The translations under genes and the position numbers were made by a program. Under the pieces are notes generated by a model that made no database searches, was not told the DNA's origin, and was given only the letters and a program-made list of their open reading frames with translations. A stretch of DNA of 64,000 nt, from the NCBI GenBank assembly GCA_025210375.1, contig JAOASB010000013.1, positions 1-64,000 on the forward strand, given 5' to 3'. The DNA comes from Maledivibacter sp. (GTDB lineage: Bacteria > Bacillota > Clostridia > Peptostreptococcales > Caminicellaceae). This document shows, one piece after another, positions 1 through 64,000 of the stretch (within the stretch, counting starts at the first letter, position 1; each line of letters begins with the position of its first letter).

Positions 1-175
1 GTCTTGGAGTATAGGGCTTTAGGTCATCTATCATGGTTATTTCACCTTCTAATGCTCTTTTTCTAGCATATGCACTTAGGTTTAGTCCTTCTTTTTTTGC
101 TTTTCTGATAATAGTATTGTATTCTCTCTTGGTTACTCTTGTACTTATCCATCTTGTTTTATTTATGGTTATCAC
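1..175 (-). CDS. mobC: MobC-like relaxosome accessory protein, C-terminus beyond window
   Basis: Only about the first 58 residues are visible before the left edge. The segment RVTKREYNTIIRKAKKEGL, followed by LSAYARKRAL, matches the ribbon-helix-helix N-terminus of MobC relaxosome proteins, which bind the transfer origin and help the relaxase nick it. This family call is from memory of the motif, not a search. An in-frame stop lies just upstream, so translation must start at the GTG at 175 or later. That GTG overlaps the only good Shine-Dalgarno (AGGAG), and the codon at ideal spacing is an ATA near 169, so the start is uncertain. The hairpin array at 194-324 lies directly upstream, as expected of an origin region. 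Confidence 0.62.
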   Translation of the reverse strand, partial: MITINKTRWISTRVTKREYNTIIRKAKKEGLNLSAYARKRALEGEITMIDDLKPYTPR

Positions 176-193
176 TCCTATGTTTTAGAGGGT

Positions 194-324
194 ATGGGAT
201 ACTTCCCATCTGCCATTTTATTGGCAGAATTCATCTGTTTGTGGTACAAACAGGAAGCTTGCCATCAACTAGGGTTGATGTTATGATGCTATCTTCAGCT
301 GTGTTGTTCAGTTATTGGCTGAAC
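194..324. repeat. Array of five perfect hairpins, candidate transfer origin
   Basis: Five perfect inverted repeats follow one another. Arms are ATGGGA/TCCCAT (194-209), TCTGCCA/TGGCAGA (209-228), CTGTTTG/CAAACAG (235-253), CATCAAC/GTTGATG (263-280) and GTTCAG/CTGAAC (306-324). Loops are 4 to 7 bases and all arms differ in sequence. No gene fits this interval. It lies between a coiled-coil protein gene and the mobC-like gene, the usual place for an oriT. An alternative is a structured RNA or leader on the minus-strand transcript. The hairpins are read directly; the oriT role is inferred. Confidence 0.6.
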
Positions 325-394
325 GATTTACGATGTAAGGATAATGGATATTGAAAAAGAATTATTAATCATTGATGATACCAATGGAGCGTTT

Positions 395-829
395 TTATTT
401 ATTGAGAAACATATGTATGGTACTCTTTGCCCAGTTTTCTCCCGTTGCTTGTTCCATTGCTTTGGCTATTTGAGAGTAAGACATACCCCTTGCTTTGAAT
501 TCTGAGATAAGTCGTAGATTCTTTTCTGTTTTCCTTGATGGTCGTACAACTGGCTTTTGCATCGTGTTTTTTAGTGTTCTATACTCCCCTAATAGCTTGT
601 TGTATCTCAGCAGTAGTTCGTTATACTCTTCTTGATTCTTCTCCAATAGTTCTTTGTATTTTTCAATATCCTCTTTATCTACTGTAGTTACACAGAGCTT
701 GATGTTCTCATGTTTTAGCTGTGCTATCTGTTTATTCTTGGTTTTTATTCTTTCTTGCAGGATGGCTATATCTTCTTTTGCTTTATTAAGCTGTTCAGTA
801 TCATTTGAACCGAATATATTGAATGCCAT
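395..829 (-). CDS. Coiled-coil protein with C-terminal helix-turn-helix
   Basis: Function unknown. From about residue 10 to 90 the protein is a heptad-rich, charged coiled coil (QERIKTKNKQIAQLKHEN region). The last 45 residues (SEFKARGMSYSQIAKAMEQ and STIHMFL) resemble the resolvase-type helix-turn-helix used to choose DNA sites. The frame stays open up to 877, but the Shine-Dalgarno GGGAGG lies near 840, so the ATG at 829 (or 835) is the likely start. It sits just downstream of the DUF6075-like gene and upstream of the hairpin array and mobC. A role in relaxosome assembly or partition is possible, but this is inference from position. Confidence 0.65.
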   Translation of the reverse strand: MAFNIFGSNDTEQLNKAKEDIAILQERIKTKNKQIAQLKHENIKLCVTTVDKEDIEKYKELLEKNQEEYNELLLRYNKLLGEYRTLKNTMQKPVVRPSRKTEKNLRLISEFKARGMSYSQIAKAMEQATGENWAKSTIHMFLNK

Positions 830-858
830 TATCATCATGCCTCCCTTTTTTGAATGGT

Positions 859-1281
859 TTACATTTCCATATCCCATTCTTCTTCGTCATGTTTTTCAGT
901 TATTTGTTCCTGTTGATAGGTATTGGTCATACCGAATCTTATGTTCATGCTTTCTTGGGCTAGGATATAATTAGCTTCATCTAGGCTATAATAGATGTCT
1001 AATGGTGATATCCCCATATCTGTATAGCCGTTGTAGAGGTTAAACCCTAGTCTTATTAATGCTTTTGAACTGGTACTAAAATCTACTTCACTGGCAGTTA
1101 GACATTCAGAGCTAATCATATGCTCGCTGAAGTCATAAATGGAGTGACGTTTTTGATATAGGTCATGATTACCTGATAGGATGTAGAATAGGACTTGTCG
1201 TTCTACATCTTTTGGATGCATACCATCCTCTGCTACTAGATGCATAAATCTTTGTTGGTGTTCCTCATTTTTGAATAACAT
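859..1281 (-). CDS. DUF6075-like conserved protein of mobile elements
   Basis: A 140-residue protein without membrane segments. It carries segments (LFYILSGNHDLY, IYDF, ALIRLGFNLYNGY, YSLDEANYILA) that I recognise from a family of unknown function, DUF6075, common on Clostridia conjugative elements and prophages. The acidic tail (KHDEEEWDMEM) is unstructured. It is probably cotranscribed with the coiled-coil protein gene just downstream. No catalytic motif is visible and no function should be assigned. The family name is from memory and would need a profile search. Confidence 0.65.
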   Translation of the reverse strand: MLFKNEEHQQRFMHLVAEDGMHPKDVERQVLFYILSGNHDLYQKRHSIYDFSEHMISSECLTASEVDFSTSSKALIRLGFNLYNGYTDMGISPLDIYYSLDEANYILAQESMNIRFGMTNTYQQEQITEKHDEEEWDMEM

Positions 1282-1384
1282 TATTTACAGCTCCTCTCTA
1301 GACTATTTGAAAATAATTATTTTACCCTCCACTTTATAGGACAGTTCAGAAGGGTTTGTAAACCACTCCCTATATGACAACGTC

Positions 1385-1431
1385 AAAAAAACTAAGAGAC
1401 CCTATGCTATCATAGAGTCCCTTAGTTTAGT
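1385..1431 (-). terminator. Rho-independent terminator overlapping the sigma-like gene end
   Basis: On the minus strand a long imperfect stem (arms beginning AACTAAGGGACTC and ending GGTCTCTTAGTT, around a CTATG/CATAG core) is followed by a run of T. The stop codon of the sigma-like gene lies inside the stem, so the terminator is built from the last codons of the gene. Confidence 0.8.
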
Positions 1432-1788
1432 GTGGAGTTTTTTCAGCCTTTTTGTAATTGCCATTTTTGATACTTCAAAGATATCCCCTATTTCTCGATG
1501 GGTATATTCTTCATAGTACTTATACGATATAAGTCTTTTTTCATCGGTATCAAGTGTAGCAATAGCACTTCGCAGATTTTCTAAGGTCAGGTTCTTTAAA
1601 GCAGTTTCTTCGGTATTATAGTTACCAGTTACATATCTGTCTAACATCGGTTCAAGTTCACCTTTACTAAGATGCCTACGATCAGAACGTCCCTGTGCTT
1701 CTATTCTCCGCCTATCTGCCTCAAGAAATTCTGCGACCTTCTTTGGCACTGAAATATCTCTCTTTTCGTAAGTTATGTTTACGTTCAT
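1402..1788 (-). CDS. Sigma-70 region-4-like regulator of the element
   Basis: A 128-residue protein whose C-terminal half (IATLDTDEKRLISYKYYEEY, then HREIGDIFEVSKMAITKRL) has the layout of sigma-70 region 4, a helix-turn-helix that reads -35 elements. The N-terminal half is basic and lacks region 2, so it is not a complete sigma factor. Proteins of this size are common regulators on Firmicute conjugative elements. Its closest relative in the window is the 137-residue protein at 15420-15833, with the same architecture. It ends in its own terminator. It overlaps the degraded reading frame at 1721-1996, suggesting the neighbouring sequence has been rearranged. Confidence 0.6.
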   Translation of the reverse strand: MNVNITYEKRDISVPKKVAEFLEADRRRIEAQGRSDRRHLSKGELEPMLDRYVTGNYNTEETALKNLTLENLRSAIATLDTDEKRLISYKYYEEYTHREIGDIFEVSKMAITKRLKKLHTKLRDSMIA

Positions 1789-1996
1789 TCTCTTCCCTTC
1801 TACTCATCGCAAAAGGGTACACACAATGTGTATCACCAGCTACTGTAGCCAATTTTACAGCGGAATAGCATGTCTCATTTATTTCTTTAAGTTGGATAAA
1901 TGGTATGCTATCAGGGTTACATATTATATGTAATCCCTCTGGCTTAAGATTTTTTTATTTTTTTGAGGATTAGTGCTATATCCTCAGTTTTATTTT
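1721..1996 (-). pseudogene. Degraded gene remnant with homopolymer frameshift
   Basis: No start codon opens this stretch, yet two adjoining frames give plausible protein. The first reads EDIALILKKIKK and stops; one base away the next reads NLKPEGLHIICNPDSIPFIQ and continues through LATVAGDTHCVYPFAMSRR to a stop at 1721. The shift falls in a run of seven T on the plus strand (1950-1956), where one extra base would join the frames. No N-terminus is found upstream. I infer a small gene of the element backbone that lost its 5' part, perhaps when the cargo at 2061-11815 inserted. The same bases also form several hairpins, so a structured RNA is the alternative reading. Confidence 0.35.
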
Positions 1997-2060
1997 ATCA
2001 GAATACACTTTAGTTGAATATGCTATTTACTCATAATTTTTACACTTACCAATTTTATTA

Positions 2061-2954
2061 TTACTCCCACTTACTAATTCCACTTTCCCAGCCTTTTAAA
2101 AGTTCCTCTTCATTGAGAATTGCGTTAAACGGCTCTTTAATAAATAATATTAATTCATCAAGAACTAATTCAAAATCTAATTCTTTATCTAATGTATTCC
2201 TTGTAAAGGCATTCCACCTTGATAGAATTTCTTTATCTTTACTTAATGCTTTCACCTTATCAATTGTATCTCTTTCATATATTCTTCCGCGATTATTAAG
2301 GGTTTCATAAATAGCCTCCTGTAGCTTCCTACCATCATAATCATAATGATTAGCCAAGTAATAAATATCATAAAAATCTTTCATTCTACTATTAAACTGC
2401 ATTCTATCTATTATTGCATCCCATTTCTCTGCAATTGTTGATTCAAGAGAATATGTAAATATCTCAGGTTTTGAAAACCCTTCTAGTTGAACATTTAACT
2501 GTCTTACTTCTGGTCTAGGAATAACTATATCTCCAATACCAAAATCTATATCAAAAGGAGTCTTTGTCTTATCTATTACGCCTATCATTTTAACTCTTTG
2601 TCCATGATATTTCTTATGCTCGGTTATAGGTTGTAAGCCTTTTATTTCGTAATTAACAAAATCATTTTCTGTATCACAACCAATTATATTCTGTATCATA
2701 ATTAACATTTTCTGTTCGTCATTTGAATGGTTTCTAAGTAAAAAATCTATGTCCATAGTAGGTCTGCTCTCAAAATTGGTAAGCGTAAACAAAAATAGTC
2801 CCCCTTTTAGAATAAGGCTTTCTTTATATCTTGAATAGCTTACACGTCTAAGAAATTCTTCCTGACAAAATAGCTGCAACAACAATTGAAATGATATTCC
2901 TGACTTTCTTGATTTATTTTTCAGCTTCTGTAGCACTGATTTAGATCTAACCAT
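2061..2954 (-). CDS. abiEii: AbiEii-like nucleotidyltransferase toxin
   Basis: About 297 residues. The segment LILKGGLFLFTLTNFESRPT followed by MDIDFLLRN is the nucleotidyltransferase signature of the AbiEii toxins (KGG, then R-x-T-x-DID). In the family this enzyme is the toxin of a type IV toxin-antitoxin pair that aborts phage infection. The start is taken at the ATG at 2954, which overlaps the stop codon of the antitoxin gene by one base (TAATG) and has AGGAG ten bases upstream; three extra codons upstream are also open. It is the last gene of the operon that begins at 8711. No terminator is seen downstream. Confidence 0.85.
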   Translation of the reverse strand: MVRSKSVLQKLKNKSRKSGISFQLLLQLFCQEEFLRRVSYSRYKESLILKGGLFLFTLTNFESRPTMDIDFLLRNHSNDEQKMLIMIQNIIGCDTENDFVNYEIKGLQPITEHKKYHGQRVKMIGVIDKTKTPFDIDFGIGDIVIPRPEVRQLNVQLEGFSKPEIFTYSLESTIAEKWDAIIDRMQFNSRMKDFYDIYYLANHYDYDGRKLQEAIYETLNNRGRIYERDTIDKVKALSKDKEILSRWNAFTRNTLDKELDFELVLDELILFIKEPFNAILNEEELLKGWESGISKWE

Positions 2955-3634
2955 TACAACCACACTCCTATCATGGTTTTAACTTTTGATTCCGACCTTA
3001 ACTTCCTTGCATATGTCATTAAGTTTCCAATATTCTTTTTTGAGTCATTAAGATAATTTTTTATTGCTTGATTAATTATTTCTTTATCCATTTTATTAGA
3101 ATATCTAATAGTGTCACAGATAGTCCTATCTCTATCAAATATGTTTATTCTTTGCTCTTCGTAAATATATTCCATTTTTCCAATACTCATATATTCTTTA
3201 TTAATGTAGTAAGTTTTTACTCTAGGATAATCTATATCAAACTTTAATCTTGCACTACCTCTATTAACTGCAAGGTGCCATTCATTAGGTGTTCTATCTA
3301 TATATCCATAAATGAAAAGTGCTGAATTAAGATACACTACAGCCTCTGGATATAATCTAGTAATTATTGTAGCATCAGATATAAACTCTTCTTGCCACTC
3401 GTAATAACCTCTCTTTATTTTAACTATAATACCTTCGTCAACTAATTTTTTTAGAATACTATGATGATAACCTTCTTTTTTAAACTCTGATGTTTTTATT
3501 ACACCATTATACTTATCAAATATTCTTTTGTATACTTCATATTCACTTTTCATTGCAGAACTGTCTCCTTTTTCATCAACTTGTGTACATTTCTGCCTAT
3601 AATTATATAGTTCTAATTTAAGTTCGTCAATCAA
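2954..3634 (-). CDS. abiEi: AbiEi-like antitoxin and autorepressor
   Basis: A 226-residue protein. Residues about 30-75 (YKRIFDKYNGVIKTSEFKK, then KLVDEGIIVKIKRGYYEW) form the winged helix typical of AbiEi antitoxins, and the remainder matches the family's C-terminal domain (IYGYIDRTPNEWHLAV, FDRDRTICDTIRY). In characterised AbiE systems this protein represses the operon by binding inverted repeats and protects against AbiEii. Here it does not head its own operon: it sits 37 bases after the HNH nuclease gene and no strong separate promoter is visible. It may therefore be expressed with the four-gene system upstream. Confidence 0.85.
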   Translation of the reverse strand: MIDELKLELYNYRQKCTQVDEKGDSSAMKSEYEVYKRIFDKYNGVIKTSEFKKEGYHHSILKKLVDEGIIVKIKRGYYEWQEEFISDATIITRLYPEAVVYLNSALFIYGYIDRTPNEWHLAVNRGSARLKFDIDYPRVKTYYINKEYMSIGKMEYIYEEQRINIFDRDRTICDTIRYSNKMDKEIINQAIKNYLNDSKKNIGNLMTYARKLRSESKVKTMIGVWL

Positions 3635-3671
3635 AAATTATATTTCTATTAAAAGATTTTCATTAATTATA

Positions 3672-4295
3672 TCAATCCATTTCATCAATAAGAATATCAT
3701 AATATCTACAAAATGTTGAACATAGTTCATAATGTAGTAATTCTAATTTTGAACAATCTTCGTCTGCCTCTTTCTTCTCTTGAATTTTTACTTCTAGTTC
3801 CTTTCGCTTTATTCTGATTTTTTCTAAGTTATTTAGAATTTCATGGCGTCTTAAATATAATTTTAATTCATAGTATATATATTCTCCAAGTTTGCTTGTA
3901 TATACTATTTTACCTGAAGTATCTCTTGCTAAATGTTTATAATATTCATCTCCACAAGGATCTAAGAAACCTTTATCTTCAATACAATTAACCATAGGGT
4001 CTTCACTAACCCATTTATTTGATTTGGAAATATTACAATAAGGACAACTGTAGAGTAAATTATCATATGTAAATTCTAAATGCTTAAATTTTTCTTTAGG
4101 TGCAAAATGTTCAACATGATAAGAATTATACCCACCGCTGTATTTATCTAGGTCGTCACAGTATGCACACTTATTCTTAAAGTCTTTTGCGAGCCTTATT
4201 TTATTAGAACGATTAGTTTTCCATACTTCACCACTATAAGAACGGATTGGCTTTTCATGTTTTATTGGTTCACACTCATTCATATTAAGATTCAT
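3672..4295 (-). CDS. HNH endonuclease, probable effector of the kinase/methylase system
   Basis: A 207-residue protein with a zinc-stabilised HNH nuclease core near the N-terminus: Cys43-x2-Cys46, the H60-V-E-H63 pair followed by FAPK, and Cys84-x2-Cys87 then Asn88. This layout resembles PtuB-like and retron-associated HNH effectors, which cut DNA or RNA once released. The C-terminal half is charged and helical (KIRIKRKELEVKIQEKKEAD), possibly a partner-binding arm. Its gene overlaps the response-regulator gene by 11 bases, a strong sign of translational coupling. A job as the effector of the phosphorelay is inference. Confidence 0.85.
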   Translation of the reverse strand: MNLNMNECEPIKHEKPIRSYSGEVWKTNRSNKIRLAKDFKNKCAYCDDLDKYSGGYNSYHVEHFAPKEKFKHLEFTYDNLLYSCPYCNISKSNKWVSEDPMVNCIEDKGFLDPCGDEYYKHLARDTSGKIVYTSKLGEYIYYELKLYLRRHEILNNLEKIRIKRKELEVKIQEKKEADEDCSKLELLHYELCSTFCRYYDILIDEMD

Positions 4296-4959
4296 CCTCT
4301 ATTAATATATCAATTTTTTTAAGTAACTCCGTTAACTTATCGGTTTGTAAGTCTTTCTTTATTTTATCAGGAATTTTATATTTCCCATTGATAGAACGTT
4401 CAATATACGAATCCAATTCTAATATTCTTCCATCAATCTCATTGTTCTTTCCTGCTAAAGGTAATAACTTCTTCATCTCCTCTTCCCATAATTTCTTCTG
4501 ATTTCTATTCTTCAATATCTGTTCAATAATTTTAAAGTTAAGTTCTATTCTTTCAGCATCTTCATTTAAATACCTTGAAAAATCAAATACTTGATAGGCA
4601 TTAAAAATTTCATTTCTAAACAAATCATCTTCATGTGATGTTAAAATAAATATAGGGAAATCGTGTAACCTCTCCATCAACATCTTGGCAAATTCTATAC
4701 CAGTATAATCTATAGTACTGTATGATGAAAGCTTGTAATCTACTAAGACACAATCCAATTTATTCTCGATTACTTGTTGTACCACATCTTCTATCTCTTT
4801 TGAAAGTTTTAATTCAATTGGATTTAATTTATATGTAGAATACTTACTAATTTTCTCCGGCTTAGCCTTATTAAGCCCTTCTATTAATTTAGTCATTATT
4901 TGAGTTATTTTGCTAGAATCATCGTCAATAATTCCTATGTTAAATATTATTTCTTCCAT
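4285..4959 (-). CDS. Response regulator receiver protein without DNA-binding domain
   Basis: A 224-residue protein. Residues 8-110 form a receiver domain: an acidic pocket in GIIDDD (12-14), probable phospho-acceptor Asp74 in LVDYKL, and Thr107/Ser108 in FILTS. The usual lysine after the fifth strand appears to be replaced (VFDFSRY). After the receiver comes an all-helical region of about 90 residues with no recognisable helix-turn-helix or enzyme, so it likely acts by binding a protein. It lies 15 bases after the GHKL kinase gene, its likely phosphodonor, and overlaps the HNH gene. Control of the nuclease by phosphorylation is inferred from this arrangement. Confidence 0.8.
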   Translation of the reverse strand: MEEIIFNIGIIDDDSSKITQIMTKLIEGLNKAKPEKISKYSTYKLNPIELKLSKEIEDVVQQVIENKLDCVLVDYKLSSYSTIDYTGIEFAKMLMERLHDFPIFILTSHEDDLFRNEIFNAYQVFDFSRYLNEDAERIELNFKIIEQILKNRNQKKLWEEEMKKLLPLAGKNNEIDGRILELDSYIERSINGKYKIPDKIKKDLQTDKLTELLKKIDILIEDES

Positions 4960-4974
4960 GTTATCACTCCTAAC

Positions 4975-7284
4975 TTAAAGCGGGAAGCAAATGTCTATTC
5001 CAAAACCATTTTTATATTCCGTTATTTTATAAGTTGCGTTATATTCTCTTGCCGTAGAAGCTACAATATACATCCCTAATCCAGTACCTGTCTGGTCTCC
5101 ATTTACATCAAATTTACTTGAAGTTCCAAAATTAAAGATTTCATACGGATTTTTAAATAAATTATCAATTCCTCGTCCATTATCATTATAATGGAAAATA
5201 AATTCTTTATTTGATTCAAGAGAAATGTTGATGATTCTTTTATCAATCTTACACTTCTCAAAGGATTCGATTGAATTTATTACTAAATTATAAATTATGC
5301 TTTCAAAATCAGAAATAAAAATTCTTTTAAAGACTGGATTATTATCACATTCAATGCTAACATCAATCTTTTTTTGAACTAATATAGGTTCTAAGACTTG
5401 AATAATTTCCTTAATAGTGGCATAAACATCTTTCTTAAGTCGTTTTCTTTTATCACTCTTTATTTGGTTTGTCAAAGCAGATATCCAAGATTTTAAAAAT
5501 ATATCATTCTTTTTAAAATCCTCTATATTTCTATCAATTAACATTTTATTCCCCATAGCAAGAGCTGTAGCAAATGAATCAACTCTATTAACCAATATTG
5601 CATTAATTCCTTTCAAGTCATGTACTATTGATGTAGTTATTAATCCATTTGTAGCTAATGATCGTAACAACTTTATCTCACTTATTAATTCTTCTCTTTC
5701 TTCTTCGTATATTTTAACTGCTTTAGCAAGCGTTTCAGCACGTTTAACCACAGCTTTTTTTGTAGTTTTTGTCGGTTTCTTTTTTTTCTTGGTTTCAAGA
5801 ATGTCATTAGCAATGTTCATACCGCTTTTCTTTGTTCTTTCTTTTTCGCTCATTTTATCAGCATATAATTTCATTGTATAACCAATGTAAGCACGATCTT
5901 TCTCAAATCTAGATATTAATTGCTTAATTACATCCTTAAAAATTCTAAAATGATTATTCTCTATTATACCTTCTCTACTAGATTTATCTAATATACTACC
6001 ATTACTTATTCTAGAAATAAATATTGTGCCTTGTCCCTGTTTATTTCTAACCTGCCATTTACCAGATGGATTAGAGATACCCGCAGGATTTTTTGCCCTA
6101 CGAGCATCTAACCCAAGCCAATCAAATGCATCTGATTGTTTATCTCCATAAGGTCTTACTAAAAAATTATCACGATATATTTTAATCCCACTATGTTGAT
6201 CCAACCATATTTTTCTTTTCTTACTTATCTCCTTATAATAGAATGTCTCTTGAGAATCTTCTTGTATGGACATTTTCATAAATGTATATTGAAATTCAAA
6301 TTTACCGATTTCCCTAATAACTTTTATGTATTCTTCATCATCATTTGCCATAAGTTGGCTAATAGAAAGGGGTTCTTGAATTAACTTTCTTTCAAAATCT
6401 TCTTTTCTGTATGGTTCCACTTGAAATCTTTTCATATCAAAAACATCTTCTGGAATTTTATCTAAGTCAAACTCATTGCGGATTATATCTATATAAAAGT
6501 ATTCCCCATCAAATTTTGCATCTATTCTGTAGTCATATTCGTCTGAAACTTCATTATCAACAACTACTGCTTTCTTATCAATATCTTCTTTTAAACATAG
6601 TATATAATCTTTTTGTTCTGAAGGTGGAATTAAGTAGCCCATAGCTTCTAATAGGTTTGAAATATTTCTTTGTGTCCACTTATCTCGTAATTTTTTTATA
6701 ACAAAGAGCGTTCCTGTTGACAGATAATCTCCCTCAAAAACAGTACCTCTAACATCTTTATCCTTCTCATACGTATCTTTGATTTCTTCAAGATCATTCA
6801 CAATTTCTTTTGGTATTATGTCTACAAAATCTTGACCAATATAATCAAAATTTGCTTCAATCTCATCCAAGTTTTTCCCTGATTGTTCAAAGCTTTCCCA
6901 ATTGGTCTCCCATAAAATAAGCTGATGGCTATCATTGTGTTTAGTATACATCTGACACTTACTACCTAATCTATCTAGTGCAAATCTCCCTATTCCTTTT
7001 TCTCCAGATTTTACTCTCTTCTTCTCTGATAAATACTGTTCTCTTTTATTATCCGTACCAATCATCATCCATTGATTTTCAATGATTTCTTCTGTCATAC
7101 CAACTCCATTATCTAAAATATAAATGGTATCATTCTCAATGTCAAAATAAACAACACATAATGTTGCATCAGCGTCATATGTATTCTTAACAAGTTCAAT
7201 TATAGCCCCATCTACTTTAGATACACTTTCTCTACCCAATAAAATTGTTGCTCTTGAAGAAATTTTATATTTCATTTTTCCCAT
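4975..7284 (-). CDS. Dual GHKL ATPase: Hsp90/MORC-like N-terminus fused to histidine kinase
   Basis: About 769 residues with two separate GHKL ATPase folds. The N-terminal one shows the N-box ELVKNTYDADA (residue 34 onward), DNGVGM near 58-63 and KGIGRFA near 96-102, as in Hsp90, MutL and MORC proteins. A long middle region follows. Near residue 555 is a histidine-kinase H-box (SIVHDLKG), then an N-box (IIYNLVINSIESF), YNDNGRGI, and GTGLGMYIVAS at the end. It has no membrane segment, so it is a cytosolic sensor. The ATG at 7284 is preferred because AGGGGG precedes it; six more codons are open. It overlaps the methylase gene by 13 bases. It probably senses DNA state or phage and phosphorylates the next-encoded regulator. 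Confidence 0.85.
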   Translation of the reverse strand: MGKMKYKISSRATILLGRESVSKVDGAIIELVKNTYDADATLCVVYFDIENDTIYILDNGVGMTEEIIENQWMMIGTDNKREQYLSEKKRVKSGEKGIGRFALDRLGSKCQMYTKHNDSHQLILWETNWESFEQSGKNLDEIEANFDYIGQDFVDIIPKEIVNDLEEIKDTYEKDKDVRGTVFEGDYLSTGTLFVIKKLRDKWTQRNISNLLEAMGYLIPPSEQKDYILCLKEDIDKKAVVVDNEVSDEYDYRIDAKFDGEYFYIDIIRNEFDLDKIPEDVFDMKRFQVEPYRKEDFERKLIQEPLSISQLMANDDEEYIKVIREIGKFEFQYTFMKMSIQEDSQETFYYKEISKKRKIWLDQHSGIKIYRDNFLVRPYGDKQSDAFDWLGLDARRAKNPAGISNPSGKWQVRNKQGQGTIFISRISNGSILDKSSREGIIENNHFRIFKDVIKQLISRFEKDRAYIGYTMKLYADKMSEKERTKKSGMNIANDILETKKKKKPTKTTKKAVVKRAETLAKAVKIYEEEREELISEIKLLRSLATNGLITTSIVHDLKGINAILVNRVDSFATALAMGNKMLIDRNIEDFKKNDIFLKSWISALTNQIKSDKRKRLKKDVYATIKEIIQVLEPILVQKKIDVSIECDNNPVFKRIFISDFESIIYNLVINSIESFEKCKIDKRIINISLESNKEFIFHYNDNGRGIDNLFKNPYEIFNFGTSSKFDVNGDQTGTGLGMYIVASTAREYNATYKITEYKNGFGIDICFPL

Positions 7285-8711
7285 TGAAAATCCCCCTTGC
7301 AAAAGAATTCATAATTATTGATATCAGAAGACGTAATTCTAAGTGAATTCCCACTAGCATTAATTCCTATACCTTGTACATATTTAAGAAAATCTTCAGA
7401 CTCTAGCATTTTTTTTGCTTTGTCTAATGAAATATTAGTACGAGGTGTAATATATATTCCTGAATACGGAATACAATCTTCTGATAATTCATATACCTTC
7501 ACAGTTTTAGTAACTACAGTTGATATCAATAATTTAGATTGATTTAGATGGGCTAATGCCTGCGATCTACCATACTCAAACCATTTGGTACTTATATCTG
7601 ATTTTCGCTTGCTAAGCTCCTTTGAAAATGTTAATAAATATTCAACTGCTTTCGGGTATATCTCTTCAAATTCTTTCTGTTTATATCGCTTCAATACATT
7701 ATCTTTATAATAATACGGAAAAATTATCAACTCTTTTTTATTAGAATTTAATCCTCTAGGGCTAGCAGCAACTCTTACAACACTTTTTTCTACAAGACAA
7801 TCATTGACTTTATAATACTCGCCGTAATCTTCATATTGATTCAATACATATGCTTTATTATATAATGTTGCAATTGTAATAGAAGCTTTAAAATAGTCTT
7901 CAAAACGATATTTCTTTACATTGTTTCTTTTGGTAATATTAGTAAAAACCCACTTTCCACTCAAATTAACTTTCTTAATTTTTTTTGTTTTTTTATTAAC
8001 TACATTGCTATAAACAATATAGTCTCTATTAATATTATTATCAATAATGATAAATGCAGAAGAAGTCAAAGCATTATTAAAGAGTTTTCTAGTTTTAAAA
8101 TCAATAATTTTAATTGTATTCTTAATTAACTCTTCTCTAAGCTTTTGAGCAAATACATTTTTAAAGATACTATTTGGAATTAAAAATGCCATTTTTCCCT
8201 TCTCGTTTAATAGAGATAGTCCATGTTCTATAAAAGCATAACAATAATCAAATTTGCCATGTGTGCATGTACTAAATTTTGCTTTTATAAAACCCCTAGT
8301 TTTATTATCTAAGTCACTATACTTGATATAAGGTGGATTCCCAATTACAAAGTCAAACTTCATATTAAGATTAGTTTTTAATGAATCTTTATTTAGAATT
8401 TTCCATTTGACATGTTTGATACCATATTGACTTACAAGCATATCTAAATTCATCATACATTTTTTATAATGCGAAAAATCAATCTCTATACCATATATAT
8501 CTTTTTCTAACCCCTCTGTTATATCGCTTATTGAAAGATCATTAGCTATTGCCTCTTCAACATATCTTTTAACTATAGTAACAAGCATGTTTCCATCGCC
8601 ACATGCAGTATCAATTACTTTTTTACCAAACAAATCTTTCTTATATTCTACGCTATCAAGCAAATCTTCTACAACAGCTTCTGGAGTGAATATTTGGCAT
8701 TTTTTATTCAT
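7272..8711 (-). CDS. Adenine-N6 DNA methyltransferase, TaqI/Eco57I-like
   Basis: A 479-residue enzyme expected to methylate adenine in a specific DNA site. Motif I is DTACGDG (35-40 region) and catalytic motif IV is NPPY at 125-128 within FVIGNPPYIKYSDL. Further on, LSLLNEKGKMAFLIPNSIF is typical of the TaqI/Eco57I branch. The C-terminal 200 residues (IPYSGIYITPRTNISLD, then LRITSSDINNYEFF) look like its target-recognition domain. No nuclease domain is fused, so this is a stand-alone methylase. It is first in the operon, with AAGAGGTGA before the ATG. It may protect the host from the HNH nuclease encoded three genes later, which would make this a kinase-gated restriction system; that is inference. 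Confidence 0.87.
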   Translation of the reverse strand: MNKKCQIFTPEAVVEDLLDSVEYKKDLFGKKVIDTACGDGNMLVTIVKRYVEEAIANDLSISDITEGLEKDIYGIEIDFSHYKKCMMNLDMLVSQYGIKHVKWKILNKDSLKTNLNMKFDFVIGNPPYIKYSDLDNKTRGFIKAKFSTCTHGKFDYCYAFIEHGLSLLNEKGKMAFLIPNSIFKNVFAQKLREELIKNTIKIIDFKTRKLFNNALTSSAFIIIDNNINRDYIVYSNVVNKKTKKIKKVNLSGKWVFTNITKRNNVKKYRFEDYFKASITIATLYNKAYVLNQYEDYGEYYKVNDCLVEKSVVRVAASPRGLNSNKKELIIFPYYYKDNVLKRYKQKEFEEIYPKAVEYLLTFSKELSKRKSDISTKWFEYGRSQALAHLNQSKLLISTVVTKTVKVYELSEDCIPYSGIYITPRTNISLDKAKKMLESEDFLKYVQGIGINASGNSLRITSSDINNYEFFCKGDFQWEK

Positions 8712-8886
8712 AATGTCACCTCTTTACATCAAACCTTCTCATAGAAATATATTAACTAAACATTTATTGATACCTTTTCACCCCAATAAACAAAAATGAC
8801 TAAATATCAATGAGCTTATTAATTTCATATATATAAATTTAGTTTACTTTTCTTACCTGACCTTCATATAGACTCATTTATCTAGT

Positions 8887-8915
8887 ATTATAGCATTTGT
8901 AATAATATTTGCCAA
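8887..8915 (-). promoter_or_regulatory. Strong housekeeping promoter of the methylase/kinase/HNH/AbiE operon
   Basis: On the minus strand, TTGGCA (8910-8915) and a perfect TATAAT (8887-8892) are separated by exactly 17 bases. Transcription would begin near 8880, leaving a leader of about 170 bases before the methylase ATG. No other promoter of this quality is seen before 2061, so genes from 8711 to 2061 probably form one transcript. Confidence 0.7.
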
Positions 8916-8947
8916 TGAAATCTAAATAGAACTTTATTTCTACATGC

Positions 8948-8988
8948 AAAAGACAAAATTCTACTTACAACATAGAATCTTGTCTTTG
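8948..8988 (-). terminator. Probable terminator after the TnpV-like gene
   Basis: Long inverted repeat: AAAGACAA with ATTCTA on one arm and TAGAAT with TTGTCTTT on the other, one mismatch, about ten bases of loop, just past the stop of the TnpV-like gene. The T-run after it is short (CTTTTG), so termination may be partial. Confidence 0.55.
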
Positions 8989-9006
8989 AAAAATTATATG
9001 CTAAAT

Positions 9007-9375
9007 TCATCTATATACTACATCATTTAATACAACTTCCTCAGCCACACTCCTAGCAGTGTTATAATACCCAATCCTATCCATAAACCCACAATCCTCT
9101 GGAATAAGATTTTTCTTTAAATACTGCTCCTCAATCATCATAGCCATTTTATTAGCTTCATCATTAACCCTATTACAATGCTCCATCAGCTCACCATTTA
9201 CAAGCAGTTCTCTATACATATAAGGCTTATACTCTTTAAGATATATAAGTCTCATTCGCCCATACTTCCCAAGCGGTCTTTCATCATCCTTAACATCATT
9301 AGAAATCTGAATCTTAGGATATAATATCCCATCAGCCTCTTCATACTCAAGTTCCACAGGCTTAAACTTACTCAT
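9007..9375 (-). CDS. TnpV-like transposon-associated protein
   Basis: A 122-residue soluble protein. The segment PLGKYGRMRLIYLKEYKPY followed by YRELLVNGEL and a tail with IGYYNTARSVAEEVVLNDVVY resembles TnpV, a small protein of unknown function found on Tn4451-type and other Clostridia mobile elements. Its gene overlaps that of the DUF6809-like protein by 8 bases and lies downstream of the serine recombinase. The set recombinase, DUF6809-like, TnpV-like is a recurrent module, suggesting an accessory role in excision or insertion. That role is unproven and no catalytic motif is visible. Confidence 0.7.
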   Translation of the reverse strand: MSKFKPVELEYEEADGILYPKIQISNDVKDDERPLGKYGRMRLIYLKEYKPYMYRELLVNGELMEHCNRVNDEANKMAMMIEEQYLKKNLIPEDCGFMDRIGYYNTARSVAEEVVLNDVVYR

Positions 9376-9637
9376 CTGAAAGCACCTCCATCATCATCCT
9401 AGCACCAATTTTAAAGCCTTCTATGAAGGTTTCTTGATAATAATAAGAGTCTCTTTCATTGCGTGTAGTTAGTAATTCATCATAAAGCCTAAATTCAGCT
9501 TTATCTAGTTTACTTATAAAGTCATCTTCTAACTTGCTAACTTTTCTATTAACCTGTTCAAATTCTTCTCCTCTTGGCAAAGCCTCTTCATTCCTATAAA
9601 TTTCCCCATAATACAACATTTCTAAAATACGCTTCAT
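9368..9637 (-). CDS. DUF6809-like small protein of recombinase modules
   Basis: An 89-residue helical protein (ILEMLYYGEIYRNEEALPRG at the start, ETFIEGFKIGARMMMEVL at the end). It matches my recollection of DUF6809, which occurs beside serine recombinases and TnpV-like proteins in Clostridia. A good Shine-Dalgarno (GAAAGGTGA) precedes the ATG. Its stop overlaps the TnpV-like start, so the two are translationally coupled. Function unknown. Confidence 0.65.
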   Translation of the reverse strand: MKRILEMLYYGEIYRNEEALPRGEEFEQVNRKVSKLEDDFISKLDKAEFRLYDELLTTRNERDSYYYQETFIEGFKIGARMMMEVLSDE

Positions 9638-9736
9638 TCAAATCACCTTTCTTATTTTTATTTAAAAGGCAATCCAAACAAAAACATTCTTATATCCACT
9701 CACGCCCTACCTTAGCTCAGTACTGATTGGACATAT

Positions 9737-11599
9737 CTACTCAGTACCTATTTTGATAGCAACACGCACCGTAATTTCTCGATTAAAGTTCTTATTTCTG
9801 AAATTGGCTATATCAGTACTAAAGGTACAAAAATCGCAGAAGTGTGTAAATTCCTTGATTATTAGCAGTCTGCTCGATATAGTACCGTTACACATTCGAC
9901 GTGTGTGGGTTCTATCATAGGAATACACAAATTCGTCACTTTTATGTATTCCCAAGGACTTTTTTGCTGTGCTATCTTTCTCAACTTTCAAACCTGTCTT
10001 GAAAACAAAAGTTACTGAATAAGGATTCTTTATACCAGATTCATCAACTTTGCCTATTATAACATGGTCTATAACATTTTCAAAAATCTCTCGATCAAAC
10101 TCTGTAAGTAGTTCATTATTGTTAAATAGATTTTTAAAAGAATTAATCTTTTCCCTTAATCCTTCTTGCTCATTATAATCACCATCTAGGCTCTCTTGTT
10201 CTACTTTCAACTTCTCGATTTTTTCAATGATGTGGGTATACTTACTTTCATAATCTTCCTTAGTAATTAAACCATCAATATTTAGTTCGACAAGTTTACT
10301 TAATTTCCTTTCATACTTATAGATGTCTTCACTAATCTTTTTAATCTTTTGTGCTGTTCCATCACTGCCTATAGACTCTTCAATAGTTTTTAGAAATTCA
10401 ACGACCACATTTTTGTGATTGCTACACATCATATTAAATGAATCGACAAATGCGGCTTCTATGTCAGCTTCTTTTATGCTTTTAGAATGCTCACAATACT
10501 TCCTGCCTTTCTTGGTGCTAGTCACACATGCCCAAACGACCTTCTTATATTGCGAGCCACCATGCCATGACCTTCTTGATATGGTACTCCCACAAAATCC
10601 ACATTTCATCATACTGCTAAAGGCATATTTCCTACTATACTTTTCTCTTTTAATGCCTTTCTCTTGGGATTTTCTACGGCTTCTTTTTGTTAAGATTCTT
10701 TGAGCTTCTTCAAATACTTCTTTTGTAATGATCGGCTCATGGTGATTTTCCATATAGTATTTATCTTCTTCGCCAAAATTCTTAAGACGTCTATGGGTAA
10801 TAGGATCAACCGTGAAGGATTTTCCTAGTAATAAGTCACCTTTGTACTTTTCATTCTTGATGATGCCTGTAACAGTACTTGTTCCCCAGTTGGAGTTACC
10901 TCTCTTAGTTTTGTAACCAAGTTGTGTCAACTCTTTCGCTATAACATAGCATCCTACTCCTTCAACGTATCTTCGGAATATGTACTTAACAACTTCAGCT
11001 TCTCTTTCGTTGACGGTGAGTATCTTTTTATCTGAATCATAATCATAGCCTAAACAACCATTGAAGCCAACCATTTCACCTCGCTTCATCTTCATCTTTA
11101 AGCCCATTTTGACATTGGCTGATATTGATTCACTTTCTTGCTGTGCCAATGAACTCAAAATAACCAACAACATTTCACCATTCATGGTTAGCGTATTGAT
11201 GTTTTCTTTTTCAAAGAGTACAGCTACATTACGTTCCTTTAATAAGCGTACATATTTCAGCGTGTCTAGTGTGTTCCTTGCAAATCTAGAAATAGATTTA
11301 GTAACTATTAAGTCAATTTTATCATCAAGGGCATCACTAATCATCTTTTGAAAACCTATTCGATTATTTATTTGAGTCCCTGATATGGCTTCATCTGTGT
11401 ATATCTCAACCAAATCCCATTCTGGATTGTTTGAAACTAGTTGACGGTAATGTGTCACTTGGGAATCGTAGCTTAACTTTTGTTCTTCTGAATCAGTACT
11501 TACTCGACAGTAAGCTGCTACTCTTAATCGCTCTAATACAACAGCGTTTCTTCTATTGATTCTATCAGAAGAAGCTTGTATCACCTGTACTTCTTTCAC
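9737..11599 (-). CDS. Large serine recombinase, TnpX/resolvase family
   Basis: A 620-residue site-specific recombinase. The N-terminal catalytic domain carries the nucleophile Ser34 in AAYCRVSTDSEEQ, the arginine motif SISRFARNTLDTL and IDLIVTK. A recombinase domain follows (GCLGYDYDSDKKILTVN), then a zinc-ribbon domain with CGFCG and later cysteines, and a coiled coil around residues 400-470. Enzymes of this type excise and integrate elements. The last 60 residues (THTRRMCNGTISSR onward) do not resemble the family and may be read-through into a different sequence. It probably mobilises the defence cargo at 2061-11815 as a nested element. The start follows an AAAGGAGGA site. Confidence 0.9.
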   Translation of the reverse strand: MKEVQVIQASSDRINRRNAVVLERLRVAAYCRVSTDSEEQKLSYDSQVTHYRQLVSNNPEWDLVEIYTDEAISGTQINNRIGFQKMISDALDDKIDLIVTKSISRFARNTLDTLKYVRLLKERNVAVLFEKENINTLTMNGEMLLVILSSLAQQESESISANVKMGLKMKMKRGEMVGFNGCLGYDYDSDKKILTVNEREAEVVKYIFRRYVEGVGCYVIAKELTQLGYKTKRGNSNWGTSTVTGIIKNEKYKGDLLLGKSFTVDPITHRRLKNFGEEDKYYMENHHEPIITKEVFEEAQRILTKRSRRKSQEKGIKREKYSRKYAFSSMMKCGFCGSTISRRSWHGGSQYKKVVWACVTSTKKGRKYCEHSKSIKEADIEAAFVDSFNMMCSNHKNVVVEFLKTIEESIGSDGTAQKIKKISEDIYKYERKLSKLVELNIDGLITKEDYESKYTHIIEKIEKLKVEQESLDGDYNEQEGLREKINSFKNLFNNNELLTEFDREIFENVIDHVIIGKVDESGIKNPYSVTFVFKTGLKVEKDSTAKKSLGIHKSDEFVYSYDRTHTRRMCNGTISSRLLIIKEFTHFCDFCTFSTDIANFRNKNFNREITVRVAIKIGTE

Positions 11600-11668
11600 T
11601 TAAATCCTCCTTTCGTTTTATCCAATAGCTCATTCATGAATGTGACTTTAGTGTATAATATTCATGTT

Positions 11669-11815
11669 CTAAACTACAAGAAATGGTTCAATAATTTTAT
11701 ACTTCTTCATCAATTTATTTTTTATCAAATCATACTCTGCTTTATTGAGTAAATCTTTTCCTAACAGTTGCTTTAACATAATAAGTTGCATGTTGTATAA
11801 TAATAAGTTATCCAC
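11669..11815 (-). CDS. Short SHOCT-like peptide preceding the recombinase
   Basis: A 48-residue gene with a perfect Shine-Dalgarno (AGGAGG, seven bases before a GTG start at 11815). The C-terminal part (LLGKDLLNKAEYDLIKNKLM) has the SHOCT pattern, a short helical motif. Such peptides very often sit directly upstream of large serine recombinases in Clostridia. It may assist the recombinase, but that role is inferred from recurrence only. It is followed after 69 bases by the recombinase gene and is probably cotranscribed with it. Confidence 0.6.
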   Translation of the reverse strand: MDNLLLYNMQLIMLKQLLGKDLLNKAEYDLIKNKLMKKYKIIEPFLVV

Positions 11816-11856
11816 CTCTTAACCTCCTAATAAATATCCATCATCATGTAATATGG

Positions 11857-14091
11857 CTATAAAAAATATTCAGGCGATTTCTTAACCTGAATAAATGAAG
11901 TAATCTCTTTTATGTTGTGTGTGACCCTACAATTAGGCAGTGCTTTCCTTACAGCATCTTTGTATCTTCCATTAGCTCTAATATCCAAAATAGATATTAC
12001 TGCTGTATCTGTTTCCGTTCTAACAGCTCGTCCATAGCCTTGTTTCAGTTTAGTAAGCATTTGTGGAATCAGTATTTCTTCTTTGAATAAGTCATCCTCA
12101 TCCATTTCTTCTTTTTTATATTCTGCAATTGGATCGGGTACTGGAAAGGGTAATTTAACAATAATAAGATGAGACAGTAAATCACCTGTTAAGTTTACAC
12201 CTTCCCACATACCCCCACATGCAAGTAGCACACCCTTCTTACTTTTTCGATAAGTTTGTAATACTGAACTTTTTCCTTTTGAAAGGATAAACAGTGGAAA
12301 AGCCACTTGCTCATTCTTTAATAATCCATAGACCTTGCTCATCATTTCATAGGATGTAAATAACACCAGAGCATGTCCATAACTAGCTTGAATTAATGTT
12401 AAGATTCTGTCAGCAACAGCTTTTATATATTGATCATCATCTGGATTAGGATAAGGCAGGTCGTTGGCTTGATAAAGTAATGTGTTCTGATAATAATTAA
12501 AAGGGGATACTTTGTACATTTCTTTTACTCTTTTAATATGCTCAATGCCTAACATACTTTTTGAATAACTAAAGTTACCACCTACTGATAATGTACCACT
12601 GGTTAATAAAACTGCTACATCATCTTTAAAAATGTCCTGCCCTAACATTTGGTGAATATTTTTGGGGATAGCCTTTATTAAAACTCTAGTTTGTTCCATT
12701 TCAACCCATCTAATTGAGTCCTCACTCATAATACAATCTACAATATCACCAAGTTTCTCAAAAGCAATTTGTTCCTTACGGTTATAATCTGGAACTGTTA
12801 AAACGAGTTGTTGTAAATTCTTCTTTATGCGATTGAATTGTCGTAACAAAGGTCTACTATCTTGAATACTGTATTTCGAAGATTCATCTTGATGATTTTC
12901 AATTGTTATATGCAAGTCTTCATTAAAAAGGTGATGAGTGTTTTCAATAATGCTATTACATAATTGATTCATCTTCTTAAATCGCTTGTTCTTTTCGGCT
13001 TGGGGCTTTATACGTTTTATCAAACTAAGAATTTCATCCTTACCCAAAACCACAGTTTGCATATCGCTGTATACTTCTATTAATTTATGAGCTTCATCAC
13101 AGATAACTATGTGATGTCTAGGTAGTAATGACCTTTCTTCTCTACTTCTTTTAAGTATGTCTGCAATCATATAGTTGTGATTGGTTACCTGAAAATTGTA
13201 ATGAGGAGCATTTAAGATTTTTAGGTAACGTCTATAACTACAAGTCTTTCCCTTTGGACAACTCTTACAGTGACCCGCTATAACATTAATTCGCTCCCTA
13301 TCATAACGACTGATGCCCACTACATTTTCTAAATCAGCATGATTGCTGTCTAATGCTCTCTTCAATAGCTCATATTCCCTTGAGTTCTTCTTTTGAGGGT
13401 CAAGGCAATTCACATAGTTTCTAAGACGTAAATCACAAATATAATTGTTTCTACCTTTTCTAATAACCGCTGTGATTTCTTCATCTATGATACCGTGAGC
13501 CATCAGCATATTTGATATTTCTGGTAGGTAGTCTTTTACTATAGCATTTTGTAATCGCTTACTGGATGTTGAAATAATGATTGGATGGGTGATTGTCTCA
13601 ACTTCTACTTCTCTGAAACCACATATCTGGTAAACAACAGCCGCCACAAGGTATGCATGCGTTTTCCCTAATCCAACAGCAACATCACTTAGGGAAATAG
13701 CTTTCTGGATCATGGCTATATACATATGTTTAGACAATTCTATCTGTTCATGTCTTTTATTAAATCCGAAATTCTCAAATACTTCATTAAAGATGTACTC
13801 TATTAATTCCTCACCTGATTCAGGATAACTAATATTATAAAAATTATAATCAGCAATCTTAGTTAGTAAATTCTCATAATCTATTGAACTGATGGCTTCT
13901 TTTTTATATCCCATATATTTTGTTTCACCTGTTATATAATTGTAGGCTCTATATTTATAGGTCTTTCCTGTATAGGTTTCAGTAACAATACAGTCCCTTG
14001 ATATAAAGATACCTATTTCACGTTCTTCTAATTTCACTTTAGTGCTTAATTGCTCTAATGCATATTCCGTATGTCTATTTATTTTACTCAT
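11857..14091 (-). CDS. DinG/XPD-like superfamily 2 helicase with iron-sulfur cysteines
   Basis: A 744-residue helicase. A Walker A variant (AVGLGKTHAYLVAA) is near residue 140, and Cys residues in GHCKSCPKGKTCSYRRY form the probable 4Fe-4S cluster of XPD/DinG helicases. The DEAH box is VICDEAHKLIE, and the C-terminal motif VI is KQGYGRAVRTETD. These enzymes unwind DNA 5' to 3'. On conjugative elements they are thought to aid replication or processing of transferred DNA. The start ATG has GGAGGAGATAAG upstream. It is preceded by 520 bases of non-coding, hairpin-rich sequence that may be its leader. Confidence 0.85.
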   Translation of the reverse strand: MSKINRHTEYALEQLSTKVKLEEREIGIFISRDCIVTETYTGKTYKYRAYNYITGETKYMGYKKEAISSIDYENLLTKIADYNFYNISYPESGEELIEYIFNEVFENFGFNKRHEQIELSKHMYIAMIQKAISLSDVAVGLGKTHAYLVAAVVYQICGFREVEVETITHPIIISTSSKRLQNAIVKDYLPEISNMLMAHGIIDEEITAVIRKGRNNYICDLRLRNYVNCLDPQKKNSREYELLKRALDSNHADLENVVGISRYDRERINVIAGHCKSCPKGKTCSYRRYLKILNAPHYNFQVTNHNYMIADILKRSREERSLLPRHHIVICDEAHKLIEVYSDMQTVVLGKDEILSLIKRIKPQAEKNKRFKKMNQLCNSIIENTHHLFNEDLHITIENHQDESSKYSIQDSRPLLRQFNRIKKNLQQLVLTVPDYNRKEQIAFEKLGDIVDCIMSEDSIRWVEMEQTRVLIKAIPKNIHQMLGQDIFKDDVAVLLTSGTLSVGGNFSYSKSMLGIEHIKRVKEMYKVSPFNYYQNTLLYQANDLPYPNPDDDQYIKAVADRILTLIQASYGHALVLFTSYEMMSKVYGLLKNEQVAFPLFILSKGKSSVLQTYRKSKKGVLLACGGMWEGVNLTGDLLSHLIIVKLPFPVPDPIAEYKKEEMDEDDLFKEEILIPQMLTKLKQGYGRAVRTETDTAVISILDIRANGRYKDAVRKALPNCRVTHNIKEITSFIQVKKSPEYFL

Positions 14092-14611
14092 TCTTATCTC
14101 CTCCGTTTTTCTTCCTTAGTTTTTAACAACATGCCTATATAGCAACCTTCATTGCTCCATAAGGATGCTGTTAAAAAAGTATTAAAATAAATCTCTAAGG
14201 CGAGTCTTGGTGGGACTCTCATTGAATCTAATGTAGCTCTCTGCTTGCAAACTACACTATTTTCATCACTAACTTTAGTGACTGCACTCCATAGGATTAT
14301 TAGGACTATGCAGAAGTATCATCATATCTTTTCCCTTGTAGATCATGGCGATTGATTTCATAACCACGAAATCATTTTTAATCAACCTTCATCGCTCCCA
14401 CTAAGTGATCTTGGCGAGGTCATTAATGTCGCTTTCCTTACGGCTACAAGGTAACGTACCTTAGAGAATGATATAAATGGAGTATTGCTACATGGTTCAT
14501 GTTAGTTATCATCAACCATGTAGCCTATCTGACCATTATTTTTCAATGTTCATGAAGAGATATGAAAAAGTCCCTTCATAAGTTAGGAAAAAAAACGGCT
14601 ATTTGTACCCC
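14092..14611 (-). ncRNA. Candidate structured RNA region upstream of the helicase gene
   Basis: No reading frame fits these 520 bases, but inverted repeats are dense. A perfect 11-base arm pair GCTACATGGTT/AACCATGTAGC lies at 14487-14524, GATTTC/GAAATC at 14354-14373, CACTAA/TTAGTG at 14267-14280 and GAGTC/GACTC at 14202-14218. A 16-base element, CAACCTTCATYGCTCC on the plus strand, occurs twice (14143-14158 and 14383-14398), 240 bases apart. The region could be a long structured leader of the helicase mRNA, a separate non-coding RNA or a replication origin. Strand is assigned only because both flanking genes are on the minus strand. Confidence 0.4.
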
Positions 14612-15091
14612 CTATTTAAAAAACTTTTTTAATTTTTTTCTGGCTTGCTCAATGGACTTCTGTATTTTGGTATGATTTACACCTTCTTCATTGGCAATAG
14701 CTCTAAATGTTTTTCCATCAATATAGTGAGCAATAAACCTTCTTCTTTGTGTCTCGGTTAAGCAACTAAACATCTCTAATATCCGTTTATTGTCTGATTC
14801 ATAAATTAAGAGATCTAACGCATCTTTATGCTGATTGACAATAAGTTTTTTGTCTTCTGCATAGAACAAATCAATGTGAAGAATGTGGTTCCGATGAGTC
14901 CTTTCTCTTGATGCTTGTCTCTTATCATCAGTTTCTATGAAAGCTCTAGTTCGTCTACATAAATTACAAGTTTCATGTGACTGCTCATGACAATGACCAC
15001 AATACTGTTGTATATAGAAAGCACATTTGTCACAAAGTAACTCTTCATTCAACAGACCTTTACACTGATCACATAAAATAATTTGATTCAT
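14612..15091 (-). CDS. Zinc-ribbon protein fused to sigma region-4-like helix-turn-helix
   Basis: A 159-residue regulator. Residues 1-50 contain four cysteine pairs (CDQCKG, CDKC, CGHCHEQ, CNLC), giving two or more zinc ribbons. The last 60 residues (CLTETQRRRFIAHYIDGK, then RAIANEEGVNHTKIQKSIE) resemble sigma-70 region 4. It cannot act as a full sigma factor. A DNA-binding regulator of element genes is more likely, with zinc ribbons for DNA or protein contacts. The gene has GGAGGGAATAGCAA before its ATG and lies upstream of the structured region and helicase. The function is unrecognised beyond these domains. Confidence 0.65.
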   Translation of the reverse strand: MNQIILCDQCKGLLNEELLCDKCAFYIQQYCGHCHEQSHETCNLCRRTRAFIETDDKRQASRERTHRNHILHIDLFYAEDKKLIVNQHKDALDLLIYESDNKRILEMFSCLTETQRRRFIAHYIDGKTFRAIANEEGVNHTKIQKSIEQARKKLKKFFK

Positions 15092-15188
15092 TTGCTATTC
15101 CCTCCGTATCTTCTTGAATTTGTAATTTCAAAATGACAGGAAGGAACATGGTGCACGAATAGAGTTTTTCATACTTGCCCTCCTCTTC

Positions 15189-15200
15189 ATGCAATTGCAT
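15189..15200. promoter_or_regulatory. 12-bp perfect palindrome upstream of the zinc-ribbon regulator
   Basis: ATGCAATTGCAT is a perfect palindrome about 100 bases upstream of the regulator gene at 15091, and ATGCAATTG recurs near 15314. It could be an operator. The rest of the 328-base gap from 15092 to 15419 holds only a terminator (15264-15292) and AT-rich sequence. Confidence 0.3.
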
Positions 15201-15263
15201 AAAGAGAACTGAGCTATATTTTAAATAAGCTATAATCTACATGACTTATTTAAAATTTGGTAT

Positions 15264-15292
15264 AAAAAAAGACCTTATAACCTTCTAAGGTC
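15264..15292 (-). terminator. Rho-independent terminator of the 137-residue sigma-like gene
   Basis: On the minus strand a perfect stem GACCTTA/TAAGGTC with an eight-base loop is followed by seven T. It lies 128 bases after the stop codon at 15420. Confidence 0.85.
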
Positions 15293-15419
15293 ATAAAGTC
15301 TTATCTCACTATATGCAATTGTTCTACATTAATTCAAATCAATTTATCCTTCTATTAATAAGGACATACAATTTACTTTTTTCCAAATAAAATAGCACTT
15401 ATTTAATTTTTAAATAAAC

Positions 15420-15833
15420 TCATAAATCCCTTAATACTTTATCAAAGTTCTTTTTCATTTTTTTCAGTATAATCTTAATTCTATATTCAGCAGTTGAAAT
15501 TGCAATATTATTTTTTAGTGCAATTTCTTTATACGTTTTACTACGAAAATACCTATCTGTTACTAATTCTCTTTCATACTCAGAGAGATCATTAAGTGTT
15601 AGTAATAGTGCTTGAATATCTAATTTATGTATTATATAATCTTCAACTAAGATTGTAAGTATTGATTTATTATTATAAATAAATATATCAATACTTATTG
15701 AAAGCCAAATTGATTCTCGTCTTCTTATTTTTCTATTACGGCTTTGCTCCTCACGTTTTAAATGTTCTAAACATTCTTTTATTCTTTTATCTACCCATAT
15801 AATTTGTCCATTGTAAGTAATCTTCACTTTCAC
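15420..15833 (-). CDS. Sigma-70 region-4-like small regulator
   Basis: A 137-residue basic protein. Its C-terminal half (LNDLSEYERELVTDRYFRSK, then KEIALKNNIAISTAEYRIK) is a sigma region-4 type helix-turn-helix. The start (MKVKITYNGQIIWVDKRI) parallels that of the protein at 1402-1788, so the two are likely paralogues with the same family role, regulating genes of a mobile element. It lacks sigma region 2. The gene ends before a strong terminator and is preceded by an AT-rich gap. Confidence 0.6.
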   Translation of the reverse strand: MKVKITYNGQIIWVDKRIKECLEHLKREEQSRNRKIRRRESIWLSISIDIFIYNNKSILTILVEDYIIHKLDIQALLLTLNDLSEYERELVTDRYFRSKTYKEIALKNNIAISTAEYRIKIILKKMKKNFDKVLRDL

Positions 15834-15904
15834 TTTCTTAACCTCTATCTTATAAATCTCTTTATTTTAATTTACATTCAATTGTAAATTTTTATCTATT
15901 TATA

Positions 15905-15950
15905 TAAAAAATGCTCATGGTTATAGATTTAACATCCTACTACCATGAGC
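15905..15950 (-). terminator. Rho-independent terminator of the GGDEF/HD-GYP gene
   Basis: On the minus strand GCTCATGGT and ACCATGAGC form a perfect nine-base stem with a 20-base loop followed by ATTTTTTA. It lies about 56 bases past the stop at 16006. Confidence 0.8.
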
Positions 15951-16005
15951 GTTATCTTATAATTATTACGTCAATCGGATAATAACTATGATTTATTTAT
16001 AGTTT

Positions 16006-18312
16006 TTATATTTGATCAATGACTTTTGTTAAAAAAATATTTACTATCTCAGGATCAAACTGCCTACCTGCATTATTTTTTATTTCTGTCTTTGCTACTT
16101 CTACTGTAAGTGCTTTTCTATAAACCCTATCATTTACCATGGCATCATAAGCATCCGCTACCGAAATAATCCTAGATAATAGAGGAATATTATCTTTACT
16201 TAACCCTTGTGGATATCCTTTACCATCCCATCTTTCATGATGATACAATACATAATTTGCAATATGCGATAATTCAGGAACTGATTTCAGAATTTGATAT
16301 CCTGTATGACAGTGCTTTTTCATTTCCCTCCATTCTACTTCTGTAAGTTTATCTGGCTTCAATAAAATATCATCTCTTATTGATATTTTTCCTATATCAT
16401 GTAACATTGCTAATAATTGCAATTCATCTAACTTATCACTAGACAAATTCATATTTTCTCCAATTTTTCTACTTATAAACTCTAGCCTTTTTGCGTGTTC
16501 CTCAGTTTCGTGGCTTTTCTCTGACAGCGTTTTTTGCATTGTAACAATTATAGAATTTCTTAAACTTTTCCCTTCTAACAGCTTTTTTTGGTACATATAA
16601 TTTTCTGCTCGTTTTATTGTGTCAAATATTTGTTCACTATGCTTTTTCTTTGTTGCGTACCCAAGAGAAATACTTATTTCTGAAATCGCTGTATCTACAG
16701 CCTTACATTTTTGCTTTATTACTCTACACATACTACTTGCTATTTCATCTGATGAATTTATTAATAATATTAAGAATTCATCTCCTCCCCATCTAGCAGC
16801 TAAATCACCTTGCCTACACGATTCTACTATAATTCGACCAATCGACCTTAATAAATCATCTCCAATATCATGCCCAAAAACATCATTAATCATCTTTAAG
16901 CCATTTAAATCTCCCATAATAATAGAAATAGGCAAATTTTCTTGACTATCTATATTTTTGAGTACTTCTTCAAAATATCCACGGTTATATAATTCAGTCA
17001 TCGCATCATACTGGCTTAAATATATAATTTTCTCATCTTTTCTTACCTGTCCAGTCATATCCCATATAACCATAACTACCCCAGTAACTTCATTCTCCTT
17101 ATTAATAATAGGCGAAGAACAACTGTCAATATATTTTTCTTTAAAATCCTTAGTAATTAATATATTTGGTTCGCCCCAATTTATTATCTTTTTAGTTTCT
17201 AGAACTATATCCACAAAGTTATCAATCAGTTCTTTATTTTTTTTATCAACAATGTTAATAACTTCATTGGATTTTTTTCCAATAGCTTCATCCATTTTCC
17301 ATCCTGTAATTTGTTCTGCTGTTTTATTAATCATCCTTATTTTCCCTTGCTTATCAGTGACAATTACTCCATCAGCAATTGATAACAGCGTTACCTCCAT
17401 TTCTTCTTTTGCTTTACAAAGCTCATTTTGTACACTTTGCTTCATAATAGCTTGAGATACAACTATAGATAAAGCTTCTATCATGTTTATATCACTTTTT
17501 AGCCACTTTCTTTTGCCTCTTACTTGTCCGAAAAGTATAAAGCCTTTATAGTAATTATCTAAATAAAATGGAACTGCTAATACCGACTTGTAAGCATATT
17601 GAATAAATATGTTTCGTATACTTTCACAACCTATATCTGATACATTTACAAAATTCATATCTCCATATAATGTAAATCTTTTGTTAAGCCATTTTATCTC
17701 TTGTTCTTTAAGTTTATGGCTAAACTTTTTATGATTATTTCCTTCTTTCATCCATTTACTAATCTCTAATAAATTTTTCTGTAAATCGCAATATTGAACT
17801 ATGTAAACGCAATCTAAATCCATAGCTTTTCCTACTAGTTCTATGCATTTGTTTATAAAAATTTCACTATTTTTTTCTGTTCCAGCTAACTGAGATATTT
17901 TTCTTAGTAATTCTCTATAGTTTGTATCATTTTTATAATATATTTCTTTATCTCCTTTTGTTATTCTAGGATGAATTTCATTTATAGTTTCATCTTCTTT
18001 AGATTTTCTAACAAACATTAATATCCTATTATTTTTAGGAACTATTTTTATAATGTATTTTCTAAGTGTATCGTCTTTCGTATAATTAATTTCTCCAGCT
18101 ATCCCTTTACTATATAAAACGGATTTAACCCACAATCCAATTATTTCTTCAACACATTCGTTTGGAAAAAGCTCTTTCATATCTTTTCCTACCATATCCT
18201 TTAAATTACTTCTTCCATTTTGATCAATAATTTTAGAAACTTTATTAAGTTCATCGAATTCAATCATAGCATCATCTAAATAATCCATCACACTGTATAA
18301 CTCATTTGACAT
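16006..18312 (-). CDS. Sensor with PAS, GAF, GGDEF and HD-GYP domains (cyclic-di-GMP turnover)
   Basis: A 768-residue cytosolic signalling protein. An N-terminal PAS-like segment is followed by a GAF-like domain (about 130-290), a PAS domain (about 300-420, IADGVIVTDKQGKIRMINK), a GGDEF domain (about 430-590) and an HD-GYP domain (about 600-768). The GGDEF motif is intact and is preceded by RQGD five residues earlier, the inhibitory product-binding site of diguanylate cyclases. The HD-GYP domain keeps HDIGK, HHERWDGKGYPQGL and the ISVADAYDAM segment. Both synthesis and hydrolysis of cyclic-di-GMP are therefore possible. It lies directly downstream of a chemoreceptor gene but after that gene's terminator. 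Confidence 0.9.
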   Translation of the reverse strand: MSNELYSVMDYLDDAMIEFDELNKVSKIIDQNGRSNLKDMVGKDMKELFPNECVEEIIGLWVKSVLYSKGIAGEINYTKDDTLRKYIIKIVPKNNRILMFVRKSKEDETINEIHPRITKGDKEIYYKNDTNYRELLRKISQLAGTEKNSEIFINKCIELVGKAMDLDCVYIVQYCDLQKNLLEISKWMKEGNNHKKFSHKLKEQEIKWLNKRFTLYGDMNFVNVSDIGCESIRNIFIQYAYKSVLAVPFYLDNYYKGFILFGQVRGKRKWLKSDINMIEALSIVVSQAIMKQSVQNELCKAKEEMEVTLLSIADGVIVTDKQGKIRMINKTAEQITGWKMDEAIGKKSNEVINIVDKKNKELIDNFVDIVLETKKIINWGEPNILITKDFKEKYIDSCSSPIINKENEVTGVVMVIWDMTGQVRKDEKIIYLSQYDAMTELYNRGYFEEVLKNIDSQENLPISIIMGDLNGLKMINDVFGHDIGDDLLRSIGRIIVESCRQGDLAARWGGDEFLILLINSSDEIASSMCRVIKQKCKAVDTAISEISISLGYATKKKHSEQIFDTIKRAENYMYQKKLLEGKSLRNSIIVTMQKTLSEKSHETEEHAKRLEFISRKIGENMNLSSDKLDELQLLAMLHDIGKISIRDDILLKPDKLTEVEWREMKKHCHTGYQILKSVPELSHIANYVLYHHERWDGKGYPQGLSKDNIPLLSRIISVADAYDAMVNDRVYRKALTVEVAKTEIKNNAGRQFDPEIVNIFLTKVIDQI

Positions 18313-18334
18313 ACTATAACCCCCTTACATAGGT

Positions 18335-18390
18335 CAAAAACAAACTGCAGCTACCTTATTGAATTTAATTCAACTCATCTAGCTGCAACT
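18335..18390 (-). terminator. Terminator after the frameshifted chemoreceptor gene
   Basis: Arms TGCAGCTA and TAGCTGCA (18346-18353 and 18380-18387) pair perfectly, with a second inner stem, and minus-strand sequence ends in TTTGTTTTT. It separates the receptor gene from the cyclic-di-GMP gene. Confidence 0.75.
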
Positions 18391-18412
18391 TGCCAACGCA
18401 TCTTTACAAATA

Positions 18413-20405
18413 CTATATTATGAATTTTTCAATAGTTTTTTTCATTTTATCAGCGATTAAAGCTAACTTTTCACTGGCTCTTGCCATCTCTTCCATTGAT
18501 GCAGTTTGTTCTTCAACAGATGCATTAACTTGTTCCGTTGATGCTGCTGACTCTTCAGATACCGCTGATATACTTTCAATGGCTGTAAATGTTTTAGTTT
18601 TGCTATCATTAATAAATTCTAGTGCTTTCTCAAGCTTATTAAACTGCTTTACTAAATCTTTCATTGAATCTCGAATAATATCATAGGAATCTACTGTTTC
18701 ATCTAAATAAATATTTACACTTCCTACAATTTCACCAGCTTTATCCATATTCTCATTCGCTGCTATAATCTTGTTCGTCATAGCTCCAAGAATACCTGAT
18801 ATACTGCCCGTTGCATTTTCCGTTTCTTCTGCTAGCTTTCTAATTTCTTCTGCTACAACTGCAAAACCTTTCCCAGCTTCTCCCGCTCTTGCTGCTTCAA
18901 TAGATGCATTTAGCGCTAATAAATTCGTTTGACTGGCTATATTGGAAATTATATTTAAAATATCCACAATTGATTTTGACTGCTCTTCTAATTCCTGTGT
19001 ATTGTTTTTTACTTGTCCTGCAATATCTAAATTCAAACCAAATTCTTTTTTTAGTTTTGCTAGAGTGTCTTTACCTTTTAGCGTAAGATCTTCGACTTCT
19101 TGAGCACTTGTATTAACCTCTACAGCTGCATTTTGCGATTCGGTGATTAATGCTCCTAATTGAGAAAGTTCTCTAACCGCACTCTCAGCTTCTTGAGCTT
19201 GTGATGTGGCTCCAATAGCTATTCCTTCTATTGCCTTTGCTACCTCTTCTGCACTTGATACGTTATCATTTATGGTATTAGAAAGTTGTTTAGATGAGTC
19301 TAACAACTCATCAGAAGATCTGTGTATATCTATAATAATTTTTTTCGTACTCTTTGCAATTGTATTAAAAGCCCTTGCTAAATCTCCAATTTCATCTTGG
19401 TATTTCATAATTTTATCAGACACCTTAGTTGTAAAATCCAATTCAGACAGTGTTATAGCATGTTTAGTTGCAATGTTTATTGGCTTTACAAATATATTCC
19501 CTATACAGTAAGTAACAATAACCGCAATAATTATTGCACCAACAATCATGAATATTAAATTATTTCTAAGACTAAAAACATCTGCCAGTAATTCTTTTTC
19601 TGGGGCTCTCACAGCTAAACTCCAACCCGTATCTCCAATTGGATGATATCCACAATAATATGTTTCACCTTGATATTTGTATTCTTTTGTTGCTGATTTT
19701 CCTTGTATCATATCCTCGATTACCTTAGCTAACTGCGTTAACTCCTTATTCTCTTTAGCAAGCTGAATGATATTTTCTTGTCTTTCAACTACTGCCATAT
19801 CTTTATGAGCAATTGTAGTTCCTTTGTCATCAACTATAAAAATACCACCCGTTGATTTCGATTTTATATCCGTAATTGCATTACTTAAATAATCAGCTTT
19901 AACAAAAGCAACAATAGCACCTTCAATGCCATTTCCACTTATTGGAGCTGAAACAAAAAACTCAAGTCCCTCAGTAACATCACTATATAACAACTCACTA
20001 AAATATAAAATTTCCTTTCATAGCTTCTTTGAAATATTCTCTTTCACTAACATTAGCTTTTTTCTCGTTAGTAAAATGTGCGTTCCCATTTTTATCAACA
20101 ATAAACATATCTGCAAATATATCATTTCTTTCAACTTCATATTGCATAGTTTCTTTCTGTTGAGTCCAATCCCAAGATTTAATTGCATTTCTATTGGCAA
20201 TACTATCTATAATTATCTCAGCCTTAATAAGTTCGGATTCTATATATGCACTATAAGCTTTTGATACTTCTATTAATTCCTCATCCACTGATTCTTGCAG
20301 TGCTTTAATAGATGATGTGGATGCCATTATTCCAAGACTACCACTAATTACAATAATAAGAATTGAAAAATATGCTACTAATTTAAATTTAATACTTTTA
20401 AACAT
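18413..20405 (-). pseudogene. Methyl-accepting chemotaxis protein split by one frameshift
   Basis: Two adjoining frames make one receptor of about 663 residues. The 5' frame (from 20405) has a signal anchor (LVAYFSILIIVISGSLGIM) and the start of a Cache sensing domain, ending at [14 protein letters not shown] and a stop. The other frame continues as [20 protein letters not shown] through the rest of the Cache domain, a second membrane segment, a HAMP domain and a full signalling domain with [18 protein letters not shown]. One extra base in the TTTTATATTTT stretch near 20000-20010 explains the break. It could be a real inactivating mutation, a slippage site or an assembly error. The rest of the frame is undamaged, so the break is recent or artefactual. 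Confidence 0.8.
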
Positions 20406-20525
20406 TCTTGTCCTCCTATACCGTATAAGTTTGTTCGCTTGCTGTACTTCTATTGATTAAATTCCAATCCTCTAAATAAAACCTCAATTGAAGTTTTAAA
20501 GCTTTCTATAATGTACTAAAATGCT

Positions 20526-20996
20526 TTAGATCTTTTCACTTATTTGTAAATCTATCTGGTCAACATTCTGCACACTCTTTAATTCAATAATCCTAGATAA
20601 GTTAATTATAAAGATTAACTTATCATCTTTTTTACCAATTCCTGAAATAAAATCTTCGTTAAGTTCTACTATGATCTGTGATGATTTTTCTATTTCTTCT
20701 TCTTTCAATTTTAATATTCCACATGCTTTATCTACTAAAAATCCAATTTGTTTCTTATCTCTAGAAACAACTATTAGCCTTTCATCTTTTGTTATTTTAT
20801 TATTAAAATTAAAAAGTTCTTTTATATTGATAACTGGTGTTATCTGACCTCTAAAATTAGTTACTCCTACAATATGAAGAGGTGCATTAGGGATTTGATC
20901 AATTTTTTGATATGGTGCAATTTCTCTTATTTCCATGACATCAATACCATATACTTCATTGTTAATTTTAAATAATACGAATTGTTTTTCTAACAT
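20526..20996 (-). CDS. cheW: CheW-like chemotaxis coupling protein
   Basis: A 156-residue protein that is all CheW domain. It opens QFVLFKINNEVYGIDVMEIR, then IPNAPLHIVGVTNFRGQITP and INIKELF, and ends IFIINLSRII. CheW links chemoreceptors to the CheA kinase. No cheA is in the window, so it must work with host CheA or act as a decoy. It lies between two receptor genes, about 50 bases after the intact one, and is probably cotranscribed with it. Confidence 0.9.
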   Translation of the reverse strand: MLEKQFVLFKINNEVYGIDVMEIREIAPYQKIDQIPNAPLHIVGVTNFRGQITPVINIKELFNFNNKITKDERLIVVSRDKKQIGFLVDKACGILKLKEEEIEKSSQIIVELNEDFISGIGKKDDKLIFIINLSRIIELKSVQNVDQIDLQISEKI

Positions 20997-21048
20997 AATA
21001 ACCTCATTTCTATTATTTAAACTTGCTTATCTCTTTTTTTATCTCAAT

Positions 21049-23148
21049 TTATATCATAAATTTAGAAATAGTTTGTTGTAATTCCAAAGCTAACTCTGCT
21101 AAATGGCTACTAGCATTAGCCATTTCTTGAATAGAAGCTGATTGTTCCAGTATCGATGCTGATGCTTCTTCCGAACTAGCTGCATTTTCCTCAGCCATTG
21201 CAGAAAGAGACTGTACAACATCAAGAATATTAGATTTTTTATTATCCATCTCTTTTACAGAAGTATTCATTTTCTCAATAGCACCTTCTGTTGAACTAAC
21301 TGCTACTGATATTTCATTGTACTTTTCTTCTGTTTCTTCCATACTCTCAATTTGTTTCTCAACTATTATTCTAACTTCTTCCATCTTTTCTACAGCTCCA
21401 GAAGAATTTATAAGCAATTCATTTACTATACTATCAATTTCTGTTGTAGATGAAGTAGATTGTTCTGCTAACTTTCTTATTTCATCTGCTACAACTGCAA
21501 ATCCTTTACCTGCTTCTCCTGCTCTTGCTGCTTCAATAGCAGCATTTAGTGCTAATAAGTTTGTTTGCTCAGCAATAGATGATATAACACCACTAGCCTT
21601 TCCTATTTTATCAGAACTATTACTTGTTTCCTCAATAATTGCAAAAATTTCACTAGCTGCTTGTCCACTTGCTCTTGTTTTATTGGTTAAATCTTTAATG
21701 ACTTCTAACCCTTCATCTATTAAGCTATAAACGTTGTTAGATGAGTTATCTACATCATTCATATAAATTTGATTTTGATTAATCAATTCTCCAAGATCAG
21801 TAATTTTAGAAGCCCCAGTTTCCGTATCTTGAGCTTGATCCATTGCGCCCTTTGCTAATTCATCAATAGTTCTTGATACTTCTTCTGAGCTACTAGCTAA
21901 TTGCTGAGAACTTGCAGTTAACTCTTCTGAAGATGCAGAAACATGACTCGCTACGTCTTGAACTTGTTTAATTAATTTAATAAAATTATTTTGCATTGTA
22001 GCTAACGACCTAGCAATATCTCCTGTTTCATCTTTACGTTCTAACAATTTAATTGCTCCATGACCCTCTTCGAAAGTTAAATTGTATTTTGCTAACCGCT
22101 TTATTACATCAGATAAAAGATGTATTGTCTTAACTATATATCTGCTATTCCAATACATAAAGAACACGATTACAGCTGTTCCTATTACTGCTAATATAAT
22201 CGTTATTACAAGCAACTTCTTTGCTTCAGCCATCATTTCATCATATGGAACAATAGCACTATATGACCATTTCAAATCAGAACCTTCAAAATTAATTGGT
22301 GCATACACTTTTTGCACATTCTCGCCCATTGATTCTGACCACGAAAAATTGATAAATGATTCACCTTTATTTATTCTATCTAGTATTTGTTGACCTTTAT
22401 CACCATTAAATTCTCCCCCAATTTTATTGAGTCTATCTTCTTTTGGATGAGCAAGAACTATACCTTTGTCATTAATTAACCTACCGAATCCATTATCAAA
22501 GAACTTTACCTCATTGCTAATATCTCTCAAAGTCTCAAGAGAAATATCAAATCCAGCAATTCCACTAAACTTCCCATTTTTAAGTATAGGCTGACTCAAT
22601 GTGATACACATTACCTCTTTACCTTTAATATTCCATACAACAGGATCAGAAATGTATACTTTTCCAGTTTTTTTTGGAATATCATAATATGAATTTCCTT
22701 CAATATTTTTACAATAATTTATTATAAAATTATCTTCATCTCGAGTAATAAGTGGTACAAACCTGCCACCTGAATTACTACCTTGTTTCCCAATATTAAC
22801 TAAATCCTTACCATCAAAAGCATTAGGATCAAATATTGCCCAAGCATCTATATAATTCTTATTACTGATAAGTTTCTTTTCCAAATAGTCAATTACACTT
22901 TCTCGATCGTCATTACCATTTGATATCATCAATTCTATTGACTCACCTAATCCAATAGTATTGTCTAAAGCATCATTCAACACTGCCTCCATGTCGTTAG
23001 CTTTATTTTGGGTATAGAGTTCTATTTCTCGAATAGCCGATTCTCTGCTAAAAGACCAATTTAAAAACAATAAATATCCAATGATACTTACCATTATTAA
23101 AATAATAATTCCTAAGTTTAAATATACTAGTCTAGTTTTTAATTTCAT
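21049..23148 (-). CDS. Methyl-accepting chemotaxis protein with dCache sensing domain
   Basis: A 699-residue membrane chemoreceptor. The first membrane helix is at about 8-30 ([20 protein letters not shown]). The extracellular part of about 270 residues has dCache features ([42 protein letters not shown]). A second helix follows near 310-330, then a HAMP domain, then a long cytoplasmic hairpin with [20 protein letters not shown] at the tip. The ligand is unknown. AGGGGGACAAGCA precedes the ATG. The 18-bp motif at 23234-23251, shared with the araC-like gene's upstream region, suggests regulation by that protein. Confidence 0.93.
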
Positions 23149-23233
23149 TGCTTGTCCCCCTAGTTTTAATTATTAAAAATATCATACAAATTTACATAAT
23201 ATTATTCAGAATATCAGCAAGATATTTTCACAG

Positions 23234-23251
23234 CCACGACAATTGTTAGGT
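23234..23251 (-). promoter_or_regulatory. Shared 18-bp motif upstream of the chemoreceptor gene
   Basis: The plus strand reads CCACGACAATTGTTAGGT. A near copy (16 of 18 positions) lies at 24394-24411 upstream of the AraC-family gene. Both are 85-110 bases before their gene and in the same orientation, as expected for a regulator site upstream of the promoter. Confidence 0.5.
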
Positions 23252-23405
23252 TCATGATTTTTTGAACAAATAGCATAATATTATACATTTTTAAAATAGA
23301 ATTTTAATTTAAAAGGTACAAAAGTAATATTTACCAAACGTTTAGTTATCATCTTGTTCATTTAAGCCAAACTAAGTTATAAACCAAAAAACTAGAAAAC
23401 AATTT

Positions 23406-24299
23406 CTATTCTTCTAGCTTTTTAAAGTTTTCACAAAATCTTATTATATATTTTAAAGGTATTTCAATATAAGCTTCTTTTGTACACTGTCCCTCATATT
23501 GCTTCCGAAAATCAGATGGATTGCACTGATAAAATTTTCTAATATACTTTCTTAAATACTTGGGATCAGAAAATCCACATTGATTAGATATATCTATCAA
23601 TCTATTGTTAGTTGTCAAAATTATTCTAGCAGCTTTCTCAGTCATCAGTGTATACTTTAACCAGCTAAATCCATAACCGAATCGCTCAAGAATATCAATT
23701 CTAAAATAAGCATAACTCACTCCTAAGTGCTTTGATAAATCCTTTAAACTCAAATCTGATAATTCACTATTTTCCAAAAAAACCTTTCTATACAGCATTT
23801 TGTTTCTTGCAATAATATATTCACTAAATCTTTTATGTCTCTCCCCAGATGAAATATAGTCAAAATGATAACATAATAATCTTACTATCTCCTTTGCTTT
23901 TTCTTTTGTATTACAATTACATGGTTCTTTTCCATATTCATGTACTAAATCTTTTAACTTAAATTGAAGTTCATGATATATTTCTTTATTTCTATTTCTG
24001 TATTGAACTGAATTGCATAATATGATCGATTCTTTAAAACTACAACAAGCTTCAATACAAAATTTTTTATCAAAAGATACAACAACAACTAAATTATCTT
24101 CTGTTATTGCTGTAAGTTTATGTACTTCTCCCTGATTTAAAACTAATATATCTCCTGATTTCATTATGTTATCTTTAGCCCAAACTCTCAATTTTATTTC
24201 GCCTGCTACTACCATCACAATAGTCATATCATCATGCCAATGATAAAATTGTTCTTTAACAACTCTAACACACGCATGTACGTCTCTACTCTTTCTCAT
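23406..24299 (-). CDS. AraC-family transcription regulator with cupin sensor
   Basis: A 297-residue regulator. The N-terminal cupin-like part (FYHWHDDMTIVMVVAGEI, SGDILVLNQGEVHKL) is the ligand-sensing barrel. The C-terminal 100 residues hold two helix-turn-helix motifs (LSLKDLSKHLGVSYAYFR, and LIDISNQCGFSDPKYLRKYI with RKFYQCNPSDFRK), the AraC signature. It lies upstream of the receptor and cheW genes on the same strand, with 257 bases between. Its own upstream region carries the same 18-bp motif as the receptor gene, suggesting it controls itself and the receptor. The inducer is unknown. Confidence 0.88.
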   Translation of the reverse strand: MRKSRDVHACVRVVKEQFYHWHDDMTIVMVVAGEIKLRVWAKDNIMKSGDILVLNQGEVHKLTAITEDNLVVVVSFDKKFCIEACCSFKESIILCNSVQYRNRNKEIYHELQFKLKDLVHEYGKEPCNCNTKEKAKEIVRLLCYHFDYISSGERHKRFSEYIIARNKMLYRKVFLENSELSDLSLKDLSKHLGVSYAYFRIDILERFGYGFSWLKYTLMTEKAARIILTTNNRLIDISNQCGFSDPKYLRKYIRKFYQCNPSDFRKQYEGQCTKEAYIEIPLKYIIRFCENFKKLEE

Positions 24300-24393
24300 T
24301 TATCACATTCCCTCCTTTCCTTCATTCTACCTCGTATCAAAAAGTTAACCTACTAACTGTGAACTTTATTTTATATAGGAAAATATTTATGTA

Positions 24394-24411
24394 CCACGAC
24401 GATTGTTATGT
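24394..24411 (-). promoter_or_regulatory. Shared 18-bp motif upstream of the AraC-family gene
   Basis: The plus strand reads CCACGACGATTGTTATGT, a near copy of the site at 23234-23251. On the minus strand it is followed by AT-rich sequence with a TATAAAAT that could serve as a -10 element. It is probably an autoregulatory site. Confidence 0.5.
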
Positions 24412-24445
24412 ATATAAATCGCATAAAACATTTCATCTTTTAGCT

Positions 24446-24490
24446 AAAAATAAAAAACAACTATTCTTCTAAAATTCTAGACAGTTGTTT
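24446..24490 (-). terminator. Second terminator downstream of the metallopeptidase gene
   Basis: Arms AACAACT and AGTTGTT (24456-24462 and 24483-24489), with further inner pairing, are followed on the minus strand by TTTTTTA. It lies past the stronger terminator at 24512-24540 and guards the AraC gene region from read-through. Confidence 0.55.
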
Positions 24491-24511
24491 ATTAAATTTT
24501 ATTTTTGACAT

Positions 24512-24540
24512 AAAAAAACTAAGACCTGTTAAGGTCTTAG
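24512..24540 (-). terminator. Rho-independent terminator of the restriction-modification operon
   Basis: On the minus strand CTAAGACC and GGTCTTAG pair perfectly around a short loop and run into seven T. It is about 110 bases after the metallopeptidase stop and ends the hsd operon. Confidence 0.85.
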
Positions 24541-24651
24541 AGTCTATTTCTTCTCTATATACAATTTTTTTACTGAAATTCTATACCTTGGCATTATATT
24601 AGAAGTAAATACTGTGCTAGTGTCAGAATAAACTTTACGATAACTTGGTTC

Positions 24652-25377
24652 TTACTTCACACGCATGATAACTTCGTAATCAAGTTTATTTTTCCGTTTT
24701 TTCCAATCTGGCATGTACAGGCTTAGAAGATTATAAAACTCCTTACTATGATTTGGGTGTATAAAATGAATGAGTTCATGTAATAATACATATTCTATGC
24801 ATATTGAGGGTGCTTGATAAAGATAAAAATTGACAGTAATCTTACTCTTTTCTGGCAAGCAACTTCCCCACATGGTCTTCATTTTTCTTATAGAAATACT
24901 CGGTTTTTCGTAGTCATATTTCTTTATAATAGAATATAATTTATCCACTTTTTTATTTATTTTTTCAATTAAAGCATCTCTAATAAACTTATCAAATTGC
25001 TCTTTGATAATATGTTGTTTATCAAGATTTAGCGTTTCGATATATATTTTATCATTATCGTAATATACTTTTTTTTGAGCTGCCTTTTTTATAACTACAA
25101 TGGTATCAATACCAAAAAATTTTACTGACATACCACTTTTTAAATCAAAGATATTCTCAACTCCAGCAGTTTTCTGATATTCCTTTAGCTTTTCATTAAT
25201 CCATTTACTCTTTTGATTTAAAAACGATACTATCCACTTGTCAGATACATTTAAAGGCACAGAAATTGACACCTTTCCATCAGGAAAAACCTTTAATCTC
25301 ACATTCTTAACATTTTTGTGATAAACACTCACATTTATTTTGACATTTTCGCTAAGCACAATGCTAATACTATCCAT
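24652..25377 (-). CDS. YgjP/DUF45-like zinc metallopeptidase linked to type I R-M
   Basis: A 241-residue protein of the YgjP (DUF45) family. The zinc-binding motif is HELIHFIHPNHSKEFYNLL, with HExxH and a third histidine downstream, as in SprT/WLM-type peptidases. The N-terminal half is a beta-rich domain (VRLKVFPDGKVSISVPLNVS). In many bacteria genes of this family directly follow hsdR, as here with a two-base gap. Its substrate is unknown; trimming or controlling the restriction complex is a common guess. It is the last gene of the hsd operon. Confidence 0.85.
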   Translation of the reverse strand: MDSISIVLSENVKINVSVYHKNVKNVRLKVFPDGKVSISVPLNVSDKWIVSFLNQKSKWINEKLKEYQKTAGVENIFDLKSGMSVKFFGIDTIVVIKKAAQKKVYYDNDKIYIETLNLDKQHIIKEQFDKFIRDALIEKINKKVDKLYSIIKKYDYEKPSISIRKMKTMWGSCLPEKSKITVNFYLYQAPSICIEYVLLHELIHFIHPNHSKEFYNLLSLYMPDWKKRKNKLDYEVIMRVK

Positions 25378-25379
25378 AA

Positions 25380-28300
25380 TTAAAACCTCTTTTGTGCAAT
25401 CGACATCAACTTCTCTAATAATAAATCTAATATCTCATCACTCAAATCAAGATTGTTCTCTTCCATAAAGTCAAATAAATTGTCATCCAGTTTCCCTTCA
25501 ATTTTATCAATTACAATTTTACTATTTCGCCAATCACGTTTTGCATTTTCTTTTACCGTCTCTTTAACATCCAATGATAACTCAGCTATTTTTTCTTCAA
25601 AAGCCAAATCAATTTCGTCAATAACTTTCTCTTTAAACACCTTTAATATTGAGCCGTAAAAAGACTTCGCATCACTATCATTAGAAATAATGCTTGGGTA
25701 ACTACTTGTTGTTCTACCTTCTCTAAAGTTTTCTGTGATATCTTCCATGTTTTTATAATAGGCATCATCATTTCGATCTTTTAAATACTCATCAATCGTT
25801 TTCTTAATTCGCTCTGAAAATGTTAAAAACATAATAGGATCATCATGCTCAAATGTACTAATTTCGGATATCATTCTAGTTTTCATTGAATCAGCTTTGG
25901 CACGTTTATCACCACCAAAAATCTTTAATTGCTCTTCCATCTTTTGTTTATCAAGAATGCTAAGAGGTTCTACAACAATACGTACGTCTTCTGAACTGAT
26001 ATAAGTGTCCAAAAGCTGTCTTATACCATCCTCATATTTGCTAAAATCTACGCTATCATTGTATCTTAATGAAATAGCACTTCTTAATTTAACAAAGTGT
26101 AGGAGTTCTTTTCTATATTGTTCAGCTTGGTCATATCCTACTAATTTAAAAAGTTCATAACTAGAGTACATATAATCAACACATTTTGAGTATTTGCGCA
26201 ATCTTTCATAGAAATCATTTCTCAAGCTATCATTTTCAAGGAATTCCTGCCATACGTTTGAACGCATTTCGTTTCTATCAATCCCGTCAAACAATGCCCA
26301 TAAATCTTTATGAGCCAACTCTAATTTTCTTTTTTCATCTTCTGGACCAAATATAGCATTCTTGATGTCTTTTTCATCATATCCATCAAAACCTGATTCA
26401 CTATCACTATAAAGATCAAGAGCCGAATTTAACTTTTTGAACACACCCCAATAATCAACAATCAAACCAAATTCTTTACCTTCATAAAGTCTATTCACCC
26501 TTGCTATAGCTTGTAGTAAACTATGCTCCTTAATGCTTTTATCAATATATAAAACAGAGGCTATTGGTGCATCAAATCCCGTTAATAGTTTATCAACAAC
26601 TATCAATAGGTCAATTTCACCATCTTCGTCCTTAAAAGAGCCAGTTACTGATTCTTCATATGCATCTGTATTCTTTCCGAACAACGGCTCTACTTCAGAC
26701 TTAAAAAACTCTTCAATTTTCTTTAATCCCTTTTTAGAAGTATTATCTCCATTTCCTTCTGGTTTTACACCACTTGTAATTACAACTGCTGGATTAACAC
26801 CTTCAAAATTCTTAAGAATGTTATACATCTCTATCGCATAAGGTCGTGAAGAAACAGTCAACATAGCCTTTTGCCTTTTTGGCTTCAGGTAACGCATAAA
26901 ATGCTCATAAAGATCAAAAGCTACCATATAAATTCTTTCATTGGTTTGAGCTAGTGCAAAAAAACGGCTCCACTTTTTCTTAAGATCTTCCGTCTCTTTT
27001 TCGGTTAATGACGAAGTAAGATATTTTAAATGATCATTTATTTTATCACTTTTAACATCTTGCTTAATAACTCTTCCCTCATAAACAATAGGAACAGTTA
27101 CTTTATCCTCAACTGCGTCTTCTAAAGTGTATGAGTCAATCTTTTTTCCGAATTTCTTGTAGGTATTTCTTTTTTCTTTACCAAGCAACGGTGTTCCAGT
27201 AAAAGAGATTTTAGGAGCATTAGGCAATGTGTGTGTCATATATGTGTTTAACTTTCCATAGTGAGATCGATGTCCTTCATCTATCAATAAATAAACGTTA
27301 TCACTCTCATCCACATACTTTTCTTTCATTGCTGCTTCAAACTTGTTAATAATCGTTGTAATAACTGTATTCCCTTTTTCTTTTAATAAGCTAACAAGTC
27401 CCTTTCCTGTAGTTGCTCTAACAGGTGACATGCTCGTATTTATAAAATTATCACGCATTTGCTTGTCTAGACCTTTTCTATCAGTCACCATAACAAAGCG
27501 AGGATTTTTTATATCAGGGTCTTTTTGAATCATTTTAACAAGCATAATCATTGAGATTGTTTTGCCTGATCCTTGAGTATGCCAAATAACACCATCTCTA
27601 GTATCAGCATCATCAAGACCTTTGATTCTAGCAATACATTTATTTACAGCAAAGAATTGTTTATATCTTGCTATCTTCTTAATATTGTTATCATAGATAA
27701 TAAAATGTTTAATTATACTCATTAATCTCTTTTTATCTAATAATGAAATCATGGCTCTATCTTGTTCTAATATTTGACCATCTGGAGAAAACCGCTTGCA
27801 TTGTTCTTCTAGCCATAATCTATTGTCTTCTTTCCAGAAAGTAAAATGCTTTGCAGGTGTACCACAAGTTCCATATATTAATTTATTTGGATTAACAGCT
27901 ATAACTATTTGAGCGAACTTAAATAATTGAGGTATAAAATCTGGTTGCCAATTTCTTATATTTTGGTGGACTCCCGCCATTACATCTATTGAAGATTTCT
28001 TACATTCAATAACAGCTATAGGTATTCCATTAATCATCAAAACTATATCTGGTCTAGCGAACTTACCATTCATTCTTTCGACTTCAAATTCTTCCGTAAC
28101 CTGAAAAATATTATTTTTAGGATTCTTAAAATCTATAAAATGTATATCAAAGGATTGTAACGCGCCATCAGGCAGTGTTTGCTCAAGACTCATCCCCATA
28201 CAAAGAAGATCATATATCCGCTTATTGGTCATAGTCAGCCCACCAACTATTGGCATATCTAACTCTTTTATTGCCTTTTCTATAGAGTCAAGAGAGAACT

Positions 28301-28499
28301 GTATCTCTTGACCCTTGTATTCAAAACGTTGACTCAATAAAAATTCTCTAAGGACATCTTCAAAAATAACTCTAGATTTATGTTTCCTTAACTTTTCTGC
28401 ATCTGCTCTGGAGACAAAATCATAGCCCATTTGAGAAAATATCTTTAACATCCTATCTTGACTCTCTGGTCGTTCATTAAAAATATTGTGATTTGGCAT
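25380..28499 (-). CDS. hsdR: Type I restriction endonuclease, HsdR subunit
   Basis: A 1039-residue motor-nuclease. The N-terminal nuclease core is RPDIVLMINGIPIAVIECKK (D and ExK residues). The translocase has Walker A in HTQGSGKTISMIML, the DEAD-box variant LLIDEGHRSHYGK, motif III SFTGTP and motif VI LLQAIARVNRLYEGKEFGL. The C-terminal third is helical and contacts the methylase core. With HsdM and HsdS it cuts unmethylated DNA at a distance after translocation. The length is normal and no break is seen. It starts 11 bases after the full hsdS gene. Confidence 0.96.
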   Translation of the reverse strand: MPNHNIFNERPESQDRMLKIFSQMGYDFVSRADAEKLRKHKSRVIFEDVLREFLLSQRFEYKGQEIQFSLDSIEKAIKELDMPIVGGLTMTNKRIYDLLCMGMSLEQTLPDGALQSFDIHFIDFKNPKNNIFQVTEEFEVERMNGKFARPDIVLMINGIPIAVIECKKSSIDVMAGVHQNIRNWQPDFIPQLFKFAQIVIAVNPNKLIYGTCGTPAKHFTFWKEDNRLWLEEQCKRFSPDGQILEQDRAMISLLDKKRLMSIIKHFIIYDNNIKKIARYKQFFAVNKCIARIKGLDDADTRDGVIWHTQGSGKTISMIMLVKMIQKDPDIKNPRFVMVTDRKGLDKQMRDNFINTSMSPVRATTGKGLVSLLKEKGNTVITTIINKFEAAMKEKYVDESDNVYLLIDEGHRSHYGKLNTYMTHTLPNAPKISFTGTPLLGKEKRNTYKKFGKKIDSYTLEDAVEDKVTVPIVYEGRVIKQDVKSDKINDHLKYLTSSLTEKETEDLKKKWSRFFALAQTNERIYMVAFDLYEHFMRYLKPKRQKAMLTVSSRPYAIEMYNILKNFEGVNPAVVITSGVKPEGNGDNTSKKGLKKIEEFFKSEVEPLFGKNTDAYEESVTGSFKDEDGEIDLLIVVDKLLTGFDAPIASVLYIDKSIKEHSLLQAIARVNRLYEGKEFGLIVDYWGVFKKLNSALDLYSDSESGFDGYDEKDIKNAIFGPEDEKRKLELAHKDLWALFDGIDRNEMRSNVWQEFLENDSLRNDFYERLRKYSKCVDYMYSSYELFKLVGYDQAEQYRKELLHFVKLRSAISLRYNDSVDFSKYEDGIRQLLDTYISSEDVRIVVEPLSILDKQKMEEQLKIFGGDKRAKADSMKTRMISEISTFEHDDPIMFLTFSERIKKTIDEYLKDRNDDAYYKNMEDITENFREGRTTSSYPSIISNDSDAKSFYGSILKVFKEKVIDEIDLAFEEKIAELSLDVKETVKENAKRDWRNSKIVIDKIEGKLDDNLFDFMEENNLDLSDEILDLLLEKLMSIAQKRF

Positions 28500-28509
28500 G
28501 ACAATCCTC

Positions 28510-29715
28510 CTAACTCATGTTTGTCGTTCTTACTTTTCCTGTTAACAGTAATTGCATAAGCGATTTTTTCTTCTTAATTTGTTGCTCAAATTCATCATTT
28601 AGTAATTTGATTTCTTCATCTATTGCAGAAAGTATTCTTGCTATTTCTAATTGTTCTTCTGGATCGGGAATTGTTACATTAAGTTTCAAAAAATCTTTTT
28701 TGCTCATTACTCGGTTTCTTCCTGCACCACCCGGAGATATATCCTGCAATTGCTTCTTGAATTTATCTCTTAAAATGAAGAACTTAAAAAATTCTGGTAC
28801 ATTATCATTAATAAATTCATAAGTAGGAAATCTATGCGATACTAGCTTATTTTCATCTCGCTTATTCGCAATCGTAATCGCATGTTCCCACGCAAATGTA
28901 ATATTAGCTATTAAGTCATTTTCTTTTACTTCGTAAAGTATATCCATCGCATTCGTCTCTGGATTAGTTATAAATTCATGAAATGTACCTTTTCCATGAC
29001 TTCTAAGTCCTAACCTCCAATAGCCATTTAGAGGCTTATTTACTTTCCTTACTTTGTTCTCAACAACTTTGTTCAGTAAAACATTTCGCCACTCACCACT
29101 AAATCCATCTAATTGCTTAAAATATTCACTATGGTAATTTAGTAATACCTGCATTAAATATTTCTTTACATTTACCTTCTTTTCTATCAATTGTTCTAGC
29201 ATATGAATAATCTTATCTTGAGTTGATAGTATTTTTACAATTCTAATTTGCTCTTCTTTTGATGGTAACTGCACAAAAATACTTTCAATTGTTCTAGCAC
29301 TTAAACTTGGTACACCTGAAGCTTCATTATACCTATACCAATTTATTGAATCAAAAACGTAATAAAAGAATTTTTCACAACAGTCAATCTTGAACTCACT
29401 ATAAAACAGTGTATCTACTGTCCAAAAAGGAGTATTAAAATATTTAGGCTTATCGATTGTACCTTTTCTGCCTATCAAAACTGATGGCTTATTACATAAA
29501 AATTCATCAGTCCAGCCTATAATTCCTCCTGAAGCTAAAATTGGATATTTCCCATTAGGTACTTCTACTTTCTTTTGCGACTTTCCATGCTTTATTTTTA
29601 AAATCTCACCTATTTTGATGCATCGCCAATCATTAGGAATAATTCCTATCTTACTTTTCCAATAGCCCTCTGGAATAGATTCTTCTATTTCTGTTTTTTC
29701 ATTAAGTTCCATCAC
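28510..29715 (-). CDS. hsdS: Type I specificity subunit HsdS (full length, two recognition domains)
   Basis: A 401-residue protein with two target-recognition domains. Each starts at a typical entry (IGIIPNDWRCIKIGEILKI near residue 20, and GEWRNVLLNKVVENKVRK near 210) and each is followed by a helical spacer (LSTQDKIIHMLEQLIEKK and LSAIDEEIKLLNDEFEQQIK). The two half sites set the bipartite recognition sequence. It lies between hsdM and hsdR. A second, half-length HsdS precedes hsdM, so the system may assemble with either protein. Confidence 0.93.
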   Translation of the reverse strand: MMELNEKTEIEESIPEGYWKSKIGIIPNDWRCIKIGEILKIKHGKSQKKVEVPNGKYPILASGGIIGWTDEFLCNKPSVLIGRKGTIDKPKYFNTPFWTVDTLFYSEFKIDCCEKFFYYVFDSINWYRYNEASGVPSLSARTIESIFVQLPSKEEQIRIVKILSTQDKIIHMLEQLIEKKVNVKKYLMQVLLNYHSEYFKQLDGFSGEWRNVLLNKVVENKVRKVNKPLNGYWRLGLRSHGKGTFHEFITNPETNAMDILYEVKENDLIANITFAWEHAITIANKRDENKLVSHRFPTYEFINDNVPEFFKFFILRDKFKKQLQDISPGGAGRNRVMSKKDFLKLNVTIPDPEEQLEIARILSAIDEEIKLLNDEFEQQIKKKKSLMQLLLTGKVRTTNMS

Positions 29716-29775
29716 CTATTCCTCCTGATTTTCTTTACTTTTTTATTATCTTGTACATTATTAAAGAACAACATA

Positions 29776-31329
29776 TTACACCTCTAAGCCTAACTCTTTC
29801 ATATATTGTTCCATCTTAGCTTCGACTTCTTTTAATTCATCTTTTATATTCTTAATATTCATCTGTACTTCTTTAATATCAATTAGTTCTTCTTCTTCAA
29901 ATGTATCAACATATCTTGGAATATTAAGATTGTAATCATTCTCTTTTATTTCTTTAATACTAGCAAGATGAGCAAATCTATCTTTATCTTCTCTCGCATA
30001 ATATGCATCTACAATTTTTTGTATTTGATCTTCTTCAAATTTATTTTGATTCTTTTCTTTATTAAAATGTTCTTCGTTTGATGCATCAATAAAAAGTACT
30101 TTATCATCCTCTTTATTCTTCTTAAAAATCAATATGCAAGCAGGAATACTTGTTCCAAAAAACATATTTGCTGGTAAGCCAATGACTGCATCTAATAATC
30201 CATTTTCGATAACTTTTTGTCTAATACGTCCTTCTGCCGCTCCTCTAAACAATACCCCATGTGGTGCTACTGCCGCCACTCTACCATTGGCTGACATACT
30301 ATTAATCATATGCAATAGGAAAGCCCAATCACCTTTACTAGCTGGCGGAACCCCCCAATCAAAACGATGGAATTTATCATATGATGCTTCCATTTTCCAT
30401 TTCTTTCCCTTGCCATCTTCTTCTCCACCAGGATTGAAGTTGATAGCCCACTTGTCTTTTGAGAAAGGCATATTTGCAACAATAACATCAAAAGTCATTA
30501 AATTACCATCATCATCTTTATGCTGAGGGTTTGCAATTGTATCCCCCCATGCAATCTTTGCATCTCTAACCTTATGAATAAACATATTCATACGTGCCAT
30601 AGATACTGCTGATCCTCCTACTTCTTGCCCAAAAATGCTTACCTTATCAATGTCACCTTTTTTAGCTGCTCTGATTAGAAGTGATCCCGACCCACAAGTC
30701 GGGTCATATACTCTTTCTCCAGAAATTGGTGGCACTAATCTAGCCATTAATTCTGACACACAGGTAGGGGTAAAGAAACTACCTGCTTTCTTTCCTGCTC
30801 TAGATGCAAATTCTCCAATCATATATTCATATGCATCGCCAATTACGTCTGCTGGCACTTCGTCTTTTTTTACTTCAATCATTGATTCTCTCAAATCAAG
30901 ATTTTCAAAATCCTCTAATAGTTCTCTTAAGATACTATTTCGTTGAGTTCTATTTCCTAGATTAGCTTCACTATTAAAATCAATACTTCGAAAAACACCA
31001 GATAATTGTTGTGCATTATCTTCTTCAATACCTCTAAGTGCTGTATTTATTAGTTGACCTAATGTGTCATCATACCTATTCTCATATAGATATTTAAAGC
31101 TGTGTTCCCATTTAACCTTAAATGCAAGTCTATTTATCTGTCTTTTAAGTCTTCTTTCATCAGTATATTTACTCTTTAAATGCTCCACTTCTTCATCAAA
31201 AGTATCACTTAAATATTTTACAAACATTATAGAAAGAACATAGTCTTTATAATTTGCCGCATCTATTGTGTCTCTGAACGTATCAGCACCTCTCATTAGT
31301 GCTGCATTAATATCATTTCTAGTTGTCAT
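29776..31329 (-). CDS. hsdM: Type I modification methylase HsdM
   Basis: A 517-residue adenine methylase. The N-terminal helical domain starts NDINAALMRGADTFRDT. The SAM-binding motif I is VYDPTCGSGSLLIRA near residue 205. Catalytic motif IV reads VIVANMPFSKDKW, so the usual NPPF is NMPF; I recall this variant in some HsdM proteins and do not take it as inactivation. The C-terminal end is a coiled coil (NIKNIKDELKEVEAKMEQYM) that contacts HsdS. The start overlaps the end of the half-length hsdS gene by 11 bases. Confidence 0.95.
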   Translation of the reverse strand: MTTRNDINAALMRGADTFRDTIDAANYKDYVLSIMFVKYLSDTFDEEVEHLKSKYTDERRLKRQINRLAFKVKWEHSFKYLYENRYDDTLGQLINTALRGIEEDNAQQLSGVFRSIDFNSEANLGNRTQRNSILRELLEDFENLDLRESMIEVKKDEVPADVIGDAYEYMIGEFASRAGKKAGSFFTPTCVSELMARLVPPISGERVYDPTCGSGSLLIRAAKKGDIDKVSIFGQEVGGSAVSMARMNMFIHKVRDAKIAWGDTIANPQHKDDDGNLMTFDVIVANMPFSKDKWAINFNPGGEEDGKGKKWKMEASYDKFHRFDWGVPPASKGDWAFLLHMINSMSANGRVAAVAPHGVLFRGAAEGRIRQKVIENGLLDAVIGLPANMFFGTSIPACILIFKKNKEDDKVLFIDASNEEHFNKEKNQNKFEEDQIQKIVDAYYAREDKDRFAHLASIKEIKENDYNLNIPRYVDTFEEEELIDIKEVQMNIKNIKDELKEVEAKMEQYMKELGLEV

Positions 31330-31918
31330 TGCAATCCTCCGTTACTAGGTTTTGATAAACCCCTTTTAATAATTTCTTCTCTTGTTCTTCCAATTCTCTA
31401 ATCAACATTCTCTTATTATTATTTAATCTCCTAAGCTCTCCATACTTCTCCTGAAGTTCTAACGAAATAACAGGAATACTAATTTCTCCTAATTCCTTCT
31501 TGGATACTGATTGAATTGTTGTACCCTTACGAGAGAAATGATTGAGTTTTGATATGCCTTGCATTTCCAAAATGCTTGCAATATAATGGCTATTAATTCC
31601 CTTTTGGGGTCTAACAATTAAAATATTGCTTGTAACATATACTTTTTCTGTTTGGCTATGAAAGACATTAACATAACTTGGTGATAACCGCTTAATCAAT
31701 ATATCGCCTTGTTCAAGTAATGCTTTATCACTAATCTCCTGTGGGCGTAGGTGTTCATCAAATTCTTTTATAACATCAAATTCATCAAGTGATGATGGAT
31801 GTATACATTTATAACTATATCCTTCGTATATTTTTTTCTTCCATTCAGGAACACCCGTTATAATTTTACATACTTCTTTTAACTTCTTATTTTTAATGCC
31901 TATGGTACTCACCTCCAT
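31319..31918 (-). CDS. Half-length HsdS-like specificity protein
   Basis: About 200 residues with a single target-recognition domain (LKEVCKIITGVPEWKKKIYE, then EQGDILIKRLSPSYVNVF) and one helical spacer (YGELRRLNNNKRMLIRELEE), half of a normal HsdS. Half-size subunits can dimerise to recognise symmetrical sites or replace one half of the full subunit. The frame is open to 31957, but that part lies inside a terminator. The ATG at 31918 lacks a good upstream Shine-Dalgarno, while GGAGGTGAG lies just inside this start, so initiation may occur slightly downstream. It overlaps hsdM. Confidence 0.75.
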   Translation of the reverse strand: MEVSTIGIKNKKLKEVCKIITGVPEWKKKIYEGYSYKCIHPSSLDEFDVIKEFDEHLRPQEISDKALLEQGDILIKRLSPSYVNVFHSQTEKVYVTSNILIVRPQKGINSHYIASILEMQGISKLNHFSRKGTTIQSVSKKELGEISIPVISLELQEKYGELRRLNNNKRMLIRELEEQEKKLLKGVYQNLVTEDCNDN

Positions 31919-31925
31919 ACAAGCT

Positions 31926-31952
31926 AAAAAGCGAGAGTTGTCCAGCTCTCGC
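31926..31952 (-). terminator. Terminator between the DUF2188-like gene and the hsd operon
   Basis: On the minus strand GCGAGAG and CTCTCGC pair perfectly with an eight-base loop, followed by TTTTT. Only some 10-15 bases separate it from the half hsdS start, so hsd expression needs read-through or a promoter inside the upstream genes; it may act as an attenuator. Confidence 0.8.
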
Positions 31953-31962
31953 ATCATTGTCT

Positions 31963-32187
31963 TTATCCTTTTGGTGGAAAATCATCATTACCATGAGAAT
32001 CTTTTCTTTGAATTTTACCATTCTTACCGTGGATGACTAACTCTGTATTTTGGTTAGTACTTATTTGCCTAGCTATTCTCTCAGCTTCTGCTTTAGTATC
32101 AGTATGATGAGATGATCGTTTTGCTCCTCCACGTTTCACGTTCCACCCTCCATTAGGGTCTGGAACAACATGATGTGTATTTGACAT
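31963..32187 (-). CDS. DUF2188-like small basic protein
   Basis: A 74-residue protein (HHVVPDPNGGWNVKRGGAKR, then SSHHTDTKAEAERIARQIS, ending IQRKDSHGNDDFPPKG) matching DUF2188, small proteins thought to have a double-strand RNA-binding-like fold. Such genes are frequent near restriction and defence genes. The ATG at 32187 is chosen for its AGGAGGGA site at good spacing. It follows the 67-residue gene by 12 bases. Confidence 0.75.
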   Translation of the reverse strand: MSNTHHVVPDPNGGWNVKRGGAKRSSHHTDTKAEAERIARQISTNQNTELVIHGKNGKIQRKDSHGNDDFPPKG

Positions 32188-32199
32188 AATCATTCCCTC

Positions 32200-32403
32200 C
32201 TAACCTGTATGACATGGGTTACTACAGTAATAGCAGCCATTTACCTGAGTATAATATTGTCTAGCTTTACTGACTGCACTCTGACATGAAGAGTGATCAC
32301 CTAAATCAATTCTATTCTCTCTGTTAGGGAGTCTTGTGCAATTCTCCTTATGCACTTCATGGTCACCATTTGTTTGTTGGTTCTTATTAACGTAATATTT
32401 CAT
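32200..32403 (-). CDS. Small cysteine- and histidine-rich conserved protein
   Basis: A 67-residue protein (MKYYVNKNQQTNGDHEVHKE, later HSSCQSAVSKARQYY and NGCYYCSNPCHTG). The CYYCSNPCH end could bind zinc. I recognise this as a widespread small family, usually unnamed, often next to DUF2188 or DUF1883-like genes in defence regions. Function unknown. AAAGGTGA precedes the ATG, and the leader upstream is about 200 bases if the promoter at 32608-32637 is used. That leader is the target of the predicted antisense RNA. Confidence 0.7.
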   Translation of the reverse strand: MKYYVNKNQQTNGDHEVHKENCTRLPNRENRIDLGDHSSCQSAVSKARQYYTQVNGCYYCSNPCHTG

Positions 32404-32489
32404 ATAATATCACCTTTCCCTTTCGTAATTTAGATTATAAGATATCTTAATACCTTATCTTAGCTACAGTTTCAGGAAAAAGTTTCTTC

Positions 32490-32518
32490 TTGTTTTACAT
32501 ATCTAATTGATATATAAT
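32490..32518 (+). promoter_or_regulatory. Plus-strand promoter of the predicted antisense RNA
   Basis: TTGTTT (32490-32495), a 17-base spacer and a perfect TATAAT (32513-32518). It is the only well-formed plus-strand promoter found that is followed at short range by an intrinsic terminator. Confidence 0.6.
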
Positions 32519-32524
32519 GTATTT

Positions 32525-32597
32525 GCGAGATACACAAGAAGATGTGTAGAGGTTCAATTCACTTTAGGACAATTAGTGAATTGGACCTTTTTCTTTT
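32525..32597 (+). ncRNA. Predicted 73-nt antisense RNA with intrinsic terminator
   Basis: Starting about seven bases after the TATAAT at 32513-32518, the transcript would carry a small stem (ACAC/GTGT), then a 13-base-pair hairpin with arms GGTTCAATTCACT and AGTGAATTGGACC (32551-32587, one G-T pair, 11-base loop), and end in TTTTTCTTTTT. No good ribosome site or reading frame lies in it. A minus-strand promoter at 32608-32637 would transcribe the exact complement as leader of the 67-residue gene. The two RNAs would thus share complementary hairpins and loops, as in plasmid antisense control. Promoter and terminator are seen; the regulatory role is inferred. Confidence 0.55.
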
Positions 32598-32607
32598 TCC
32601 CAAGAAA

Positions 32608-32637
32608 ATAATACCATACAAACAAACACTGTGTCAA
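32608..32637 (-). promoter_or_regulatory. Minus-strand extended -10 promoter for the two small genes
   Basis: TTGACA (32632-32637), an 18-base spacer, and TATTAT (32608-32613) with a TG one base before it (extended -10). Transcription from about 32601 gives a 198-base leader before the ATG at 32403, crossing the antisense RNA in full. Confidence 0.7.
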
Positions 32638-32721
32638 TAATTATTTTTTGTAATCGTCTTACAAATACATTTTTTATAAAAAAACATGGTTTTTATCCGA
32701 AATATTTGCTTTTGTATTTAG

Positions 32722-33687
32722 TTAGCATTTATCATTATTGTTTATAGATGATTCAAAGATTTGCTCAAATATCTCATCATTTGCCCCTTCACCTAGTAAC
32801 GTGTATATCATATTTAAGTAGTAAGTACCATGTTTGCTTTTCCCCTTTGAATAATTAATTATAACGTTACAATTATTCATATTACATAATCTTCTCTCCT
32901 CATGTGGCTTATCCCCCGCACATAGAATCCTTATCATACAATTCTCAAATCCAACTTTACTCTTATCATTAAAAACCCCCAAATCATAAACGATACATTC
33001 AAACTCTGTTTCATTCTTGGAATTAAGAGGTTCAAAAGCAACACCTTTATAAATATAACCGTCTCCATTCTTCTCCATCTCATAATATTCAGCAATCAAC
33101 TTCATATGACCACTATCATTGGCTTCTACATAACTTACTTTTGCTCCAATTGAACTTAGATAAAAAGCAAACTGCATTGCCACTGTCGTAGTTCCAACTC
33201 GATGTTGTGACCCAACAACACCAATGGCTATTAGCTTTCCTTTAAAATCAATCATAGTCTCTTCTTTCACATCATATACCAGATTAAACTTATCTTTTAT
33301 ATACTTCTCTGTCATATCTTCTAGTAAACACATCTCAATCTCTTGCTTAAGCTTATCTACTTCAATTTCAGTAATGATATTGAAAAAGCCTAGTCTAATC
33401 AGTTCATGGACTAGGCTCTGCTCTTCATTTGGGATATAGAAACCTATCTTAATCTTGCTTAAGGACTTAAAGGCTCTAATGGCATCAATTATTGTTTCTT
33501 CTGTATTTATTAGACATGTTCGATCAACAACAATAGCTTGCACATGTCCTAAACGTTGTATTGATTTGATTAAAAAGTCTTTTAAATCAAATTCCCCTAC
33601 ATACTTTTTTATAACAAGCTCTTCCTTCTCTTTTAAAAAATCTAAGATATTCATATGAACTTTACTCGTTAAATAGAGTACCACCAT
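32722..33687 (-). CDS. CpaE-like ATPase with receiver-like N-terminus
   Basis: A 321-residue protein. Residues about 1-130 look like a degenerate receiver domain (LGHVQAIVVDRTCLINTEET). The rest is a MinD/ParA-like ATPase with a deviant P-loop, VVGSQHRVGTTTVAMQFAFY, in which threonine replaces the usual lysine. This order of domains is that of CpaE/TadZ, which places pilus or secretion machinery at the cell pole. Start ATG at 33687 with GGAAGGGGG upstream. It follows the small membrane protein gene with overlap and is the last gene of the transfer operon. A second ATPase of this type is at 56352. Confidence 0.6.
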   Translation of the reverse strand: MVVLYLTSKVHMNILDFLKEKEELVIKKYVGEFDLKDFLIKSIQRLGHVQAIVVDRTCLINTEETIIDAIRAFKSLSKIKIGFYIPNEEQSLVHELIRLGFFNIITEIEVDKLKQEIEMCLLEDMTEKYIKDKFNLVYDVKEETMIDFKGKLIAIGVVGSQHRVGTTTVAMQFAFYLSSIGAKVSYVEANDSGHMKLIAEYYEMEKNGDGYIYKGVAFEPLNSKNETEFECIVYDLGVFNDKSKVGFENCMIRILCAGDKPHEERRLCNMNNCNVIINYSKGKSKHGTYYLNMIYTLLGEGANDEIFEQIFESSINNNDKC

Positions 33688-33832
33688 AATTGCCCCCTTC
33701 CTGCACATTGATTTCAAATTGCCTTGGTATATCAAATTCTATTTCCTTCGGTTGAAAAAATAGAAGTGCGATTACACCAAAGATAATCAATACAATATAA
33801 AACATAATTTCAATCATATTAGTCTTTTTCAT
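33662..33832 (-). CDS. Short membrane protein between virB4 and the CpaE-like gene
   Basis: A 56-residue gene with one membrane helix (IEIMFYIVLIIFGVIALLFF, residues 7-26) and an acidic or neutral outer tail. It begins 25 bases after the virB4 stop and overlaps the CpaE-like start by 26 bases. The upstream ribosome site is weak (GGAGAATGATG), so its reality rests on fit and position. A single-helix subunit of the transfer machine is likely. No family recognised. Confidence 0.55.
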   Translation of the reverse strand: MKKTNMIEIMFYIVLIIFGVIALLFFQPKEIEFDIPRQFEINVQEGGNYGGTLFNE

Positions 33833-33857
33833 TGAACATCATTCTCCTTTACTTTTT

Positions 33858-34024
33858 CTATCTGCCACCACTGCTACCCATATAATCAAACTTATAGGAT
33901 GGTATATGAAAGTTCACATGAAGTCTCTTAGAACCAACCATCAATAATCCATCACCCCTTTTCTTTTGAGCAAGTAATGCTTCTTCTGCATCTGTTAGAT
34001 TATAGAGTTCTTTTAGCTCTGTAA
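33858..34024 (-). CDS. virB4: 3' exon of virB4 (C-terminal 55 residues)
   Basis: Directly past the intron end the sequence reads LTELKELYNLTDAEEALLAQ, then KKRGDGLLMVGSKRLHVNF and a stop at 33858. This is the expected C-terminus of VirB4-type ATPases (linker, RG-x-GL, then a short strand). It joins the 5' exon at 36682 in frame after the first base of a leucine codon (C|TT). Alone it has no start codon, so it is only made after splicing. Confidence 0.85.
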
Positions 34025-36681
34025 ATAGCGATAGGTAAACCTTTGATATAATCTCCAGCTTTTCCCCCGCTCCACACCGTGCATGAGACTTTCATCTCAC
34101 ACGGCGTTCCATCAATAATTATTTATTTACATTATTACGCAATTTCCTACCTTTTTCCTTAAAGAATTTAATTTTTTCACATTAATATTTTCAATCTTTT
34201 TCATATATTTCTCTATAGTTTCATCCTGAGTTGCATGAATCAATTTATGCACATCGCCACTTATAATAACTAGATTCTTATATTCATCACTTCCACCTTT
34301 ATGTCTAGGTTTCTTGTGGTGAACATATATATCTCCAATTTTCAACTTGTTTCCAGTCACGTAACATTTTCCACCTTGTGCCGTAAATAATGATAATCTA
34401 TTATCATTATATTCAATACTTTCACCTTGAACAGGATTATCCATTAGGTATCTTAATACAGTGATATTCACCATTTTCAATTTATTGTGAATTAATGTTC
34501 TTCCTTTAGCAGTATAGTTACAAATATCTTGGGAAAAACACATTGGTGGGACTGTTTTAATTGAGTATATTGAAAATAACGTAATCCCTTGTATATATTT
34601 AGCCTGTGCTTTCGAATGTCCATAGAGGTTTTGATATGTTCTGCTTTTTATTCCTTTGGTGCTGACAATATTTTTCAGTCTGTTTTTAATCATTCGATTA
34701 ATTTCAAATGCGATTTTATCAAAATCAAGAAATACATTTGTTGCAACTTTATAGTAGTTTTGCATTCCGAGGATTGTTGAGTTATATTTATATACATTTC
34801 CCACACTAACTTCTCTTTGTATTGCTTTTATGCATTTCACTAGCTTCATTTTACAGTTCTTTATGCTTTTATCAGTTAGGTGTGACCTAACAACCATCTT
34901 TTTATTTTTCTTATGAAGTTTGAGTTTAATTCCTAAAAATTCTGAGTAATTCTTTTTAAGATTTATTATCTTACTTTTTTCAGAACTTATTTCTAAATTC
35001 AATCTTTCTTTAAGCCACATTTTTGTGGCTTCAAATATTTTAATGGCCGTTTTTCTATCAGTACAAAATAATTTAACATCATCTGCATATCTTACTATAA
35101 ATACTTCCTTTAAGTTTGTTTTCTTTAAGGCTCTGTATTTATGCCTGCCTGAATATTGATGTCTTGTATCATAACATTCCCATTGTGAAGCTATCCACCA
35201 ATCAAGTTCATTTAAAACAATGTTAGAAAGTAAGGGGCTGAGTATTCCACCCTGTGGAACACCTTTTATAGGAATTCCACTCCCTTTAATTTCTGCTTTA
35301 CACATTTTAGATATTATACTAATCACACGTTTATCTCTTATGCCAAGACTCCAAATTTGTTTTAATAATTTGCCGTGGTTCACATTATCAAAAAATCCTT
35401 TGATATCTATATCCACGACATAATGGAATTGACTAACTTGCATAAGTCGCATTGTTCTTGCAATAGCATGATGTGTTCCCCTATTAGATCTAAATCCATA
35501 GCTATGTTTATAAAACTTAGCTTCACAAATAGGTTCTAATATCTGTTTTATACATTGTTGAATGATTCTATCTTGAATTGTAGGTATTCCCAGTGGTCTC
35601 ATTTTTCCATTGGTTTTTGGGATTTCAACACGCTTTACTGCCATGGGTTGATAATTAGATAATCTATTTCTGATATACTCTACCAATTTATCAGGCTCTT
35701 TTTCTCCTATATCTATAATTGTACTTTCATTCACACCTTTGGTCTTACTTCCTTTATTCTTCTTTATATTTCTATAGGCTAGAAGTATATTTTCTCTACT
35801 GATAATCAAGTCATAAAGTTTGTAAAAGTTTTGATTATTTTTAGACTGTAAATATAATTTATCAAACACCTTTTGTGTATCATAATATTCATTATGCCGA
35901 AGCACTTTCTTTTTCTTTAGTTTATCTGTAGGTATAAGGCAACACTCCTTTATGTAGGAAATGTTTCTCTTAGTCATACTCGAAACTTATATCTTGCGTA
36001 CTACTGCTTTTAATATAATTATTGACTTGTGGCTATCCCTCCACCACTTGTTATCATGGTTTCATTAGTACTATGCCACTACTCTCACTGATATTAAGAT
36101 AAGTTATACATTATTGCTTTCCTTATCAACATGTCATTGGTTTCCCAAAACCTCTTTGCTATCAGCTTTCCACGTTCCGATAATTTTATCTTTACATATA
36201 TATCCTTAGGTTTTCTCTTTGAGCCTGTTCACATCATATCGCCTATAACGATATCGGGACTTTCATAAAAACCACTCTTACTCATCCTGTGAACCTTACA
36301 TTTAGTAAGTATAGCTTTTCAGCTATATCGGCATATAGACCCGTACATTCGAGAATTCGTCAGTTAAACCTTTATTTTTAACATTCTAACCATAGATATT
36401 TTATAGACTCCCGACCTATCATATACTCGACTTTTTACAGTTCGCTGTTCCTCAGCTTTACCTGTTAGGGTATATTCTCAGTCGACTTCTACGAGCTTAT
36501 AACGGTATAGTATTGGGATACTATCCGCTATTCGTAGTATTAGAGAGGGCATTTCAAGGTGTTAATCTATCATTCTACCCTTCAAATTATCAGTTCTCCA
36601 GATTATTGTTTTGAAAGCTCCTTTCATTCTTTCTCTAATTTTAGTCTGTGCCTAACCTTTTCAGTTAGGAACGTGTCACAC
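34025..36681 (-). mobile_element. Group II intron 1, in virB4
   Basis: A 2657-base intron. The 5' end is GTGTGACACG (36681 downward), the group II consensus. The 3' end has a domain V hairpin (GCCGTGTGAGATGAAAGTCT region, near 34095-34065) and a domain VI whose CCTA branch-point is seven bases from the end, CGCTAT|TTAC. Splicing restores virB4 exactly. About 700 bases of ribozyme precede its protein gene. It shares end sequences with introns 2 and 3 but the proteins differ clearly, so these are separate relatives and not recent copies. Confidence 0.92.
34127..35977 (-). CDS. ltrA: Group II intron-encoded protein 1 (RT, maturase, HNH)
   Basis: A 616-residue multifunctional protein. The reverse transcriptase has RT0-RT7 motifs, with the catalytic YADDVKLF near residue 295, and VDIDIKGFFDNVNH and KGVPQGGILSPLLSN before it. 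A maturase (X) domain follows. The C-terminus holds an HNH nuclease (GKCYVTGNKL, HHKKPRHKGGSDEYKNL, HKLIHA). It binds the intron RNA to help splicing and copies it into new target sites. All catalytic parts appear intact, so it should be active. Confidence 0.95.
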   Translation of the reverse strand: MTKRNISYIKECCLIPTDKLKKKKVLRHNEYYDTQKVFDKLYLQSKNNQNFYKLYDLIISRENILLAYRNIKKNKGSKTKGVNESTIIDIGEKEPDKLVEYIRNRLSNYQPMAVKRVEIPKTNGKMRPLGIPTIQDRIIQQCIKQILEPICEAKFYKHSYGFRSNRGTHHAIARTMRLMQVSQFHYVVDIDIKGFFDNVNHGKLLKQIWSLGIRDKRVISIISKMCKAEIKGSGIPIKGVPQGGILSPLLSNIVLNELDWWIASQWECYDTRHQYSGRHKYRALKKTNLKEVFIVRYADDVKLFCTDRKTAIKIFEATKMWLKERLNLEISSEKSKIINLKKNYSEFLGIKLKLHKKNKKMVVRSHLTDKSIKNCKMKLVKCIKAIQREVSVGNVYKYNSTILGMQNYYKVATNVFLDFDKIAFEINRMIKNRLKNIVSTKGIKSRTYQNLYGHSKAQAKYIQGITLFSIYSIKTVPPMCFSQDICNYTAKGRTLIHNKLKMVNITVLRYLMDNPVQGESIEYNDNRLSLFTAQGGKCYVTGNKLKIGDIYVHHKKPRHKGGSDEYKNLVIISGDVHKLIHATQDETIEKYMKKIENINVKKLNSLRKKVGNCVIM

Positions 36682-38302
36682 GATTCTTGCCATCTGTGCC
36701 TAAGAGTACCTTAAAACACGGGATATCTAGTAATGCTTGACCATACATTCTGATTGGTGGTGCAAGGAAATCCACGACTGAATGAGATACGATAGCCAAG
36801 CCTGCTTCATACTTTCTTGCTCGCTTAGCTACATCCCTAAGAAAAACCAAGGATTGTGGCACTCTTGGATCAATCATTAAATAAGCTTCATCAGCAATAA
36901 GTAAGACGGGTTCTGTTCTGTCTTTACTCATCTCATTCCAACACCAGGTCAATAGATTAAAATATTGAGTTTTCTTCACGTTATCACTGGCATTTTGTAA
37001 TGAAAAAGTATCTAGGCAAATGCATCTGGATTCTGCTTTGATACTACTATGTCCACCAAATAAAAAAGAATCGCCACCTATAGCGATATCTTTAAGTAAT
37101 GTTGACAGTTCTTTATAATCTGTTTCTTCTTTTGACTTTTCTAATATCAGTTCATACAAGTCCTTCATGATAGGAAAATCTTCATTCTTTAAAGGTCTAA
37201 TATCTGTATCCCAATAAATCTCAAAGTTGTTATAGAGTTCGATTAAGGCTGATTTTAATAGAGCTTTTTGAATTTCTGTAAGTTCCATATAAAGATTGAA
37301 AAATACCTCTACATTTTTTAGATGAAGAGCCATTGCACCCAAACCCTCAGCTTCATCTTCTTCACTGGTTGCAGGTATATCTCTTATCTGTAATGGATTG
37401 ATTCGACCATTACTGCCACCACCTGCATTAATCACATCGCCACCCAACGCTTGGCATAGCTCTCGATACTCTGATTCAGGATCGATAAAAAGAATTCGAG
37501 TACCTTTCATATATTCAGATATGGCAAGATGTTTGACCACTGTGGATTTTCCTACGCCTGCCACACCAAGTATGGTGAAATTACTGTTGGTTCTATCGCC
37601 ACCTCGTTTCCATGTATCTAGCACAACCAGTCCTCCACTGGAATCCTTTGCAAAGTAATACCCTCTACCATCACTGTAGCCACTAGTTGAAAAAGGATAA
37701 CCACCAACAAATGTACTCATTGGCATGACTCTTTGTAGTATATTTCCTATGTCCTTATGTCTTCTGTAATAAGGTGAGAGGTTCTTGAAAGCTTGCTCTT
37801 GAAGGTTAGCAAGAACTCTCCCTTTACATTTAGATGAAGCGATGGCACTCTGAGTTTTTCTACATACTTTTTCAAAATCCTTATCGTCTTTGGATAAGGG
37901 CATAATGCTTAGACTCATTGCACCTACCGATTGATTATCACCATCAATACTCTCGATCATTTTATCCCCATCAAGAGCTGCCCGTTCAGCTCGTTGTTGT
38001 AAAATGGGATCTTTATTGTAGACAGCATCACTTCTATTGCGGATAATGCTACTGGATATACTATCCATGAAATCACTACCGTCAACGGGGTTGAAGGTTA
38101 TACTTGTAATGGTTTTAGGAACATTGGTGAGTTTGGATAACCAACCATAATCCACTTTTTGAGGATATTTGACTATGCCATAAACCTTGGCTATATTTTC
38201 ACCTATTATTAAACTGTTTCTTTTCATTTCAACACCAATGGGTGTTAACATACTTAGCAAGGTTTGATTGGGCAATTTTTGTTTTTCTATTTGCTTTTTC
38301 AC
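36682..38302 (-). CDS. virB4: 5' exon of virB4, conjugation ATPase
   Basis: The first 540 residues of a VirB4/TraE-type ATPase that powers the type IV secretion channel. Walker A is GVAGVGKSTVVKH near residue 250; Walker B is PVLLIADEAYLMIDPRVP near 470. The sequence ends LLGTDGKN before the intron; unspliced mRNA would add five residues and stop. Splicing to 33858-34024 gives a 595-residue protein. It lacks the usual N-terminal domain, which appears to be the separate 212-residue protein encoded just upstream (38299-38937, four-base overlap). Confidence 0.92.
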
Positions 38303-38937
38303 GATACAGCCACCTCACTTTTTTCATAGATAGAGTTATTGACCAAACTACATAGTCCTACGATATCGCCCTCTTTAAGCAAGGTACAAGGGACACCACA
38401 ACTTTCAAAACGCCTGATAAAATCTTTGGCTCCTTTAATCAAGTCTTCTTCAACACCATCACAATATTTCTGCCAAAGAACAATATAAAACTGGCGTTCA
38501 ACAACCTCGCCAGATAGAGCATAATCATTCATCTCAAGAATTTCTTTTCTAAGTAGTGCCTTTTGTATTTGATCGGTACTATCATGAAGTATGTCTGTAT
38601 ACTCTTTGATAAGTGCTGAAATATCAACTGGTCGAGATATAGCTATGAATTTGAAGGGTTCATTTAAACTTGAAAGTTCTGCTGTTAGCATGTTGCATAA
38701 TGATTCTTTTTCTCTCTCCGATAAAAGTTCAATGGATATGGGTTGAATTTTAAAGTAACTCATTACATAATTATCTTTGGTATATAGAAAGTGATCTTTG
38801 ATATCCACAATATTAACAAAGTCCTGTGCAGTATTTATTGATATTTTGTTTGACGCCACGAATTTTGTGTAAAAAAAATACCCTATACCTCCGAAAAGGC
38901 ATAGGGCAATCATTATAATTGGTAGCATCATAGGCAT
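38299..38937 (-). CDS. Membrane-anchored VirB4 N-terminal-like protein
   Basis: A 212-residue protein with one N-terminal membrane helix (MLPIIMIALCLFGGIGYFFY). The rest (FTAQDFVNIV-like start, LTAELSSLNEPFKFIAISRP, LRKEILEMNDYALSGEVVER) resembles the N-terminal domain of VirB4/TraC proteins. The gene overlaps virB4 by four bases. I infer that the two halves of VirB4 are split here into two proteins, with the N-terminal half fixed to the membrane. A terminator-like hairpin lies inside the first 25 codons. Moderate confidence, as the similarity is from pattern memory. Confidence 0.6.
   Translation of the reverse strand: MPMMLPIIMIALCLFGGIGYFFYTKFVASNKISINTAQDFVNIVDIKDHFLYTKDNYVMSYFKIQPISIELLSEREKESLCNMLTAELSSLNEPFKFIAISRPVDISALIKEYTDILHDSTDQIQKALLRKEILEMNDYALSGEVVERQFYIVLWQKYCDGVEEDLIKGAKDFIRRFESCGVPCTLLKEGDIVGLCSLVNNSIYEKSEVAVS
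38871..38906 (-). terminator. Terminator-like hairpin inside the 5' coding part of the VirB4-N gene
   Basis: On the minus strand CCCTATGCC and GGTATAGGG pair (one G-T) around TTTTCGGA, followed closely by eight T. It begins 31 bases into the gene at 38937. It could terminate or attenuate transcription before virB4. The run of T also encodes FF of the membrane helix, so it may be chance. Confidence 0.4.
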
Positions 38938-39281
38938 TCCTCCATATCATCAACTAAAGGAATCTTCACATAGTACTCGATTTTATCAAAACGTTTCATG
39001 TACTTCTCTACCTGTTCGTCAGTTAAGGATATAGGCTCTTCTCCACCATTATCACCAACTATAATAAAGTTGCCTGCAATAACGTCACCATTGTCAAGTT
39101 CTCTGTTACCTTCTAATCCCAAAAGCTTACCAACCTCATTACAAAACATAACTGTGTTATTATCTAAGATTACCAGTTGAGCTTTCCCTTCAACCAGTAG
39201 TTTAAAATTTTGATTGCTATTTTTAAATTCAATAATTTCTGGTTTTTCTCCTACTCGAACATGTATACCTTTTATTTTCAT
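38928..39281 (-). CDS. DUF3846-like protein
   Basis: A 117-residue soluble protein. It starts MKIKGIHVRVGEKPEIIEF and includes DNGDVIAGNFIIVGDNGGEE followed by SLTDEQVEKYMKRF, the pattern I recall for DUF3846, common on Firmicute conjugative elements and phages. Function unknown. It overlaps the NlpC/P60 gene before it by four bases and the VirB4-N gene after it by ten, so it belongs to the transfer operon. Confidence 0.6.
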   Translation of the reverse strand: MKIKGIHVRVGEKPEIIEFKNSNQNFKLLVEGKAQLVILDNNTVMFCNEVGKLLGLEGNRELDNGDVIAGNFIIVGDNGGEEPISLTDEQVEKYMKRFDKIEYYVKIPLVDDMEECL

Positions 39282-40510
39282 TTCGTATCATCTCCTTTAT
39301 TTTCAATTAATATGGCAGGTCTTCTAAAATAACGAAATCCTTTTGTTTCAGCGTCATCAATAGAAACATTATTAGCACTTGAATTACAATGAGCTACAAG
39401 AATTTTGCCATTATCACTTACTGCAACAACGATTCCAATATGATTGATTTTTCTTGTGTTGGGTGCAGCTATAAATGCCAGATCACCTTCCTTTACTTGT
39501 ACTTTAGTGATAGATGTTGAAATGTTCCACTGGGCTGTAACACCATGTCCAATAGTTCTATCAATGGTCGTATGATCTAATCCAGTATTGGCAAACACCC
39601 AAGTTATATAACCACTACAATCTAGTCCAAAGGGTCTTACTGTCCCAGTTGACCTGCTACCATCAGCAGTTACTTCTCTAGGTGTTCCCCATCTATTATC
39701 CCAATCTGTTGCTAGGCTTTTGCCACCCCAGAAGTAAGATACTTTACCAACTAAGCTCTTAGCTTTCCCTACTATCAAATCTCTATCAGTATGATAGTCT
39801 ACTGGCAAATAGGATTTTATCAAATCAATTTCATCATTTATAAGAAACATCTGTCCATCTATCCCAAGGATATAATCACTACTCTGAAGGACTTCCTTTA
39901 AAAGTTGATTTTGATCAGTATCAAACTTATATCTTGTAGCCATTTCTTCTGCTGTTAAACTATTAATGGTGATAGTTTTATGATGGATTGTAATTGTAAT
40001 TATTGATGTATTGCCATTTGCATCTGTCACAGTCTTTTCTTCTCTTTCCTCTTCAATAACCACATCTATCTGATTCATTTCCCAAAAGAGTATCTCCAAT
40101 TTTTCTTTACTTGCTCCATCGATATAAGCAACTTGCTCACCATTTTCTGTTGTTTGTAAAACACTAAAAAAAGATAACACTTGAACTGAATTATCAATCA
40201 AGGTGTTATCTTCACTGCCCATGACAATGGTTTCAATAGAATCCATATCAGGGTCTTGTTGTTCTATTTCAATTTTTTCTTGAAACTCGGTTTGTAACTC
40301 TAACATATATGCCTGAACTGAAATGTCTTCTTCACTGCTTCCACCATTAAATAAACTAGAAAATATGATGAATGGTGAAGATAGTAAGAGTAAAATCAAT
40401 ATAAGCGGTGTTAATACAGCTATAAGTATGATCCACCGCCCATTCTCACTTGAACCAAGTTTGCCAATAGTGGTTGCTACTTTTGCTATGGTTAATGGGT
40501 CTACTGCCAT
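39278..40510 (-). CDS. Membrane-anchored NlpC/P60 peptidoglycan hydrolase
   Basis: A 410-residue protein. One membrane helix (residues 26-52, IILIAVLTPLILILLLLSSP) anchors it and the C-terminal 170 residues form an NlpC/P60 domain. The catalytic Cys is in FGLDCSGYITW near 300, the His in NHIGIVVAV near 365, and the polar third residue in HCNS. It cuts peptidoglycan peptides to let the transfer channel through the wall, the role of VirB1 or CD1107-like proteins in Gram-positive elements. It lacks the SLT domain found in some relatives. AAGGAGGTAG precedes the ATG. Confidence 0.9.
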   Translation of the reverse strand: MAVDPLTIAKVATTIGKLGSSENGRWIILIAVLTPLILILLLLSSPFIIFSSLFNGGSSEEDISVQAYMLELQTEFQEKIEIEQQDPDMDSIETIVMGSEDNTLIDNSVQVLSFFSVLQTTENGEQVAYIDGASKEKLEILFWEMNQIDVVIEEEREEKTVTDANGNTSIITITIHHKTITINSLTAEEMATRYKFDTDQNQLLKEVLQSSDYILGIDGQMFLINDEIDLIKSYLPVDYHTDRDLIVGKAKSLVGKVSYFWGGKSLATDWDNRWGTPREVTADGSRSTGTVRPFGLDCSGYITWVFANTGLDHTTIDRTIGHGVTAQWNISTSITKVQVKEGDLAFIAAPNTRKINHIGIVVAVSDNGKILVAHCNSSANNVSIDDAETKGFRYFRRPAILIENKGDDTK

Positions 40511-40522
40511 CTTGCTACCTCC

Positions 40523-40542
40523 TTACGGTAAATCGGGTGCAA
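40523..40542 (-). CDS. 3' exon of the secreted-protein gene (last six residues)
   Basis: After intron 2 the sequence reads TT GCA CCC GAT TTA CCG TAA. Joined to the G at 43337 this gives VAPDLP and a stop. The next gene's ribosome site (AAGGAGG) overlaps this stop, the normal spacing of an operon, which supports this intron boundary. Confidence 0.7.
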
Positions 40543-43336
40543 ATGACGATAGGTAATCCTTTGATATCATCTCCAGATTTTCCCCCGCCTCACACCGTGC
40601 ACGAGAGTTTCCCCTCACACGGCGTTCCATCGTGAATTTCAACTGGTATAACAAAGCAGTTATCAACATTAACAAGTTTTCTTAATTTATTTAACTTCAT
40701 GATTTGAGATTTATCGAGACTTAATGCACTTAATAGACGGAAAATCGTTTCTTCTCTATTTGCGTGTATCAGCTTATGTATAACCTCTGATACGATAGTG
40801 AGATTTCGATAGTTATCTTTCCCACCTTGATATCGTGGTTTCTTATGGTGGCAATATATATCGCCTTTCTCCAAGGTTATTTTACTGACAGCACACTTAC
40901 CTCTTTGTGCACAATATAGGGATAGACGATTATCATTAAATTCTATGGAACTATTTTTTATAGGATTTCTCATTAGATAGTGAAGTATATCCATGTTGAC
41001 TTGTTCTAATCTCTTATGTATTTGCTCTCTCCCCTTTGGGGTATACTTGTTAATGACCTTTGCTTTTGCCATAGGTTTCTTATGAGATACATAACCGATA
41101 GGAACTAGTACTTTATCGCTACCTATAAACCGTAGTTGTTTACTTTTTCCATAGCATTCCTGTATGTGCTTAGGTATGGTATATTTGATTTTCCTTTTGT
41201 CTAATTGTTTTCTCTTTTTCAATCTCTCTCGAAGTCTTGCTTTTAGGCTCTTATGAATAGGAAAGGCAATTTTCCTAAAGTCTTCTTGAACACGTGTTGC
41301 CATGTTGTAATAATTATGTACACCTATTACAAAAGAGTTGTACATGTAGGTTGCAGTAAATTGCCCATTTCTGTCCTTTGGATATTGAATCTTATATATT
41401 AATTCATGGGCTTTTTGAACAATCTTTTCTGCTGATTTTTCAGTGATATGACTTTTAACAATATATTTGGGCTTACCATTGCTCTTTTTCCCTTGTCTTC
41501 GTAGCTTTAGTTTTAACCCAAGAAATTCCGAGTATCTCTTTTTTAGATTAACAACCTGTGATTTCTGTTCATTAATCTCTAACCCTAGCCGATTCTTCAA
41601 CCAATCTTTTACTGCAAAATATAGTTTGTCAGCGTCTACTTTGGATTTACAAAATATTTTAAAATCATCAGCATACCTTACTATATAACACTCTTTAAGG
41701 TTTGTTAGTCTCCTAAGCGAACCATATCTACTACTGTTGATAGGCGTTCCCTGTGGATTCATTCCAGTCGCATATTGCTTTTTAGTTGGCATTGATACCC
41801 ATTGGCTATCAATCCACCAATCTAATTCATTTAGAACTATATTAGATAATAAAGGAGATATGATTCCCCCTTGAGGAGTTCCTTTCTCTGGAAATCCAAT
41901 ACCAGCAATTTCTGCCTTTAACATGGTTGATATAATAGAAATTAAGGTTTTATCTCTAATCCCCATGTGCCACATCTGCTTTAGTAGTTTTCCATGATTG
42001 ACATTATCGAAGAATCCTTTAATGTCGATATCTACTACAAAGCTACATTGGCTTAATTGCATCAATCTATACGTCTCCGCAATTGCATGTTTTGTACTTC
42101 TGTTAGGTCTGAATCCATAACTGCTATCATGGAATTTCGCTTCACAAATAGGTTCTAGTATTTGTAGAACACACTGTTGTATAAGCCTATCCATAATAGT
42201 GGGTATCCCAAGTGGTCGCAATTTTGTAGGGTCATTTGGTTTTGGAATTTTAACCCTTTTAACGGGCTGTGGTTCATACCAGCTTAGCTTTCTTTTGACA
42301 AGGTAAATAAGTCGTTCATCACTTAATTTAGCTAGATTTTTAATTGTTCTATTATCTGTACCTGCTGTTTTACTTCCTTTATTTTTCTTTAGTGTACGAA
42401 ATGCTAATCGAATATTTTCTTCGGATGTAATTAATGGCATCAGTTTTTTAAATATCTTACCATCTAAGCTTTTTGAATAAAGTTTGTCTAAAACATCCTG
42501 TAAATCATAATATTCAACATACCGTAGTTTTGCCTTTTTCTTGCCTTTTGTTGTCATAGTCGGCTCACCTCGTTGTAATCTGGTTTGCCTTTCTTATTCT
42601 TACTCGAACCTATGATTTCTCTGCTTTTGTTCTACTATTTTTCAGTTTTATTCTCGACTAGTGGCTATCCCTCTACTATGTTTCCATAGTTTCATAGGTA
42701 CTATGCCACCACTTTCAGTTAGATAGAAATGGGTTATACTTTGAAAGTTTTCCCTATTACCGTTTCATAGCATTGTAATCTGCTCCACGTCCTAACCTTA
42801 CCATGTTCCAATATTCCTATCTGTGCATATATCCTTAGGCTATCCTTTGAGCCTGTACGCTTGATGATACCTTTAATATCATAAGGTCTTTCATGGGCAC
42901 TATTTTACTCAACCTCACGCACACCGCACTTTGACGGTTACGACATTTCTACCGTATCGACTTCTAGACCCTTTCATTCGGATGTTCGTCAGTGAGCGTC
43001 AACTCACATTCTTACCATAGATATCTTATAGACCTCCGGCATATAAATAGCACCATTCACCGCTGAACAGCTTTCGTGCAAAATATATCTTGCTTACGGC
43101 TATCCTCTGCCGACTTCACCGAGCTTCAAACACATAAATCATTACATATTTCCATGCTTGTCGGAGTATTAAGGGGGCGTTTCAAGGCGTTACCCTATCA
43201 TTCCACCCATCGGAATATTAGTTATCATTTCTAACTATATTCAAGTAGTTTAGAAACGCTTCTCTTTTAGCATTACACGGACTTATGCCTGTAATTTTCT
43301 ATTACAGGGTAATGTTTGTGAGAAAACATGTCGCAC
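40543..43336 (-). mobile_element. Group II intron 2, in the secreted-protein gene
   Basis: A 2794-base intron. It begins GTGCGACATG (43336 downward) and ends CCTATCGTCAT at 40543. Domain V is near 40620-40590. The intron protein's last codons run into domain V. About 780 bases of ribozyme domains I-III lie before the protein gene. It sits only six codons before the end of its host gene, so unspliced mRNA would still give an almost complete host protein with ten changed residues. Confidence 0.92.
40590..42557 (-). CDS. ltrA: Group II intron-encoded protein 2 (RT, maturase, HNH)
   Basis: A 655-residue protein, the longest of the three. The reverse transcriptase catalytic site is YADDFKIFC; VDIDIKGFFDNVNH, KGTPQGGIISPLLSN and the HNH parts GKCAVSKITL, HHKKPRYQGGKDNYRNL and HKLIHAN are all present. 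Relative to proteins 1 and 3 it has extra segments after the active site (GMNPQGTPINSSR, and LKKRKQLDKRKIKYTIPK). The last 20 residues are encoded by domain V of the intron itself, an overlap not seen in the other two. All motifs look intact. Confidence 0.94.
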   Translation of the reverse strand: MTTKGKKKAKLRYVEYYDLQDVLDKLYSKSLDGKIFKKLMPLITSEENIRLAFRTLKKNKGSKTAGTDNRTIKNLAKLSDERLIYLVKRKLSWYEPQPVKRVKIPKPNDPTKLRPLGIPTIMDRLIQQCVLQILEPICEAKFHDSSYGFRPNRSTKHAIAETYRLMQLSQCSFVVDIDIKGFFDNVNHGKLLKQMWHMGIRDKTLISIISTMLKAEIAGIGFPEKGTPQGGIISPLLSNIVLNELDWWIDSQWVSMPTKKQYATGMNPQGTPINSSRYGSLRRLTNLKECYIVRYADDFKIFCKSKVDADKLYFAVKDWLKNRLGLEINEQKSQVVNLKKRYSEFLGLKLKLRRQGKKSNGKPKYIVKSHITEKSAEKIVQKAHELIYKIQYPKDRNGQFTATYMYNSFVIGVHNYYNMATRVQEDFRKIAFPIHKSLKARLRERLKKRKQLDKRKIKYTIPKHIQECYGKSKQLRFIGSDKVLVPIGYVSHKKPMAKAKVINKYTPKGREQIHKRLEQVNMDILHYLMRNPIKNSSIEFNDNRLSLYCAQRGKCAVSKITLEKGDIYCHHKKPRYQGGKDNYRNLTIVSEVIHKLIHANREETIFRLLSALSLDKSQIMKLNKLRKLVNVDNCFVIPVEIHDGTPCEGKLSCTV

Positions 43337-45323
43337 CATGCCAGTCATCATAGACTGAGCCTTCTATGGTTACACCGTCATTTAGATTCACTCTTAACAT
43401 GCCATCAGGTGTCCAACAATCTATGACTTTACTATAAACTTTATATGCTCCGTCAGGATAAGGCAATGGGGTGAAATGGGTTCTACTGTTAAAGGTAGAG
43501 TATGGGTTCTCCTTAAACTCAAATGTTCTTCCTCCAGTTTTATCAAGGAGTCGCCAATAGTCATTGTAATGAAATTCTGGAAAATAAGTCACAACATTTT
43601 GAGCAGTGGTATAGTGACTTGACGGTGCATTGGTTGTAATCCCTACATCCACTTTGATATCAACACCATAACCACTGGCAATGGTATACTCCCCATATTT
43701 TCCTTTTGCAGTAGGATTATGAGCATCTGGCTTTAACTCCATATCTGCTTGGATACTGGCTGTATATCTTGTGTAAGTATAATCCCACTGACCGTAATCT
43801 TCCCACCATCCTTCATCAACCCATTTATAACGATGTACACGTTTTGTACTGCCGTCTGCTCTTGTTTTGGTGTAGCATCCACTATGATATTTTTTCCAGT
43901 TCTCATGCCATCTATAATTCGCATCCCATACGGCACTATAAATGCCCCAAGTAGCTGTTATTTTATCAGCTTCGTGGGGCAATGCAGGAATTTTAAAATT
44001 TGGCATCTTATCTGTTGGTCGTGGATCAGGTGGCATATTCTCAGCTAAATCTTCTATTTTAACTTTAAAACTCGTACTTCTTCCACCTTCTTGCAATCTA
44101 GCAGAACTGTTACCTGAAACATTGACATTAATCGTTACTTCACATGGTTGTGATGGGGTTCGCCATTTTAGGAAGGCATATTGACTGTCTCCATTTGGAA
44201 TAACAACAGGCATGGTTGTTGATTGACCATTGGCAGTAATAGTCACATAGGCTTTACCATCTGATGGATTGGTATAGGCACTTTTTCGTGTATCTTTTTC
44301 CTTGTGACGTGTATCAGGCGTAATGTCACCATTAGCAGCTTGAACCATTACTGAGGTAATTACATCTGTATTCACTCGATAAGTATAATCATAGGTTGTA
44401 TCATTAGGTACAACATCTATCCCATTGGCTTCAAGCATTCGCATGCCAATACCACCACCACTAATGATTCTGTCATCACTCCAGTGAACACCATCTTTCA
44501 AAGGACTTGTTACAGGAATACCTACCCAACTTTCTTCAAGTACAATAGAATTAGGGAGATCACTATGGGTCATCCCTGCTACATACTGCCCTGTGCTTCC
44601 CCAAAACCAATTGAAGTATCCTAACTTTTGAGAAAGGGCATATTCTGTTGCTGTAAAGGCAATCGGCTGTCTATAGCCACTACTATTAGGCTTTGTGTAA
44701 GTAATAATAACGGGTTCATAGACTATGAGCCATGCAACTTTATTTTGATATTTTTCATTTACTTTAACTGGTAGGATGTCTTCAGGTGGATAGTAATCCG
44801 TTTTATTATTGATGGTGAACTGTATGTTGCTGACAAGCCCTTCTCTAGTTGTACCACGTTTTTCTGCAATATTATCAATCATATAATTTAAGGTACTTGT
44901 ATCACCAAAGTATGATTTAACAGAATCTATATTCCCACCATTAGTAATTGGTATTGGTGGTGGAGAATCAATGAGATAATCATTAATGACAATTGGAGAT
45001 AGATTTATCCCACTAGAATATTGAATTTTATTATAAGGTGTACCATACGTATTATTAGGCAATGTAAATGTATTTGGTACTATATAAGTAGGTTCATTTC
45101 CTAATAGTACAAAATCAGATATAGGATTGTTCATATCTGCCACATCGGATAGACCAACATATATTGATACTTTATACATGTATTCAGCACTTCTATAAAA
45201 CCCTTTTCCATTAAGTGCGCTATTTGTGTTCCCACTACCACTATCTGCATTGTCTTCTGCATTCACGCACATTCCTATACTTAAAATACAAACACATAGG
45301 AAAAAACTTATTGTTCTTCGCAT
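43337..45323 (-). CDS. Secreted conjugation-associated protein, 5' exon
   Basis: About 662 residues (668 after splicing to 40523-40542). A signal peptide is clear (MRRTISFFLCVCILSIGMCV, cut probably after the NAE region). The frame extends 13 codons further upstream, but GAGGAGATGATAAA precedes the ATG at 45323 and a terminator lies in the extension. The rest is rich in Thr, Tyr and beta-type sequence. No catalytic motif is seen. Proteins of this size and position occur in Clostridia transfer operons (I recall names such as DUF5704, not certain). It probably acts at the cell surface during mating. Confidence 0.7.
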
Positions 45324-45341
45324 TTTATCATCTCCTCTCAC

Positions 45342-45372
45342 AAAAAAAGCCAACTTCTTCAAGTTGACTTTT
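45342..45372 (-). terminator. Terminator after the acidic membrane protein gene
   Basis: On the minus strand AGTCAACTT and AAGTTGGCT pair around GAAG and are followed by seven T. It lies between the acidic protein gene (ends 45395) and the secreted-protein gene (starts 45323), so the two are not simply cotranscribed. Confidence 0.82.
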
Positions 45373-45394
45373 TAACTCACTATCATATTTTGCT

Positions 45395-46036
45395 CTAAAA
45401 CTTATCGCCTGTGTTCGGATCATAATCACTATGTTCTTTACCATCTACTCCTCCCCTATTACCATTACTAGGTACTTCAGAAGGTGGCTTTAAGAATGGA
45501 TTTTCACTATCAGGTACAACATTTTCTTCTTGTTTATCATCTGTTTCCTGTGGCACTTTTGGTGTAACAACAACAGGGTTCTCAGGTTGTTCTGTTTCTT
45601 CTGTTTTGGGTGGTTCGTCGTACTTAGGTGGTTCAGGATTCTCTTCTTCATCACCTTTTTTAACCGTATCTTCACTTTCAGGTATTAGTTCTACCTCAGT
45701 ATCAGTGATTTCTTCAACTGACTCTTCTCCCGATTCTTTTTCAGGCGATTCAGGCACAGGCGGAACTTTAGGTTCATCAATATCTAATATTATTTCATCA
45801 TTAGAATTCTCTTCTTTAACTTCTTGATTTTGCTCTGAGTTTTGAATCTCGGGAACATCCACTATTTCCTCTTGTTCAATATCTTCAACATTAACTTCCA
45901 GTTGCTTCTTTACTTCCGAGTCTATCTGATTAATTTGTGTAGTTGGCTGCAACCTTTGATATATACCATAACCTAAAGCAATTGCAACAATTAATAGTAT
46001 TGCAACAACGCTTATGTATTTCATTCTATCTTTCAT
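45395..46036 (-). CDS. Membrane-anchored acidic, proline-rich protein
   Basis: A 213-residue protein with one N-terminal membrane helix (ISVVAILLIVAIALGYGIYQ). The other 180 residues are almost all Glu, Asp, Pro, Val and Asn (PPVPESPEKESGEESVEE, EENPEPPKYDEPPKTEE), a low-complexity, extended chain that could span the cell wall. No domain is recognised. Its ATG overlaps the PadR-like gene's stop (TGAATG), so the two are coupled, and it ends in a strong terminator. Confidence 0.75.
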   Translation of the reverse strand: MKDRMKYISVVAILLIVAIALGYGIYQRLQPTTQINQIDSEVKKQLEVNVEDIEQEEIVDVPEIQNSEQNQEVKEENSNDEIILDIDEPKVPPVPESPEKESGEESVEEITDTEVELIPESEDTVKKGDEEENPEPPKYDEPPKTEETEQPENPVVVTPKVPQETDDKQEENVVPDSENPFLKPPSEVPSNGNRGGVDGKEHSDYDPNTGDKF

Positions 46037-46356
46037 TCATATCCCTCCGTATTCTTCTTAATACGAGATATTAATACCTCAAGTTTGTTTAACTCTTCAT
46101 AAATCGTATGTCGTCCTTTTTCTGTAATTCCATAATAGATAATTCGTCTATTTTCGTTCACTTCTTCTGTTACCTCAATAAGTTCTTGTTCTAACATTTT
46201 CTTTAACTTGGCATAGGGTGAAGCATTTAATGTTTTTACTTCTCCTTCTGATATGCGAGTAACTTCTTTTGAAATATCATACCCTTTAAGTGGTTCTTTC
46301 AATAATGCTAATAAAATATATATCGTTAAATCTGTTTGTCTCTTTGACAACATCAT
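46033..46356 (-). CDS. PadR-family transcription repressor
   Basis: About 107 residues forming a PadR winged helix. The N-terminus reads LTIYILLALLKEPLKGYDIS and the wing ends RIIYYGITEKGRHTIYEELN, the hallmark of the family, followed by a dimerisation helix. PadR proteins repress promoters, often their own, until a ligand binds. A strong promoter with an overlapping dyad lies just upstream, so autoregulation is likely. It shares an operon with the acidic membrane protein only. The start is placed at the ATGATG after GAGGAG. Confidence 0.85.
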   Translation of the reverse strand: MMLSKRQTDLTIYILLALLKEPLKGYDISKEVTRISEGEVKTLNASPYAKLKKMLEQELIEVTEEVNENRRIIYYGITEKGRHTIYEELNKLEVLISRIKKNTEGYE

Positions 46357-46376
46357 CACTCCTCAAAATATGATTG

Positions 46377-46404
46377 TTATAACTATAGTTTCTATAATCA
46401 TCTT
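46377..46404. promoter_or_regulatory. Imperfect palindrome, probable PadR operator
   Basis: The dyad is centred on a perfect AACTATAGTT (46381-46390) and extends outward with GATT/AATC at the ends. It overlaps the expected transcription start of the PadR promoter, where a bound repressor would block polymerase. Confidence 0.5.
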
Positions 46405-46429
46405 ATCACTTATTGGTTGATATTGTCAA
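46400..46429 (-). promoter_or_regulatory. Promoter of the PadR-like gene
   Basis: On the minus strand TTGACA (46424-46429) and TAAGAT (46400-46405) with an 18-base spacer. It drives the PadR-like and acidic membrane protein genes and starts near 46393, inside the palindrome. Confidence 0.6.
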
Positions 46430-46433
46430 GAGC

Positions 46434-46958
46434 TTAGAACTTAGGGGTGAACTTTGCCTTAACTTTTTGTCTCATGACCATGTCAGGTAAATGTCCCCAT
46501 CCAAATTCTAAGGGAACTCTCAAGACTATATAAGCATCAGCACTAAATTCATCATTCTCGTTCCCTCTAAAAGGTGTGTTTTTTACATTAACAGAAAGAT
46601 CATAAATAGCGTATTCTTTTTGACTACCTGCATACTTCACATATTCAGCTCCACTTCTCTGTAATCCTAGTAGATTTGATAGTTCTGCATAAACTGCTCC
46701 ATTATCAATATCACTATTCCAATCAGAACCACTTAAAGTATATCCACCTGCATATCCTTGCCTAAGACCATTGAAGTTGTTATCCCAATTATTAGTTACA
46801 ACCGATATCATCGATGATTGCACACCATCACGCACCCCCTTTGCAATAATTTTTAGCCTTAAATACTCTGCAATGACTGTAAATATAAGCATCATGACCA
46901 ACACAATGACACACGCTATAAGCACCCCATTTCCCTCTTTGTTTCTTAATCTTTCCAA
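46434..46958 (-). CDS. TadE-like minor pilin or pseudopilin
   Basis: A 174-residue protein with a short positive N-terminus, a glycine-containing site (NKEGNGVLIACVIVLVMMLI) and one long hydrophobic helix, then a beta-rich outer domain. The EY in IAEYLRLK is typical of Tad pilins. It could be processed by the prepilin peptidase at 59598. The gene overlaps the DUF4320-like gene before it by 13 bases. Similarity is by pattern only. Confidence 0.6.
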   Translation of the reverse strand: MERLRNKEGNGVLIACVIVLVMMLIFTVIAEYLRLKIIAKGVRDGVQSSMISVVTNNWDNNFNGLRQGYAGGYTLSGSDWNSDIDNGAVYAELSNLLGLQRSGAEYVKYAGSQKEYAIYDLSVNVKNTPFRGNENDEFSADAYIVLRVPLEFGWGHLPDMVMRQKVKAKFTPKF

Positions 46959-47338
46959 TAGACTTCACTCCTTCCTGTAGCTTTTGATGTTAGTGTTATG
47001 GGAAATGAGCCAAAAGAAAAGAAACCGATATCGGTTTCTAGTGTAAGTTCAAGGCTAAACTCATTATTCAGTTGTATTTTTCCTGATGTTGACCATTCTG
47101 CTGTCGGATTCAATCCTGTATCATTTATCATTTGATTTATTTTTGCTGTTGTTTGTGTTCCTATTCTGCCTTCAATTTCTGCGTATCTTACTACTTTGTC
47201 GGCAAAGGTATCTAGTTTTGCTTTATTGATGAATATAGGTAGTACGCTTGTTGCAAGTGCTATCATGAGAACCACTACAAAAACTACGATTACTGTATCA
47301 ATGTAGCCTTCGCCTTTTTTGTTTTTTATTATATTCAT
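46946..47338 (-). CDS. DUF4320-like pilin-type protein
   Basis: A 130-residue protein. It starts MNIIKNKKGEGYIDTVIVVF and runs into a hydrophobic helix (FVVVLMIALATSVLPIFI), the class III signal of pilin-like proteins with a G-E cleavage site. I recall DUF4320 proteins of this kind in Clostridia transfer operons. It may form or start a thin pilus on the donor. It is the first gene after the TIR gene cassette, and is coupled with the TadE-like gene. Confidence 0.65.
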   Translation of the reverse strand: MNIIKNKKGEGYIDTVIVVFVVVLMIALATSVLPIFINKAKLDTFADKVVRYAEIEGRIGTQTTAKINQMINDTGLNPTAEWSTSGKIQLNNEFSLELTLETDIGFFSFGSFPITLTSKATGRSEVYWKD

Positions 47339-47364
47339 GTATTCATCCTTTCTTTAACATAAAG

Positions 47365-47412
47365 AGACTCTTGAATACAACAACCATAACTGTTATATAT
47401 TCAAGAGCCTTA
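47365..47412 (-). terminator. Probable terminator of the TIR-NB-ARC-TPR gene
   Basis: A long stem with arms GGCTCTTGAATA and TATTCAAGAGTC, separated by 24 bases with weak inner pairing, lies just after the stop at 47430. The T-run is short (TCTTTA). It would end the inserted defence gene before the pilin genes. Confidence 0.5.
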
Positions 47413-47429
47413 TAATTAATAACATTTTT

Positions 47430-50351
47430 TTAAATAATCTTAATTCTAGATAACACATCTCTATGGTAATCATCAATCATCTTCGTGATTTCATGACTAT
47501 CACTCAAATATTCCTTACTCAATCTCAAAGCATCTATTAACAAATAAATTCCTTCAACTGTCTTATTGGACTGTATATAGAATACAGCAAGTGAATACAT
47601 TGATTCGATAGTATCTTTATGCCCATTACCTAGTGTCTCTGTTGAGAGTCTTAGTGCTTTTTCCAAAAGCAACTGGGCCTCATCAAAACGCCTTAAATCA
47701 TTATATAAAATACCAAGATTATTTATTGTGGCAATTGTTTCTGGATGTAATTCACCAAGAATTTTACTCCGCACTTCTAATGACTCCTTTAAGAGTTTCT
47801 CAGCCTTTTCCATTTCATTCATTTCACTATAAAATCTGCCTAGATTATTAAGCGAAGTAGCATAATCAGCGCTTTCTACCCCTAAACTTAACTTACGACT
47901 ATTTTTGGCATTTTCAAGTAGCTTCTCGGCTTCTTCATATTTTCCTAAATTTAATAACGTTAAGCCTAAATTGTTGCATGTAGTTGCAATTTCATTTGGG
48001 TCAATTAATGGATGCTTTTCTGTAAGAATTAGCGACTCTTTTAAAAGTGTCTCAGCCTTATCAAAATTGTGTAATTCAATACATAATCCAGCATAATTAT
48101 TTAGTGAATTTGCTATGTCTCGATGATTAGGATTAAATATTGTTCTTCTTATTTCAAGTGACTTTTGAAAATATTTTTCTGCTAAGTTATATTTACATTT
48201 CTTTGTATACATATTAGCCAGACTATCAAGAATATCTGCTACAAACTGATTATCCTCTCCATTAATTGTTTTCTCAATATCCAAAGCTTCTAGCAAGTAT
48301 TTTTCTGCCAAACTATACTCACCCATATCAATTAATAACGTAGAAAAATTATATAAAGTAGCAATTAATAAATCATTATTCTCTCCGTAATAGTTCAATT
48401 TTAATTCAATAACGTCTTGAAATAATTTCTTAGCTTCTTCAAAACGACCCTTCACTTGATATATTTTTGCTAAACATCCTTTTGATGTTAAATATATCTC
48501 AAAATTTTGATCATGTTTACTGTCACAACTCTGAATCATACTTAGGTAATGATTCTCTGCTTCCTCATATCTACCTTGATCTAACATTAATCCTGCTAGA
48601 TTAATTTTAGTTCTGAGAGTCGCATTTGAATCTTTACCCATCAATTCTTCACGTATACTTAAAGCCTTAATTAAAAGTTTCTCAGACATACTGTAATTTG
48701 ATAAAATCAAGTTATAGTATGTCCCAAGCTGATGAAATAAGTATGATACCTTTTCTAGTTCAATTCTGTTATGATAAGCACAATTAGCTATGACATTAAT
48801 ATGAAGATGCCAAGGCAAATATGAAGACCAGCTATCTACTGATTTCATTTGAAAATCTATGTTTTCATATGCAAAATTTATAAGTGAACTTAAGCAGTCA
48901 TGATTATTGTCATACATCTGAATAACATTTTGTAATAGTCGATGAATTGAAATCGTATTAGATGAACGCTTTACCAAGGAATATTCGGCTAATTTTGAAA
49001 TTACCTCATTAAACTCAATTTTATCATTAATAATTCCTGATATAGGTGAATCAATATAATTGGATAAGTCTGTTAAAATACTTAACTCTATATTTTCTGA
49101 ATATAAATACGCCATCACCTGCATTAACTGTAATGATTTTTTATCTTGAATTTTATTAAAAGAAAGTAACCAAGTTGTTGCTACTGAATTCTCATATTTA
49201 ACTGGATGGCTTTTTTCAAACAATTTCATTTGGTATTCGGAATACAATTTATAATATTCAATAATAGAGATGCAATGTTTTAGTATATATGCCGCAGCTT
49301 GTTCCAATGCTAATGGAAGATATCCTAATTCCTCTACAAGTTTTTCTACTCCATCATCAATTTTCAATTTAGTTCTATTCATCATAAAATCAACTGCTTC
49401 AACTTTATCAAACACATTGACCTCATATTTATCTCCAATCATATCCCAGTCGGCAAATCTAGAAGTAATTAATATATTCCCACTCTGAGTAACTGGTATA
49501 TAATCATATAATTCATCGAAATTACTTGCGTTGTCATACACAAATAGCCAATTACTGTTTTGAGAAGCCCATTCACTTATCATTAATACAACTTCATTAA
49601 CATCTTCAATTTCTTTGTCAACAAAACCTAATTTTATCAATAGCGAATTATAGCTTTTAATAATCGTACTACTGTCCTCTGATTCTATCCACCAAACAAC
49701 TTCATAATTCTCTTGAAATCTAAATATGTACTCAAGTGCAATTTGAGTCTTTCCAACGCCACCTAATCCAGTCAATATAAATACCTTATCTGAATCAATT
49801 TGGTTATCAAATTTGTCTTTAATGGATTTTAGGATATTTCCTCTTCCAGAGAAATGCCTATTTCTCCTAAATTTTAGGTTTAAAATTTTTTTTGAAGATT
49901 TTTCATTATAAAGTCCTGGAAATCCAGATGCAACTCTTCTTCTTTTGGTTTCATCTACGCCAGAAAGTAATTTCTTCTTTGATTCCTCTTCACTAGCTTC
50001 AAATAAATCAATGTAAATAATCTGTTTTAAAAGCCCTTCTGGTCTAAACTCACTAACTCTAATGGGTATTAGCGTAGAATTCTTGCCTGTGGGATCTTTT
50101 ACAAAAGCTGCTTGCCATTCTGATTGTGTAAAAAGGGATTCAAAGTACTTCTCTGATAGAATACTTATTGTTCTATCACAATTAATTGTAGCTTCATGCA
50201 TTTTTTGAACAAAATTAGATCCTGGATTAAAGTCCCATGCTTGAATTGTAGTTGTATATCCTTCATCCTCTAACGTCTTAGCAACCCAAGTAGCCCACTT
50301 CTCATCTGAATGAGTGTAACTAATGAAAAAATCTTTTTTTTCGTTACTCAT
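47430..50351 (-). CDS. TIR-NB-ARC-TPR (NLR-like) immune protein
   Basis: A 973-residue protein. Residues 1-130 form a TIR domain (KKDFFISYTHSDEKWATWVA) with the probable NADase glutamate in QSEWQAAF (Glu78). A STAND/NB-ARC ATPase follows: Walker A LTGLGGVGKTQIALEY (near 195), Walker B NWLFVYDN, sensor ILITSRF and LGYLPLALEQAAAYI. From about 540 to the end are some ten kinesin-light-chain type TPRs (KYEEAEKLLENAKNSRKLSL and similar). The TPRs would sense a phage signal, the ATPase would assemble, and the TIR would destroy NAD. It has its own leader, ribosome site (GGAGG at good spacing) and terminator inside the transfer operon. Confidence 0.93.
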   Translation of the reverse strand: MSNEKKDFFISYTHSDEKWATWVAKTLEDEGYTTTIQAWDFNPGSNFVQKMHEATINCDRTISILSEKYFESLFTQSEWQAAFVKDPTGKNSTLIPIRVSEFRPEGLLKQIIYIDLFEASEEESKKKLLSGVDETKRRRVASGFPGLYNEKSSKKILNLKFRRNRHFSGRGNILKSIKDKFDNQIDSDKVFILTGLGGVGKTQIALEYIFRFQENYEVVWWIESEDSSTIIKSYNSLLIKLGFVDKEIEDVNEVVLMISEWASQNSNWLFVYDNASNFDELYDYIPVTQSGNILITSRFADWDMIGDKYEVNVFDKVEAVDFMMNRTKLKIDDGVEKLVEELGYLPLALEQAAAYILKHCISIIEYYKLYSEYQMKLFEKSHPVKYENSVATTWLLSFNKIQDKKSLQLMQVMAYLYSENIELSILTDLSNYIDSPISGIINDKIEFNEVISKLAEYSLVKRSSNTISIHRLLQNVIQMYDNNHDCLSSLINFAYENIDFQMKSVDSWSSYLPWHLHINVIANCAYHNRIELEKVSYLFHQLGTYYNLILSNYSMSEKLLIKALSIREELMGKDSNATLRTKINLAGLMLDQGRYEEAENHYLSMIQSCDSKHDQNFEIYLTSKGCLAKIYQVKGRFEEAKKLFQDVIELKLNYYGENNDLLIATLYNFSTLLIDMGEYSLAEKYLLEALDIEKTINGEDNQFVADILDSLANMYTKKCKYNLAEKYFQKSLEIRRTIFNPNHRDIANSLNNYAGLCIELHNFDKAETLLKESLILTEKHPLIDPNEIATTCNNLGLTLLNLGKYEEAEKLLENAKNSRKLSLGVESADYATSLNNLGRFYSEMNEMEKAEKLLKESLEVRSKILGELHPETIATINNLGILYNDLRRFDEAQLLLEKALRLSTETLGNGHKDTIESMYSLAVFYIQSNKTVEGIYLLIDALRLSKEYLSDSHEITKMIDDYHRDVLSRIKII

Positions 50352-50518
50352 TTTTACCTCCACTAACTGTAATTATGTAATCACATTAACTTTATAGTTT
50401 ATAAATTATTGATATTGTGTAGATTCAAAAACTATATCTCACAACTCGTTTAATAATGTAAATCTAATGATTCTCTCTAATTATACACCTTCCAATTTAT
50501 CCCTGTCCACAACATCAA

Positions 50519-51391
50519 CTAAAACAACTCTCCCATGCTCTCTACAATCTGCAACAACATCACCACAAGATACATCATGACAAAACACCCAAGCATCATC
50601 ATAGAATACTTTTTAATCTTTGCAGGTCTTTTCATCACTTCTGCCTTCAATCTTTGTAGTTCAAGTTGCTTAAAATCATGTGATAGCATTTGAAAATAAA
50701 CGATATTATTATCTCCCCGAAGCGTTCCAATAAGCCCTCTAATAACATCCGATAGCATACTACTACCGATTCTTGTTTCAAATCGAGTTAATGCACTTTC
50801 TAAGTTACCTGATTTCATATCAGCGATTGTAATCTCTAGTTCTCTTTTAAATATGCCTGTGGTATTTTTCTTATAAGTTTCCAAAATAGCTAGGAGGTCT
50901 CGACTCCCATGTAATTCTTGAGTCAACGTATTGACAAATCTGGGGATTTCATATTCAACAGCCTTCTTGCTTTTTTTTAGTTTTTCATCGGCACTGCCAA
51001 GTTCTTTATATAATACAAGAATAGCTGTTATTAAGAGAACTGGTGCAAGTAATGGCAATATTAATACAGCAGGAACAATACCCAACAGTACTATCCCTGC
51101 TTTTACATAGGCTTGTGCGATAAACACCTCTGGGGTCAATTTAATATTAGCTGATCTTAAGGTCATTATAAGCTTTCTTTTTTTGAAATTTCCAAGCTTA
51201 ATGAACCTCCCAATCTTCTCTGATAATTCCAATATAATCACTTCAAAAGCATTTGGCTTTTCTATGCCTTTTTTACTCACTGCTAAATAGACTTTATTGG
51301 CTCGCTTTGTTGGTACTTTCAATACGTCTAATAAGACTAAAAAAAGCCCTATTCCGAAAAATAGAGCAAACATAAATAGTATACTGTTCAA
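50519..51391 (-). CDS. tadC: TadC-like type II secretion F domain membrane protein
   Basis: A 290-residue inner-membrane protein, with hydrophobic helices at the start (MNSILFMFALFFGIGLFLVL), the middle (IVLLGIVPAVLILPLLAPVL) and the end, and a GspF-like cytoplasmic region between (YEIPRFVNTLTQELHGSRDL). In Tad systems TadB and TadC form the membrane platform that the CpaF ATPase turns. A TTG start is used after AGGAGGTGATGTAA. It lies six bases after the TadB gene, and the next gene is the inserted TIR gene. Confidence 0.8.
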   Translation of the reverse strand: MNSILFMFALFFGIGLFLVLLDVLKVPTKRANKVYLAVSKKGIEKPNAFEVIILELSEKIGRFIKLGNFKKRKLIMTLRSANIKLTPEVFIAQAYVKAGIVLLGIVPAVLILPLLAPVLLITAILVLYKELGSADEKLKKSKKAVEYEIPRFVNTLTQELHGSRDLLAILETYKKNTTGIFKRELEITIADMKSGNLESALTRFETRIGSSMLSDVIRGLIGTLRGDNNIVYFQMLSHDFKQLELQRLKAEVMKRPAKIKKYSMMMLGCFVMMYLVVMLLQIVESMGELF

Positions 51392-51396
51392 TTACA

Positions 51397-52329
51397 TCAC
51401 CTCCTGTATTCTACTGGTTTTGATAACTTGATTACACCCGATATGGATACAAATAATACCCCAATACATATCGCCAATGTTCCCTTACCTATAGGTGTAT
51501 GCATCAACGCATGATACCAGTCACGATTAAGAAAATAGATGAGTGGTATATTTCCAAGTAATAAAGCTACCATCATCATGAATTCTTTAATCGGCTCATA
51601 AAGCATGTTATCTAGTTCAGATGATACAATCCTCATATCTGATAGCTTAGATACAATTGGTGTTAACGTGGATTTCAAATTCTTATCTTCTTGGCAATCC
51701 ATTATGGCATCTACCCATTCTCTGAAAACATCGCTATCAATCTTCTCTCTTAATTTTTCCAACGCCATATTAATATTAGAGTTAATGAGTTTGGTATCTG
51801 CTAAAAAAGCATTGAAAATATTATAAACAGGTTGATTGATATAATCTATATTCTCTTCAATAGCAGTTATAATACTGTCACACCTCATATAAGATGTGGT
51901 AACCACTGATAAGACTGTCTCTAACTCTCCATTAAGTTCATTTTTCCACTTGGTGGATATAAGCTTAACATACCAAAAGGGCATTAATGCAAATCCAACA
52001 CCTAATATCGGCATTAATAATTTGTTTCCAATTAGTAAAGCGAAGATCATTCCTACCACAGACAGGATCAAAGATAATGTTGTTATAAAGTAAAAGTTAT
52101 TTTCACGTCCAGTCATTATTAATATTTCTTTTGTTTCACGTAGTAATCGCTTTATTCCTTTTGACTTCTTTTTCTGAGTCACATTTAATACCTTTAGTCT
52201 TATACTCACTCGTGATTTCTTGGGTCGGTATGACTTTAATTGATTATAGATTTCTACAGGTGATATATCTAGAAGTACCATAAATCCCACCACCAACAAA
52301 ACAAATGAAATCTTTATTAATCTATTCAT
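51397..52329 (-). CDS. tadB: TadB-like type II secretion F domain membrane protein
   Basis: A 310-residue membrane protein with helices near 10-25, 85-125 and at the C-terminus (MMMVALLLGNIPLIYFL, and LAICIGVLFVSISGV). Between them is the soluble four-helix region of TadB (ETVLSVVTTSYMRCDSIITA). It is the platform partner of TadC. The ATG overlaps the end of cpaF by eight bases, so cpaF, tadB and tadC are one translation unit. Confidence 0.8.
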   Translation of the reverse strand: MNRLIKISFVLLVVGFMVLLDISPVEIYNQLKSYRPKKSRVSIRLKVLNVTQKKKSKGIKRLLRETKEILIMTGRENNFYFITTLSLILSVVGMIFALLIGNKLLMPILGVGFALMPFWYVKLISTKWKNELNGELETVLSVVTTSYMRCDSIITAIEENIDYINQPVYNIFNAFLADTKLINSNINMALEKLREKIDSDVFREWVDAIMDCQEDKNLKSTLTPIVSKLSDMRIVSSELDNMLYEPIKEFMMMVALLLGNIPLIYFLNRDWYHALMHTPIGKGTLAICIGVLFVSISGVIKLSKPVEYRR

Positions 52330-52917
52330 CTATCACACCTCCCATGAGCTGACTTAATTCAGCCTTTGATATACCATTTTCTAATAATCTCTTTTGCATA
52401 ACTGCCGATGGTCTATTCAACATTTCATATTGACCAATGATCTTTGACCTACCATCAACCTCCATATTGTCAACCACATTGTATTTATATAGTGTACGAA
52501 TCTCCCTGCTACCATCTTCTTTAATCAGGCACTCCGTAATCTCCATGATATGCCTTGTGTTATCCTCTAGCTTTTTACAGAATGCAATAATAGGAAAAGC
52601 TTCTGTTACAAGGTTATACAATGTTTTTTCATCCATATCATATTTTTGCTTACATAACGTCACCATCCTGTAATAAGTTGCTACACATGAGTTCGCATGA
52701 ATAGTTGTTGAAACACCATGCCCTGATCTTGCAGATTCTTGGGCATAAAAAGCCTCATCACTTTTCATCTCGGCAACACATATATAATCAGGATTAACCG
52801 TAAGGGCAGTCTCTAACAATTTTGCCATTGTGATCGACTGTTTAGGGTCATCACTTTGTCTTGTGACTGTATGAATCACGTTATTGATGACCTCGCCTTT
52901 ATCGTTCTTTTTTATCA
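52322..52917 (-). CDS. cpaF: 3' exon of cpaF (C-terminal 198 residues)
   Basis: After the intron the frame reads LIKKNDKGEVINNVIHTVTR, then QSDDPKQSITMAKLLETAL, the arginine-rich and Walker B region (NPDYICVAEMKSDEAFYAQE) and a C-terminal domain ending MGGVIDE. Joined to the 5' exon at 55633 after the first base of a leucine codon (T|TG), it completes an expected REFNLIKKNDKGEVINN stretch without gap. An in-frame stop lies upstream, and the TTG at 52918 has no good ribosome site, so it depends on splicing. Confidence 0.88.
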
Positions 52918-52956
52918 ATGTATACCATCCCTACATTGAAGCTAGGGTAGGTATTT
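52918..52956 (-). other. 39-nt 3' extension hairpin of group II intron 3
   Basis: Positions 52956 down to 52918 fold into ATACC, a two-base internal mismatch, CCCTA, a nine-base loop, TAGGG, mismatch, GGTAT, then ACAT. It is absent in introns 1 and 2. The exon frame shows that it has to be removed with the intron to make CpaF. Confidence 0.65.
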
Positions 52957-53081
52957 TTAACGATAGGTAAGTCTTTGAAATTATCTCCAACTTTTCCCCC
53001 GCCTCACACCGTACGTGAGAGTTTCCCCTCATACGGCGTTCCATCGGTTATTATTTATTCTTATTAATTTTGATTATTCAA

Positions 53082-54896
53082 TTAAACTTTGAAGTTTCCA
53101 ACTAAATCACGAAGCTTATTAACTTTCGACAAAGCAGTGGTACTAAGATTTAACTTTCCTAGATATTTGGCTATTGTATCATCGTCAGTAGCATGTATCA
53201 ATATATGCACATCCTCTTTAAGGTAAATTAGATTTTGATATTTATCTGTTCCACCTTGACTTTTAGGGGTTTTATGATGTACATGCATACTTCCTATTTC
53301 AAGTTTTTCATGTGTTATTGCACATTTCCCATTTTGCGCTACATAAAGTGATATTCTATTATCATTAAGCTCTATGCTCTCATGGGCTATAGGTGTTTCC
53401 ATTAAGTACTTTATAATTTTATGGTTAACATTATTTAATGTAGAATGTATTTTTATTCTACCTTCTATTGTAAAATTACATTTGTCTTGTGAAAACCCTT
53501 TTGGTATTTGAAATCTTATTAATGATATTGGGAATAGTGCTATGTTGTTTACATAATATACTTTTCCTTTGTAATCACCATAATATTTAATAAAAGTTCT
53601 ACTCTTATTACCTTTCTTTGTACTATTGTTTCTAAGCCTGTTATAAAGGTTCTTGCTTAAAGGAAAGGCTATTCTTCTAAAGTCAAGATATACTCTGGTA
53701 GCTACTTTATAATAATTATGTATTCCTAATATAGTAGCATTATACTTGTTTACTGTCTGTTTACCAGGGCTATGTTGTATATCCTTTATTCTTTCTTTCA
53801 GCGTCTTTGTAATCTTTTGCTTTGCTTTATCTGATATATGTGATTTAACAACCCATTTATGTGATTTTCTATATACTTTCATTTTTGTCCCCAAGAACTC
53901 TGAGTATGATTTCTTAAGGTTGACCACCTTTGATTTTTCCTTATTAACTTCTAGATTAAGGCGATATTTTAGCCAATCTTTTACTGCACACATCATAATC
54001 TCAGCATCTTTAATATTTGTGCAAAATATACGAGCATCATCCGCATATCTAACAATAAAGCATTCCTTTAGATTTGTGGTTTTTAATGCTCTATATTTAT
54101 GCCTACTTGCATATTGATATCTTGTTGGCATGTATTCCCACTGACTAGCAACCCACCAATCAAGTTCATTTAAAACTATATTTGATAATAAAGGACTAAG
54201 TATACCACCCTGTGGCACACCTTTTGACTGTACACCCATTCCTTTAATTTCTGCCTTAAGCATTTTAGAGATAATACATATTAAATTTTTATCTCTTATT
54301 CCCATGCTATATATTTGTTTTAATAACTTTGAGTGGTTTACATTATCGAAAAATCCTTTAATATCTACATCTACTACATAATAGAAACTACCATTGTTAC
54401 ATAGTGTTGATGCTCTTGCTAATGCATGATGTGTTCCTCTATTTGGTCTAAACCCATAACTATGTTTATAGAATTTAGCTTCACATATTGGCTCTAGTAC
54501 TTGTAGTATGCATTGTTGGATTAATCTATCTTCAATTGTGGGGATTCCTAGAGGTCTACTACCTCCATTAGGTTTTGGTATCTCAACTCTTTTTATTGCT
54601 TGTGGTTTATAGTTTCCTAATCTACTTTTTACATAATTAATCAGCTTTTGAGGATCATTTACTCCAATATCAATGATATTTGTTTTATTAGTCCCCCTTG
54701 TCATGCTCCCTTTGTTTTTCTTTATATTTCTAAAGGCTAGCATTATGTTCTCGTTGCTGGTTATTATTTGCAATAGATTTTTAAACTGTTTTCCATTTTT
54801 ACTTTGTTTATATAGGTTGTCAAATACATCTTGAATATTGTAATATTCATTATTCCTAAGTTTCTGATTCTTGAGAACTTCTCTTTTAATTGTCAT
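53082..54896 (-). CDS. ltrA: Group II intron-encoded protein 3 (RT, maturase, HNH)
   Basis: A 604-residue reverse transcriptase-maturase with HNH domain. The motifs are VDVDIKGFFDNVNH, KGVPQGGILSPLLSN, the catalytic YADDARIFC and, at the end, GKCAITHEKL, HHKTPKSQGGTDKYQNL and HILIHATDD. It is nearer to protein 1 than to protein 2 in length and sequence. The catalytic residues are present. It must support splicing at the shifted 3' site described for this intron. Confidence 0.95.
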   Translation of the reverse strand: MTIKREVLKNQKLRNNEYYNIQDVFDNLYKQSKNGKQFKNLLQIITSNENIMLAFRNIKKNKGSMTRGTNKTNIIDIGVNDPQKLINYVKSRLGNYKPQAIKRVEIPKPNGGSRPLGIPTIEDRLIQQCILQVLEPICEAKFYKHSYGFRPNRGTHHALARASTLCNNGSFYYVVDVDIKGFFDNVNHSKLLKQIYSMGIRDKNLICIISKMLKAEIKGMGVQSKGVPQGGILSPLLSNIVLNELDWWVASQWEYMPTRYQYASRHKYRALKTTNLKECFIVRYADDARIFCTNIKDAEIMMCAVKDWLKYRLNLEVNKEKSKVVNLKKSYSEFLGTKMKVYRKSHKWVVKSHISDKAKQKITKTLKERIKDIQHSPGKQTVNKYNATILGIHNYYKVATRVYLDFRRIAFPLSKNLYNRLRNNSTKKGNKSRTFIKYYGDYKGKVYYVNNIALFPISLIRFQIPKGFSQDKCNFTIEGRIKIHSTLNNVNHKIIKYLMETPIAHESIELNDNRISLYVAQNGKCAITHEKLEIGSMHVHHKTPKSQGGTDKYQNLIYLKEDVHILIHATDDDTIAKYLGKLNLSTTALSKVNKLRDLVGNFKV

Positions 54897-55632
54897 AGGT
54901 CGGCTTTTTCTCCTGTAGGATTATTTTGCCTCTCTTAATCTTACTCGAACCCTATTAGTTGTTGTTTTCAAAATTAATATTTTATTATAATAACTGACTA
55001 GTGGCTATCCCTCCACTACTTATTATCGTAGCTTCATTGGTACTGTGCCACCACTTTCACTATAGTTAAAGCAAGTTATACTATTGTTTTCATTGCTACC
55101 ACTTCATCAGAATTTAGTCCTCCATGTCCATAGCTTACCACGTTCCGATAATTATATCTTTGCATATACCCTTAGGTTTTCTCTTTGAGCCTGTTTGCTT
55201 GATATTGCCTGTAACAATATAAGGTTTTTCATATCAACCAGTCTTACTAAACCCCACAAACTACACACTTTGGTGTCATTAGCCTTTCGGCTAATCCGAA
55301 TTATAGACACGTACATTCAAGAATTCGTCATTCAAGCGTTTTGCACTTGAAATACTAACCATAGGTATTTTATAGACCCCCAGCCTATCATACACTCGAC
55401 CACCTCTGGTTCGCTATTCCTCAACTTTACTTGTTAGGGTGTACTCTCAGCTGACTTCACCGAGCTTATGACCCTTATATGCTAAATCATATAACGCCAT
55501 TCGGAGTATCAGGGATAGCGTTTCAGGACGTTACTCCTTCATTCCACTATATCTAACCATCAGTTCTACTAAATCAGAACTTTCACGTTCATTATTTAGT
55601 GCGTAACCTTTTCAGTTACGAACGTGTCGCAC

Positions 55633-56365
55633 AATTAAACTCACGAGTCCCATTTTCAATGGTGAAAAGCCTTTTATTATTGGGCAAAGTTGATAATACA
55701 TAACTCATTAAAGTTGTTTTACCGCTAGATGTTGCTCCTGTAAAACAGATACTCTCTCCATATCTATGTGCCAATGTCAAAAAATCTAACATCTCAGCAC
55801 TGGCTGTATCATTCCTAATAAAATCCTCTTTTGATAGCTTTCTTGGATTAATGATACGGATTGATACAGTTACCCCTACATCTTTATCTACAATGCCTTT
55901 AGCTATGGCTGTGATCCTTATTTTATCACTAAGATGACCAACGACAATGGGTTGTGAACTATCCAAAATCATACCACTTTGATGAAGTAATCTTCTAATG
56001 ACATCCATTGCATGGGTTGGCGAATTAAAATGCTCATCCGCAGGTTTTATCTCACCATTAGAATAGGTCACCTTGATGTCATCAAAGCTGTTTACATTGA
56101 TTTCTTCTATATCATCTCTTTCAAGGTATTGAGTTAGGAAGCTGAATTCAGCCATTTCCATATACAGACGTTCAATCAAGCTATAACTATTGTATCCATC
56201 TACCTTTAATTGATTTTCTTCTATATACTTCTTGATATAGGACTTCAACTTAATTTTGCTTTCAACCACACCATCATCTGTTATCAAAATGGCATAGCTC
56301 TTTGAAATATGTTCCTGCACACGCCTTAAAACTTCTGTAAAGTCCATATATTTACTCATAATCAT
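55633..56365 (-). CDS. cpaF: 5' exon of cpaF, Tad-type secretion ATPase
   Basis: The first 244 residues of a 442-residue CpaF/TadA ATPase. The N-terminal domain contains EINVNSFDDIKVTYSNGEI and the P-loop FTGATSSGKTTLMSYVL. It stops at TIENGTREFN, directly after the conserved TRE arginine, where the intron interrupts. Without splicing the protein lacks its Walker B and C-terminal domains and cannot work. CpaF hexamers drive pilus assembly together with TadB and TadC. It follows the P-loop ATPase gene with a 14-base overlap. Confidence 0.9.
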
Positions 56366-57239
56366 CTTGCTCCTTTTCTTTTTTTCTTCTTAGCTTTGAC
56401 AAGAATTCTCGGATTTTAATGTACAATTGCTTTGGGGCAATTCTTTTCTTTTTTGATCCTTCTTTACGCTTCTTAACCGTTTTATTAGTCTGCTCTATTT
56501 CTATTTCCTCATCTGAAATTACTGACAGCAATTTTTCTAAATTTACATTATAACTTTCGCTTTTTTTATCCTTTAAAGCATTTAACAAAAGTCCCTCCCT
56601 GTACTGACCCACAATTTCATCTAAATACGTCAACTCATAATCAATGTCCCCATAATGATTCAATATCATGGCTCTTGGTTCGATTTCTTCTAACTTACTC
56701 AACACTTTTATGTGATTATTTAAGTTATAAGATTTATCCAATAGCAATGGTAAAGTTGATTTAAAATAGCTGACTGCTTTTAAATCACTGCCACATAATC
56801 GGATAACTTGATCTGCTAATTTTAGAGATGCTTTTGAAAGATGATTTAAGTGAAGGATTGAAGATACATCAATAATTAAATAATCTACCACATGGGATAA
56901 ATTAACGATTAATTCATTGGCACGATATTCTGTATAATCGGCATAACTCGCTATGTTTTCACCTTGTCTATATCCTAGAAAGACAATATTCTTATTATCT
57001 TTTAGGGTCAATAGGTTCTTTAAAATATCCTCTTGGGTTAATGTCACCATTTCTAGTAGCTTCCCTAAAGATTTATCCTCTTCCTTCACAAAGGGTAATA
57101 TCACGCCCATCGGTGGAGCAATAATATCTGTACACAGCACCATTACATTATTATTCTTTGAGAGCATCTTTGCTAGTTTCATTGATAGAGTTGTTTTACC
57201 ACTATTAGGACTGCCCCATATTGCAATTATCTTACTCAA
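56352..57239 (-). CDS. MinD/ParA-like P-loop ATPase of the Tad-type operon
   Basis: A 295-residue ATPase with a regular P-loop (IAIWGSPNSGKTTLSMKLAK) and MinD-like segments (VMVLCTDIIAPPMGVILPF, VDYLIIDVSSILHLNHL). The C-terminus is strongly basic (KKRKEGSKKKRIAPKQ). It lacks a receiver domain. It lies between CpaB-like and cpaF, where Tad loci carry CpaE/TadZ, which locates the secretion site. A TTG start overlaps the CpaB-like stop. Confidence 0.75.
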   Translation of the reverse strand: MSKIIAIWGSPNSGKTTLSMKLAKMLSKNNNVMVLCTDIIAPPMGVILPFVKEEDKSLGKLLEMVTLTQEDILKNLLTLKDNKNIVFLGYRQGENIASYADYTEYRANELIVNLSHVVDYLIIDVSSILHLNHLSKASLKLADQVIRLCGSDLKAVSYFKSTLPLLLDKSYNLNNHIKVLSKLEEIEPRAMILNHYGDIDYELTYLDEIVGQYREGLLLNALKDKKSESYNVNLEKLLSVISDEEIEIEQTNKTVKKRKEGSKKKRIAPKQLYIKIREFLSKLRRKKEKEQDDYE

Positions 57240-58026
57240 TGATTTCTACCTCCCCCTGGTCAAATTCATCCTTTATACTCGGTTCGTCTGTGGATTCTTC
57301 AAGAACTAAACGTTTTAATACTTCATCTTGTTTCATTAAAAAAGCCTTTGTATTATCGTCATTCCCACGATATACAAAGGCTAGATGTATCTTTCCGTTA
57401 GTTTCTAGGTCTGCAAGCATAAGGGCTTGTCTTTCAGATACGCATAATGTAATTGTTGTCGGTAATTCTTTTTCCTCTCCTTCTTCTGTTTCATTTTGAT
57501 TGGTATCATATCCAGTACCTAATGTAACAGCAAGCACCTTAATATATTTGAGTTCTATTGGTGAGAGTGTTTCTTTCTTATCACCATAATCTGCCACATA
57601 GACCGAAACAATATCTCCCATTTGTAGCTTCCCTGATAGTCCACTGGCAAAGGTTCTTAGTGTTACGGATATGGCTCGTTTATCTCCTTTAAAATCTTCA
57701 AGGTATCCATATTCAGCTATTGGTACATCTGATAATTTTGATGGCAAGATATAATCTGATTTTTTCATATCGACAGTTACATACTTGCCTATGATATTCT
57801 CCTTTTTTTTAATAACCTCATTAGATAAATTGTATCCACCTACTTCAACGGTTTCGACCATATTAGATGTAATTTCATCACCTATGGCTACGTCCTTTGT
57901 TAACCTAACGATACTTACTTTGCTTGATACTGCTTCATTAAACATTGGTGTTAAACCAAAGCAAATAAAAAGAGATAGCACAATACAGGCTATCCCTAAA
58001 ATGGTTCTATTTTTTAGTAACTTCAA
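57232..58026 (-). CDS. cpaB: CpaB/RcpC-like pilus assembly protein with SAF domain
   Basis: A 264-residue protein. A single N-terminal membrane helix (RTILGIACIVLSLFICFGL) precedes a SAF domain (VRLTKDVAIGDEITSNMVET and later KYVTVDMKKSDYILPSKL) and a second domain (SGKLQMGDIVSVYVADYG), the order in CpaB/RcpC. In Gram-positive bacteria such proteins may hold the pilus in the wall. The acidic C-terminus (EESTDEPSIKDEFDQGEVE) is variable. It overlaps the ATPase gene downstream by eight bases. Confidence 0.85.
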   Translation of the reverse strand: MKLLKNRTILGIACIVLSLFICFGLTPMFNEAVSSKVSIVRLTKDVAIGDEITSNMVETVEVGGYNLSNEVIKKKENIIGKYVTVDMKKSDYILPSKLSDVPIAEYGYLEDFKGDKRAISVTLRTFASGLSGKLQMGDIVSVYVADYGDKKETLSPIELKYIKVLAVTLGTGYDTNQNETEEGEEKELPTTITLCVSERQALMLADLETNGKIHLAFVYRGNDDNTKAFLMKQDEVLKRLVLEESTDEPSIKDEFDQGEVEIIE

Positions 58027-58059
58027 TCTATTTCCTCCCTATTTAATTCAATTTAATAA

Positions 58060-58593
58060 TTAACCTTTCTTTTCAGTTTCAATATTGGCACTGCTTAGTA
58101 GAGTATAAAAATAATCATATATACACCATTCTTTGCTGAAGTTAATTTCCAAATACTCTTTTGCAGTCTTAAATTCATTTTGTGATACAATATTATTATC
58201 TAACATAACAGCTAAGCAAAATTTATTTAATTTGGCTTCTTGCAATAAACGGTCTCCATATTCTTTGGCATCAAAATAATCTTTAAAGTCCTCTTCAAAA
58301 AACTCAGGGAATTGACTTATCATATACCCACAGAAAAACTTGTATTCATCGTCATAATAATAATTTTCTCTTGCGATCTTAAATGCAACTCTTAATAAAC
58401 TATTAACCTTACCTATTAATGATTCTAAACTCGGTGCAAATCTCCCCCATTCATCTTGCGTATACCACATACAATACATAAAATTATATAATTCTTCCTT
58501 TTTAAACCTAGAGATATTATATTTATTCATTTTTTTTATTTCGCAAGAATAGTGATCCCATTTCTCTTCATTCAATAGTTCATTTATAATCAT
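58060..58593 (-). CDS. Hypothetical soluble protein, 177 residues
   Basis: I do not recognise it. It is rich in Glu, Lys, Tyr and Phe and all helical by appearance (FARENYYYDDEYKFFCGYMI, EYGDRLLQEAKLNKFCLAVM), with no signal or membrane helix. It lies between the secreted 221-residue gene, after a terminator, and CpaB-like, 33 bases further. It may start the pilus gene set. An immunity or accessory role is possible but unsupported. Confidence 0.6.
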   Translation of the reverse strand: MIINELLNEEKWDHYSCEIKKMNKYNISRFKKEELYNFMYCMWYTQDEWGRFAPSLESLIGKVNSLLRVAFKIARENYYYDDEYKFFCGYMISQFPEFFEEDFKDYFDAKEYGDRLLQEAKLNKFCLAVMLDNNIVSQNEFKTAKEYLEINFSKEWCIYDYFYTLLSSANIETEKKG

Positions 58594-58654
58594 TATATCA
58601 ACTCCTAACTAAAACATTATATCATGAATAATGATGTTTGTTATGTATAAGACT

Positions 58655-58690
58655 AAAAAGCTAAAGGCCTATTAATAGGCCTTTTCAGCT
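58655..58690 (-). terminator. Rho-independent terminator after the secreted 221-residue gene
   Basis: A perfect 22-base palindrome (AAAGGCCTATTAATAGGCCTTT, cited as its two 11-base halves meeting at 58673) is flanked by AGCT on both sides and runs into five T on the minus strand. It overlaps the stop codon region of the gene. Confidence 0.85.
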
Positions 58691-59354
58691 ATTTATTTAC
58701 CCAAGCATCGCTTATTCTCCAAAGTGTTTCACTTACTTTTTTAAATGTAACTGTCACTGTTTCACCTGCTATATTGAGAACTCTTTTTGTTGCAGAGCCA
58801 TAACTGCTTTCAGAGCCTTCCTCCATAACTTTTTGAACTACTTGCCTAATTTTTTCCCAAGTTACTGATCCTGCAATAATTTTATCCCAATCATGTTTTG
58901 GTTTCTTGATATGATTTTGCTTATTAGTATCATTATCCAGCGCATCCATAGCATCATCAATTAGTTCTTGCTCTGACATAACAATCGTTCCTGATTGAGA
59001 ATTGCTATTAATCCAGTCCATTATCTTATTATATAACCATCCACCAGCAAGTGTAATTCCCCCTATAACAATTACGCCTGCTGTAACAGCTAATGCTACT
59101 TCCCCTATACCTGGAATTGCATAAATAACAACTGCTCCTGCAGCTGCTGACCTAGTAGGTGATGAATTCTTCGATAATAACTCTTCATCAAATTCATTAT
59201 TTTGAATAGTGCGCATTTCAATTTCCCAAGCAAGCTTTATATCATCATTTAGGGTAGTTTTAACTTGTGCATTAGATGTATTTACAAAAACTCCAGTTAA
59301 TATACAAATAGTCAAGACATAAGATATTGTTCTAATAAATAAATTTTTCCTCAT
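58689..59354 (-). CDS. Secreted or membrane protein with glycine-rich helix
   Basis: A 221-residue protein with a signal peptide (LFIRTISYVLTICILTGVFV, then NTSNAQ). A second hydrophobic, Ala/Gly-rich stretch (AAAGAVVIYAIPGIGEVALA) follows, reminiscent of small membrane-active or toxin-like helices. The C-terminal 100 residues are polar (KHDWDKIIAGSVTWEKIRQV and VTVTFKKVSETLWRI), the last part resembling polymorphic toxin tails in style only. No family is recognised. It has its own terminator and 240 AT-rich bases upstream. Confidence 0.65.
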   Translation of the reverse strand: MRKNLFIRTISYVLTICILTGVFVNTSNAQVKTTLNDDIKLAWEIEMRTIQNNEFDEELLSKNSSPTRSAAAGAVVIYAIPGIGEVALAVTAGVIVIGGITLAGGWLYNKIMDWINSNSQSGTIVMSEQELIDDAMDALDNDTNKQNHIKKPKHDWDKIIAGSVTWEKIRQVVQKVMEEGSESSYGSATKRVLNIAGETVTVTFKKVSETLWRISDAWVNK

Positions 59355-59385
59355 AAATATTAATTCCTTTCTTCTTTAATAGTTT

Positions 59386-59472
59386 TTATTGCTTGTCCAA
59401 AATTACTAATGGGCAGATTTTTTTCTTATGCTGTGACTCTAGTCGTTCGATATTTTGTAATAATCTGGTCAA
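59386..59472 (-). CDS. Possible 28-residue peptide
   Basis: A TTG-started frame after a run of seven G (a strong ribosome-like site) encodes about 28 residues (LLQNIERLESQHKKKICPL). It may be a leader peptide or chance. The surrounding gap (59355-59597) shows nothing else. Confidence 0.2.
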   Translation of the reverse strand: MTRLLQNIERLESQHKKKICPLVILDKQ

Positions 59473-59597
59473 TAAAAATATATCCCCCCCTTTCTTCTTG
59501 ATACAATTATAAATTATATTACTTGAAAAATTTGTAACTATATAGAATGAATTCGTAATTTTTTATCTTGATAATTTTTTATTTTTTGCTATAATAT

Positions 59598-60005
59598 TCA
59601 AAATAATATAACAAAAGCATATCCAATTCCAAAATAAGACACTAACGCAATTTTTCTAGTATAATTCAATCTCATATACCAAATGTATATTATGTTTACT
59701 AAAATTCCGAAAGCTAGTCCCACGCTACTTCCAACCAGCCCATTAGAAAATCCAAAAAAAAACGAACAAGCTCCAACTAGCTTAATATCGCCACCACCCA
59801 TTGACCCTTCTTTTAGCAGTGCCACTACCAAAAATGGCAGTGGCACAAGAAGCAACCCTAGAATAGAGTCAAACCAATTCACCCGAATCAATCCAAGCAA
59901 TATAATCATCACATGAACCTTATCAGGAATAATTCGTGTTTTTATATCGCAATAACTGGCGTAAATCAATACCACTACAAATAATACATTTTTTATCATT
60001 AACAT
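59598..60005 (-). CDS. Type IV prepilin peptidase (CpaA/TadV-like)
   Basis: About 135 residues, almost all membrane helices, the short form of family A24. The first catalytic Asp is in SYCDIKTRIIPD and the second in MGGGDIKLVGACSFFFG, the GxGD signature. It cleaves the positive leader of pilin-like proteins; the likely clients are the DUF4320-like and TadE-like proteins at 46434-47338. ATG at 60005 follows GAGGTGA; nine more bases are open. It begins six bases after the winged-helix gene. Confidence 0.9.
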   Translation of the reverse strand: MLMIKNVLFVVVLIYASYCDIKTRIIPDKVHVMIILLGLIRVNWFDSILGLLLVPLPFLVVALLKEGSMGGGDIKLVGACSFFFGFSNGLVGSSVGLAFGILVNIIYIWYMRLNYTRKIALVSYFGIGYAFVILF

Positions 60006-60010
60006 AGTTG

Positions 60011-60277
60011 TCACCTCACAATATACTCATTTGCCAGTCTTCCACCATCCTCTGTATATTTGCTACGAATATAGATACAACCACTTTTTTCTAATCGCCA
60101 AAGATTCTTACGTACAGTTGTTTTATGTATCCCAAGAATCTTACTTAGCCTTTTCTGTGATATCTGAACACCACCTTCTCTATCTGCTAACTTGCTCAGG
60201 AGCATATAAATCATTTTCGCAGATACTGTAGTCTTTATTTCTCCCACTACTTTAAATTCATTAATCCTATCCACCAT
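60011..60277 (-). CDS. Winged-helix DNA-binding protein
   Basis: About 88 residues. The sequence QKRLSKILGIHKTTVRKNLW, followed by LEKSGCIYIRSKYTEDGG, forms a winged helix of the replication-initiator or GntR type. The ATG at 60277 follows GGAGAGGAG and overlaps the PrgI-like gene by 11 bases; the open frame extends to 60325. It may regulate the operon in which it is embedded. No ligand domain is present. Confidence 0.7.
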   Translation of the reverse strand: MVDRINEFKVVGEIKTTVSAKMIYMLLSKLADREGGVQISQKRLSKILGIHKTTVRKNLWRLEKSGCIYIRSKYTEDGGRLANEYIVR

Positions 60278-60596
60278 GTCTTCTCCTCTCCATCCTATAG
60301 ACATATTTGTATTTCTTTTGTCCAAATTGATATCTAATAATAAAGCCCATTTGATCGACTACTGATATATTGGAGTTGTCCTTAGTTAACATAAGAACTG
60401 CTCCTGATACAGCAACCAACATAAATACAATGGTGACCACCGTATTTCTTGTTACAAAGAATTGCAAAGTATCTATTGCTCCTGCCACTAAAGTAACTAG
60501 AATGGTTTTCATCAATTCTTCCTTACCATATCCATTGAATATTTCTTTTCTTAGTTTTAATCCCTGTGGGATATATAATGGTTTTTCTCTTGCCAT
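60267..60596 (-). CDS. PrgI/VirB3-like small membrane protein
   Basis: A 109-residue protein with two close membrane helices (TILVTLVAGAIDTLQFFV and TVVTIVFMLVAVSGAVLML) and basic ends (KLRKEIFNGYGKEEL and QFGQKKYKYVYRMERRRHGG). Size, topology and a start with a YIPQG motif match PrgI-type proteins, which act as VirB3 next to VirB4 in Gram-positive transfer systems. Here it is far upstream of virB4 but next to the TrbL-like gene. Confidence 0.65.
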   Translation of the reverse strand: MAREKPLYIPQGLKLRKEIFNGYGKEELMKTILVTLVAGAIDTLQFFVTRNTVVTIVFMLVAVSGAVLMLTKDNSNISVVDQMGFIIRYQFGQKKYKYVYRMERRRHGG

Positions 60597-60606
60597 CTCA
60601 TCACTC

Positions 60607-60816
60607 CTATGTGTAATAGCTGGTTATCACGTCTTTTATCACATAACAACTTTCTGCTAGGATATAAAAGACAATCACGTTCCTAATCTTCTTTTTATAA
60701 GCCTTCTCTAACTCTTCATCTGTTCCCATCATCACAAAGCAATAAACTACTCGAAGGACTGTGCCACTACGAATGAGGATTAGGAAGACATTAGATAGTT
60801 CTTTTAATATATCCAT
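60607..60816 (-). CDS. Small two-helix membrane protein, possibly VirB2-like
   Basis: A 69-residue protein with two hydrophobic segments (VFLILIRSGTVLRVVYCFVM and VIVFYILAESCYVIKDVI) and a charged loop (EELEKAYKKKIR). Size and position between TrbL-like and PrgI-like suggest a VirB2- or Maff2-like subunit. The sequence alone does not prove it. It starts after GGAGGTGGGAGG. Confidence 0.55.
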   Translation of the reverse strand: MDILKELSNVFLILIRSGTVLRVVYCFVMMGTDEELEKAYKKKIRNVIVFYILAESCYVIKDVITSYYT

Positions 60817-60827
60817 CCTCCCACCTC

Positions 60828-61667
60828 CTACTTCTTAAATAGTGCCTTACCCATTTGATAAATTCTTGCTGTAGAATAAATCTTATTACTAAGTCCTCCA
60901 CCTTGACCACCTGATATGATTAAGAATTCTTGCAAAAACTTCGGTGTTCTAATGGCTAGTACCATACTAGCAACGCCCCAAAAAACATGGGCGTTGAGCA
61001 TAAGCCCAACGCCGAGTTTTGCTAGTACAATCTGTACAAGGACTGCCAGTGTACTTTGAAAGAATTTCTGTATGTAGCTTTTAAATAGATTGCTATCAGC
61101 TCTATCCATTAAACCTACACAGGCAAGGGGCAACCCTATCCTTAGAATCATAATCTCTAATCCTCTTGTTAGAAATTGAATATATAAAACAAAGAAGCAA
61201 ATGAAGAATATCAGCGATACAATACCAGTAAACAATCCTGCTGTGGCTATACCTGCAATGACGGTTTCAAAGGATATGGGCATTCCTCCTGATATAAGTA
61301 AGATTAACTCATTAGACATATCTTCTATGATGGTTGCAAGCCAACCATACATGGTTGGAAAGCATATACTGGTGGCAAGTGCCTTTAGAAAACCTATAAA
61401 TAACGTTGAAGGTTCATCTCCTGCATCACCATCATGCCATAGGATGTATTTGTTGAATCCATTCTTTAGGAATTTGAGAATAATGAGAGATATACCAAAG
61501 GCAAAGAAGATATCAAAGATCGGCTCTATGGCATTAATACCAAGTAGGGTGTCCATATACCTTTCAGCATAAAGCACCATTGGTACAAGCCCTTCTAAAA
61601 GGGTGTCTACATAAATGAGACACCCTGATAAAATAGCACTTATAAGGAGCATAATTACAACTTCCAA
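60828..61667 (-). CDS. TrbL/VirB6-like conjugal transfer channel protein
   Basis: A 279-residue polytopic membrane protein with about six helices (IMLLISAILSGCLIYVDTLL, FAFGISLIILKFLKNGFN, FFICFFVLYIQFLTRGLEIM). The part LRIGLPLACVGLMDRADSNL and the following FFQSTLAVLVQIVLAKLGVG are typical of TrbL in Firmicute elements, where it builds the membrane pore for DNA. A TTG start at 61667 with GGAGG seven bases before it is chosen. It is 30 bases after the Ig-repeat protein gene. Confidence 0.8.
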   Translation of the reverse strand: MEVVIMLLISAILSGCLIYVDTLLEGLVPMVLYAERYMDTLLGINAIEPIFDIFFAFGISLIILKFLKNGFNKYILWHDGDAGDEPSTLFIGFLKALATSICFPTMYGWLATIIEDMSNELILLISGGMPISFETVIAGIATAGLFTGIVSLIFFICFFVLYIQFLTRGLEIMILRIGLPLACVGLMDRADSNLFKSYIQKFFQSTLAVLVQIVLAKLGVGLMLNAHVFWGVASMVLAIRTPKFLQEFLIISGGQGGGLSNKIYSTARIYQMGKALFKK

Positions 61668-61697
61668 ATGTCCGCCTCCTTACATTTTTTCTCTAGC

Positions 61698-64000
61698 CTA
61701 TTCAAAATGATAAAACACTGAATAAGTAATATTGCTTTTGTTATACATGCAATTGTGGTTGGTATAATAATAAAACTCCAACTCGCTGTAAATACCCGAA
61801 GTTAGAGTTTTGTTAAACGTAATACCATTTTTCGTTCTTTGATAACTGAGTTGATCCCATACGCCTGTTTTTATATTATAGCCACGTACACGTCCATAAT
61901 CATCCCCACTATGACCACTTACTGGTGGTACTGTAAAGGTGTATTTTGTGATAGTTGCTCCCTCGATGCCTTCCTCAAGAATGACCGATTCGGGACCAGT
62001 TAAGGTCATGCCACCACCCTTATTAGGGTCAGCAACAAAAAATACGATAGCTGTCCAAGGTGATTCAGCACCTGCACTATCTACTGCTTTAACACGAATT
62101 ACATTTTTACCAAGTGGATATGTTGCTGACTGAGATGGTCTACCTTCCCAAACATAATTAATATCATCTCCTTCGGGATCAGTTGATGTTGCTGTCACAG
62201 TAACTTGGGTACTCGGTAAGACACTATTACCACTAGGAGTTCTTGTAATAATGGGTCTACTAGGTGCTTGATTTGAGACAGTAAAGGTTAATTCTACCCA
62301 CTCTGAATACCCACCATATTCGTCCTTTGCTCGTATCTGAATGGTATGTGTACCAACACCATAGTAACTATCTTTTGTCGTTCCTTGAAACTCATAGATT
62401 AGCGCATCATCATTAGAATCAGTGCTATTGGCGTTGATATTCACTTTGAATTTATCATTATTAGATAACCTAGTCACATCAGCCGTAACGATTGGTGTTG
62501 ATGGTGGATTATTATAAATAGTAATGTCCTTTTCTGATATAAATACTCTACCTGTCGCATCTGCGACTTTAGCACTCAATGTGTAACTACCTGTGGTATT
62601 AAAAGTTAACTTCCCTCCATTATCAGTAAGTGTTCCTTCTGTATATGCATCTAGTGAAACCAACTCACCTTCCTTTTTCAACGCCCATAGAATACTCATA
62701 TCATTGAACTTCTGCGCACTGACTGACACACTTGTTCCAACATGAGCTGTCTGAGGAAGTGTCAATTCTATGTTAGGAATGGGATGAACTAAAATAGTTC
62801 TATTGCAAGAAAAAGTTCGACCTAAGTTATCTACCATTTCTGCTGTTAATTCATATTGTCCGTCTTCTATAAAACGGATATTACCACCCTGTGCATCCAG
62901 TGTACCTTCTGTAAATTCTTCTAAATTCTCAGAGTTGCCATCTTTAATAAGATGCCATTTTATAGGTAGCGTATTCGTATCTCCAGTAAGATTAAAATCA
63001 ATGATTTTATCCGTATGAGTTGCTTTGGGCAGTTCAAATTGGATATTCAGTACAGGATGTACTTTAATGCTATTTGTGGACTCAAAATCAAAAATACGTC
63101 CAGTATCATCTGTAACTTTAGCTACTATTTCATAGTCTCCCGTATTTTTAAATCGGATTGTGCCAGACTCATTATCTAACTTTCCGTCTACATAGATATC
63201 CCAGTCCTGAAAATCATGGCTATCCTTTACCATCCACTCAACTGTTAGATTTTCCATATGCTCAGTAATTGTGGAAATCGTAATGGGCGTATCCGTATGA
63301 GCATTATTAAGTAAATCAAATAAAACCTTTGGAACAGGATAGATAACGATAGATGCTGTGTTTTCAAAACGTCTATTAGTATTATCCGTAATAGTTGAGG
63401 TTAATGAATATGCGCCCTTATCCTTAAAACGTATAACACCACCTTCACTTGTAAGTTCTCCTCCAATGTAATCACTGAGAGTTACGTTTTCACCATTACG
63501 AGTGAGACTCCAAATAAGGGTTGTATCTTCTAAGGATTCAGAAGATACTACATTAAAATTAATATTTTTATCTGTATGTGCTTTGTCAAGAAGCTTAAAA
63601 CCCATATTTATGGTTGGATAAATGATAGTGGATGCTTCATGACTATAACTACGTTCTTTTTCATCAGTGCAAGTTGCTATGATGCTGTAGTTCCCTTTTT
63701 CCTTTAAAGTAATGCTACCGCCTTCATTACTAAGCATACCTTCTATAGCCGCATCCCATGCTACATTTTCGCCATCTTTGACTACCGACCATACAAGGTC
63801 AAGTTCCCCTAATTCTGTCACCTTTACATCTATTGAAATGGGTTTATCAGTATGGGAATACTCTGGTAGTTCAAAGGCAATGTTAATCACGGGTAAGACT
63901 ATTAAACTTTGAGAATAGCTTGTCGTCTTACCATTATAATTGGTCACTGTAGCAGTCAATGTATAGTTGCCTTTTTCTTTGAAAACGATGCTACCACCAT
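61698..64000 (-). CDS. Large Ig-like repeat surface protein, N-terminus beyond window
   Basis: At least 767 residues; the 5' part is cut by the right edge. It has six or more repeats of about 95 residues, each starting near I-x-F-x-LP-x-x-HTD and ending GG-x-I-x-F-x-x-x-G-x-Y-x-L followed by D-x-x-GR-x-F, an Ig or PKD-like beta fold. Two shorter, fibronectin or cadherin-like repeats follow (STDSNDDALIYEFQG, and TSTDPEGDDINYVWEG), then a C-terminal domain without LPXTG anchor or membrane helix. An adhesin for mating-pair contact is the natural role, inferred from its place ahead of the trbL-like gene. Confidence 0.8.
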   Translation of the reverse strand, partial: GGSIVFKEKGNYTLTATVTNYNGKTTSYSQSLIVLPVINIAFELPEYSHTDKPISIDVKVTELGELDLVWSVVKDGENVAWDAAIEGMLSNEGGSITLKEKGNYSIIATCTDEKERSYSHEASTIIYPTINMGFKLLDKAHTDKNINFNVVSSESLEDTTLIWSLTRNGENVTLSDYIGGELTSEGGVIRFKDKGAYSLTSTITDNTNRRFENTASIVIYPVPKVLFDLLNNAHTDTPITISTITEHMENLTVEWMVKDSHDFQDWDIYVDGKLDNESGTIRFKNTGDYEIVAKVTDDTGRIFDFESTNSIKVHPVLNIQFELPKATHTDKIIDFNLTGDTNTLPIKWHLIKDGNSENLEEFTEGTLDAQGGNIRFIEDGQYELTAEMVDNLGRTFSCNRTILVHPIPNIELTLPQTAHVGTSVSVSAQKFNDMSILWALKKEGELVSLDAYTEGTLTDNGGKLTFNTTGSYTLSAKVADATGRVFISEKDITIYNNPPSTPIVTADVTRLSNNDKFKVNINANSTDSNDDALIYEFQGTTKDSYYGVGTHTIQIRAKDEYGGYSEWVELTFTVSNQAPSRPIITRTPSGNSVLPSTQVTVTATSTDPEGDDINYVWEGRPSQSATYPLGKNVIRVKAVDSAGAESPWTAIVFFVADPNKGGGMTLTGPESVILEEGIEGATITKYTFTVPPVSGHSGDDYGRVRGYNIKTGVWDQLSYQRTKNGITFNKTLTSGIYSELEFYYYTNHNCMYNKSNITYSVFYHFE

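Follow-up and report, generated by a model that had tools for sequence, protein, structure and literature searches.

In the copy control of plasmids such as pT181 and pIP501, a short antisense RNA is complementary to a 5′ leader, and the two RNAs carry complementary loops. Control of a gene by an antisense RNA over the 5′ end of its message is a familiar arrangement, and a plausible one at the locus described here. In E. coli, SymR is a short cis-antisense RNA over the 5′ part of the message of a small gene, symE, in a mobile island (PMC1891008). SymR transcription begins within the gene, and the RNA spans the ribosome site (PMC1891008); SymE-family genes occur near restriction-modification (R-M) genes (PMC1891008, PMC3874152). 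Facing promoters are known from the EcoRI and Eco29kI systems, the EcoRI antisense RNA, Rna0, being 88 nt long (PMC3874152). Antisense transcription in these two systems lies within the type II R-M genes and acts on R or M directly.

We analysed a stretch of 64,000 nucleotides from a Maledivibacter sp. contig (JAOASB010000013.1), called the window below. A 318-bp intergenic gap holds a leader and two facing promoter-like sites, and all genes flanking the gap on both sides are carried by the minus strand. Like SymR, the RNA predicted here (about 73 nt, 32525-32597, plus strand) would lie, within a mobile element, over the 5′ region of a message for small proteins. Unlike SymR, it is a predicted RNA that would end about 120 nt before the ribosome site, and the 67-aa protein encoded by the first gene is without demonstrated relation to SymE. 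The predicted RNA is similar in size to Rna0, and as in EcoRI and Eco29kI there are facing promoter-like sites near R-M genes, whereas here genes of other kinds come first and a terminator-like hairpin intervenes. The initial annotation had likened the locus to plasmid copy-control or type I antitoxin RNAs, and neither likeness could be kept. Copy control is rejected because, unlike in pT181 and pIP501, no replication gene lies downstream, and the antisense-bound leader has no predicted terminator here. Antisense attenuation, in which binding would favour a terminator in the leader, was also rejected: the one long-range stem that resembles a terminator is built from leader nucleotides that the antisense RNA would cover, and the predicted effect has the wrong sign. 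Type I toxins are small, usually hydrophobic peptides, and a toxin-antitoxin pair does not fit because the 67-aa protein is Cys/His-rich and confidently folded in a globular model.

A one-directional terminator-like hairpin between facing promoter-like sites

The top plus-strand terminator-like site of the window, at −20.4 kcal/mol, lies in the 318-bp gap (32550-32599). A 13-bp hairpin with a T-run had been annotated at this site, and it is present: the arms at 32550-32563 and 32575-32588 form 13 Watson-Crick pairs and one U·G pair in the plus transcript (14 pairs) around an 11-nt loop, and TTTTTCTTTTT follows. Sites of this class occurred 3 times in 40 shuffled 64-kb strands and in 0 of 4000 shuffles of the intergenic region, so that the element is far beyond shuffled expectation. 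Its orientation is that of a terminator in the plus direction only, though the plus strand is without genes. A single plus-strand ORF of at least 60 aa in the window does not lie opposite a minus-strand ORF (71 aa, 139-354); with this exception, the earlier description of the antisense RNA as the sole plus-strand gene candidate in 64 kb broadly holds.

Just upstream of the hairpin is a weak candidate antisense promoter (32490-32518, plus strand), with TTGTTT at 32490-32495, a 17-bp spacer and TATAAT at 32513-32518, from which transcription would start near 32525; the TATAAT stands at a suitable distance for such an RNA. Scored with our own approximation of a sigma-A matrix, which makes all ranks given here indicative, it stands 36th of 63,965 positions in the window. 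Its score was equalled in 838 of 4000 shuffles (21%), and therefore the promoter, although it lies where it had been annotated, cannot count as above chance in this AT-rich stretch. The −35 box matches the consensus at 3 of 6 positions, for which reason a simple scanner did not list the site. On the opposite strand, the extended −10 promoter of the initial annotation was recovered well above shuffles. It consists of TTGACA at 32637-32632, an 18-bp spacer and TGnTATTAT ending at 32608 (32608-32637, minus strand), matches 11 of 12 consensus positions in addition to the TG, and places the start near 32601; it ranks 4th of 63,965 minus-strand positions and was equalled in 3 of 4000 shuffles.

The predicted leader that follows this sense promoter is 198 nt long (32404-32601, minus strand), reaching to the ATG at 32403, and its first 77 nt or so are complementary to the predicted antisense RNA. 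The T-run on the plus strand stops where the sense transcript is predicted to start, so that the predicted 73-nt RNA (32525-32597) would exactly cover the 5′ end of the leader and pair with its nucleotides 5-77; complementarity is full over this length, as the annotated exact complement requires. The RNA is predicted to fold into two hairpins, a small one of 6 bp and then the 14-pair hairpin with the 11-nt loop, with a folding energy of −25.1 kcal/mol (z = −5.6). The antisense terminator hairpin is at the same time the first hairpin of the leader, and therefore both RNAs would expose complementary 11-nt loops. An intrinsic terminator forms the predicted 3′ end within the sense leader, one of the marks of a 5′-overlapping cis-antisense RNA.

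Three things are read directly from the sequence: the hairpin of terminator type, the consensus of the sense promoter and the complementarity. A one-directional terminator between two facing promoter-like sites, in a place without a plus-strand gene, is best read as belonging to a cis-antisense RNA of about 73 nt. For the annotated 73-nt RNA, only the terminator and the sense partner are well supported, and the plus promoter is at chance level. This last point favours a different and unlikely explanation, in which no discrete short RNA exists and the strong terminator only stops stray antisense transcription from the cargo entering the conjugation genes, a role that would suit a gap with minus-strand genes on both sides. 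Two features of position argue against it: TATAAT with a TTG at 17 bp lies just upstream of the hairpin, and the terminator abuts the sense start and not some other part of the 318-bp gap.

The leader and the possible action of the predicted antisense RNA

Taken by itself, the leader folds better than its shuffles (z = −5.1). Two alternatives are predicted, a local hairpin ACACAUCUUCUUGUGU and a long-range stem between UCUUCUUGU and ACAAGAAGA, and in the predicted fold the 5′ end GGGAAAAAG competes with the Shine-Dalgarno region for CUUUUUCC. Could the hairpin then serve the p67 sense message alone, stabilising its 5′ end or acting as a structural switch, the T-run being the mere complement of an A-rich 5′ end? 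The folding and the competing pairings speak for this possibility, which we nevertheless regard as improbable. At one stem position the plus RNA has a U·G pair where the leader is mismatched, which hints slightly that folding matters for the plus RNA. Furthermore, the predicted switch varies with transcript length. According to the fold prediction, antisense binding would block both 5′ elements of the leader, and opening the ribosome site of the antisense-bound leader is predicted to cost 2-3 kcal/mol more in transcripts of up to 250 nt. In transcripts longer than 250 nt the predicted difference is inconsistent, and a translational switch at the ribosome site, not being robust to transcript length, is therefore not claimed.

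A DNA operator for a regulator of the element, made of the 14-bp inverted repeat that spans roughly +14 to +52 relative to the sense start, would be well placed just downstream of the sense promoter, but it is very improbable given that the repeat is single copy in the genome, that its 11-bp centre is long, that the adjoining T-run is left unexplained and that no cognate regulator gene was identified nearby.

An antisense RNA of about 73 nt, transcribed from the weak facing promoter and most likely lowering the expression of the p67 and DUF2188 genes, remains the best explanation of the locus, and we hold it with middling confidence. In this model, the weak plus promoter faces the strong promoter of the two genes and would make the RNA at 32525-32597, which would pair with the 5′ end of the leader and lower the expression of the small cargo genes. 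Pairing could act by duplex formation and RNase III cleavage or by altered folding of the leader, and collision of the facing polymerases may add to the repression. Cleavage of a duplex at the 5′ end by RNase III, or promoter collision, is the safer proposal for the mechanism. Production of the plus RNA, repression by it and the step of its action are inferences. If real, it would be a compact, testable case of a conjugative element dosing small, exchangeable cargo genes associated with defence.

Within its own genome, the leader occurs once. Neither blastn against plasmids and phages nor DNA searches of genomes of the order (394) and of the phylum (398) brought up a homologue; apart from the leader's own copy, the DNA searches gave only short matches of chance strength. 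A search of viral contigs with the pattern of the hairpin arms returned 8 stretches, none with an 11-nt loop, similar flanks or a T-run, and these were set aside as chance or unrelated palindromes. Matches in an Rfam scan were confined to group II introns.

The p67 and DUF2188 genes

The direct target of the predicted antisense RNA would be a two-gene unit on the minus strand. Its first gene, p67 (32200-32403), encodes a 67-aa Cys/His-rich orphan protein that matches phrog_4298, and the second (31963-32193) a 76-aa DUF2188 protein, which matches the PADLOC candidate PDC-S16. An alignment of 22 members of the p67 family from several phyla has invariant Cys and His positions, and the structure model of p67 is globular and of high confidence (pLDDT 96); comparison with solved structures gave no convincing match by sequence or fold.

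In distant bacteria, the p67 family recurs beside genes of restriction type that are unrelated in kind, and in other islands it stands alone. The neighbours include an MmeI-like type IIG enzyme (L024), a type I R-like protein (L028), a cytosine methylase with Vsr (L035) and HSDR_N-domain proteins (L031, L037 and L039), all picked by eye and without a background control. The family may be one of small defence-associated proteins. Among the fetched loci, p67 and DUF2188 genes are not found together elsewhere, and homologues of the Hsd proteins of the window are not within the fetched flanks of p67 relatives. An antisense terminator shared upstream of other p67 genes was also considered and is not consistent. 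The Bacteroidales copies (L003, L004, L029 and L030) have a common upstream hairpin, TTGCTCGTTCAnnCAATTCCACGAACAAGCC, about 55-95 nt before the start, perhaps a separate leader element.

The type I R-M operon

The transcript from the sense promoter had been annotated as leading to a type I R-M operon. The leader precedes p67 and DUF2188 and not an R or M gene directly, and the link is weakened by a terminator-like hairpin between DUF2188 and hsdS. This hairpin, GCGAGAGCTGGACAACTCTCGC with TTTTTAG (31931-31952, minus strand), stands directly 3′ of DUF2188 and upstream of the half-size hsdS, where it would close the two-gene unit. With this hairpin between the small genes and hsdS, it is doubtful that the R-M operon is controlled, and R-M could be affected only if transcription read through 31952-31931.

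A matrix scan of the minus strand found no good promoter for hsdS, so hsdS may be co-transcribed by read-through. From the leader promoter to hsdM there is likewise no good minus-strand promoter, the best candidate being at 32039-32012 inside DUF2188 with a score of 8.7. This, together with the recurrence of other kinds of R-M genes near p67 relatives, is consistent with one long transcript from 32601 through which the antisense RNA would also control the type I R-M operon. We consider such joint control improbable, in view of the terminator-like hairpin directly after DUF2188 and of the fact that Hsd or DUF2188 homologues do not accompany p67 elsewhere among the fetched loci. Less probable still is the broader proposal that a cargo-specific antisense RNA quiets p67, DUF2188/PDC-S16 and, by read-through, the type I R-M genes, perhaps during establishment in a new host. 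A limited literature search turned up no type I R-M operon described as being under antisense control.

Read at its greatest length, the half-size hsdS ORF (31319-31957) begins inside the unit before the terminator-like hairpin. Its GGAGGTGAG is followed at 8 nt by an ATA codon, and no ATG, GTG or TTG is found at normal spacing. No close relative of the half-size hsdS was found in 388 genomes of the order or in plasmids.

The conjugative element and its cargo

The conserved backbone of the element includes the 337-aa gene upstream of the leader and, beyond that gene, the VirB4-like genes. One of two relatives compared, L061, matches the window at 93% over 32970-34024 and at 91% over 36682-40542. 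At the same position of the element, the cargo of the window is replaced in L061 by a type IIG R-M enzyme together with a second methyltransferase, and the other relative, L062, has DndF and DndG genes. Neither the leader nor a comparable hairpin is present in L061 or L062, and the leader with its hairpin is therefore part of the exchanged cargo and not of the backbone.

A single insertion spot downstream of the 337-aa gene corresponds to 24626-32970 in the window, 5804-11883 in L061 and 4360-7518 in L062. Its cargo differs by genome, with type I R-M and DUF2188 in the window, type IIG R-M in L061 and DndF/DndG in L062. The locus illustrates how, within one family of elements, the restriction or Dnd-type genes at a single insertion spot can differ from host to host. 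Elsewhere in the window, three group II introns with ORFs (34025-36681, 40543-43226 and 52957-55568) split genes of the element. For the first two of these, L061 shows the empty sites, its sequence running on without a break at 34024/36682 and almost without one at 40542/43323.

Follow-up and report, generated by a model that had tools for sequence, protein, structure and literature searches.

The three introns of the conjugation region

The window, the whole stretch of 64 kb that was analysed, lies on contig C13 of a 4.56 Mb genome and carries three group II introns, all on the minus strand and each with an open maturase frame. The genes and intron features required for the description of the third intron are as follows:

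34025..36681, minus strand: group II intron 1, host gene virB4-like, 3' end UCGCUAU (ordinary)
40543..43336, minus strand: group II intron 2, 3' end UCGUCAU (ordinary)
52322..52917, minus strand: cpaF/VirB11-type gene, 3' exon (TGATAAAAAAG...; Pfam T2SSE; joined frame and homologue alignment)
52918..55632, minus strand: group II intron 3, 2715 nt, 5' end GTGCG, 3' end ACAT (5' site placed by GTGYG and IBS1-EBS1, 3' site by the CpaF frame, EBS3-IBS3 and the S2 layout)
52957..53041, minus strand: domains V and VI of intron 3 (Rfam RF00029, 58.4 bits)
52964, minus strand: candidate branch-point A of intron 3, bulged in domain VI (fold and alignment)
53082..54896, minus strand: reverse transcriptase/maturase of intron 3 with an HNH domain, 604 aa, frame intact (ORF and domain search)
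55369..55568, minus strand: ribozyme D1-D4 core of intron 3 (Rfam RF02004, 159.9 bits)
55633..56365, minus strand: cpaF/VirB11-type gene, 5' exon (Pfam T2SSE; homologues cross the junction)

The joined VirB4-like stretch around intron 1 matches a homologue in a single piece (60/60 residues). The IEP of intron 3 is 35% identical to the class B IEP of B.psf.I1, the trees being built without a reference set of other classes, and the kin of the CpaF and maturases of this genome, in which no 16S turned up, are mostly Clostridia. The three introns stand on separate IEP branches and lie within a single conjugation region spanning some 22 kb (34025-55632); their hosts are the virB4-like gene, the ORF at 43302-45362 (at its C-terminal end) and cpaF. 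Amid the conjugation genes is also found a 977-aa protein with TIR, NB-ARC and TPR domains (47430-50363, minus strand), with weak PADLOC matches; its gene is a candidate for STAND/NLR-like defence within the element. Outside the window, the genome also contains a broken second copy of cpaF (G000:C37:180024-180371), in two pieces that are 79% and 74% identical.

The 3' end of intron 3

The initial annotation held that introns 1 and 2 end 7 nt past the bulged A of domain VI, which is borne out by the fold and alignment of their ends; the same spacer occurs in nearly all the tail-less relatives and is described for class B, and also for class E and some IIC introns (PMC9294222). Counted from the branch-point A at 52964, the rule would place the canonical end of intron 3 at 52957, with this as its final base. 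The joined translation confirms that cpaF then reads REFN followed by a stop, and that an end placed 39 nt later, so that 52956-52918 of the minus strand belong to the intron, gives REFNLIKKND. Joined after 52918, the gene reads ENGTREFNLIKKND, with ENGTREFN before and LIKKND after the junction and no gap. The canonical end of intron 3 is AA, while 118 of the 128 tail-less ends tallied are AT or AC. A canonical 3' end AAA instead of AY was observed in L035, L036, L042 and L043, and the frame of a conjugation gene is restored at that end in L035 and L036, as judged by eye.

The joined CpaF protein was searched against 60 genomes and a plasmid collection, and the junction alignment comprised 30 whole-genome loci (the window's own, L124, excluded) and one plasmid locus. 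An uninterrupted relative might, as the initial annotation allowed, have carried the 39 nt as coding sequence; none of the five uninterrupted cpaF homologues does, and its placement of the end stands. These homologues (L120, L121, L122, L123 and L150; 59-81% identical) read REFNLV across the junction without a gap. A homologue of 50% identity has one residue fewer a few positions past the junction, and the remaining ones, at most 35% identical, are variable there. Locus L068 was considered as a further cpaF insertion and rejected, its host being another gene. The rest of the cpaF 3' exon is open; the gene could be dead.

Further information on the splice sites was obtained from the pairings between intron and exons, scanned in the aligned 5' parts of 54 introns:

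55234..55239, minus strand: EBS1 GGUUGA, pairing with IBS1 UUAAUU (55633-55638) at 6/6 positions, three of them G-U (scan of aligned introns)
55185, minus strand: EBS3 A, pairing at the extended site with U52917 (exon +1) and not with the A of the canonical site (scan of aligned introns)

When the six exon bases before the intron are tested for complementarity, one column stands out as EBS1 (mean 5.5/6 over 40 tail-less introns, next column 3.6). For EBS3, a blind scan over 40 introns selected a column whose Watson-Crick partner is exon +1 in 30/39 and which also has the highest mutual information; a motif-based recount gave 38/47 paired, as compared to at most 31 in 10,000 permutations, from which relatedness among the introns was not removed. 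EBS3 fits the S2-predicted ends of all six Bacilli domain VII introns and, in intron 3, only the extended of the two candidate ends. Because A is a common letter, the fit in intron 3 is weak alone and adds up alongside the frame; since the EBS3 base is unpaired at the fixed 7-nt end in 9/39 introns, a mismatch there is not decisive. A delta-delta' pairing of the IIA type at the base before EBS1, inspected by eye, gave no fit. In L060 and L076, which share a maturase clade with L050, L053 and L113, EBS3 matches exon +1 only with an 8-nt rather than a 7-nt spacer.

The tail and its relatives

Introns of the B.c.I4 type carry a rare tail, domain VII. This additional RNA separates domain VI from the 3' splice site, is spliced with the intron and consists of a small stem S1 of highly conserved sequence and a stem S2 with an invariant internal loop near its base (PMC3261151). 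The tail of intron 3 comprises the following parts:

52955..52963, minus strand: 9-nt linker UCGUUAAAA, in the place of S1 of the Bacilli introns (identical in L231/L260 and L232/L261)
52918..52954, minus strand: S2 hairpin of a short domain VII (model R1 match; paired cells)
52950-52954/52922-52926, minus strand: S2 basal stem
52948-52949/52927-52928, minus strand: S2 internal loop UA/AU
52943-52947/52929-52933, minus strand: S2 upper stem
52918-52921, minus strand: 3' ACAU after S2

It reads AUACC-UA-CCCUA...UAGGG-AU-GGUAU-ACAU, and the two-part hairpin proposed earlier for the extra bases is indeed formed by the basal and upper stems around the UA/AU internal loop. The tail folds at -12.1 kcal/mol, as compared to -6.2 +/- 2.3 in 5000 dinucleotide shuffles (p 0.015), and 0.75% of 9842 39-mers of the window fold as well; the energy being only mildly unusual, it is the comparative evidence that decides.

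A covariance model, R1, was built from five Bacilli S2 stems with the sequence of intron 3 excluded. The tail is its top place in the 64 kb window (52954-52918, 22.9 bits, E 7.9e-4 with R1 E-values being rough; next place 15.8 bits), and is not reported under the default filters. In six sequences 48/48 cells of the S2 pairs are paired, 11 of them changed on both sides, a pairing score reached in 0/500 shuffles, and across nine sequences 98.6% of the cells are paired. The basal stem covaries, with CG in place of GC in the window copy. An S2 with an internal loop near its base is present in the tail of intron 3 on the R1 match and the pair counts, and UA/AU is presumably the invariant internal loop of the published S2.

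Tailed relatives were found in Niallia, Bacillaceae C02, Cytobacillus plasmids and two Bacillus-order genomes, in addition to B.psf.I1 (L004), whose published end agrees with the S2 layout. All the Bacilli tails consist of S1 followed by an S2 with a 5-bp stem, UA facing AU and an upper stem, after which the splice site is reached in four bases. In L004, L151, L153, L155, L156 and L228 the tail-aware join leaves the frame open, and the one in L154 meets a stop shortly past the junction. S1 (ACCCGAAAUGGGU or C) is present in 8/8 S1-plus ends, and the window intron, L231 and L232 lack it. The S2 layout, the definition of which was written after the sequences were seen, occurs in 11 of 139 distinct DV-DVI ends scanned, the window's included, and is passed by 2 of 200,000 random 110-mers; as many S1-plus ends were fetched for their tails, 11/139 is not a frequency. 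In eight of these ends S2 starts 18 nt past the branch A with S1 between (in L226, 22 nt by the anchor used for counting), and in the other three, which have no S1, at 9 nt.

The proposed search for relatives with the same tail yielded two further S1-less copies, in two other genomes that belong to the same order. It was carried out with a model, R2, of domains VI and VII from intron 3 (tail included) and four Bacilli introns. Matches were obtained in 28 of 393 same-order genomes, and the window (84 bits), G1048 (71.2 bits) and G1128 (66.9 bits) stand out, all remaining matches being at or below 52.5 bits. In G1048 (L231/L260) and G1128 (L232/L261) the linker is identical to UCGUUAAAA and S1 is absent, the basal stem is different yet paired, UA lies opposite GU (L260) or AU, and the end is ACAU. 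R1 gives L260 and L261 only 14.2 and 13.7 bits, still the top score of each locus and at the right place. The tail-aware join of L260 reads HKVGAGKTFEMVAAA (HKVGAGKTFEMVAAAQESKRLGLCQ), restoring a Walker A motif, and its EBS3 G pairs with the exon +1 C at that end, with no pairing at the canonical site. The intron of G1128 is cut by a contig end.

The genome of intron 3 holds only one copy of the tail. In its class, 391 genomes searched by pattern gave only the window and one chance match, and with R2 nothing further in 341 genomes scored above 50.5 bits; in the family of G1048, the single hit among 296 genomes is G1048 itself. In the Bacillus order, 397 genomes gave two S1-plus introns (L226 and L227) and one chance match. 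The genome samples of these searches overlap. In viral contigs, the S2 pattern occurs in 66 stretches, none with the domain V motif upstream, the linker pattern in 26, none with the domain VI motif upstream, and the S1 pattern in none. In plasmids and phages, among the matches listed, domain V-VI matches stop at or a few bases from the canonical end and leave the tail uncovered.

The closest relative of L260 is the Ruminococcus albus intron L047 (74% maturase identity, branch support 100/100). The two are sister introns at the same target site, VGAGK before and TFEM after the junction, and are 80% identical in the 5' part of the intron and 54-60% in the exons. L260 is tailed, whereas L047 is tail-less and passes from UUGUCAU into the exon, and in their alignment the tail is a clean insert between UYGU and CAU; intron 2 ends UCGU-CAU, with the same flanks and the insert absent. 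On the IEP tree the tail label changes five times, at least four of these being forced by starred branches, and the tree does not separate gain from loss. Intron 3 pairs weakly with tailed Cytobacillus introns in one tree (85/61; L034, L042, L058 and L106, with no frame long enough, left out) and with tail-less introns in another (85/55).

A single IEP clade of intron 3 and L260 is rejected (p-AU 0, post hoc). The S1-less module therefore occurs in at least two separate intron lineages, which points to recombination exchange at domains V-VI, repeated loss or convergence. That the S1-less tails arose independently of the Bacilli domain VII and share with it only an S2 likeness would agree with the rejection of this clade, with the weak scores of L260 and L261 against the Bacilli S2 model and with the differing apical parts of the tails. 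It is rather unlikely, as the C-UA-C...G-AU-G loop (GU in L260), the 5-bp basal stem and the 3' end ACAU are common to the tails and the 9-nt linker is identical among the S1-less copies. Domain VII might, with somewhat less than even probability, be a separable RNA module with S2 alone as its core. Its S1-less form with the UCGUUAAAA linker would then pass between distant introns, with gain or loss at a single target site in the case of L260 and L047, and bring about a different choice of 3' splice site.

Proposed splicing and comparison with known introns

The layout, the covariation, the restored frames, the fit of EBS3 and the recurrence in other genomes form the basis for recognising a minimal domain VII in the tail. 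Most likely the extra hairpin is cut out together with intron 3 and, judging from the sequence comparisons, the tail is very probably a minimal, S2-only domain VII, with S2 bridging the spacer and EBS3-IBS3 fixing the site. The 39 nt would form an insert, linker plus S2 hairpin, between UCGU and the terminal CAU in the spacer from the branch A to the 3' splice site. The first step would be ordinary branching at 52964; in the second, S2 would bridge the lengthened spacer and bring the terminal ACAU and the first U of the exon into the active site. The 3' site would be fixed by EBS3-IBS3 (A55185-U52917) and, presumably, by gamma-gamma', and the canonical site would be passed over because its +1 A cannot pair with EBS3. 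What we infer is that the extended site is used in splicing, that the UA/AU loop may dock, that the intron may be mobile together with its tail, and that the tail may bring a benefit.

Both sites might instead be used, with folding of S2 as the switch: a CpaF truncated after REFN would come from the canonical site and the full protein from the extended site. B.a.I2 does use two 3' sites 4 nt apart (PMC4424553, PMC9294222), and canonical joins truncate the product or lose the frame in the window intron and in L260; the unpaired EBS3 at the canonical site of both, and the AA end set against the AT or AC of most tail-less ends, make such a switch very improbable. Equally hard to credit is the reading that an ordinary intron in a cpaF pseudogene is followed by a small 3'-exon insertion of chance or unrelated origin, to which the single copy in the genome and the mild hairpin energy would be no obstacle, as the 39 nt are absent from the homologues with the frame returning exactly after them, the S2 match and its 4-nt spacing lead to the same base, linker and layout recur in two other genomes, and the remaining exon is open.

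If the tail is a minimal domain VII, naturally S1-less introns may show the minimal working form of this domain, and L260 and L047, sisters at the same site with and without the tail, make its role directly testable. These introns also bear on whether different introns acquired the extension separately, a question left open in PMC3261151. For annotation, ends called from domain VI alone are wrong for such introns, and intact genes look broken.

The resemblance to B.c.I4 noted in the initial annotation holds for the S2 part of that extension and fails for the S1 stem, absent from the tail; nor is the B.c.I4 group of B. cereus the only similar case, as domain VII also occurs in B. pseudofirmus and Bacillus sp. 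2_A_57_CT2 (PMC3261151). In deletion work on B.c.I4 and B.th.I6a, the tail shifts branching versus hydrolysis or is required for the second step (PMC3261151). In the light of this work, the likeliest role of the tail is to help position the branch and the 3' site; a 2022 review terms what the Bacillus insert does a mystery (PMC9294222). The titles and abstract openings of the literature searched, a scope that leaves out the two main experimental papers, name no S1-less form and none outside Bacilli.

As in B.c.I4, B.th.I5/I6/I7, B.psf.I1 and Ba.sp.I2, the insert of intron 3 would lie past domain VI and ahead of the 3' splice site, a position with which the frame and EBS3 agree. The S2 internal loop, the 3' end and the predicted downstream shift of the splice site match as well, and plasmid or conjugation-gene hosts are common to both. 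Unlike the hosts of the Bacillus domain VII introns, that of intron 3 presumably lies outside the Bacillus order sampled, as is suggested by its class and that order forming separate genome sets in the sampling, and the tail of intron 3 is 42 nt by the published count (39 from the canonical end) as against 53-56 or 70 nt. It differs from every published domain VII covered in that S1 is missing, with the linker UCGUUAAAA instead. Non-canonical 3' splicing in bacteria is known also from C.te.I1, which unlike intron 3 has repeated DV/DVI units and no IEP (PMC4424553). In B.a.I2 the 3' site is set by EBS3 and gamma pairing and not by a fixed distance, as is proposed here for intron 3 (PMC4424553, PMC9294222), whereas its shift is of 4 nt and, as described, the hairpin insert is absent.
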